A stretch of DNA of 64,000 nt from Polytrichum commune (Eukaryota; Streptophyta; Polytrichopsida; Polytrichales; Polytrichaceae): contig OX485805.1 of the NCBI GenBank assembly GCA_950295325.1, positions 11,532,501 through 11,596,500 on the forward strand, given 5' to 3'. Made by a program: the position numbers and the translations under genes. Position 1 is the stretch's first letter. The number at the start of each line of letters is the position of its first letter. Below the pieces are notes generated by a model. It was given only the letters and a program-made list of their open reading frames with translations. It was not told the DNA's origin and made no database searches. This document shows positions 1-64,000 of this stretch, in pieces.

Positions 1-195
1 ATACATCAAACCTAGGTCCCAAAGCAAAATTTGATGTGGGAATCCTACCCGACCCCCGAACTTGCACATACTACATACACAAACGAACACTTGACACATA
101 CATCAAACCTAGTTCCCAAGCAAAATCTGATGTGGGGATCCTACCCCTCCACCACCCTCTCGGAACCGAGAGGGTGTCTATGTGACATATCATAT
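1..195. repeat. Diverged tandem repeat of about 97 bp (family A), left array
   Basis: Two consecutive copies of a unit that runs from CATACATCAAACCTAGGTCC through GATGTGGGGATCCTACCC. The same unit recurs near 6345-6538 and 6687-6775. The array runs off the left edge of the window. The second copy ends in a near-perfect hairpin (155-174, CCCTCTCGG-AA-CCGAGAGGG) that is kept with one change at 6507-6526. It looks like part of an old transposable element (an LTR or a subterminal array). I cannot say which. Confidence 0.7.
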
Positions 196-564
196 ACACA
201 AAACTTATATTCTCACATTGTCGTAGCACGGTGGTAACGTATTCAGTTAATTAACCTAATTAACGCGTAAAACGTCAAAACCACGCCAAGTTCGTTCCCA
301 CGAAGAACCTGCGGTTGTTTACAACACAAGGGAGAGGAAATCTTTGACAAACACACACACACAAGAAACACCATAGACTAAGACAACACAGATCGGATTA
401 AGAAACCCGGGATATTACGGAAATTATAGCACGGCAGTTTCCACTTTCCCGATAGTGGACCGAGGTAGGGAACACAACACAAAGTATGGACAAGCTCCCA
501 CCCTAGAGTAGTAATAACAATAGACTCAGCGTCCTGAATCCATAATAGAACAACTATTACGGGT

Positions 565-801
565 CATGACTTCCGCGGTGGGAACCAAACGCCAGTCGCG
601 GCAGGTGCATGAGTGTTCTAGACCAATCCGTTACTGCTGATCGGTATGTCTACCTCCAGGTCACGGCAAGCGGATGGCGTAAACCAGAACCCTCCCCCTA
701 CTATTGGACATGTCTATCCACTGCTGCTCTACGTCGGTCCTTAGGTTGGCCGAAGTAAGTGGGGGAAAGAGCCTACCGTGTACGTGGGGACTACCCCCAT
801 G
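565..801. repeat. Dispersed direct repeat, family B, copy 1
   Basis: About 235 bp starting TCCGCGGTGGGAACCAAACG are repeated in the same orientation at 3381-3610, with roughly one difference in ten bases. Spacing of the copies is about 2.8 kb. The pair could be fragments of diverged LTRs, or two insertions of one repeat. No target duplication or TG...CA border was found. Confidence 0.75.
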
Positions 802-2785
802 TAAGCCTCAATCCCCCTCACCCTTCGATTGCGTCGTAGTCCGGGTGAAGATCATGAGCTAGATTCAATTACGCAAGTCACAAGTGCAAGCAAGGAAAAG
901 ATTGAGAGAAGTGGTGTATATAACATCTTTTTATTCTTATTACTTTATTGAAGCATTTACAAACGCCTGTTCACCAAACAACATCCATCTCCTATAGGTC
1001 ACTTGAATCCCTCCCCCATTATGCTAACTACAACTCATTCTCACTCCCCCTGCCTTAGCCCACCATTCATACCTAACTATCACCTCCGGTCCCCTGGTTC
1101 CCTAACAGTTTCTCCATGGACGATTCTGCAACCTCTACAGTGGCCTCAAGTCCCCTCCTTCGAATCTTCCCTTCACTGCTCTATCGTCGTCCTTCAAGTC
1201 TCTCTCCCTCACGCCTACAGTTCCTCCTACCACCGAAGTCTCACGTGCACAGCTTGCATCGGCCCCCTCCTTGCCTGCTCGTGCTTGGGCGGGGTTAAAC
1301 ACCAGCAGCCGACACACCGAACCTCCTATATTGAGGTGAGTGGTATTGGCTCGCTCCGACAACATCATCCTTCCATCGTCGCAGCTCGAGCTGTAGCGCG
1401 AACCCCATACCAGTTGCTAACCCTTGCACCTGGTCACGTGTCCTGGAATTCGCTAAACAATTCCTCTGCCTTGTTCGAATTTGAACGATCTCCAGGCTTC
1501 CATGGCAGCCTGCACATCATAAATCACAACAATTCCGAACCCAACAAGGGCACAACACCTGGCCACTCATTACCAGCTTACCTCTAGAAGTCACTTCCTG
1601 TGAGTGTTGAGGGTCCCGAATTTCCTCCGGAACAGACCCATCCCTTCGGAGGATGGCCCTGAATGCACCTCAGAAGGAAATGATTTTTCCCCACTACCTC
1701 AAACCGTCTCTAATCTCTGAGCTAAACGGAATCCCCCTGGCGACTCAGCAAGTCTTATTCATAAGAAAGGAGAACCAGAGCGCCGTCCACCCTTCACCCA
1801 CAATTCATGAAAGAGCAAGCAGAAAGAAAAAGGAAGAAGAAAAAAAATCAATCCCAGTATTACAGTGGCAGCAAAGCTTCTTTAGTCAGCAAGGGGTAAG
1901 CAAGACTGATACTGTGGGCAGACATGAGCTAATCCTGAGCAACGGGAAGCCGCTGCCGTCGACTTCCTTCCCTCCTGGGGACGTCGCAGATCACCTAGAA
2001 TGGCGCGCATCCATCCGGAGAGGGTGTTGACGGCATCCCTTTTGGTGCAGCCGCACCTAATCCTCACATTCCTTCACTTCACTAGTTACAGTTCGGCATC
2101 CCAGATCGAGCCATGCATTGACTTTGTTGGAGGGATCCCCTCATCCCTAGCATCAACGGAGGGTTCTGTAACGGTCTCTCCCTGGTTTCATCTTCCTTTT
2201 TTTTTACTTTCCGACTCCCAGCAGGATCGCCTACCTACACCGTCGAGCAACCCACATCTCCTAGTCTCCACTCCCCTCGCTACTACCCATTCCACCTTTG
2301 GTCCAGGCGCTCCCGAGACTGTTGGGGCACCGCTTCTTGTTGAGAGCCGCTTCCGCACCCGAACCATCAGTCCCTCCTCATTCTTTTTCCTCCTACATGC
2401 GCCATCCTCTACCGGAGCAAGGACTCTGCTTGTTTTCTACCCTCCATTCTCCATTTTGGCAGGGCTTTGCCCTCTTGCTCCTTCTCTCCCTCACCCCCAC
2501 CTCCTACCTCCCGAGACCCCTCCAACCTCTACCTTTTTTCCCGGGTTGCCCGGCATCTTTCGGGCCGCCCGAGAGAAAAAACGGGTTAAGACCTTTTCTT
2601 TTGGCCTCTCCCCCTTTCAAACCCACTTTCCCTCTTCTTCACTTGACTTATTCTCCCCCGAGACTCATAGATAAATCAAACTCATAGATAAATAGATAGA
2701 TAAAATAAAATAAAGTAACCCCCCATATTTGTTAGCAAGTAATCACTCTTGTGTTATGGTATAAGTTGAGGTTTGTTGTGGTTGT
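802..2785. other. No gene recognised; pyrimidine-rich repeat DNA
   Basis: The longest open frames (1003-1587, 2000-2674) are rich in Ser, Pro and Leu, as expected of C/T-rich DNA, and contain no motif I recognise. A short GATA/AAATA-rich stretch lies at 2670-2715. I see no intron-exon structure, terminal repeats or RNA gene. Probably decayed transposon sequence. Confidence 0.5.
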
Positions 2786-2790
2786 GGTCA

Positions 2791-2904
2791 CCAAGTCATG
2801 TTTCCTCGGTTGGTTGAGGAAGGATGTTAGTATTACACCTAGACGGTCCGGGTTCGATTCCCGTTGAGTTCGTCTGATCGTTTAGTGTATTACGCATGAC
2901 TTGG
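2791..2904 (+). repeat. tRNA-like (SINE head-like) sequence with pol III B box
   Basis: A perfect B-box type sequence GGTTCGATTCC lies at 2851-2861. About 40 bases upstream is a weak A-box-like stretch (2805-2822, TCGGTTGGTTGAGG). The block is bracketed by a perfect 10-bp inverted repeat, CCAAGTCATG at 2791-2800 and CATGACTTGG at 2895-2904. It does not fold into a standard 72-74 nt tRNA by eye, so a tRNA-derived SINE fragment is more likely than a functional tRNA gene. Confidence 0.4.
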
Positions 2905-3380
2905 CGTTGCTAGTGATTTCTAGGCAGGAAAATTGTATCAACCAACCGGCTCCTACCCCTCTTCCTGAGCTATCGTGTACATCTTATTCAATAATTAATG
3001 GTCATCATCATGACCCCCCCTCTTTTATTCTATTGGTATTTCTTGATTGTTTTTAGTACGTTGTTTACAAGACTTATGCTTAACCACTTATGTCTTTTAC
3101 TCCCCCTTAATCCTCTACGGTTTACCGTCCTTCCTAGCTCTTATTCCCCCTTTAACTTAACCCGATCGAGATTTTTGACCATTCGCGTTTCTTATCCTTT
3201 TGACTAACCCCGAAAATACCATATCAAGGTTTTAACAAGATTTTACGGTTAAGTCTTAATGTGGGCCCAAGTTTGGGCTCACACCCCATCAACCCCCAAG
3301 GCAGTGTTATTTCCGCTTCCTCTCTCCGTCTTCTCCTAGGCTGCGGGGCTAACATAGGGATGGGGCTACCACGCCTACCA

Positions 3381-3610
3381 TCCGCGGTGGGAACCAAACG
3401 CCAGTCGTGGCAGGTGCATGAGTGTTCTAGACCAATCCGTTACTACTGAGCGGTATGTCTACCTCCAGGTCGCGGCAAGCGGATGGTATAAACCATAACT
3501 CTCCCCTTACTATTGGACAGGTCTATCCACTGCTACTTAACGTCGGTCCCTAGTTGGACGGAGTAAGTGGGGAAGAACCTAGCTTGTGCGTGGAGACTAC
3601 CCCCATCAAC
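3381..3610. repeat. Dispersed direct repeat, family B, copy 2
   Basis: Second copy of the repeat at 565-801, same orientation, diverged by roughly ten percent. Both copies are followed by GACTACCCCCAT and then diverge, which marks a common right boundary. Confidence 0.75.
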
Positions 3611-4143
3611 CCCCAAGGTGTGGTTCTTTCCCCTTACTTGTCCAATCCTTTCCTCCTTTCCGTGCTTAAGGTTCCTCCGCCCATCACCGGCTCAAACAGG
3701 GGCGTTTTAACCACACACACCTCGGGGTATTACTGACCCCCTGTCCCGTCAGAGAATACTAACCTAACTAACCTACACAATGATAGGGAAAGGTGGAAAA
3801 CTTGGAAACCTCAAGTAGGGGAAGGAGGGACCACTTGCTTTGCTCATGAACTCAAGACTTAATTCAAACCAAAGGCAGAGTAAACATAAGGCTTGAATTA
3901 AATGAAAGAACATTTGCATTACAAAATGGTGGGAGAAACACCAAAGTGTCCTCCCTTTAAACCTAACAAACACCCACGTGCCACGCCACTGGACCCGTGA
4001 TGAAAATCACGGGCCACGTGGCAGTCCTAACAATCCTCTTCATTAAGAAGTCGGAGCCTAAACAAAGAAAAATGACAAAGCACACAACTCAGGGCCACCT
4101 AACTACTTGCCCAAAACAACCCAAAATGGAATCCAACTAAGAT
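3611..4143. other. No gene recognised
   Basis: The interval between repeat B and the 3' end of the minus-strand pseudogene. It would be the 3' flank of that ORF. A 14-nt palindrome-like CACGGGCC pair around 4000-4020 is the only structure noticed. Confidence 0.4.
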
Positions 4144-6063
4144 CTACTCCTTATCCTTCCGCTTCTTCAGCTTGGTGTCATTTTTCTTCTTCTTCCGCCT
4201 TTCGTTGCGGTCCGCACTGTCCGTTGCCAAAAATGGAGCACATGGTGGCGCCACTTGCACCTCGTGAGCATTTGGCGCGGGAATCACTCCCACGTGGTCC
4301 CATGTCTCCGTAACATCCGGTGCGCGTGGGGCGGCCAGCAGGCCGTCAGGCTGGAATTCTGGCGCACTTGGGGTTGACAGCGGGCTGCCCGGCGGGAATC
4401 CCGACGCAAGTGGTGATGCCAGCGGTGCCCTAGAGACCACATGGAAGGTCATCGGCGGGCTGGGTGGTGTCACCTCTGCCACGTGGCAGCCAACCAAGGT
4501 TTCCTTCCCAACGGTGGAGGAAACCGGGGTGGCATTGAGATCCACTACCTCCATGGCGGAAATAGGCGGGACCGTGAGCGTCGTGATGTCTTCCACTTGG
4601 TCCTCTTCTTCCACCTGTTGGTTTCCACCTCCTACCACGGCTTCTTGAATTTCCACCACATCCTGAAGGGTCAAGTCGGAGTAGCTGGATGAGGTCTCCC
4701 CGTCCTCCGATGACTCTACCCTGACTGGAAACAACTCCGTGCAGCTAGCAACAAGGGCTTTCATTGCCTTCAAGGATGCATTCATCTTACTTCCCTGATT
4801 CATGACAAAGGTAACCATCTTCGTCCCGGAAACGTGGCCCGCATTCTTCAACTCCGCGTCAAACATCTTGGCCTTCAGCCACACATCACCAGGGATACCC
4901 ACCACCTCACTCACATTTTACACCGTGGTGGTGGCCTCTTTCACTTGTTTCAGGACCTCTTGCCGTTTCACTTCCAACTTCCGCAGTTGCTTCGTGGTCC
5001 TTTTATTTTCCGCAGTAAGGTGGTCCACCTTATCTTCCAACTCCCGCAGTTGGCGTGGATCTTGGATGGCCTCTTGTATCGCGGCAACCAAACTTCCCCG
5101 CGGAGGATTGCCCGCCATTTCTCCCACCTGTTGCATTTGTAACTCATACTCCGCGATCCGAGACCTCACTCCCTCTAGGTCACGGATAATGGAATCCACC
5201 GGATTATCCTCCAAGGTGAAGGTGAATGTTCCTCCTCCTCTGGCCTTGGTGGCGGACCTGGTCCGCGTCACTGGATTTCTTCCTATCAGTTTTCTCCTCT
5301 TGAACACGGGCCGCTCCTCGTCACTGAGTTTCACCGCATCTTCCTCTTTTAAGTCCTATTGGTCCATTTCTGGTTCGGAGTCCGTGGTCTGGAGTTCTAG
5401 CATGATCTGATGTCCGGTCCATTAGGTCTCCTCTTCATCGGTAAGCAAGTTTCCGTGCCCATAAAGGTGGAAGAAGAAAGGTCCGATCTAGGAGGGATGT
5501 CCGCGCTTGGTATTGGCTGCCAACATGTGCATCAACTCCCTAATGATACTTCTCCAATCCACCACATTTTTTTCGGAGTACGCTAGAAGCAAGGTGATGG
5601 CAAGGGTAAGAGTGACATTGTAGGGTTTTTCTCGGCTCAAAATGGACACCAAGAAAGCCAACACTCTCCTCTCCCTCGTGTCTTTGCAATTATTTACATA
5701 GTAATCATATTTGGGGTCCAATTTCTGGGAGAATTTGTCCCGAGTACAATCCTCCTTCTTTGTGGCCATACCTTCTTATCCCTGCTTGAACCCGTAAACC
5801 CTACTTCATAATTCCACATTCCACCTATCCGGTCGACCTCGGATGGTGGAAGCGTAAATCTGATTCACCTTCCCGGTGACCAACTCTCTCACCATCTCCT
5901 CACGTCGTACTCTTTAAGATTTTTCCAATAACCTGAGGTATCCCATGTGCCTCAAATCCGCCTCCAGCTCCTTACCCTCCTCTCGGCCGGTGGGCATGGA
6001 AACATGTATCTTGCGGAGGGCTACCGGCTTGTCCAAGGTCCTCTTCCGGGATTGGGTCGCCAT
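4144..6063 (-). pseudogene. Transposon-type ORF with seven in-frame stops and no frameshift
   Basis: One reading frame runs for 640 codons from ATG at 6063 to a stop at 4144-4146, interrupted only by seven nonsense codons: 5914-5916 (TAA), 5806-5808 (TGA), 5776-5778 (TAA), 5488-5490 (TAG), 5422-5424 (TAA), 5356-5358 (TAG) and 4918-4920 (TAA). Each could come from CAA, CAG or CGA by one C-to-T change. The N-terminal half is basic and globular. The middle (about 5334-4918) is a charged, predicted coiled coil with heptad-like Leu/Val/Glu spacing. The tail is Pro-rich and ends in a Lys-rich stretch. I do not recognise the family. Its repeat surroundings, size and decay pattern suggest a protein carried by a plant retroelement, but no reverse transcriptase or integrase lies nearby. 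Confidence 0.65.
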
Positions 6064-6344
6064 AGTTGTTGTGGCCCGCTATCGTCGGTGTGGTCCACTC
6101 CGCCCTAGGGATTCCACCCAAAGTGGAGTTCTTAATACTAACTTAATTTAATGTTTTTAATTATTTCAAGGATTTTTAGTTTTCTTCTATATTCTAAATA
6201 ATTAACCTAACAATATGCCTACGAATTACTCTACCTATCCTACTTTCCTACGTCCGTACTACTCTTTTAACATAACAACACGGTTAATTGATAAATCCGG
6301 AAAACCCAAGCCACGACAAATATATCATATACCCAAACAAAAAC

Positions 6345-6775
6345 TTCACACATACATCAAACCTAGGTCACCAAAGCAAAATTTGATGTGGGGATCCTAC
6401 CCGACCCCCGAACTTGCACATACTAAATATACAAACAAAACTTCATACATACATAAAACCTAGGTCCAAAAGCAAAATCTGATGTGGGGATCCTACCCCT
6501 CCACCACCCTCTCGGAACCGAGAAGGTATCTATGTGACCCAACCCCCTTTCTTAGAAATATTTCCAAGCAACCAACTAAGCAAAATTTGGCCTCCTAGTA
6601 CAACCCCTCCCACCTCTAGACTTTTAGAGGAACAAATTTGACCCGACCTCCTTACTTGGACACATTAGATATACAAACAAAAACTTCACACATACATCAA
6701 ACCTAGGTGTCCCAAGCAAAATTTGATGTGGGGATCCTACCCGACCCCCGATATTGCACATATTAGCTACCTCAT
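6345..6775. repeat. Diverged tandem repeat family A, right array
   Basis: Three copies of the roughly 97-bp unit seen at the left edge, at about 6345-6441, 6442-6538 and 6687-6775. The last is separated by about 150 bp of further diverged related sequence. The hairpin at 6507-6526 matches that at 155-174. Together with the left array this brackets about 6.1 kb including the pseudogene at 4144-6063. That could reflect paired terminal regions of one old element, but both arrays lack clear borders. Confidence 0.65.
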
Positions 6776-7650
6776 CAAGATTGCAGAATATGGTGTGCAA
6801 ATCCTTCTTAATTCTAAATCCTCGGTGGATTTTTGTTGGTGGGGTTTTTTTCCTGGTGCTACATACAAGGGCCGAGGCCGATTAATATACAAAAACCAAG
6901 GTTTCTTACAATAATGCGGGCAGGTGGGTGTCAAACCCATCGAGGTGTAAGTTACCCACTCAAAGTTCCTTCTTGATTTCGAGAGCCCTATCCATATGTT
7001 GCTTGTCCTATTATTTGCGAGTTCTCTTTTATATTTAGAGAGAAGAATTTCCAGTGTCATATTCCCATAAACCTAAATCTTGAAGTACCCGTTGTGCATA
7101 TAATCTCTATGACAAACTTACTATAATAATCGAATTCTCTCTTGTCTCCTCGCGAGACCTACTCTGATTAGAATTGTTGCGATGCTCGTTCTTTGCCATA
7201 AATGATGCTTGTGAACCACTGTCCTCCCATTCTTCGTCTATTGGCTGGAGATTCAACCCTTTCTTGTCCATTGCACACATATTTTGCTAGTCTGATGGGG
7301 TCTCTCTTCCTTCTATGCACGTTTCATTCTTCTTCTTAAGTTCTCTCCGTTTCCTTTGTTTCGAATTGCTGAAACTCTTGCTTCCCTTTATCTTCTTCCA
7401 CTTCTTTCCTGGATCGATTGTGGAGACTGTATTGTGGTATGGTTCCTTCATGTGTGCGTTCCAATTCCCCTTCTTGCTCTCTTTTGTGCTCTCTACTCTC
7501 TGGGCATCCCTCTACTTCACTCACAAAATGACCCTTCACCAACCTTCTCTTACCTATATAGTACCACTGTTGAAAATTTAGGGTTTATAATTGTCTGTTA
7601 GCCGTGCCTCATTTGCCTTATTTGGATTTTTTTCTTATTCGTCCCTCTCT
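6776..7650. other. 5' flank of the MULE-like gene; no feature recognised
   Basis: Mixed AT-rich sequence with small overlapping ORFs on both strands and no recognisable protein motif. It should contain the promoter and left terminal inverted repeat of the MULE-like element. I could not identify either by eye. Confidence 0.3.
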
Positions 7651-7947
7651 ATGTCCATGGCTTCCTCATCCACTGTGCCATGTATGTCAGAAAAAATGGT
7701 TGAGCTCCATGCCAATGGCGTTGGGATACCCCTTCTTTTCCCCATAGATGCGAACGGATTTGCATACGTCTCTTTCCTTCACCTTAGTATTAGGTTTTTG
7801 TTGCAAGATAGTACAATATGGGGCGAAAGCGAGATTTATGATAATGCTACTTCTCTGCTGTCATTGACCATGCGTGAGAATTCTAGGGTTGCCGACAACG
7901 GATCATCAGTGTGGGAACTTTGCGCTGGTAAATACAGAGTGTACGGA
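7651..7947 (+). pseudogene. MULE-like transposase gene, N-terminal fragment
   Basis: Open frame beginning near ATG 7651 (or 7657) with a Ser/Thr-rich start and running to the CACTA-A left end at 7948. Only the last few codons of this ORF, up to the stop at 7954-7956, come from the transposon. If CACTA-A and one GGA duplication are taken out, the frame continues without a break into the ORF that starts at 34501. This shows that 7651-7947 and 34501 onward were once contiguous coding DNA. No domain is recognisable in this piece alone. Assignment to a MULE-like gene rests on the downstream parts. Confidence 0.6.
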
Positions 7948-7977
7948 CACTCCTAGGAAAACATGCGAAATATGACT
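7948..7977 (+). repeat. CACTA-A left terminal inverted repeat
   Basis: Thirty bases matching the reverse complement of 34471-34500 except at position 5 (C for A). Confidence 0.93.
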
Positions 7978-8215
7978 AGGGCCTTATGACCGGATATGAC
8001 TACTGGTTAGAATGCAGTCATCAGTGACCACTTTGGTAACTAGAAATGACTATAGTCATCACATGACTATGATTTTAGTCATATTTTCAGGGGGCCTGAA
8101 TGGGAACTACGTAGGGAACGTGTTCTCCCAATTGTTTTTCTCACGGGCAACCATATGACTAGAATTAGTAGTTAGGTGACTATAGTTTTGGGCAGCCAAT
8201 TGTAGGGGGATTTAG
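7978..8215. promoter_or_regulatory. CACTA-A left subterminal repeat cluster
   Basis: Repeated TGACTA and TAGTCA half-sites, several as palindromic pairs such as ATGACTATAGTCAT near 8046. In En/Spm elements, subterminal repeats like these are binding sites for the TNPA-type protein. Their matching presence at the right end supports that role here by analogy. Confidence 0.75.
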
Positions 8216-8803
8216 GAGTGGGGCATTCATAGTTTTAATGCAATTTTTCTCCTTTGTTTATGTTCAATTTATTCTTTCACTTCTTCTTTCCTTCCTTCAG
8301 TTTATCTCTTCTCGTGATTTTATTTTGTTCCTTTAAGGTTTTCTCCTTAGAATTATATATATTTTTTAATTATTTAAAATTTTGTGAACTTATATGAGTG
8401 TTATTTGAAGTGTTTTTCATTCCAATCTTTTTTTCTTGGAAGCATTTTCCCATCTGTTTTTTTATTTCAGATGTTATGGAAATTTTTGCAATTGCAAACT
8501 CAAACTATCTACAACCACTACAATTCTCTTTGCACATTGTTCAAATACTTGTCGATGTGGATTTTCGTTTGAGCCACTGCACACGCATGTTCTTTATTCA
8601 ATCGGTGACGCTGAAGTTGGTTGGAAGGCAAGTCCAATTGTATATCTTGGCAATGACATAAATGACTACCATTCATAGTGTGTTTGATAGTTGGTCATAT
8701 CCCATCTCTAGATCCTTCTCTACAACAACCACCTTTTTGTTTACATCTCGGGTGGTAAGTCTCTTCCATCTGCTAAAATCATTATTGTCCGATTATTGTC
8801 CGA
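8216..8803. other. CACTA-A, 3' flank of TNP2
   Basis: AT-rich stretch between the subterminal cluster and the TNP2 stop codon. Small plus-strand ORFs here have no recognisable motif. It probably holds the TNP2 3' UTR. No further TNP2 exon was found. Confidence 0.4.
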
Positions 8804-11800
8804 TTATTGTCCATGGTACTGCATGCTGGGCTGCAGGCCTGCATGCTCCTCTACTCTACCTAACTGCACACTTTGCATTTCATGCCTTCCGCCGTCGCTT
8901 GACTCGACTCTTGCACCACGTGGCTGTCGTCGCAAAACAATCTTCCATTCATTATTCTCCTCGTCGTCTACAAAAAATACTTGTTGTACGTGAAGAGGAA
9001 ATGCAAAAGAATCCGCTGAATATGGAATCAGTCGATCAAATCTGAACAATGTGAATCCATATTCGCCGCACTTCATTGTAGCCCGAGCTCCCCTCTTGTT
9101 GGCTTGTGCCCATGTGCAATACAACACCACTACTTCATATTTCCCGTAGTCTACGCTGATAATTTCGTCCACCCACCCTACATACTCTAGATTTGCTGTT
9201 CTCATGTTCTTGTCACTAGAACTAGAATGACAAGATTGGAGAAACGTAGCTGCTACTCCACTGTCACATGTGGACATAGATGCTTCTGCTCCCCGTACTC
9301 GTATATGATTGCCATATGCATACATCGCCTTGTATGCCTTTGCTTCTCGTCTAGGAGGCAACAACAGTGCATGTACATCCTCGGACACATCATTCCCCCT
9401 CGTAGTGTCTTCGGTCACTGCGTTTTGGAACCACGTACTGAAGGATTCTTGTCGTACATCAATGGGATAATCTGCGCGTCTTCCCTTGCTTCGTCTTTGA
9501 ACGGTTTTTTTGGCCTCTTCTCGTCTAGTCATTTCAGTGGCATACCGCCTGCAATATACACATCACCTCAAGACCGTTACTTTCCATACACTGTTAGAAT
9601 ACTACAACATGTACAGCTATGTTGGTCATCTTCTTCATAACTGTGACTATACCTAGTAGTTTTCTTCACTTTTCTGACTGTTTCATATGTCTCGTCTTCA
9701 TAGCTAGTCCTAAAATGAAAAACGATGACTAGACATAGTGCTTTGTTTGCCATGTATTACTACTTAACAATCATATTGCTTAGGTGCATACTTTTTGTAA
9801 TCTTCAAATATTTCAGCGTTGTTGAGCACGAACTCATGAATCCACTGTTGTAGTTGCGGAGACAGTACGCGCCGTCTCCCCTTCCCTTGTAACACTTCGT
9901 CATTTGTACTTGGCTCCTCTTTGTCGTCCCATACACGGCGTGATGTCACAGTGCAGTTTTGCATGTACTCGGTGCAGAATCCAAGTGCCTCCTCCATGAT
10001 ATACCCTCTTGCCATCGACCCCTCCGGTTGTGCTCGTTGCCGTACGTAGCCCTTCAACGTTTTCATATACCGTTCAATAGGGTACATCCAACGTGTGTGA
10101 ACCGGACCACAAATGTCTAACTGCTGCACTAAGTGAATCGGAAGATGTGACATGACATCAAAAAATGCCGGCGGGAAGACCTTCTCCAACATACACATAG
10201 TAACTGCAGTTTCTTCCATCAGATCTTCCATTGTAGATGGATCCACAGACTTTGCACATAATCGCACAAAGATCCTACTTGTACGAATTATTGCCGCACG
10301 AACTTCCTTTGTTAGGAGTGTTCGCACACATAAAGGAAGAATTTGCTGCATCATTATGTGGTAGTCATGTGACTTAAGCCCACGAAGGTCTCCATCAACG
10401 GTTATCCTCTTCGACAACTGCCCCACGTAGTTGCTGGGGGTCTTCAGGTTGCGGATAGTTTTGATAAATTTTGACTTCTCCACCTTTGACAGCACATAGG
10501 GAGCAACTGGTAGTATGATGGTGTCATTTCCACCAGGTTTCGGGTGGAGCTTGGGACGTATCGACGCCTCCTTAAGGTCTAGTCTTACTTTCAATGTATC
10601 TTTCAATCCCCATATTGTCTTCATGATGATTTCGCACAAGTTTTTTTCGCAATGCATTGGATCCAACACATGACAGATCATAAGAGCCTGCAAGCAGTGC
10701 TCGACTCATGTTAGAGCAATTATGCACATCTCCTCACTACGGCATTCTGTGTGTATTCGTACAAATGTAGTCGTGGGTTTGGTGTTCATGACTATACACT
10801 AGTCATATTTTATTTACCGAGTCAGGGGATCCAAACATGTGACTAGCACCACTGATTTCTGCATTACATATAGTCATGCGCTGAGTGCAGATAATCATGT
10901 ATTGATCACATATAGTGTTTTACAGTCAAATAGCAGAAATAATGTAAATTAGTGTAAGGTCTGGAAATGGCTATGGTACACTGACCTGCCAATATGGAAG
11001 ACGAAACAAGCCGGACAACCTCTTCACTCCAGTTGTGTGCACTGGATCGTTGACCCCCCCATGTCTGTTTTCGTTGGAGGCATTTAGCCATTTCTCCCTT
11101 GCATTAGCGTGGCGCACAATGTCTCGACCAGTAAGAGGGCAAGGTAGCGCTCTATTTTCTTCTTTGCCATCAAATGCTCTTTGGAGTCGTCGATACGGGT
11201 GGTTCCTTGTTAGGTATCTCCGATGACCTAAATATAAATTTTTGCCCAGTGCAGTTGATCGACGAGTACTAACATTAGGGCCACATTCAGTGCATCCTTT
11301 GTAACCCTTTGTCACTTGCCCAGAGACAAGACCATACGCAGGATAATCGTGAATGCACCACATCAAAATTGCTTTGAGGACAAAATGCTTGTTTCCACCG
11401 TCAGCCGATACATCGACGGCATTCACACCATGCCACAGTTGCTGCAACTCTTCAATAAGTGGGGCCAAATAGACATCTATATTTTCCGAAGTGACGCTTT
11501 CTTTTCCAGGGATTAGAAGAACCAACATTAGAAAGAAACGTTTCGTGATGAGCCAGGGAGGAAGGTTGTAATTCAACATTATTACTGGCCACGTTGAGTG
11601 ACTTAATGATTGGGTTGAATAAGGGTTCACACCATCTAGGGCCATCCCTAGTCGTATGTTCCTCTCCTCAGAGGCAAATGCCGGATACATAGCATTGATG
11701 TGTTTCCAAGCTTTAGAGTCTGGAACACTCTCCATATTACCGTCCAGTTCTTTCCTTGATGTGTGCCACTTGGTTAACTGTGTAAGTCGGGCACATCGAA

Positions 11801-12428
11801 ACATTCGCAACAGACAGGGTATAAGTGGAAAATGCCTTAGTATCTTCGTTGCCCTTGTACTATTGTCTGATATGTATCGCATCTCCCCACATTTCGGACA
11901 GCTCAAGGCCTCTGCTAACTCGCGTTGAAATAAACAACACCCGTTTCTACATGCATGGATGGAGTTGTAGGAGAGCCCCAAATTCCGTAGGAATTTCTTC
12001 CCTTCCCAGTGGGATTTTGGCAGTTTATTGCCCTTGGGGAGAAGTTTGGTGATCACGTTCAAGATTTCATCTGCACAAGTGTTTGAAACTCCAAATACCG
12101 TGAAGCAATTGAATAGGAGAAGCACTGCAACCAATAGCTTTATTTGCGAGCCTTCGTATAGGGGAATGTTTGATTCCTCAATGACTGTCGTAAGATCTAC
12201 GTTATTGAGGTCATCGTCTTCCAAAGCACTGTCATTTTCGTCCTCATCAATTCCATCATAGGTAGCGGGAGGGATGTTGTCGTATCGTGCAAAACACTTT
12301 GTGACCATCCGTGTAAGCTCAAATTCCTCATAGTCAGTTTGCATGGACGGGATTTCCCCCTGCGCTTCATGACGTTCGTGGAGGTCTTGGCAATCTTGCC
12401 TAGTTTCGTACAGTATTTCAGACTTCAT
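8804..12428 (-). CDS. CACTA transposase TNP2 (three exons)
   Basis: Catalytic transposase of CACTA-A. Hand-assembled exons: 12428-10986, 10687-9792 and 9548-8804, all with GT-AG introns and matching phases, giving about 1027 codons without an internal stop. Exon 1 holds the TNP2 core, including the CPKCGE zinc motif, the MALDGVNPYSTQS block, the WPVIMLNYNLPPW stretch and the ECGP motif. Exon 2 continues at HVLDPMHCEKNL and carries a DUF4218-type region (HLPIHLVQQLDICGPVHTRW). Exon 3 carries the DUF4216-type region (YGKYEVVVLYCTW and YGFTLFRFDRLIP). An in-frame stop lies just upstream of the first codons, so ATG 12428 is taken as the start. The usual N-terminal transposase-associated domain is missing here and lies instead in the neighbouring SET gene. 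The first intron contains copies of the element's TGACTA motif. Confidence 0.88.
10775..10925. promoter_or_regulatory. TGACTA/TAGTCA motif cluster inside TNP2 intron 1
   Basis: Several half-sites (ATGACTATACACTAGTCAT near 10788, TGTGACTAG near 10840, ATAGTCATG near 10870) of the motif typical of the element's termini. They lie within the 298-bp first intron of TNP2. Confidence 0.6.
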
Positions 12429-12443
12429 ACAACATAATAACAA

Positions 12444-14073
12444 CCCCCCAATTATTTACAGGTACGTGAAGTTATCAAGGAAAATGTACACTATCCGGTA
12501 AGCGCCGGGCTTCTATTTTATGGTAGTGTTTAGAAAAAAATATAGTAGCTTTCCTTCTCCTATATTCTTGATGTAAATCTCTCTCAATGTGGTCCCTCTA
12601 AACTTCAGAATAGTATAACTCAAAACTAAATCATCTTCTTCAAGTGAAATTTGGTACACTTATTAAGTATCTTATCAAAAACATTCTTACCAAATTTGAG
12701 CACAATCAGAGTTCATATGCAAAAGTTATGCATTATTTTCTAACTCTAATTACCTAGCATGAATGCTATGATAAAACACCTGGTCTCTAAAACCTTAATA
12801 ACTTCCTATTCTTATGTCCAATAAATTTCAGATTTTAACACAAAATAGATGTGTAAGTTCAAAAGGTGGTGTCAAATTTTGGTATCCATATCTATAACCC
12901 TCTAAAAGATACATATTTTCAAACCTTGCTAGTTTAGTTGGCTTTGTTCCTAGACACCCTTCCCTTCAACTCTTAATAATTTTTTCATGCCAATGACTGA
13001 AGCTCTCAAATTTTTACCACAACTTCCATAACTCATAATAAACAATCCCTCAAATTTTCATATCCATTGAACACTCTGATCATCCATAATTGACAAATCT
13101 CTCACAATAAAGTTTTGCTCAAGTTCATAACCAATAAAACACTACAAGTAGTGCACCTAGTACAATCTAGTCACTCTAAATGCCACACCTCCACATCCTC
13201 TTGTGTAGATGAGCCTCCTAAGCACTTATCCCTCTCAAGATGCTCTAAGCTCCCTCAATCCAACACAAGTAACAACTCCAAAATACTAATGGTCCCCCCT
13301 AAACACTCTTCTAACACCCCTTAAATAGTCTTCCACCTTGCCCCCCTTCGGCCAATAGGAAACCATCGAGGTAAGGTCCTCTAGAACCCCTCCAAGTGGT
13401 TTGCTAATGGATGACCTTTGGGGTTAAAGGTTTCTAGAATCCTTATCCTACTAGAAATAAGAAAGATATGGGGTTAAAGGTTACTAGAACCTTAATCCCG
13501 CTAGAAATAGGGCGTTTGGGGCTAAAGGCTAATCCGGCAAGCCAATAGAAATTTAAAGTAAAAACCTTCTAGAACTCCTAGGTGGTTAGCTATTGGCCCG
13601 CCGGTAAATCCAATCCTACCTACCACATCCATCTACCAATTCATCCGGTCTTCAACTTAAGACCGGTTTTTACCTAACTAAGATTAACTTAAAAATAACG
13701 AAAACAAATAAAATATCTAAATTCTAACTAATAGACCGCCCACATCACGACAACGTTACTTGTATTGCTTACGATAATGTAACAATAGAAAATGAATCTA
13801 AATACTTGTATCATCTATTTGGTAACACTGTCTACAATTTAGTCGTCCATATCATAACAGTGACATCGATTTACTCATCTGTGCAAAATGAGTGAGAACA
13901 ATTTAGTTATCTCTGTAAAGAAAATGATTAGGAGTTAGTCATCAACGCAAAAACAATGACTACGACTACTCCTAAGAGTGAACTATCAGACTCAGCAGTC
14001 ATTGAGCACTTAAGGATTACAACAATTTAGTCACATGGGTTACTGAGATCATTGCTACAAAAGGGACGTCCTG
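12444..14073. other. CACTA-A interval between TNP2 and the SET gene
   Basis: About 1.6 kb without a supported gene. 12500-13740 is AT-rich sequence of different character that may be a decayed insertion. It contains a locally repeated block (13370-13600) around GGGGTTAAAGGT...TCTAGAA. 13830-14050 again contains TGACTA/TAGTCA motifs, just downstream of the SET gene stop. The TNP2 promoter should lie at the left side of this interval. Confidence 0.45.
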
Positions 14074-14960
14074 TCAGTTTAGAGGGTAATATGTGAATAG
14101 TTTCTCTCCCACGTCAATGTCACGTGTTGCTATAGTCATGATGTACCTCCAAGTTTTTGGATTCCAAGGAGTAGGCAATGACACGTATTCCCAAAGTACA
14201 TTTCTTAAATGCTCTCTTCCAATAGAGTTGTTAATGAACCCTGCAACATTTCCATTCAATACATCTCCATCTTGATAAATATTTTTCTTCACGTGTATTG
14301 CATACTTCAGAAATCGGTGGTTTGCTTGATACATACTCTTCAATTCTGCCACTGATAGTTGTTTTCCAATAAATGGCAGTAACTCATCGCCGGCTTTGGC
14401 TGCTTCCATGGCATATAGGCCCCATCCCATGTGGGGATGTGTGGACATCCTAACCTCCCACTTTCTATCCCAAAATGTGACGGGTTTGAATTTTGGGATG
14501 GCGCCTATGCGCCACTGCCCATGGTAGCTATCTGTATGGACAGTATCCACGGACACTTTCTGATTGGGAACCGAACTACTCTCTCCGCTCCTTCGAAGCG
14601 GTAGAGTAGCTGGAATTACTGACTTTAATGCAGTAGTTGCTGCGGCCAGTAGAATAGGTCTCTGTGTTTCCTACACGTTTCATTCCAACAAAGTAAGGCA
14701 GTTGCATTAGTTCCCCATATTATTCACATCCAACATATCATAAAATAGTAACGATAGCATACCACCATTGATCTTTTAAATTCTAGATCTCTCTTGTACT
14801 TCCGTAGATGTGTGCGGATGGTTTTCCGATCCAATATTCTTGCACCCATGCATTTCTTACATGGGCAAGGGTAACTTGTTAGACCTTGCCGGTCTGCTTC
14901 TTTCTCTTCGATGTCCCACAGTTGCAATTGCAAAAGTTCCTCCCGTGATGTCGGATTCAT
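14074..14960 (-). CDS. Transposase-associated zinc domain fused to a SET domain
   Basis: Two exons, 14960-14763 and 14670-14074, separated by a 92-bp GT-AG intron in phase 0, give an intact 264-residue ORF. Residues about 1-62 match the CACTA transposase-associated domain: YPCPCKKC followed by LDRKTIRTHLRKY. Residues about 118-262 form a SET domain: MGWGLYA near the start, LLPFIGKQL, the central GNVAGFINNS, a downstream Asn and Trp, then ATRDIDVGEKLFTYY at the end. SET domains transfer methyl groups from S-adenosylmethionine to lysines, mostly on histones. FINNS replaces the usual FINHSC. No pre-SET or post-SET cysteine cluster is visible. The gene lies inside CACTA-A on the TNP2 strand and faces away from the TNPA-like gene. 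Substrate is unknown. The SET call is firm; the two-exon join is inferred from splice sites and phase. Confidence 0.82.
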
Positions 14961-15221
14961 CGGCTAAAATGCGGTCCACCTAGACAACATAACCACAATT
15001 TTTTAAGAACATGCAACAATACATTGACCTTTAGGAATAAGCTGCTACAATACATTCTATTTTAGGGAGGAGCAGCCAAGAGTACACTCAATTCAGTGAA
15101 ATGTTGTGGATATAGCCATTCAGGTTACGTGGATTACTATTAGTCACGTGGTCACTAAATCTGACTGCATTGAGTCATGTAGTCCCAAGTTTGACTACAT
15201 TTACTTATGCTTGCTCACATA
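14961..15221. promoter_or_regulatory. Central divergent promoter region of CACTA-A, left half
   Basis: Upstream of the SET gene, with motif copies such as ACTATTAGTCACGTGG and TCATGTAGTC around 15120-15200. CACTA-B split this region: the other half continues at 18212. Before that insertion, about 630 bp separated the SET gene start from the plus-strand TNPA-like gene, so it probably served both. Confidence 0.6.
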
Positions 15222-15766
15222 CACTACTAGAATTTCATTGACCAAACCAACAGAAATTCAACTGAAAATTGTTGATTGCGGTTGTTAATTAGGTCGAGTT
15301 GACTCGGTCAGTAATCAACTTGGGATTGTTGATTTGGTCATGTTGATTCGGTCTTTTAGTTGATTTGGTTTTGTTGATTCGGTATTTTCTCTACTCTATT
15401 CAATGGTGATTCAATTGAGCGAGAGAAAATTACCAAGGAAATGAAAGAAAGAAGGTTTGATGATTCCAAAACAGGTGATGAAATACTCTTGAACTTGAGT
15501 GCATAGATCATGACTTTCCTATTCAGCTCAACCAAGAGCAGATCATCAAGGACATAAAAATACATATTGTCATAAATGTAAAAGTCCGATAAAGAATTTT
15601 TTACTTTTTTATTTTACTTTACTTGATTGGAAGGATTATTGATGCTATATAAAGGAGTTTTTCTATTCAACTTGTTATATTTCTACATTTGTTTTATTTG
15701 TTTTATATTTATTTATTTTATTCATTTATAGAAAAATCAAACTGATACCTTAATAGTTGACTTACT

Positions 15767-16090
15767 ATGGAATATAAGTGTGATGTATGTGATAGAATAA
15801 AAAAATCTCAAGCACAGCTTGAGTTTCATTATAAATTTAAAAAACATACTAAAATGGTTGTTAAATCCATATTATATGATACTAAAAATGTTACAACCCC
15901 GGATGAGGTTGTAATACAAAAATTTAGATCACAAGGACTTTCAATTCCAATTGGAATTAGCCATGTGATCTATGTATCTAAAAAGGTGGATTTTTTAGAT
16001 GCCTTCACTGAAATCACTACTCCTGCAATTTTGGTTGAAAATGAAAAAGTAGTGGCAATTATTGATTTCAATTTTTTTCAAATGAATTGA
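15767..16090 (+). CDS. U1-type C2H2 zinc finger ORF in CACTA-B
   Basis: A 107-residue ORF starting MEYKCDVC. Its first 24 residues carry CX2CX12HX5H, the spacing of U1/matrin-type zinc fingers that bind nucleic acid. The rest is an alpha/beta-like stretch (LSIPIGISHVIYVSKKVDF) with no family I recognise. It ends four bases into the next ORF, which lies in a different frame and begins with GGIVERG about 16130. The two may have been parts of one zinc finger-dioxygenase protein that is now frameshifted or spliced. I found no donor site with the right phase. Nothing like it is expected in a standard CACTA element. Confidence 0.55.
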   Translation: MEYKCDVCDRIKKSQAQLEFHYKFKKHTKMVVKSILYDTKNVTTPDEVVIQKFRSQGLSIPIGISHVIYVSKKVDFLDAFTEITTPAILVENEKVVAIIDFNFFQMN

Positions 16091-16883
16091 TAAACATATT
16101 GACCAATGAATGTAGTATATTATATACTGCAGGAGGAATAGTAGAAAGGGGTAAGGAAAATAGTGGTGGGGATATGGTTGTTTTTGGATGGAGAAATTGC
16201 TACGCTGAAGGATTTGGCATATATAAGCAAACTAATAGAAAATGTAGGGAAAAAAATATAAAAATTTCAGCTGCAGATTTAAACACACTAAGTGCACGAA
16301 CAACGACTAGAGTATTCGACGTGTTGAATATTCAAGTGTCATATTGGATTAAAGATTTGGAAAATTTAGTTCGGAAAGAGTTGGGGACACTGTGGGGTCG
16401 TATAGGATATACTCCATTCATAACGATGAGCGTGACAGAGAACTATTGGTCTCCTGACCATATAGATGACAAAGATGGAGGTTTTGGATTTATATTTTGG
16501 GTCCATGAAGGTAATTTTCAATCACAGAATTTATTTTAAAACTAGTATAAAATTATGTCATCGTATGTTATACTAAAAATTTTTAAAAAATTGTTGGATT
16601 CACTAGTTTCTGATGTTGTAATTGAATTCAACATATTTTGCAGAGATTCCAGACCACTCTCGAATTGAACGGGCATAATTCCGTATGAAAGACTATGGCT
16701 TATTTTTTCGTCCAACGCGTGAGACTTTAATATGTTTTGATGCTTAAAAAATAAACCATGGTACAACTGAAAATACAAGGTATAAACAATATGGAGTTGC
16801 CGTCTTAGTAAAGCCCATTGTTTTAAAAGCAGGTTTAAAAGCATTAAAAAAATTGGGATTTTTGGTACTAGTAGAAAAGTACT
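16087..16883 (+). pseudogene. 2-oxoglutarate/Fe(II) dioxygenase-like ORF, decayed
   Basis: The ORF 16087-16539 contains FITMSVTENYWSPDHIDDKD followed by GFGFIFWV: an HxD iron-binding motif followed by a hydrophobic strand. A likely intron starts at the GT after GTCCATGAAG (about 16511) and ends at TTTGCAG (16643). The same frame then continues with DYGLFFRPTRETLICFDA and NHGTTENTRYKQYGVAV, which supply the distal His and an Arg seven residues later. HxD...H...R is the double-stranded beta-helix dioxygenase signature. Two in-frame TAA codons (about 16677 and 16744) break the second exon. This family includes protein, histone and nucleic acid oxidases. The overall look recalls the TET/JBP-like proteins carried by some fungal and algal transposons, but I cannot place it firmly. 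Confidence 0.55.
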
Positions 16884-17289
16884 AGACTTAGGTCATAACA
16901 CTATTTATTAAAAAAATTGAATATTTTGTTTGTAATTAAGATACAAAAGACATTGGTGAAATTTCTTTTTGAATATAGATATTTAAAAGTTTATCAAATA
17001 AACGATAGTACAATCTAAATTTAAGTTTTAAATTATGATATTTGTTTTGCTTTGAGAGTCAATCTTCACTTATCTTTATTTCTAAACGTAGTGTTCACAT
17101 AAACTTAAGATAATTCTAAGTATTAATTGTATAGTTAATTTTTTAATTTTTTAATTTGAATTTTGTTACTTTTATGAGCTTGAAGATAGTATATAAAGAC
17201 TTTTGACTTGTTGAAATTATATTATTTCAGTTGATTGAATATATTTTTACACATATATTATTTGTACACCCTACTTGAAGATTAATACC

Positions 17290-17822
17290 CTTTTAATTAC
17301 TAAAAACCGCTATTCTTGTTTGAGTATGTTTTACCTCTGACTATGTTTTTTGCAAAAACCGTTATTTATGTAAAAACATTATACCTATGAGTATGTTTTA
17401 TGCAAAAACCGCTATTTATGTAAAAACATTATACCTATGAGTATGTTTTTTTGCAAAAACCGCTATTTATGTAAAAACATTATACCTCTGAGTATGTTTT
17501 TTGCAAAAACCGCTATTTATATAAAAAAATTATACCTATGAGTATGTTTTTTCCAAAAGCCGCTATTTATGTGAAAACATTTTACCTCTGAGTATGTTTT
17601 TTACAAAAACCGCTATTTATGTAAAAACATTATACCTCTGAGTATGTTTTTTGCAAAAACCGCTATTTATGTAAAAACATTATACCTCTGAGTATGTTTT
17701 TTGCAAAAGCCGCTATTTATGTGAAAACATTTTACCTCTGAGTATGTTTTTTACAAAAACCGCTATTTATGTAAAAACATTATACCTCTGAGTATGTTTT
17801 TTGCAAAAACCGCTATTTATGT
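17290..17822 (+). repeat. 50-bp minisatellite in CACTA-B, about 10 copies
   Basis: Tandem unit CGCTATTTATGTAAAAACAT + TATACCTCTGAGTATGTTTT + TTGCAAAAAC, repeated about ten times with small changes. The first copy is the most diverged. It lies downstream of the dioxygenase-like ORF and does not code for protein. Confidence 0.9.
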
Positions 17823-18211
17823 AATTCTTCAGAAGTTCACATTCTCATATTTTGATGATCCTTCCCATACAAATGGTATTAAACCTTAGGAAAAAATTTA
17901 AAAATGGATGGATGAAAAACATCAGTGCATGTGGTGCAGGGTTAGAACTTTATACCTTTCTGTGAATACAAAAAAAATAAAAAAACAAAAAAAATTATTT
18001 CCTTTGAATATCGCCACATCAGCATATCCAAATCTAAAAGCCCATTAATTTGTCGATGAAAATGTACAGTACGTAATCTAACAGAAATAAGAACACTCAT
18101 TTTGTTCAAATTAACAAAATATTAGAATTTTGTTGAAATGGTTATTGACGTACACAGTTCAACAAAAAATAGTTGCTTACTTGTTGATTTGGACATCATT
18201 TTCTAGTAGTG

Positions 18212-18400
18212 ATATGACTACCTGTAGTCACTTTGTCCCTACATCTGACTAGATTTAGTCATGTAGTCCTAAATATGACTACCTTTAGTCATGCAGTCAC
18301 ACAAGTCACAAATCTGACCCTAAATAGACAGCCATGTGTCTGTGACGACTATTATGACTACATAATTCAGTAATCAATGAGCACCCCCCCAATTAACGAT
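18212..18400. promoter_or_regulatory. Central promoter region of CACTA-A, right half
   Basis: Contains palindromic motif pairs ATGACTACCTGTAGTCA (18214-18230), TGACTAGATTTAGTCATG and ATGACTACCTTTAGTCATG upstream of the plus-strand TNPA-like gene. It was contiguous with 15221 before CACTA-B inserted. Confidence 0.6.
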
Positions 18401-18588
18401 GAAACCCTAATTCGGTCTTATTGCGTTGTCACTCGCTTCTACATCCCCGCACCCAAGACTAAACCATTTCTCTTGGTGCCATTGTGTAGGTCTTACCTTA
18501 TAGTTGCAAGGAGGCAGAGAAATGGCGACGTCCACGGCCGAAGCGGTACCTTCACGTCGTCTTCGTGGCAAGGGGGTGTGCGGCCGCC

Positions 18589-18779
18589 ATGGTGAAGTCC
18601 AAGTGGTCGACGGAGAGCAGGAGCAGCATCTCAAAGAGTAAGGAGTCGGCGACGTCCTCAGCGCAGGAGACGTCTGAGGCGGAGCAGTCGAGCGAGGAGT
18701 GGGCGAGCAGCAACAGCGGCGGCGACAACAAAATCGGCTCCAGCAGCGAGGACTCCGCGGCGAAGGCGCAGGCGGTGAG
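18589..18779 (+). pseudogene. TNPA/Ptta-like gene of CACTA-A, 5' exon, cut by the Gypsy insertion
   Basis: An ORF from ATG 18589, Ser/Lys/Glu-rich, reads up to the GTGAG target duplication (18775-18779) and stops making sense inside the LTR. With the retrotransposon and one GTGAG removed, it continues in frame at 30427 with a basic region. An out-of-frame ATG lies upstream at 18521. The role of this N-terminus is unknown; acidic and basic low-complexity tails are common in such proteins. Confidence 0.65.
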
Positions 18780-19480
18780 TGTGAGCCCAAAAGGGTGCCC
18801 ACATTTAGTCTTAGACCCTTGAAACGTTAGTTGATGCACTTTGAAGTAGCATGTTACTTCACAAAAATATAAAAAGAGTGAAATGTTAGTCTTAGAAGTA
18901 CCATGTTGTAAGAGGCTAGGATGTGAGTTGTTATTGTGTTTTTACCTTCGGAAGGATTTGAGTGAATGAGGATAGGTAAGGAGAACTTGGATTGAGTAGT
19001 TAATGAGTAGGCTAGTACAAATGGATGGAGACAACCAAAGTGACTCAAGAGGCAAGTGCATTCGAATTGGGATGAATGGAGGATCACATGGAGCGCACAA
19101 GTGGACCACCTCATCATGGCCACTTAATGGGGAAGGCCCAAGGAAGAATGCAAGGTGGAGGATAAGCAAATTCTCAAAGCACCAATCAAATCACGAGTTA
19201 AGCATCGTGGTTTGAATTAAGTGGTGAGCGACGATTTGGGAAAGTAAGGGGAGAAAGTTATGGCGGCGGAAAGCGAAGGAGGCTAAGTTTGGGTTGAAGC
19301 ATCCCAAGTTTGGTAAAGTGTGGTAGGTAGAAAGCCAAGGCTAGTTAAATGTTCGAATTAGGATCCTTGTTGATCATTTGAGGGAGGAAGGCTTAGAAGA
19401 TAGGATTGGCGCCTACTAAGTAGGAGGAAATCTCAAGGGCTTATCGTGAGCCTTGAGGGTGCTCACCCCCTCAAGCTTAC

Positions 19481-19487
19481 TATATAA
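19481..19487 (+). promoter_or_regulatory. TATA box of the 5' LTR
   Basis: TATATAA sits just right of an imperfect palindrome (CTTGAGGGTGCTCACCCCCTCAAG pattern, about 19452-19475) and about 700 bp into the LTR. The same site is at 28930-28936 in the 3' LTR. Probably the U3/R promoter. Confidence 0.6.
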
Positions 19488-20008
19488 TCCCTCATTCTTC
19501 CCTCACTCATCCTCTCTTTCCTTTGTGCTCCAAGGCACCCCACGAGTTATAAGTGTGGGTGTGGGAAGCCATATTGGAGCACATGTGTGTGCTTAGTTTT
19601 TAGTTTGAGAGCCAAGGCTTGTTAGCCTTGAAGAGGGCTTGACCTCTTGGTAGAATTAGTGTTGACGTGAAGGATTTTAAAGTTAATTCATGATTCCAAT
19701 TTGTGGTACTTAAAGTTCATGTTTTGAATACACGTGGTTGCAAGTTCCATGTTTAAGAGTTGAGCACTTGATGTTGTGATGAGTGCAAAAATATACTTGT
19801 GTGGATTAGTTAGTCTTAGTGAAGTTAGGAAATTCTCTCTCCCCCTCTCCTCTCTAGGATTTTAGGATTTTAGGATTAGAGAAGAATTGTGTGATTAGAA
19901 AGGGGTTGTTAGTAGAATTAGGGAAATTAGGTAGGAAGATTAGTTAAGGGCTTGAATAATTAGTGAGGTAGTTGGGGATTACAACTACAAAGTTGTGGGT
20001 TTATGAAG

Positions 20009-20330
20009 GAGCTGGGTTTATGAAGGAGCTGGGTTTGTTTAGTTAGAAAGTAAAGAGCTGGGTTTATGAAGGAGCTGGGTTTGTTTAGTTAGAAAGTAAA
20101 GAGCTGGGTTTATGAAGGAGCTGGGTTTGTTTAGTTAGAAAGTAAAGAGCTGGGTTTATGAAGGAGCTGGGTTTGTTTAGTTAGAAAGTAAAGAGCTGGG
20201 TTTATGAAGGACCTGAGTTTGTTTAGTTAGAAGCTAAGGAGCTGGGTTCATGAAGGAGCTGGGTTTATGAAGGAGCTAGGTTTATGTAATTAGAAAGTAA
20301 AGAGATGGGTTCATGAAGGAGCTTAGTAGA
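20009..20330 (+). repeat. 46-bp tandem repeat in the 5' LTR (four full units plus variants)
   Basis: Unit AGTTAGAAAGTAAAGAGCTG + GGTTTATGAAGGAGCTGGGT + TTGTTT. Four near-identical full units and diverged partial units are present. The 3' LTR has three, which exactly explains the 46-bp length difference between the LTRs. Confidence 0.9.
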
Positions 20331-21018
20331 TAGCCTACCTAATTAGCTCATAGACAAGTAGTTAGTTACATTATGCTAGTTAGTGTTATGGTGGCTTCCA
20401 CAAGTAAATGTATTTGAGATTGACTATAGAGAATAGTGTTTTTTTTAACACTTGCATCCTCTCTTTAAAAATAAACCACGTGCACAAATTAATGGAGAAT
20501 GTGGAGCACTCTCGCGATGGCAAGACAAAGGAAGCAAAGACCAAAGGTGCGAGGGAGAGATTGACATAAGTCACATAAGTATTTCTTAATACTTAAAGGC
20601 TTATGTACGGTATGGAGACACCAAGTGAGACCTCTTATAGTAGCGATACGGAATACACAAGTGATAGTTCAAGTGGTAGTATAGAGTCAACGGCACGGAC
20701 TCCATTTAGGAGAGGGATATCCTTAAGGGCTTGTGTAGCTAAAGCGGCCGGATGGACGTTAGAAGCAAACAAAGACAAAATAGCATCCGAGCATAAGGAG
20801 GTTAAAATAACATAGTTAACTTGTGCATTCTCCACATACGTATTGAAATTGTACATTGAGTTGTTAAAAGTGAAATTCCAGTTAAATCCAAGACCACTTG
20901 AAGGGTGAACCTTGCACTATGGACTCATCCAAGTCCAAATCCAATACCGCGGAGGAATGTGAGCCCAAACCCACTACTCGGACTACGGACGCTTAAGGGT
21001 GGGGGGTTTGGCCTCACA

Positions 21019-21042
21019 TAATTGGTGCGTCCGCCGGGAGCG
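21019..21042 (+). other. Putative primer binding site region of the Gypsy element
   Basis: TAATTGGTGCGTCCGCCGGG follows directly after the 5' LTR. The position and the TTGGTGC...CCGGG character suit a tRNA primer binding site, but I could not name the tRNA. The sequence just before the 3' LTR (GTCGCCAATTA) is nearly its inverted complement over the first 9-10 bases. Confidence 0.5.
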
Positions 21043-21927
21043 AAGCGGAAGGTAGTTACAAGACTTGGAGGCGACTAGGAGACTTGGAGGCAACTAGGAA
21101 AAATTGGAGACACAAACTTGAGAGAAGGGAAGGAGCACCCGAAACTCGGTAAGTATTCTCTCTTTGGGTTACATTTGAATTCATTGTATTTCAACTATTC
21201 CTTGGAATGAATTGCATTGTCAATTACGCAAAGTCATTTTTGAGGAAGGAGCGCGGCGAAGGTACGTCCTCAACCTTTTTGGGGATTTGCTAAGAACTTA
21301 AAAGGAACCTATAACCGAGTAGCTCATTAAAACATTAGAGGGTAAATTCACCTTAGGACATTGAACTTTGACACTCACCTCGGGGTGAGTCTCAAAGTTT
21401 TGGGAGTTGTCATTTCATGCTCTAGATTAAATTAATATTTCACAAAGTTTATGGTGTTGTTACATTGAGTCACGATTGAGGGGAGTGCTAACTCACAGGG
21501 GGATGCGATTGCTCAAGGTATGTTTATTTCTTCAAAGTGAAGTCATTAACTAATTAAGGAATGCCTTTTGTACTCGTGATTGTTGTTATCCGTTGTAGAG
21601 GGTAATTCCCGAATTGTGGATGGTGTGAGAAGTTGAAGGGTGAAGCCTCGACTTTTAACATAATCTACTCGGAAGGTCACCCCCTCACAATCGGTATTGT
21701 GGTGAGTGTTAATTTGCGGGAAGGTGCGGAGGTGATGCTCTGACTTAACCAAAAAATTAACATGAACATGCCTATCCCCTATTGGGATTCTTTCACCTAA
21801 GTGGGCTTGCAGGTTCTTTTCCTCACCTCCTAAAAAAATTATAACCACACCAAGACAAGTGAAAATATTAAGAGGGGAATTGCTAGGATTATGTGTGGTC
21901 AAGTGAGGGTCGATCGATTCTTATGGA
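21043..21927 (+). other. Gypsy 5' leader
   Basis: About 0.9 kb between the primer binding site and gag. A 118-codon antisense ORF (21902-21546) has no recognisable motif and is most likely chance. The region probably contains the packaging signal, which I cannot identify. Confidence 0.5.
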
Positions 21928-24900
21928 ATGCAAGGTAGGACTCGCTCACAAAAACCAAGTTTAATAGTAGGACTAGAGAAATCTACTCGAAAGAGGCGGT
22001 CCTCTAAAATCAGTGATAGATTAGAACAAGATAATGTTAGAATAGAGAGTTGTTTGAACGTCGAACCTAGGACTAGGTCAATTCTAGACACCTTAGAACT
22101 TGGAGCTCAACTTGAAGAGGAGATCACTCCCTCCAAATTGAGTGGTGAAACTTCTTCGGAAAATTACACACTTAGAGAAGAATTCTCGGTAGAAGTTGAT
22201 AGGGGATTGTTGAATAGTTCACCGGTCACCATGGCCGAGGAACGGGGGATGGATCCACCACCCATACCCCCAATTCCGCCCATACCTCCTATACCTCCAA
22301 TAGACCCATTGGTTAGGCCAAGAGGCCTACCAATGGTGGTTCCACAAAATTTAGCGGCGATGGATATGCCATCTCATCTCCCTAAATTTTATGGGACCAA
22401 GGATGAGGACCCCTCTCGGCACATGGAACGGTATATCGAACGGTTGGCTAGCTTCCTCATAACCGACCCGGGTTATTGGTTAGTGTGGTTTCCTACCACT
22501 CTAGAGGGGGAAGCCTATGAATGGTATCGGGATCATGCCGAGGGACATTTTAGGGGATGGGAACAATTACAAAGGGAGTTTCTTAACGAATTTAGGCCGG
22601 AAGTGGGTCAAAGTACCGCATTAAGGGCATTGTCGTCATTGAAGCAAGGAAGGGAGGAAGAAATTTCGGCTTACATTAGGAGGTTTGATTTAGTGTGCAC
22701 TAGATTTGTGGGTACCATGCTCAACGACGACACGCTAAAGCAATTTTTCATTCAAGGGTTTTTTAAGTCCGGAACTATTAGGGGTGTTCTAGAAAGGAAT
22801 CCCTTGACCTTGGCGGATGCCAAGCGTGCGGCTAGAGATATTGAAAACTTGGATAAAGATCACGAAAGGCTATGGAGAAGGGAGGATGAATTGATCCCAC
22901 AATTCATCCCCATACGCCCTAGGGTGGTAGCGGTAGAACCCGCTAAGTATGAGAACCAAATTCCATATGCCATTGTGGACACCGGTCCCCGACCTTTAGC
23001 GGTTAGGGAACCGGCACCTCTTTTGGCACTACCGGCCCCTAGAACGGATCCACACTTGGAGGAGGTTGAGAGAAGACTAGGTGCTAGCCAACTAGGATTC
23101 CAAGAGGCTATGATAAAACAAATGCAAAGCCTCACGGATCAAATGTCATTAATGATCCGGAGTCAACAACCGGGGCCTCCACCCCCGGTTGAGTCGGGTA
23201 GGCATTCTTCCGGATTATGGTGTGTCCAATGTGGCCAACCGGGCCACACGCGTCAATTTTGTAGAAGTGGACAAAACCGTGACCAAAGAGGAAACGGTAA
23301 CCCACCTCGACAAAATCAACGAGGTCAAGCGCCACCTCACTATGGAAATGGAAGCAATAGAGGACCACAACCTAGAGGGCAAGGTGGCCAAAATTTAGAG
23401 AAGAAGGAATTTCATCCCTTTTGTGGAAGGTGGCACGCTCAAGGACAATGTTGGTCCGAAGGTCAAGAGTTTAATTGTAGCAATTGTGGAGGAAGTCATC
23501 CCTCGGATACGTGTCGCCAACCGGACAAAATAATTAATGTCCCTTACCCGGTGGCTAATCCACAACAACAAGCAAGGGATAATATGCGAGGTGCTAGGCC
23601 ACAAGGAGTACCGGCCAATGAACTTAGGCCACCTAACTTATACTATGACCATAGTAATGCTAGGCAAACTTTTCATCCACCGGCGGGCTTGCAAACTACA
23701 ACCGGTTACATTCCAATACAAAATAGACAAGGAGTTCCACCTAATGGTAGTAACGGGAGACAAGCGCCTCCAACGGATCCGGGACCATCTAACTCCCAAG
23801 ATGTTAGGTTCATGGATGGAGTGTTGGAGGCCACATGTGATGACATGCTTCCTCTCCCAACGAGAATTGGAGAGGAGCAAAGTCAATGGCCTCCTCACAC
23901 CAATGCTATTACATATGAGTTAGTGAAGGGTAAGGGTGTGGTTGAAGAAGCACCTGCACTAGCGGTAACTACTAGGGCTAGGAGAGGGGATGCCCCGTTG
24001 GAGGTAGGAATAGGAGAGCAAGGAAATTACTCTTCGGATGAAGAGATTAATCTCTCCGAGTTGGATAGGGTAGCTAGAAGAGCTACTAAGGATGTGGAGA
24101 GGGAAAATATAATTTTACAAGATAGGGAGAGGACTAATGCGGTACATGACTTGGATAATAGCGATGTGGGTGAATGGGAAGGACCGGGGGTTCCCGTAGA
24201 CGAATTCGACGTAGTGGGTAATTCTAAGGTGGAAAGATCTACCGGGTACGACTTGTGGGCGGACCTTAGTACACTCAAGGCGGATATTACTTTCGGCCAA
24301 CTATTGGAAATTTCACCCACGGCAAGGAAAACATTAAAGGAGGGAATGCCGGTACACAAGAGGATGAGGAAGGTGAAAGCTAAAATAGCCGCTAGGATCC
24401 AATCACAAGGTGGAAGAGACGTGAAAGCTATAGAAATAGAAGTTGTTATAGTAGATAAGGTGGTTCCTAATGTGCTAGTCGACGGAGGGAGTAGTCTAAA
24501 TATACTACCGGAGGATACTATGAAAAAATTGGGACTTGGACTCACGGGGCCTTCACCTTTGGTCATAAATATGGCAAATCAAAGTTCGACTACGCCTTTG
24601 GGGATGATCAAGGATTGTAGAATGACTACGGGAGGTGAGGAGTACTTGGTCACCTTCCATGTCATTAAAATGCACTCCAACAAGGACACCTTCCCCATTT
24701 TGCTAGGTAGGCCTTGGTTGCGGATGGCGAATGCTATGGTCAATTGGGGTGGACCTAAACCATCCATCACTTATGGTCCGGAGGGTAATAGGGTCATAGT
24801 GTCCATTGGTTCATTAGAAGGATGGATGAAGAAGGAGATGCATTTGCCATTGGAGAAGGAAATTGATGACTTAAACGAGAATGAGATTGGCAAGGCATTG

Positions 24901-27900
24901 GTGGGAGTCGTCCATCCCGAAGGTCAAAGGGTTGTTATAGATTCGGGCTCGGGAAGTCTAGGTCCTAATTTTTACAATTATGGGGATAATGGGGATTATG
25001 CCCAATGGCTAAGGGAGTACCCCGAGTCCGAGGTTGATGTAATGGTTACATTTCACCAAGTAGGCTTAGGGAGTGAATTTCCTAGTGTTAGTTTAGGAGA
25101 GGGCTCATTGTTGGAGCCATGTGAGGTGCTCACCGAGGAAGAGTGGGTTAGCGGTGGGTTAACACCTTGGGTAGATGACGTGGAAGAGGGTGAGGTTAGT
25201 TTAATTCATGTAGATGGGACTCAAGAGGAGGATGTGATTATTGAGTCATCGAAATTGGAGGAGCCTTTACATTTCAAGACCACGTCTACGGGGATAGTTG
25301 TAGGTCAAGATGTGAAAGATTACCCCAATGTGCCTTCCGATTGGTATCGGAACAAAGAGGAACAAGCACATGTGTCGGAAGCGGATTGGCGGTACGTGGA
25401 TGTGAAATTAAAGAATGGAAAAACCCGACAAATGAAGATGGGCTCCAAATTGGGGGAGAAAGAGGTTAGGGAGTATAGCAATTTGGTGGATGAGTTTAGT
25501 GATACTTTTGCATGGTCCTACGATGAGCTTAAGGGAATTCCTAGGGAAATGGTAGAGCACCGGATTCCTTTAATTCCGGGGGCGAGGCCAATTAGACAAA
25601 AGGAGAGGAGGATGAATCCTCAATTGCAATTGTTGGTGAAAGCGGAATTGGAAAGGTTATTGAAGGCCGGGTTTATCAAGCCGGTGGAAATCACGGATTG
25701 GGTTTCTCCTATGGTCTTAGTAAAGAAAAAAAATGGGAAATTAAGGGTTTGTGTCGACTATAGGAAATTGAATTCGTGCACACAAAAGGATCACTTCCCC
25801 TTACCTTTTATCACCTTGTTGCTTGAGGAGGTTGGAGGTCATTCGCGATATACCTTTATGGATGGGTATGCGGGTTATAATCAAATTTCCATAGCCCTCC
25901 AAGATATCCATAAAACGGCTTTTACTACACCTTGGGGTATTTTTGTGTGGGTAGTGATGCCATTTGGGTTATGTAATGCCCCGGCTACTTTCCAACGATT
26001 AGTAATGTATATCTTCACCGACTTGTTGTTCAAATCCATGACCGTCTTTGTGGACGATTTTAGCACACAAAGTAATGTGGATGATCACCTACATTGTGTT
26101 AGAGAGGCATTGGTTAGGTGTAGGAAGATGAGGTTAGCATTGAACCCGGATAAGACATTTTTGGGAGTGAATAAGGGAGTGTTGTTGGGTTATGTTGTTA
26201 GTGAGAAAGGTAGAGAACCCGATCCGGATAAGATTGCGGCCATAAGCGACTTGGCAACTCCAACCAATTCCAAGGGGATCTCTAAGTTGTTAGGACATGT
26301 GGGATGGTACCGGGAACTTATTCCTAATTTTTCAAAGATAGCGGTGCCCATTACCCATTTGCTCAAAAAGGATGTCAAATTCGAGTGGACGGATGCTTGT
26401 CAAAAAGCCTTTGAGGAATTGCGGGATAGGTTGAGCACCTATCCGGTGTTGATACCACCCAATTGGGGTAAACCTTTTCACGTCTATTGTGATGCTAGTA
26501 ATGTGGCAATAGGGAGTGCGCTTTGTCAAGCAACGGGAGAAAAAGAGAAGGATCAACCTATAGCTTATGCGAGTAAGCAATTGACCCCCGCCGAAAGAAA
26601 CTACTCTACAACGGAGAGGGAGTGCCTAGCCATGGTGTTTTCCGTTAAAAAGTTTAGACATTACCTCATGTGCAACCCGGTTGTATTTTTTGTTGACCAC
26701 ATGGCTATCAAGTATCTAATTAACAAGGCGGAGTTAAGTGGTAGGTTAGCTAGGTGGGTTTTGTTATTAGAAGAATTCGACTACACGGTGGAATATAAAC
26801 CGGGTCGTATGCATTTACAAGCGGACCACTTGTCTAGGTTGTCGGAGGAGATAGGAAAAAATCCGGTAAATGATATGTTAGTAGATGATAGCCTCTTTGT
26901 GGTCACTTCTACACCGGCGTGGTATGCGGGCATAGTGGAATTTCTAACAACCCACAAGTTGCCCAAAGAGTGGACAAAAGAAGAGAGAAGGAAGGTGAGG
27001 GTAAATAGTAGGCAATTTGTTGTAGTGGGCCATAGGTTGTTTAGAAGGGGGTCCGATGGTATTTTACGACGATGCGTGTCAAAAACGGAGGTTGAAGCGA
27101 TTTTAATCGCTTGCCACGATAGCGCTTGCGGCGGTCACTTCTCGGGTCAACTCACCGGGCAAAAAATACTTAGAGCGGGCTACTTTTGGCCTACACTATT
27201 TAAGGACGCCCATGACTATGTAAGGAAATGCGACGCTTGCCAACGGTATGCCCGAAACGACCTTAGAATGGAGATGCCTTTACATGTATCATTACCCTTA
27301 ATTCCTTTCGAAAAATGGGGCATCGACTATGTGGGTGAGGTCCATCCCCAATCTTCAAAAGGAATGAAATATATTGTGGTGGCAACCGAATACCTCACCA
27401 AGTGGGCGGAAGCCAAAGCGGTTAAGACCGACACGGCGGAACACGCGGCAACATTTATGTACGAAAACATAATTTCGCGGTTCGGGGTGCCGAAGATCCT
27501 AGTAAGCGATAGGGGTACTCACTTTTTGAATGACTTGATTCGAGAGATGACAGAGAAATTTAAAATTGATCACCGGAAGACTACTCCCTACCACCCACAA
27601 ACCAATGGACAAACGGAAAGGGTTAACGGAATTTTGGTGAGTATACTACGCAAGACGGTTATAGACTCGAAGCGGGATTGGGATACGAAACTAACGGCGG
27701 CACTTTGGGCATACCGTACAACCTATAAGGTAACTACGCGTGCTACACCATTTTCCTTAGTCTATGGTCTTGAAGCGACACTACCAATCGAATATGAAGT
27801 CGAGTCACTTAGGGTGGCCGTGAGTACGAGACTTACCGAAAGTCAATCCTTACGAAATCGACTAACCGATTTGGAAGCACTTGACGAAGGGAGGAGAATG

Positions 27901-28167
27901 GCGGCTCAACATATTGAGGCAATCCAAAGAAGGAGAAAGATTACTTTCGACAAACGACATAAGAGAAGGGCCCTAACACCGGGAATGATGGTCATGATTC
28001 AAGACGCACGAAAGCTTGAATTTCCGGCGAAATTCAATGCGGTATGGTTAGGACCTTACCTTGTCTATGAGGTCTTTCCTAATAATTCAATTCAATTGGA
28101 AACGTTGAATGGTGAGCTCTTTCCTACCCGTACATCGGGAAGTAGATGTAAGGAGTACCGAGCTTGA
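21928..28167 (+). CDS. Gypsy gag-pol polyprotein
   Basis: A single 2079-residue ORF, no frameshift between gag and pol. Gag core at about residues 150-330; CCHC knuckle CVQCGQPGHTRQFC near 431; a second knuckle-like CSNCGGSHPSDTC near 517. Aspartic protease active site VLVDGGSSLNIL near 851, with DGGS in place of DTG/DSG. Reverse transcriptase from VDYRKLN (about 1276) to the catalytic FVDD (about 1374), where YxDD is usual. RNase H with CDAS, the TTERE Glu, VDH and QADHLS all present (about 1520-1640). Integrase with a HX6H/CX2C zinc region (about 1730-1772) and a catalytic triad GIDY, SDRG and QTERV spaced D-35-E (about 1800-1896). The C-terminus has a GPY-like block (WLGPYLVYEV) and no chromodomain. 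Every catalytic residue that I checked is present, so the protein may be functional. Confidence 0.95.
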   Translation: MQGRTRSQKPSLIVGLEKSTRKRRSSKISDRLEQDNVRIESCLNVEPRTRSILDTLELGAQLEEEITPSKLSGETSSENYTLREEFSVEVDRGLLNSSPVTMAEERGMDPPPIPPIPPIPPIPPIDPLVRPRGLPMVVPQNLAAMDMPSHLPKFYGTKDEDPSRHMERYIERLASFLITDPGYWLVWFPTTLEGEAYEWYRDHAEGHFRGWEQLQREFLNEFRPEVGQSTALRALSSLKQGREEEISAYIRRFDLVCTRFVGTMLNDDTLKQFFIQGFFKSGTIRGVLERNPLTLADAKRAARDIENLDKDHERLWRREDELIPQFIPIRPRVVAVEPAKYENQIPYAIVDTGPRPLAVREPAPLLALPAPRTDPHLEEVERRLGASQLGFQEAMIKQMQSLTDQMSLMIRSQQPGPPPPVESGRHSSGLWCVQCGQPGHTRQFCRSGQNRDQRGNGNPPRQNQRGQAPPHYGNGSNRGPQPRGQGGQNLEKKEFHPFCGRWHAQGQCWSEGQEFNCSNCGGSHPSDTCRQPDKIINVPYPVANPQQQARDNMRGARPQGVPANELRPPNLYYDHSNARQTFHPPAGLQTTTGYIPIQNRQGVPPNGSNGRQAPPTDPGPSNSQDVRFMDGVLEATCDDMLPLPTRIGEEQSQWPPHTNAITYELVKGKGVVEEAPALAVTTRARRGDAPLEVGIGEQGNYSSDEEINLSELDRVARRATKDVERENIILQDRERTNAVHDLDNSDVGEWEGPGVPVDEFDVVGNSKVERSTGYDLWADLSTLKADITFGQLLEISPTARKTLKEGMPVHKRMRKVKAKIAARIQSQGGRDVKAIEIEVVIVDKVVPNVLVDGGSSLNILPEDTMKKLGLGLTGPSPLVINMANQSSTTPLGMIKDCRMTTGGEEYLVTFHVIKMHSNKDTFPILLGRPWLRMANAMVNWGGPKPSITYGPEGNRVIVSIGSLEGWMKKEMHLPLEKEIDDLNENEIGKALVGVVHPEGQRVVIDSGSGSLGPNFYNYGDNGDYAQWLREYPESEVDVMVTFHQVGLGSEFPSVSLGEGSLLEPCEVLTEEEWVSGGLTPWVDDVEEGEVSLIHVDGTQEEDVIIESSKLEEPLHFKTTSTGIVVGQDVKDYPNVPSDWYRNKEEQAHVSEADWRYVDVKLKNGKTRQMKMGSKLGEKEVREYSNLVDEFSDTFAWSYDELKGIPREMVEHRIPLIPGARPIRQKERRMNPQLQLLVKAELERLLKAGFIKPVEITDWVSPMVLVKKKNGKLRVCVDYRKLNSCTQKDHFPLPFITLLLEEVGGHSRYTFMDGYAGYNQISIALQDIHKTAFTTPWGIFVWVVMPFGLCNAPATFQRLVMYIFTDLLFKSMTVFVDDFSTQSNVDDHLHCVREALVRCRKMRLALNPDKTFLGVNKGVLLGYVVSEKGREPDPDKIAAISDLATPTNSKGISKLLGHVGWYRELIPNFSKIAVPITHLLKKDVKFEWTDACQKAFEELRDRLSTYPVLIPPNWGKPFHVYCDASNVAIGSALCQATGEKEKDQPIAYASKQLTPAERNYSTTERECLAMVFSVKKFRHYLMCNPVVFFVDHMAIKYLINKAELSGRLARWVLLLEEFDYTVEYKPGRMHLQADHLSRLSEEIGKNPVNDMLVDDSLFVVTSTPAWYAGIVEFLTTHKLPKEWTKEERRKVRVNSRQFVVVGHRLFRRGSDGILRRCVSKTEVEAILIACHDSACGGHFSGQLTGQKILRAGYFWPTLFKDAHDYVRKCDACQRYARNDLRMEMPLHVSLPLIPFEKWGIDYVGEVHPQSSKGMKYIVVATEYLTKWAEAKAVKTDTAEHAATFMYENIISRFGVPKILVSDRGTHFLNDLIREMTEKFKIDHRKTTPYHPQTNGQTERVNGILVSILRKTVIDSKRDWDTKLTAALWAYRTTYKVTTRATPFSLVYGLEATLPIEYEVESLRVAVSTRLTESQSLRNRLTDLEALDEGRRMAAQHIEAIQRRRKITFDKRHKRRALTPGMMVMIQDARKLEFPAKFNAVWLGPYLVYEVFPNNSIQLETLNGELFPTRTSGSRCKEYRA

Positions 28168-28228
28168 CTAGGCAACTTACCCTTGGAGCAAGAGATGTTT
28201 GGATTCATCCCCCGATGGTCGCCAATTA
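28168..28228 (+). other. Gypsy region before the 3' LTR, lacking a clear polypurine tract
   Basis: Between the pol stop and the 3' LTR lie 61 bases ending CCCCCGATGGTCGCCAATTA. A purine-rich tract directly next to the LTR is expected for plus-strand priming, but none is seen. The closest is GGAGCAAGAGATG about 35 bases upstream. Confidence 0.5.
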
Positions 28229-30421
28229 TGTGAGCCCAAAAGGGTGCCCACATTTAGTCTTAGACCCTTGAAACGTTAGTTGATGCACTTTGAAGTAGCA
28301 TGTTACTTCACAAAAATATAAAAAGAGTGAAATGTTAGTCTTAGAAGTACCATGTTGTAAGAGGCTAGGATGTGAGTTGTTATTGTGTTTTTACCTTCGG
28401 AAGGATTTGAGTGAATGAGGATAGGTAAGGAGAACTTGGATTGAGTAGTTAATGAGTAGGCTAGTACAAATGGATGGAGACAACCAAAGTGACTCAAGAG
28501 GCAAGTGCATTCGAATTGGGATGAATGGAGGATCACATGGAGCGCACAAGTGGACCACCTCATCATGGCCACTTAATGGGGAAGGCCCAAGGAAGAATGC
28601 AAGGTGGAGGATAAGCAAATTCTCAAAGCACCAATCAAATCACGAGTTAAGCATCGTGGTTTGAATTAAGTGGTGAGCGACGATTTGGGAAAGTAAGGGG
28701 AGAAAGTTATGGCGGCGGAAAGCGAAGGAGGCTAAGTTTGGGTTGAAGCATCCCAAGTTTGGTAAAGTGTGGTAGGTAGAAAGCCAAGGCTAGTTAAATG
28801 TTCGAATTAGGATCCTTGTTGATCATTTGAGGGAGGAAGGCTTAGAAGATAGGATTGGCGCCTACTAAGTAGGAGGAAATCTCAAGGGCTTATCGTGAGC
28901 CTTGAGGGTGCTCACCCCCTCAAGCTTACTATATAATCCCTCATTCTTCCCTCACTCATCCTCTCTTTCCTTTGTGCTCCAAGGCACCCCACGAGTTATA
29001 AGTGTGGGTGTGGGAAGCCATATTGGAGCACATGTGTGTGCTTAGTTTTTAGTTTGAGAGCCAAGGCTTGTTAGCCTTGAAGAGGGCTTGACCTCTTGGT
29101 AGAATTAGTGTTGACGTGAAGGATTTTAAAGTTAATTCATGATTCCAATTTGTGGTACTTAAAGTTCATGTTTTGAATACACGTGGTTGCAAGTTCCATG
29201 TTTAAGAGTTGAGCACTTGATGTTGTGATGAGTGCAAAAATATACTTGTGTGGATTAGTTAGTCTTAGTGAAGTTAGGAAATTCTCTCTCCCCCTCTCCT
29301 CTCTAGGATTTTAGGATTTTAGGATTAGAGAAGAATTGTGTGATTAGAAAGGGGTTGTTAGTAGAATTAGGGAAATTAGGTAGGAAGATTAGTTAAGGGC
29401 TTGAATAATTAGTGAGGTAGTTGGGGATTACAACTACAAAGTTGTGGGTTTATGAAGGAGCTGGGTTTATGAAGGAGCTGGGTTTGTTTAGTTAGAAAGT
29501 AAAGAGCTGGGTTTATGAAGGAGCTGGGTTTGTTTAGTTAGAAAGTAAAGAGCTGGGTTTATGAAGGAGCTGGGTTTGTTTAGTTAGAAAGTAAAGAGCT
29601 GGGTTTATGAAGGACCTGAGTTTGTTTAGTTAGAAGCTAAGGAGCTGGGTTCATGAAGGAGCTGGGTTTATGAAGGAGCTAGGTTTATGTAATTAGAAAG
29701 TAAAGAGATGGGTTCATGAAGGAGCTTAGTAGATAGCCTACCTAATTAGCTCATAGACAAGTAGTTAGTTACATTATGCTAGTTAGTGTTATGGTGGCTT
29801 CCACAAGTAAATGTATTTGAGATTGACTATAGAGAATAGTGTTTTTTTTAACACTTGCATCCTCTCTTTAAAAATAAACCACGTGCACAAATTAATGGAG
29901 AATGTGGAGCACTCTCGCGATGGCAAGACAAAGGAAGCAAAGACCAAAGGTGCGAGGGAGAGATTGACATAAGTCACATAAGTATTTCTTAATACTTAAA
30001 GGCTTATGTACGGTATGGAGACACCAAGTGAGACCTCTTATAGTAGCGATACGGAATACACAAGTGATAGTTCAAGTGGTAGTATAGAGTCAACGGCACG
30101 GACTCCATTTAGGAGAGGGATATCCTTAAGGGCTTGTGTAGCTAAAGCGGCCGGATGGACGTTAGAAGCAAACAAAGACAAAATAGCATCCGAGCATAAG
30201 GAGGTTAAAATAACATAGTTAACTTGTGCATTCTCCACATACGTATTGAAATTGTACATTGAGTTGTTAAAAGTGAAATTCCAGTTAAATCCAAGACCAC
30301 TTGAAGGGTGAACCTTGCACTATGGACTCATCCAAGTCCAAATCCAATACCGCGGAGGAATGTGAGCCCAAACCCACTACTCGGACTACGGACGCTTAAG
30401 GGTGGGGGGTTTGGCTTCACA
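28229..30421 (+). repeat. Gypsy 3' LTR (2193 bp)
   Basis: Direct copy of 18780-21018, with three instead of four 46-bp units (29481-29620) and T for C seven bases before the end. Followed by the GTGAG target duplication. Confidence 0.96.
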
Positions 30422-33400
30422 GTGAGGTCGAGGGCAGCTGCCCCTAAGCGCGGAGTGCCAAACGCCTACAAGGCACAGCGAAAAGCAAACATCGAGCGCA
30501 ATCTCTCTCGATTTCGAGAGTTGGGCATCACCAACTTGGCTGCAGGGGTGGCGGGTGCAAAGCGCTCGAAGCCTCCGAAGGCACCCGAGAGAGGGAAAAA
30601 GCGGCGCAGCTCCAGCTCTTCTGAGTGCTCATTAAACCCTAATTTTGTTTATCAACTCCTCCTCTAGCTGCAGCATAGGTTGTTAATGGGACAAATGCCT
30701 AATCATGATCCACCCTCTGTACCGGAGATAATGATGTTGGTGGCGAACTTGCCGGACGAACATGTGGAAGAAGTATTCCAGGGAGTTGCTAGATTGCCAC
30801 AAATTTCGAGTCATGTCTTGAATCGCATGGCAAATGTGATGTCTGACATGTATGCGGACTCCAGGGAGGCTCCAATTCCACATAAGCGGAGGTCCACTCG
30901 GCAATCTGTGCGGTGTACACAGCCTTCCAACCCACCTTCAAGTACGAGGAGATCTGCGAGGATAAATAGGTCAGTCTGTGAGGAAAAGGGTGTTGTTGAT
31001 TCGGAGCCTTCTGAAGACGACGAGGATACGGAGTCAGAGGAGGGAGAAGAGCCAGCCACACTGCCTCTACGAGTTAAAGGAAAGGTAACACTAATCAAGG
31101 CACATCTTGGGATACATTGTTTCTGTAGGCAATGTGAGTTGTAGTTTCATGCAATACCAAACCCTAATCTCTGTAGTCACATCTGCCTGCAGTATGACTA
31201 GTTGTAGTCATATATACCAAACATATGACTACCTATAGTCACAGCTGCCACAACTATGACTAGTTGTAATCAACATCTCCCCAAAATCTGACTACTCCCC
31301 AAAATTCAATGTTTATGTCATGTCCAGGAGCTGAAGACGTCAGAACCAGTACAATGGATTATAAGAAAACGTCCTTCCCAATCCACCCCTGAGTTCAGGG
31401 TTCCAAAGCGCGTTACCCAATCTGCACCACGCCCCACGAGTGCACCTGCCGTGAAGATGTCGCAGGCATCATGGCCAGGCGATTCAATGGAGCATGATTT
31501 CTACGAAGAGGAACCTCCAGTCGACGATGTGGCAATTCCATCATCAAATATTGATGATCGCGCTCCCGATTTAGAAGGTGATGCCCACGTGGATGCAGCC
31601 ATGTCACTTGACCTAGAGATCAAGAAATTGGAGTTGTTGAGTTCATAACGTCGACGACAAGGTGGACAACACGCGCATGCACAATACTCTGGAGACAGTG
31701 CGCAACATGGGCAGGGACATGGAAGTGAAAGGCTCGAGCAAAACACGGTGATGCGGAAGGAGGACTCTGAGCTACGCAGTCGCAGACAAAAGGTGGAGTT
31801 GCGGAAGCAATTGGGAGTTCGGGAACGAGAACACCGTAGCAAGAAGAGATACACAGTGGAGGTTGACATGAAGGGCTATCCCTGCGGACAAAACAGGTCG
31901 TTGTGGATGATGTGCCTGCGGGGCCACGCACAAGATGTGGACTTCAGCGTCGACAACTACCACATGCACAACACAACAATATTGCTCTCCATCAAGCAAC
32001 GTGTTGACAACACCTTTGATTACGAGGGGGGACTTGGACGAGTCACCGAGGAAGCATTCCACTCATTGTTGAAAAACCAGTTGAAGACTAAGAGATATCA
32101 GCTGAAGAAGGCATTATTAGCTGGGAGGACAAAGCCTAAGCACATTCGTCAAGACCATTGGGTGAGCCTCTCAAAGCTTATTGTGGAGGAGAGGAAGGTA
32201 AAGGAGGCGGAGAAGCTAAGAGAGAACCGGACACAGTTGAAGAGGCCATCGATTTCAACTCGGAACTCAGATGGGCTTGCACACAATCTGGTAAGTTTTG
32301 GACCATCAACCTTTGTTTGAGGCAGTCAATGTTACCTTAATTTTTCATGATAGGATTCAATGATCCACTTTGCAAGGGAAGACTATGTTGGTGCAGGCCA
32401 TTGAATTGGAGAGGACTCTAACACGGCAAGAATTTGACTTGTCCATGCGAAAGGAAAAATAGGCTGTAACTAGGAAGGCAGGTGGCAACCATGTCTCCTC
32501 CATGTCACCAGGAGGAAGCAGATTTGATCGCAGCTCGCCGTCCAGTTGCTCGTTGCCTATGAACCTCAAAGTTCCAAGTTGCTTATGACTAGTGTAGTGA
32601 AGTTTATGGAGACTATGACTAACATTAGTCACGTTCTAAACTATTTGTGACTAGCTTTAGTAAGAAAATTCCCTTTAACATTGACTGTCACTGCATGACT
32701 GACTATGGTTGATCTAAGGATTCCAAAGAAATCTCTGATGGAAGAGAGGGCATGCAGATGGAAGAAGTCAGCAAAAGGAAGGAAGATGTGGACGACGTTG
32801 CTTTGACGTCCCTCCCGAAGCCTCGTCCACCTGGTAAGAAGAAAAGGAGGATCACTTAGAGTCAAAAGTTGGAAATCATGGGGGGTGAGCAAAAAATACC
32901 CCGGACTGAGAAGGGTACCACCAGCGAGCGGAGGAGAAAGGAGAAGGGGTCCTTGGACGAGGGGGAGCAAAGCCGGTCTTCGAAGGGATCCCCAATTGTT
33001 GAGCAGAGGAAGACACGGGGACAAGCTGCAAAACAAAAGCAATCAAGCAGTCATGTTGTCTCGGCCCCAGATAGGAAAAAAGACAAAATGGGGGCTCATC
33101 AGGAGAAAAGCACATCAAAGGTAAGGGGACCCAACGTACTACACATTTGGTGTTTTCTTAAAGTGCATGAATAGTCTTAATGGCAGTCCTCATTTCTTTA
33201 TTTACAAGTGTTTGTGTTATTGCAGATAAGCGGACAAAAGGATGAAGGCTCATCGACCTCGAAATTTTGCAAGGGCGACGTTGAGATCATGGGTGTTGTA
33301 GATGGAGAAGAAGAAGAGGTGGTTGGTATTGAAAAGGTGGTTAACCTGGAAGGGTCCAAGTTGCATGGGGTCACAATTCCAGAAGGGTGTGTCTCAATGG

Positions 33401-33546
33401 AAGTGCAAAAGAGCAAACTCGACGAGTACCTTCTCTATTGCAGCATAGATTTGGACGACCCACCGATCACGAAAATAGGACAAGCAGTAGACAGCTTTAT
33501 ATTGTGGCCCACCCAATTCCTAAAGCATCCATGTGAACTTAATTAG
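30422..33546 (+). pseudogene. TNPA/Ptta-like (Transposase_24-type) gene of CACTA-A, main part
   Basis: Open segments at 30422-30667 (basic, nuclear-signal-like), 30680-31084, 31328-32290, about 32353-32590, 32870-33120 and 33226-33546 are separated by GT-AG-compatible gaps. The segment ending at 32290 matches the plant En/Spm Ptta type: a long charged region, then KTKRYQLKKALLAGRTKPKH, a HWVSLSKLI block, and ENRTQLKRPS followed by a Gly-containing end. The final exon carries KIGQAVDSFILWPTQFL, a pattern common at the C-terminus of such proteins. Two in-frame stops (TAA 31646-31648, TAG about 32459), plus the Gypsy insertion in exon 1, make this copy defective. Its product type binds the subterminal repeats in known elements. 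Here the introns contain the same repeats. Confidence 0.72.
31150..31327. promoter_or_regulatory. TGACTA/TAGTCA motif cluster inside an intron of the TNPA-like gene
   Basis: Three palindromic copies, including ATGACTAGTTGTAGTCATA (31194), ATGACTACCTATAGTCAC (31231) and ATGACTAGTTGTAATCA (31257), within the interval 31085-31327 that lies between two exon segments. A further weaker cluster is in the interval 32590-32720. Confidence 0.65.
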
Positions 33547-33599
33547 GCTAAAATAGGGCACGATTCAATTTGGTTAGAACAATGTGGATATTAGAGCTT

Positions 33600-34470
33600 C
33601 ACTGTGATTGTAGTGATCGATTGAATTTAGCGGACTATATGTAGTCATTTAGTGTTCAGTGAGCTTTTTGGGTCTGATGAGTATATTATGTGACCCAAGC
33701 TGACTACATGTAGTCATTAGCTCTAGTCACATGTTTGAAAGCAATGACTATATAAACAAAGGTTGACTTTTTGCAATTTTTGTCAACATTGTTTTCATAT
33801 GTCGCATCTATATCGTCATATCGTTGTGCGTGATCCTGAATGTATCTAAAGTTCTGACTACCATTTCACATACGAAGTAGTAACGTAACTGGAAATGATG
33901 ACCAGTGATCAGGAAGCATACGCAAATTTTTTAAGTGGATGACTATGAGTAGTCGTTTTTTTTGGATTGAAAACAATCGAAAATCAGTCAAAAACCAGTA
34001 TTTTGTTTTTAAATGTGACTAGTTGTAGTCATCCGACACTACTGGATATAGTCACGACATCTCGAATGTTTACCAACACATGTGAATGGACGACGAGCCT
34101 TAAGAATTTCAAAACTACATCAATGACTAATTGTAGTCATCACGATCATATTCTGCAACCACTGGCAGTTATGTTATGAGAACCATGTTTCATGACATTT
34201 TAGTCATTGAGTTGAAGAAGCTGACTAAATGCAGTCAAATAATTATGACTAATACGAGTCACATATTTGTGACTATAAATAGTCACATTTGACGGGCTGC
34301 CCAGAATCGAGAACCCAAAAATATTTCGGGAACACGCCATTGGGAACATATGCCCGCATATATGACTGTAGTCATATTTCAAAATCTGACTTGTCCGTTA
34401 TGATTGGGTTGATGACTAAAATGGGTAGTAGTCATAAGATCATTTATGCCCGTTTTTAGTCACAAAACCC
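33600..34470. promoter_or_regulatory. CACTA-A right subterminal repeat cluster
   Basis: At least a dozen TGACTA/TAGTCA sites, many as inverted pairs (GACTATATGTAGTC 33632, TGACTACATGTAGTCA 33700, TGACTAGTTGTAGTCA 34016, TGACTAATTGTAGTCA 34123). Denser and longer than the left cluster. The typical binding array for a TNPA-type protein. Confidence 0.8.
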
Positions 34471-34500
34471 AGTCATATTTCGCATGTTTTCCTAGTAGTG
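34471..34500 (-). repeat. CACTA-A right terminal inverted repeat
   Basis: Reverse complement begins CACTACTAGGAAAACATGCG, matching 7948-7977 with one mismatch. Followed by GGA. Confidence 0.93.
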
Positions 34501-35984
34501 GGACTCCCAAATTCTTGTACAAATGTATCCATGGAAATCCGTACCCCTCCCCATTCCTACTCTTCCACTGTAAACACTCCTCCTGTGGTCAAAGTTAAGA
34601 TTAAACCTGATATACACACTGTCATACATCTTTCTAATTCCTCCGATGGTGATGAGCCCCCTCTATCCACTCCCATTCTCAAGCCATGCTCCCTCAATTC
34701 CCCCTTTTTGACCCCCCCTCTTGTACGCCTTGAACCTTTATGTCCTATTGTTGCACCCCTTCCCAAACCCTGCATTTCCAAACTTCAATGTCCATGTACT
34801 TTGGCTTCTATGCCTGGTAGAAAAAACATCCTTAAGAAGCTAGATTATGATACTTTGCAAATCATGGAGGTGAATTTCTTTTCGCCTCGCTTTGATGGTA
34901 ATCAGATGTTTGTCCTCTCCCCCCCCCCCGTTGGTGTCTCATCCTCTCATACGAAGGCCAAGTCCATGGACGGCATGGACAAACGCTACGACGGCCATGT
35001 TTGGACCAAAACCCAAACCACCAACATTAGCAATGACTTAGGCCTTGCTTTTCGTTCGTCCACCTGCGTTGGCGACTACCTCCAACGTGTTCATCGTACC
35101 TCCTTAGTCAATGATACTGAATTTGATGGATTCACCAAAAAGCCTTTTTCCCGTTGGTGGTCCCATGCCTACCATCTCCACCCTAGTGTGTAGGATCTGT
35201 AAGGAGCCTCCCAGTTGCATTGCTCCATGCCACGCCAAAACCTTCTATGTCCACGGCAATGACACCACTCAGCGTGCGTGTATTCATCTGGGCAACCATC
35301 GGCACCCCGTCAAGATTGGCATCGATAGCAGAGATAGCCGCAAGCGCATCGACACCTCATCGAGGAGCACGTTGAGAACGCCCCAAGCCACTCATAAAAA
35401 AAAATCATTCTTGAAGCCAACAAAGATCTTGTGAGTGAGTTCCTCCTCCGTAATGAGAGTGACCCTCATCAGCTTCTTTCGTTGGAAGAACTTGAGCCCG
35501 TTTTTTATCGGTACAAGGAGTTGAATTCCCCCCACTTCCGAAAGAAGGTTACAACCTTCAAATACTTACGTAGGTTGGGAGTTATGGATGGCATCGCCAA
35601 GCTTAGGGGTATCAGCACTTGGGCCTATGTCCAGTGGAATCAATTCCCGGGCCAGGGTGACGAGACAGACAAAGTTTTCATTTTCAAGATGTCGGAGGTC
35701 GGCCCTGGTAGTGGGATCCACTTGGTTAAGTGCATGCAACCTGGCGGGGATCTTGAGCATGCTTGGATCATGTCCGACCATGTCAAACACGTCGCCAAGT
35801 AGACCACCATGGCCTGCCACGTATACGACGGAACCTACCAGCGCGTCATGACCATCGCTTGCTGCGACTTCCAATCCGAGGACAAGGATGCTCAAGTGCT
35901 TTTCTAGCATAACCTCAACCACATCATGGCTCGCCATGGAATCCCCAAGTCTTACTTCAAAGACTTCATGGCCGACAATGTGCA
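34501..35984 (+). pseudogene. MULE-like transposase gene, middle fragment
   Basis: Continues the frame from 7947. A Pro-rich linker is followed by a Cys/His zinc region (VCRICKEPPSCIAPCHAKTF, ending HLGNHRHPVKIG), then the start of the transposase core with the DDE-type stretch YDGTYQRVMTIACCDFQSED and DFMADN. Frame moves from +1 to +2 near 35100-35190 and back near 35360. In-frame stops follow at about 35395 (TAA), 35800 (TAG, Trp expected) and 35905 (TAG, Trp expected). CACTA-C interrupts it just after the ADNV residues. MULE assignment rests on this core together with the Cys-His and SWIM regions further down. Confidence 0.65.
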
Positions 35985-36229
35985 CACTACAAGAGAAACA
36001 ATGGTTTTTAGTATAGTGTTTTAGCATGCATGTGCTAATTGGACCAACACTTCATAAAAAAAAGGAAATCTACATGTTCCCAGTATAAGTGTTGGAAAAT
36101 AGTCATTGTTGACACATTGACGCCCCGATATTGTTTATATGACAACTCACATCAACATTATGACAATTTTCCCAATAGATTGTATGAATTATGATCAGTA
36201 ATTTTTAGGGCGTATGTGGAAAATCATGT

Positions 36230-37080
36230 ACACAATAAATAGTAGACAGTTTCCAATATATAATAAATAAAAGACCGTTAATAGTATTTTCAAAACACTA
36301 TAAATAGTAAATAAGAATAACACACTATTAATAGAAAAATATAATATAATAAATATCAGAACATAAATAGTAAATAATATACTATATACATTAGATAAGA
36401 ATAACATACTAAAAAATAAATAATATACTATATAAAGTAGATAATAATAAAAATAGAAGACCATTAATAGTAAATAATATGCTATATACATTAAATAAGA
36501 ATAACATACTGAAAATAATAAATAATATACTACATAAAAAATATTAAAATATTAAAATATTAAAATAGAAAACCATTAATAATACTAATATACTATGAAT
36601 ATTAAAAATTAAATATCAGACCATAAATAGTAAAAAAAACTATATACAATAGATAATAATAACATAATAACATAATGAAAATAATAAATAATGAAAATAA
36701 ATTAAAAATATATAGATTAAAATAGATTAAAATAAACATCAGACCATTAATAGTAATAATATACTATAAGTAGTAAATAGTAAATATCATACCATAAATA
36801 GTATATAATCTACTATATATAGTAGATAATACTAATATATTGAAAATATTATATATTATATATAATAAACTATAAACTATAAACAATGAATATTAGGCAA
36901 TATATAGTGAATATGATAATATAAACAGTAAATACGGGGTAATAAATAGTAAATAATAGGCAGTATACAAAAAATACTGAACAAAAAATTATAAACAGTA
37001 AATAATATATGCCGTATGTAGTAGATATTATATTGTATACAATAAATAAAAAATAAAAATAACTTGGGGCCTCTATATAC
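36230..37080. repeat. AT-rich degenerate repeats in CACTA-C
   Basis: Irregular repeats of short motifs such as ATAGTAAATAATATACTATA and ATTAGATAAGAATAACATAC. Any ORF translated from this stretch is low-complexity Tyr/Ile/Leu sequence and not a protein. Confidence 0.7.
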
Positions 37081-37110
37081 AAATGTTTTAAAATACTTCT
37101 AATATGTTAT

Positions 37111-37327
37111 GCGCGGAGTGGTGGCTTAGTGGCCAAGGCCTCTATGTGGGAGCCAAGAGGTCCAAGGATCAAACCCCTCGGCCCCCGCCCTTGGCTTAGC
37201 CTAGCTAGGTAAGTGGCTAGGCACTTAAAATTGTATGTGCTTATAGATGGCAAGGCTCGGGAGTTGAGGATTGGACTTATTAATGGTGGATATCTCTTTT
37301 AAATGACACTCATTTGTTAAAAAAATA
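37111..37327 (+). mobile_element. tRNA-derived SINE in CACTA-C
   Basis: Head with an A box TGGCTTAGTGG (37122-37132) and a B box GATCAAACC (37167-37175), 35 bases apart, as in tRNA genes. The body ends in a short A-run (GTTAAAAAAA, 37318-37327). Target duplications are not obvious. Internal pol III promoter boxes plus an A tail fit a SINE that used LINE machinery in trans. Confidence 0.65.
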
Positions 37328-37628
37328 GGACCACTCATTATTCAATATATCAACCAATGATAGCCCTACACATGCATGCACGCTTTAACGTTAAGTAATA
37401 ATTTAGTGTGGAGCCCATAAAACAATTAGTATATTCAGACATCATAAGCAATGGTCCTAAACATATTGGCTATGTCCAAATCAACGATCCATGGGGTGTA
37501 GGGCATGGTCCCCCAAGACATGTCGTAGATAACACAATTTCTAGTAATATATGATATTAAGTCACATCTTCGTTTACTTCAATAAATGTCATGTTACATG
37601 TCTAGATTGTATACAATCTCTAGTAGTG

Positions 37629-39501
37629 GCAAACCAATTAGAATGCCGTCATGATTGTCTACGTGTCCGGAGATCCAAAGGCTCCCATCGATGGGCGAGA
37701 AAGAACCTGCTACTTCCATTGGACCTAGTCTTTGGAGAAATACACCAAACTCTATATCAAGCACGACTTGCAAGACCAACACAAGTGTCTCTGCCTCCAG
37801 TATCGCGATGCATCCTCTATGCTGGAGGCAGAGACTAGATACCTCGCCATCAAGGCCTGGTGGGCTTCGTCTAACTGCACCTTCGAGGATGGACTGAAAC
37901 ACCTTCAACTTTGGCTAGCGTTCTGGCACTTCCAATATCGACAATAGGGTGGCTTCATGGAATTGGTGCGTTTTTATTGTTATTACTTCTTGTTTTTTGT
38001 TTTATCTTTTTTTTCCCAAACTTTGTTTATTTCTTACACTGCCATTCCATTGTGCAGGAGAAAATCATAACTGCCGAGAAATGTGCACAAATGCCCAATT
38101 GCAACCTTGCCGAATCCATTCACAACAAATGGCTTCAAACGTCTGGCAGCAAGGGTGGCAATCTATACGTGGCCACTGTGAATGACTATATTCGAGCATT
38201 CCTCCAAGTTGTGGCGTACCATCAATTTCTAAAGGCTGGCGTTGGAGTGATGGCCCTAGCAAAGAAGAACTCAAGCTTCAATGTGCTTAACGTCATGCTC
38301 AACAGACTGGTGACCCTGCTGTTCTACAGAAGATTTTCCTCGACATGCCTGGCGGGGACGAATTTTGCATCCGTAGTCCCCACCTCGAGGATGCCAGGGT
38401 ATTCGGATCGCAAAAACGCAAGCCTGACACTCCCATTGGAATTGACGATGAAACCCACCGCTCCGATCCATCAACTTCTCTCGCCTTCGTGTCTCTCAGA
38501 GAACCACAAGATCTCATGTTTTACCTTTGCTTACCATCGTCGAGGAGTCCTCTCCGTCAGTGCTAGATGTTCCATCACCCCCTCCTATTGGTCTTGATTT
38601 TTGCCGCATCACTACTGTACAAGAATCCGAAGTGGACGAAAAGCTGTGGCATATTGCTCGTGTTTCTTACAATTCCTCCAAGGCATGTTGGGCCATGCAT
38701 GCGGTCACCAAGAAGAAATGCATAGCCAAAATCGTCTCCAACTCTAAAAGCACCCCTACCCCGACATACCTTGGAGTTTGGAACTATTACAAATTCACAA
38801 CACCTAAAGTCGAGAAGTTTTTTTTTTGCTCGGACGACATTGAACGTTGTATCAAAAGTTTGCATCGCAAGTGGGTCGATAAATTCTCTGCTGACCAAGA
38901 ACGACTTCCAATCCCGCCCGTGTGGCTTGTCAAGCTTGTTACCAACCTCACTTGTCCGGAGATCCTGAAGCTTGAAAGTGCCAGCTTTCAACTCCCGTAG
39001 AAAGAGCGCATCATGCCCACTCACCTCTTTAACACATCCGCTCCTCCCCTCGACCTCTCCGGAGTGGACATTCCAGCCAACCCAGACTCTTATCTTTCTT
39101 CCAGACAATCCAAGTCTACGAGACGGTCTGCCACCGCACCATCAACAAAATAAATGCAAATGGTGGCATCTGTACGAGCTATGGATGGGGCTATCTTGAA
39201 GGTCACCATGATTCCACGCCCTGGATTTGGTTGTGTAATCATGTTGCGGTTACAACCTGCACCTACACAATCAATTTACCAACTCACAGTGAGTTCTCTG
39301 CCCGAGTATAATTGTCCGGCCTTCAAGGATATGATATCAAAGTTTGGCCGCAAACGAAATTCGTTCCTGCATTGTAAGCACATTTATTTCATCTTTGTCA
39401 AGATCTCTAATATAAACTCTGATGTTGACTTATTCATTCACGCCCCGATATTTAGCTTCAATGAGGTCAAACTCATCCTCGAAGGGGACATCTTGATATA
39501 A
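37629..39501 (+). pseudogene. MULE-like transposase gene, C-terminal fragment
   Basis: Resumes the transposase core: ERTCYFHWT (CxxHW-like motif), an Ala/Trp-rich helical block, an intron about 37970-38058 (GTGCGT...TGTGCAG), then NLAESIHNKWLQTSGSKGGN. A frameshift lies near 38246. The last part carries a SWIM-type signature (NCPAF, then LHCKHIYFIF, about 39310-39390), the zinc motif found C-terminal in many MULE transposases. In-frame stops at about 37638 (TAG, Trp expected), 37724 (TAG, Gln likely), 37946 (TAG, Trp expected), 38998 and 39151. Not functional. The terminal inverted repeats of the element were not found. Confidence 0.65.
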
Positions 39502-42500
39502 TCTATTTCCTAGAATCTTCTCAGCCTAGCACTACATTGTGCCCTAATAGATGTGACCATTTGTGAACCTCATGTGAATTCATAATTATTTATTATAATA
39601 AATATAATCTCATGCATTTTCTTTATTCCCTTCAAAATGTTGTATTACAATATTGAATTATGTCATGTGACTCTCTCACCGTTGAATACTACATATTCAA
39701 TTTAACATGCCTCCTACGTCTATCAACTTTATTTCTGTGTTGCCAACCTCCTAGATGATTCGGACTTCATTTCATCGTCCATTCTTGATGGAGGTGGACC
39801 CGGTCGAACAACGTAGGAAACCATTTTATCCCTCATCCGATCCTTCAGTGGACAACGATGCGGCGATAATCCTTTCATCTTCTTATGAAATGACAAAGAC
39901 TTTGAAAATTTGCCTACCACCTTGACCTCCTTCTCCGTGTCGATCGACTTGTCTTCATTCAAATCAATCGCATCATTTGCCTCACTATTCATGCACCTTG
40001 TGGCGTCCTTCTCCATCACATCTGCTCGCCTCCTATCATTTTTTGTATATCGTTTTTGCTATTCGTGCATCTTCCACCTCCATGCTTGTGTGGACTACGA
40101 AAATGGAGTCGGCTCATAGTCATTACTATATTGATTTCCAGCATCTATGTCATATTCCGGCGATGGATTAAAATAAACATGAGAATCTCTTAGACTTTTA
40201 ATCTCCTTCTCCCATCCTAGGCCACCAAACATGTCTCTCTCCTCTCCCATTGTGTGCATGCTTCTCTACATTCATATTGGGTATGAGTCTAAATTATGTC
40301 CTCATATATATTTAGCTCACGATAATCTCTTCGACTACAAACAATAATTGTTAGAGTCCAAGCTCTAGAATTGATTCACACATAGGACAAAGACAAAAGT
40401 GATGGAATAAAAACAAAGCAAGCTGGTCGCCCTTTATATTTGGATTGACTTATTATTCAATTATACCAATCTCAAGAAAATTATTTTCATTTATTATTTC
40501 TTGAGATCATCCTTGGTTTTAATCATATACTTATCTATTATATCACAATTTTTCTATCATTTTAGCACTTCCCAATTTCCAAATTTAATGAGATCATTTC
40601 AGATTTAGGACCTTTTAATTTATTTTTGGACCTATACATTCCACGGAAATAGGTCATAAAATTTTACTAGTTTTGGAAGAATCTAGAATATTCTAAATAT
40701 ATTCGAATTTTTCTTAATATGTCTAAAAAAAATTTAGTCTGGGAAATTTACAATTTTTACATCATTTCCGCTCTGTGCTCTCCGCTCACATAGAAGTGTC
40801 ATCCGTTCAAGTTCCATGCAGTTTGAAACTTTGGTGTGGATCATGGAGTCATAACAATATTAAGTCAGTAGATGATGGTCTCTTTTCAAAGAAAGAAGTT
40901 GCAATTAAGAGACTTTGATAAATTATGGAAATTGTTAAATCGACCACGTAGTTTGTTAAAACGACCACAGAGATACATCGCGTGGTCACATGACCTGTCC
41001 AAATTTGAGTTTTCATTGCACACATGAAGAGAGCAAGGTATCAACTTTGTATTAGAATTAATAAACTTGGCCAACATGAATGACAAGTCAAAGCCTAATC
41101 AACACCGAAGATATTGACCATGGTTGTTTAAAGCAATGTGGTTAATTTAACAATCTTCTAAGTTATAGCAATTTCTTGAAAACTCTATACGATTTAACCT
41201 CCCTAATATCATGCTTGTGGCAACCAAAGTGCACGTTATATCAAGGAGGTATGTGGTGTTAACATGGATGTGTGATAATAGATAATTAGAGTAGCAAGTG
41301 ACTTATGGAATAACACAAAGTCAACACTGCAATGATGGCAATATTGACAACAATGACAACATGATGTGGTTTGAATTCTTTGGTGGGTTATTTTAATGTC
41401 AAAACCCATGATATATGCGAGGGAAATGTGACAACAAGTAAGGAGATTTAAACTAAGCACATCCGTTCCCTAGGGTTTCAAGGTATAACAGAGGGGGTGA
41501 CATTACGGATGTTAGGGTGTAGTACATAGCTTGAATGCTCCCCATAAATGGGGAATCCCTAAATTAAAGGATAATTATGCTCATTTGATACATGTTCCCA
41601 TGGAATGCTAAGGAGTTGCCAAGGAGTTGAGTAAGGTTATAGTTGTGCCAACAATGTGTAGTTACTATAGTATCGAGTCACATGCCTAATTCAATCACTT
41701 ATCTTAGTCAGACACCTATATTTGAGTGGTAGGAATGTGGCTTAATGTGGCTCCAATAACAGATACCGGAAAGAGATTGGACTAAGTGCTAGAGTATGTT
41801 AATCATTTTGTGCTCAATAGTCAACACAATTGGGGGGACCTATTTGGCCATTTAATGAGCACAAGAATCTTCACTTTTGATGATGAATAAGATATTCATG
41901 TGAGCTCTATAAATTATTAGGTGCTGCGTCGCTTTGGCTTTGCTAACCATCTCATACATCTCATACAAATCGCATGTTTCATATCCTAGGGGAGGTGGGC
42001 TAGTCAGAATAGGTAGCCATTTAAAGACGCATCTACATTATTGAAATGGACCAATAACATTTGGAATTTGTCCCACGTTTGATAACTACACCTTGTACCA
42101 TGCTATGGCCCTCTTTTGTATTGTGTGCTCACGAAGCATGTCCAAGTGAATTCTTAAGTTTAATAATTAGAACGGACAGCATTTGTTACACATGATAATT
42201 GTCAAACTGGTGAATATCTAGATGTACTTAACAGTTGATCATCAATCAACACACTGATCAAGTTAGTTTATAGTGTGATCCTGTTAGAAATTATGTAGTT
42301 TTCATGAAGGAAATCTGATAATATGTGGAACTTCATTATTTTTAGGCCAAATTTGACAATACAATGCAAAAAACCCAGCTTGATTCCTAAACACAAATAT
42401 GATAAACAATAATAAATAAAATCTATATATAATACACATAATTCATGCAATGGAGTACAAGATTCTGACAATCTTGCAGGACAACTTGGTAATTTTACCA
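39502..42500. other. Intergenic AT-rich DNA, no gene supported
   Basis: About 3 kb between the MULE remnant and the 3' end of the SYD-like gene. A 96-codon minus ORF at 40019-39729, Lys/Asp/Ser-rich, begins right after an AG and could be a leftover exon of the element's second gene, but nothing supports it further. The right end of the MULE element should lie in the first part of this interval. Confidence 0.4.
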
Positions 42501-42511
42501 GGATAATGGTA

Positions 42512-42518
42512 CTTTATT
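42512..42518 (-). terminator. Possible polyadenylation signal of the SYD-like gene
   Basis: AATAAAG on the minus strand about 630 bp beyond the stop codon. Plausible by position only. Confidence 0.3.
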
Positions 42519-43142
42519 TGACAATGGTTTGTAATAAGCTGAGACCTCATTGAGTGAATATACCGTGAAACATGACGGACATCCCGCTGAATTGTGGGTA
42601 ATCAAGTTTTCGAAAGCAAATCGGTAACTCTAATCTTTTTGAAAAATATTCTCAAAAACCTACCAGCAACATCAATAGAACAGTAATGTTGCTTTCATTT
42701 CAGAGGAGAATATAGACCTGAATTCACCTAAAATCGTACAGCCAGAAGGCTGGACCAAACCCATCAAACTTTCTGCATCATTCAACAGCTTTTTGAAGAT
42801 TGAGGAACCGTTTGTGTCGACAAAAATTGGGGCAACCCCCTAATATGCCCGGTGGAATACTTAATCTGAAGAAACCAAATCTGATTGACAAACCTGTCTT
42901 TACATTGAAAAATCTAAACAGGTAGGGCGCACCACATGACCTGACCATGCTAGTCTGTTTCCTCCGAAAACAACCATTCATGCAGCCTGACAAAGAACTA
43001 CAACAGGAAAAGGTTGTAGCCAGCAACAGCTGTTTTGAGCTGAGTGCAGGTCAAGCACAAGGAAAAAACGGTCAAGGCTGTCTATTCACACATTTAATAC
43101 AAGACATTTTTCCAATGTCTGGTTTCTGAAGCCACAGGAACT

Positions 43143-58376
<15,234 letters not shown>

Positions 58377-60040
58377 GTTCTTCCCGAACAACCTAACCCT
58401 GATGACACGCCACCCAAAATACACGCACAGCGTGAGGCTTGAGAAATACTTAACCTCGTTAACAGTAACTGATCAACTCCAAGAGAGTCCCCACGACACC
58501 ATAATTCTTGCACGGATCGTATCCAAGTCCTTGTGAGGTTTTCCAATAGATAAATGAGTAACACGCACCAGTTCCAATTTACTTTGCTCAGAGTAACAAA
58601 GCTGACATTTGATGTGTGCAATAAGTTGCTGCCAGAAAACCCTCTTTCACATGACACCGAATCACCATGGCTTGGACTAAAATAGAATCACCAGCTAAAA
58701 CATTTGAACAATATCAAATTTCCACATTGCTCCAGCTCGCAATTGGATCATCAGTCGTCGTTGACCCATTTGCATTCCGATTTTTCCACATTGTTCCTTA
58801 GCGATTTCACTGACTCACCGATCCTCGAAATCCTTATTTCCCTTGCTGATGATTCGCAGAGCTCCAACAAACAAAGGATTCCTTCTTGAATGTTGTTGAT
58901 GATTCGTGAACTATTCTAATCCTAGCTCACTGAGAACTGTCAGCTGAGGCGTCGTATTCCGTTACGAAACACTGTAGTGAAGAAACCAGAGACTGAGCAA
59001 CTGAAGCGGTTTGTTGTTTCCGTACCCCTTGATTGAAAACAAAATTGCTCAGTGTGCATTTTTTCTATCTTTCATTCCAAGTCAAGTAGCACAGGAGGGC
59101 TACCTCAGCAGCTAGGATTAGTCCTAATGATGATGTATAATATTGATTCCCAAGCTCTTCGCCTTGCCAAATCGAAATGTGAAAACCATTTCCAACATAA
59201 TATATTCACCTCCAAATTTAGAGGCATTGCAAGGGCCATGCATTCCTGTCTTTAGACACATGCGCCTGCGCAATCTCTCTTCTCCCAGCTCAAAGTCCCT
59301 CACAAATCACTTTGTGTCCTTATTGATCCCAACCGGAACCTTTTGCCTTGCACTACTACTCAACCCGATACGATGCTTCACAAAGTTACCACTTCTTCTA
59401 CCAGCATCACTGGATGTTCTTGAAACCCTAACCCGGACACTCAGAGAACTATCCTGCACAAGAGGACAAACCACTACCGAAATTCCGGTGCCATTCTCGC
59501 ATCCTTTTCTTCTTCAAGCTTCGTCATCAATAAATAGGTCCAGTCACTAATTCTTCCACCGTATAGCTGTGCAACTAGCCACCATACACCCTCGCATCTT
59601 GCATCGCCAGCTCAGCAATCCAACTCCTCATCTCGCAAGCCGAGAATCATCGCAACACAGAACGAAGATTTCGCCGAACGAAAGGTTTGGCCCCCTGTTT
59701 TTGTCCAAATTCCGGCACATAAAAAGGACGGATAATTACTACACTGACAACATCAACCGAAGAGTGAACACATACAAAAGGCTCCGTTGCGGCTGCTCCC
59801 CGATGAACCAGATGCACCAAAGACCATCACCGGAGGCTCATTTCTGCACCGTTTCGGGAGATTTTGTTTTGTAAAAAGAGGGATAATTGCACCTGCGGCG
59901 GCAGAGATTGTTGGGGAAGAAGAAACGAGCTCCTTCGCGGATCGCAACAAAAGAAACGGAAGTCACAAAGCCCTGCCCTACCCTACCCTTTGTGCTCTAC
60001 CAAAGCAATGCTTGCATTAGACAACAAAAACAACAAGCAC
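58377..60040 (-). other. 5' region and probable promoter of the SYD-like gene
   Basis: The sequence upstream of ATG 58376 contains likely 5' UTR splice sites (for example a donor after ACGAG near 58456) and several short upstream ATGs. No second gene is supported. The transcription start cannot be placed from sequence alone. Confidence 0.4.
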
Positions 60041-60044
60041 ACAC

Positions 60045-60305
60045 GCATGGGGCCGGGGCCGGGTCGGTCTTGCGCCGATCTCACCCGGCCCGCCATCCTG
60101 TCCACACCAACGCCGCAGCCCAGACCAGAGCACTTATGGAGCGAGGGCCGGGCCGGGCCGGGTGATGAAGATAACGGGTCAGTACGATGTCGACCGGCCC
60201 GCGATTGTCCCTACTGAGTGGAGGGATGAGGACAGCCGGAATGGGCGGGACCGGGACCGGGACGGGGCGGGGCGAGCCGGGCCGGGTCAGGCGGACTGGG
60301 CCGCG
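60045..60305. other. GC-rich block with G-quadruplex-forming G runs
   Basis: A sharply GC-rich island within AT-rich DNA. GGGCCGGG-type runs at 60050-60067 and 60144-60166, and six consecutive G runs with 1-3 nt loops at 60243-60272. Located about 1.7-1.9 kb upstream of the SYD start codon. Overlapping ORFs here are Gly/Arg/Pro low-complexity and not credible genes. Confidence 0.7.
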
Positions 60306-61783
60306 ATGATTCCGAGCTGGCTCTCCCGGCCAAATTATTCACCGGGAAAGGACTCACTGGGAAGAATAAAGGGTGCTTGGAAAAGGGGAAATGCCATGTG
60401 CCTCAAATATAGATCATGCTTATTTTAAAAATGCAATAACAAACCATAAGGAAGGGGACCCTTTGGGAGGCATATTGGAGAGAAACATTCTTGCCACTTG
60501 GGATGGTGAAGAAACCCGAATCGAGTTCACTCCCCTCCCCGAGGACAGTAACCAAGAAGAATTTCCTTTTTTTCCCACCCCGAAATTGGGCCGTTCTCGG
60601 CCTCCCGAGTGAGTGACATGTGGCGATGCCAATCATTGAGCTAGGACCATGTTTGAGATTTTGCGCTTTCAATGTGGAAGTCAACGGCGCACATTTTCAC
60701 TTGTATTTGTACATCGGGTGGTTTCCGCATATCACGTCTCCATTCATCTATCGTGAGTGTGGTGTCGGTTTCATCCACATGTACATGACACTAATCGACC
60801 TAAATAAGGTGTGATCTGGGGGTTCTAAATAACATGGGCATAATTCCTGGCACATTCCTCCATATTATAAGATCCAGTCTTACTATGCAGTTGCACGACA
60901 GGTGGCACACATAGTTTCGGATATAAGCGGACATTGTTTGTTATCGACCGTGCTACATGTGGCGTTGGTGGGGCCAAAGTAAAGGTCAATGGTGAGACAT
61001 GTCAGCCACCAAGGGTCGTGAAAGGGGTTGCATGTTCTTTTCGTAACCCAGTCCATGCAAGCTCCCATATTCAAAAGAGAACGCTCTTCTCTATTGATTG
61101 ATGTTATGTAGTAGATTTTTGTCCATTTCCTAGACAATAAATATAGCATTTGGTTGTGTTTTCGAATTCAAGTCTACAAGGGAACTATGTGCCAATCACT
61201 ATTGGAGTAGTGAAACAATGAACTTAATTGCATCCTTAACTTCTAAATATTTTTGGAGCATGAATTGAGCCTCTCATACATATTGTATAACATGCATATA
61301 CTTTATGTTATGAAACTATGGTAGATTTTGATAGCGTGTTGTCTTTGAAGACTACACACTTGATTACCAAACACGACAATCTAAAGAAGATGAGTGAATA
61401 CATCATACCATCCAATATAAATAGAGAATGCACAAATAAAAGGAATACGGTGAAAACTTTAGGGATCAACCCCCTTTATGCCTACCCATTTGACCTCTTC
61501 GAAATGATCTTGGAAGTCCCTCTATGAATTTCAAAGATTTGACAACAATAATAGCCACATCTAATAGGCTAATACCCAATCCAACCATATAGATGTTTAG
61601 CACATCAAGTTGAAACGTACCCCGCAAAGTTTCAGCTATCCAAATATCTCCGATTAGGATGTTTTGATGTTTATGTGACGAGGTGTCCAAGAAACTAGTA
61701 TTATGCTCACAACTAACATTTTGAGTATGTTTGGATAAACTACTTGTCCAAATATGAGATGTGCACTTGTGGGGACCAAAACA

Positions 61784-61833
61784 TCAAACAACAACAACAA
61801 CAACAACAACAAAAGCAACAACAAAACAACCAC
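61784..61833 (+). repeat. CAA microsatellite
   Basis: Roughly 50 bp of CAA/ACAACA repeats with two interruptions. Confidence 0.9.
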
Positions 61834-63325
61834 AACTGCAAATGTTTGTATTTCATGTTTGCCAACCACCATGTTTGTATAATTTTGCAATCTAGTGTAT
61901 GTCATATTGGCGGTTGGGATTGTCCAAAATTCATGCTTAAATCTAAATGTACTTAAATCATAGTTTCACCTTGATTACTTAACGAGGTCCATTTTTTTTT
62001 TATATATTGAGTTTAAGTATTACACCATTATAAAAACTACTATAAATTCCAATCACATGCAACTTAAAACTACTACAAATACCACATATTGTAATTCTTG
62101 AGGGCCCTTGCTATGGAAATTGAATATTGTCGGATCATATCCCAATGTTTTGACAAAGGTAATTGTGAACCTCAAAACCCAAATCCCAAACATCCATGTG
62201 GCATGAACAATATAGAAGAAAAAAATGCAAGAAAACCCCCAAAAAATTAACACCTTAAACCTCCTAAACCAACTAGTAGGAGGGACAATTACACTAAAAA
62301 TTTAAACTGGTGAAACTTTGGAATATTTTATATGCTAAAGTTTTTTTCCAAATCTCCAAGAACATATACCCACATTTTCTAAATCAAACGCCTATAACTT
62401 ACTAAAAATGCAACATGTTAATAATTTTAAAAGTTGCTCATCCAAACCCTTCAAAAACACTCTCAATTTGGATAATTACAACCTCTAAGGCGTGTAGGGG
62501 TTAAGCATGTAGAGAGGCATGTGGATTATGGTTAGAAACTTATATACTTGTAGTCATTCAAACACATCCCTATTTTCCAGCCACCTTATTTTTCTTGGCT
62601 TTGTTCAAGTAGAACAAATAACTTTTGAGTCATGCCAAGGGCCACTTTATATTGGGACCATGAAAATCTAAGGGCTCAACTGTGGATAATGCTTTTTGAT
62701 ATCAATTTAAATTTATGTTTGTGGTTTTTGTGGGGTTTTTGTGTCTTTGTTGCATTATGTTGCACACGGATTTTGCACATATTTGTGATCTTTAATTACA
62801 TAATACAAATAGGACCTTGCTATGATTTTTTATTCAATTTCTTCTCATAATTTTATGTGCCATGTATAAACACAAAAATTACAAATTCATGGAATTTATT
62901 TGCATCCATGTTCACCCTTTCAAAATTATTACTTTATTAAGGGATACTCAAGGGCTAATCCATGCATTCAATCCTACATCAAAACAACCACTAAAAATAA
63001 TATAAATGAATGATAAAGGCCTAAACATGACAAGTGTACATCAAATTGACATAAATCTTGGAAAAACTTACACTTTTGACCCAAAAAAATCCAAGATTAA
63101 AATATGCAAGAGGAAAAAAGGGTGAGATGGAATTATTACATACACACATTCCTCTCATTCATCCAACATGAAAGCCCTAGAATAATATGCAGCATGGATT
63201 TCTTATATTTAGTTGATTTGACTCCGGAATTAGCTATAAAACACGGAATTAGTATAGCCCAAGTCATTATGGATTAATTGGACACCAATCTACAGGGGAT
63301 CAAGTTTTTATGTTGGATGGATGAT

Positions 63326-63352
63326 CTCTCCCTCTCTCTCTCTCTCTCTCCT
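63326..63352 (+). repeat. CT microsatellite
   Basis: About 27 bp of CT repeats with one interruption. Confidence 0.9.
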
Positions 63353-64000
63353 AAAATTGATTAACTTTGGTTTAGTTATGATATTGGCAACTTACTCCTC
63401 AACATGAGAGAAAGTGGGTTGGTGGTCTAGTCCAAGCCTCCCCTTGAGGGGGATTCAGTTGGGAATACCAATGTCCTTGAAGAACATTGTTTTCACAACA
63501 TCAAACATATGATTTAATGGGCCCCACACTACTCCTTGTCAACTCACATTAATTACCTTGCAATCATTGGATGGCTACTAAAGGGAGTGCCGCATGACAC
63601 TTGGTGTGACATGGCATATCATGAAGACCATTCTTAAAATTAATATGGCACATTAATCTTAATGCCACACGAAATCATATGTTTAGTGTAGTTGCCTCTT
63701 GAACTTGATAATTCTCCTTTATGACCATTGGAGCAACTTCTCATAGTTAGTGATATCATTATATTTTTCTTTTGGAAGAAGTTTTTCAAGGCGTCCATGT
63801 TGTCAATGTCAACGGTGGGTCAAATGTCTCTCAACACAATGGATGGTCATACACTTGCTTCACTACCAACATATGAGTCCTCAACAATTATCATGCGTCG
63901 CTGAAATAAAGATGGAAATCTACCGCTATGATAGATTTACATATTTCTTGATGATGCTTGATAATCTTCCAGAGATGCACTTAAAATTTGCATGAACTCT

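Follow-up and report, generated by a model that had tools for sequence, protein, structure and literature searches.

Does a CACTA transposon of Polytrichum commune encode a protein in which a transposase-associated domain is joined to a SET methyltransferase domain, and what might such a protein do for the element? The first part was the original prediction for a gene in a 64,000-nucleotide stretch of contig OX485805.1 (positions 11,532,501 to 11,596,500), referred to here as the window, in whose own numbering all coordinates are given.

The SET gene and its element

The gene is on the minus strand. Exon 1 (14763..14960) encodes a Transpos_assoc-like domain with the motif CxCxxC and ends in a phase-0 donor. 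An intron of 92 nt (14671..14762; GT donor at 14762, AG acceptor at 14671) separates it from exon 2 (14074..14670), which includes the SET domain (14086..14427) and the stop codon. Joining the exons at GT/AG yields a 264-aa ORF without internal stops, as had been predicted; further open splice pairs are also listed for this locus besides 14762/14671. Exon 2 matches the Pfam SET profile (PF00856) with 29.8 bits (cut-off 22.4; E value 8.5e-7) and its structure scores are those of a SET fold, which confirms the assignment of the C-terminal half; in the copies L017 and L024 the same profile scores 41.3 and 39.0 bits. The match of exon 1 to Transpos_assoc (PF13963), at 24.2 bits, is below the cut-off of 27.7 and covers only positions 29–59 of 74. 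Exon 1 of three other copies scores 20.7–23.1 bits with this profile, and one of them is slightly better matched by U-box. A chance ORF or a false SET match was ruled out by the profile, the fold, the genome-wide gene order and the selection described below.

The surrounding element (7948..34500, minus strand; subfamily A) has terminal inverted repeats (TIRs) and a target site duplication (TSD) at both ends. The 5' TIR (34471..34500, minus strand) begins with CACTA and, at 34500, has the sequence CACTACTAGGAAAACATGCGAAATATGACT; the 3' TIR (7948..7977, minus strand) begins with CACTC and differs by one base, so that 29 of 30 bases are identical. The TSD is TCC on both sides (34501-34503 and 7945-7947), and sister copies have the same 3' border. 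Downstream of the SET exon and on the same strand are the frames of the transposase gene: TNP2 (Transposase_21, PF02992; 10971..12455), with 246.3 bits against a cut-off of 28.6, DUF4218 (9764..10705; 135.1 bits), and a DUF4216-like frame (8804..9562) whose 30.0 bits are slightly under the cut-off of 30.6. The TIRs, the TSD and TNP2 together uphold the identification as a CACTA/EnSpm element. By eye, TAGTCATG-like units recur as subterminal repeats near the ends of the element.

A family with a fixed gene order

The genome comprises 407.8 Mb, of which 406 Mb are in seven large contigs. In all, 150 of 412 exon-1 candidates, 150 of 643 for TNP2 and 150 of 155 for SET were scored, and the resulting counts are lower bounds. 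At least 119 SET-profile matches were found, 91 of them 320–360 bp long. Exon 1 lies within 5 kb of SET in at least 63 cases, always upstream and on the same strand, while TNP2 lies within that distance in at least 64, always downstream and on the same strand; 0.44 SET-TNP2 pairs within 5 kb would be expected by chance. Both partners are present within 5 kb of 49 of the 119 SET matches listed. The expectation of further CACTA copies with the same order was thus borne out, and a one-off rearrangement is ruled out. Neither partner is present within 5 kb of 41 of the 119, a group that by eye includes host-type genes and fragments.

Among 17 fused copies that were fetched (L009-L025), TNP2 is in place in 16, and in L015 no TNP2 was found inside the stretch examined. 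L017 is a complete subfamily B element of 9608 bp with its own TIR and a TSD of CTT/CTT. For L010, L025 and L027, the 5' end did not turn up in 6 kb of upstream sequence. The SET exons of subfamilies B and C share 40–46% identity with that of the window, and subfamily D has the same gene order and a SET exon 45–52% identical to the B or C query. We regard it as practically certain that the window element belongs to a CACTA lineage of several subfamilies that carries a SET fold. A sister CACTA lineage (L026, L027) has the same exon 1 followed directly by TNP2, with no SET. SET is missing from the neighbourhood of 87 of the 150 exon-1 matches scored; TNP2 lies within 5 kb in 30 of the 87.

Selection and history of the SET exon

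Selection acts on the SET exon. In comparisons of subgroup B1 with B2, three pairs gave dN/dS values of 0.15, 0.17 and 0.19 (upper bounds 0.24, 0.27 and 0.30), and two pairs gave 0.16 for TNP2. The SET exon of a D pair gave 0.24 and those of two A pairs 0.23 and 0.14, so that five well-diverged pairs fall at 0.15–0.24 and a sixth at 0.14. Exon 1 gave 0.11–0.20 in three pairs. Comparisons among young copies are looser, as expected of decaying copies: pooled values are 0.46 for C-C, 0.47 for B2-B2 and 0.84 for D-D, and the individual pairs gave 0.81 for the window copy and L011 (interval 0.31–3.82) and 0.35 for L024 and L051. The SET frame is complete and open in 25 of the 39 SET-bearing copies chosen for examination.

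These data bear on whether the SET sequence is a host fragment captured passively, in the manner of Pack-CACTA elements, and of no function for the element. CACTA elements are known to capture host sequence (PMC8616336, PMC13317346). Against such an origin stand the same placement and phase of SET in four subfamilies, the low dN/dS between well-diverged copies and the 25 of 39 copies with a complete open frame; a Pack-CACTA passenger would lack the element-level constraint seen here, and we disfavour this explanation as very improbable.

In a TNP2 tree of 28 rows (D left out, midpoint root, long branches), the SET-less copies L026, L027, L060 and L061 group with A (97/92), and B and C fall outside that group. 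The simplest reading, which is tentative, would be one gain of SET followed by a later loss; SET may instead have been captured separately in each subfamily.

Relatives also occur in sources outside this genome. There, an alignment query retrieved 78 homologues, none of them labelled with a host; the fused window protein as sole query retrieved 2. Relative to 30 rows from this genome, identity is at least 95% for 3 of the 78, 80–95% for 28, 60–80% for 29 and below 60% for 18. In a tree of the 57 that are long enough, from which most genome copies were left out, several form lineages with no sampled genome copy. A viral origin was considered and set aside: in an IMG/VR scan, none of 37 pattern matches was confirmed as a relative.

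A probable shared first exon for two proteins

Exon starts were set from the reading frames. The donor of exon 1 is a phase-0 GT in 34 of 35 copies, the acceptor of the SET exon a phase-0 AG in 32 of 35. At the start of the SET exon the residues are alike in B and C and there is no common ATG, so that an upstream exon is required. On this pattern of sites and residues, exon 1 is very probably spliced to the SET exon.

The original prediction also held that TNP2 in this element lacks the N-terminal domain. That is correct for the contiguous ORF, but the splice sites suggest that exon 1 may also be used by TNP2; if one first exon serves either partner in this way, the statement would be wrong at the level of mRNA. 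From the window sequence and its correspondence with L009 and L011, a possible phase-0 acceptor for TNP2 is at 12422..12424 (minus strand), and the TNP2 exon would begin at 12422. Phase-0 acceptors at the start of TNP2 read CATGCAG/GAG in B, TTGGCAG/GGA in D, CTGCAG/GAC in C, and GAAG or GGAG/TCT in A. In the SET-less L026 and L027, exon 1 is followed immediately by TNP2 at a phase-0 acceptor, which argues against the alternative that exon 1 serves the SET gene only and that TNP2 is translated from its own ATG or joined to an unseen upstream exon. That alternative draws on the 10 of 13 copies in which an ATG precedes the proposed acceptor in frame; such an ATG also sits immediately before the acceptor of the window copy. 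Its absence from the other three, L018, L034 and L038, speaks against the alternative. In favour there is also the course of coding constraint, for which A and B were tested and no sharp onset at the proposed acceptor was seen: identity in the 30 nt upstream is 60–70% in B and 83–87% in A, as against 71–72% and 87–88% downstream. Phase-0 AGs are common around this site, and the proposed acceptor is altered in L025, L033 and L037. The recount of upstream ATGs and the test for constraint onset lowered our confidence in a shared exon, which had been high. We still consider it probable that exon 1 is common to SET and TNP2 through alternative splicing, and a TNP2 with a start of its own rather unlikely.

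Proposed activity and role of the SET protein

In canonical SET lysine methyltransferases the NHS motif belongs to the SAM pocket and a C-terminal tyrosine is catalytic. The position of NHS is occupied by N-S-S or N-N-S in all 30 genome rows, and NHS was found in none of the 78 outside homologues. All 30 genome rows retain GWGL, and the tyrosine is present in all 28 that extend that far. The canonical motif being missing, catalysis is not to be assumed. By profile, H3K4-specific enzymes and ASH1L rank best among solved relatives, though SETD8 and others score level with them by structure. As regards a possible host origin of the SET sequence, two of six host SET loci compared (L001-L006) gave weak matches, the better being of the E(z)-like KFANHS type.

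Our preferred explanation, which taken whole we consider about an even prospect, is that a divergent SET domain forms a cassette exon between the first coding exon and the TNP2 exon. Exon 1 joined to the SET exon would give the protein of about 264 aa, and skipping of the SET exon would give Transpos_assoc-TNP2, the usual transposase layout. The domain common to both would guide each to the ends of its own element, and there the SET protein may methylate lysines of nearby chromatin proteins and so help the element to remain expressed or mobile. Its role would then be accessory, by analogy with that of TNPA in En/Spm. The SET protein is predicted, with somewhat better than even confidence, to be an active methyltransferase; that its effect is anti-silencing rather than repressive is a more tentative proposal. 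More tentatively still, the lineage might amount to a self-contained, sequence-guided epigenetic editor, in which one putative DNA-targeting exon is joined either to a transposase for movement or to a SET methyltransferase for chromatin editing at the same ends, with transposase-like selection in at least four subfamilies and relatives outside this genome.

The SET domain could instead be catalytically dead and act as a binding module, for example as a regulator on the element ends that competes with or assists the transposase. The uniform replacement of NHS in this genome and its absence from the outside homologues favour such a module, and selection cannot separate binding from catalysis; the retained GWGL and terminal tyrosine speak for catalysis, as do PR/SET proteins, which are active without NHS. 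We consider a dead domain unlikely. Somewhat less likely again is an active enzyme that lays E(z)- or SUV39-like repressive marks and thereby dampens the element or its rivals. The E(z)-like host match is in keeping with such marks, as is the Clr4-like SET reported for Helentrons in the available passages of one paper (PMC4067079); the H3K4-specific enzymes and ASH1L among the profile relatives point the other way, subject to the tie in structure scores.

The original proposal that the element may mark its own or target chromatin is kept here as a hypothesis. The conserved SET exon beside the transposase, which appears to be spliced to the front domain that the transposase may also use, suggests that elements of this kind come with a tool of their own for modifying chromatin. 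Activity of the protein would mean that a plant transposon is equipped with a targeted histone methyltransferase of its own; the struggle between transposons and silencing would then be open to experiment through one small, defined protein. If the first exon is indeed shared, the destinations of transposase and methyltransferase could be compared cleanly.

Relation to known elements

SETMAR, the precedent named in the original prediction, is a single primate host gene in which SET and a mariner transposase form one protein; it is not a mobile family. It resembles the present family in combining SET with transposon sequence; in the window, however, the SET exon stops before TNP2, and the two do not form one polypeptide. 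As a precedent for SET in transposons the comparison stands, and it is not the only one, since further cases are known in HarbingerS, MuDR (PMC12730594) and Helentrons (PMC4067079). The HarbingerS and MuDR families of Phytophthora are likewise DNA transposons with a SET histone methyltransferase gene, but they have transposases of other superfamilies and an oomycete host, and the available passages say nothing of a SET joined to a transposase-associated domain (PMC12730594). Helentrons, including proto-Helentron-Pi of Phytophthora, are mobile too and possess an additional SET ORF; as described in the passages available, they are rolling-circle elements and the Clr4-like SET is in a separate ORF, unlike that of the window family (PMC4067079). 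The window element encodes a CACTA-type TNP2 and belongs to none of these groups. The presence of SET in unrelated mobile elements (Harbinger, MuDR, Helentron and now CACTA) suggests that transposons have gained control over chromatin more than once.

Among CACTA elements, En/Spm yields by alternative splicing both TNPA, which binds subterminal repeats, and TNPD, and transposition needs the two together (PMC2613891). Like the window family, En/Spm and soybean Tgmt* are CACTA elements with a second, accessory protein made by alternative splicing beside a tnp2-type transposase; in contrast to it, the available passages describe TNPA and the Tgmt* mosaic product as DNA-binding and make no mention of SET (PMC2613891). 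CACTA-ULP1 families such as Cactavine of grapevine also carry a host-type protein-modifying domain, with ULP1 where the window family has SET (PMC2528002, from the passages available). Searches of an open-licence paper library brought up no CACTA element with SET in the titles, abstracts and passages seen, in agreement with the original statement that no such family is known, and neither "SET domain" nor "methyltransferase" occurs in a 2026 review of plant transposon gene capture (PMC13317346).

Nested insertions and neighbouring frames

The window element is 26.5 kb long because other elements are nested inside it. A young LTR retrotransposon occupies 18780-29800, with approximate borders; two sampled 300-bp stretches are each duplicated at 100% identity (18780-19079 at 28229-28528, and 20052-20351 at 29455-29754), and between the duplicated stretches is a gag-pol-like frame of 2086 codons (21907-28167). 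A CACTA-like element of 2990 bp is nested at 15222-18211, with the TIR CACTACTAGAA and the TSD TAT; its 3' border is common to L009, L011 and L014, so that it was inserted before the subgroup spread. AT-rich units form a tandem array within it (17280-17830, as read from the sequence). An insertion of about 1.3 kb (approximately 12474-13752) separates SET from TNP2 in the window and is absent in sisters such as L009, L011 and L014. Beyond the CACTA element, frames on the minus strand at 48444-57904 resemble by eye the exons of an SNF2-type chromatin-remodelling gene, and this region includes a frame of 962 codons with internal repeats (55016-57904).
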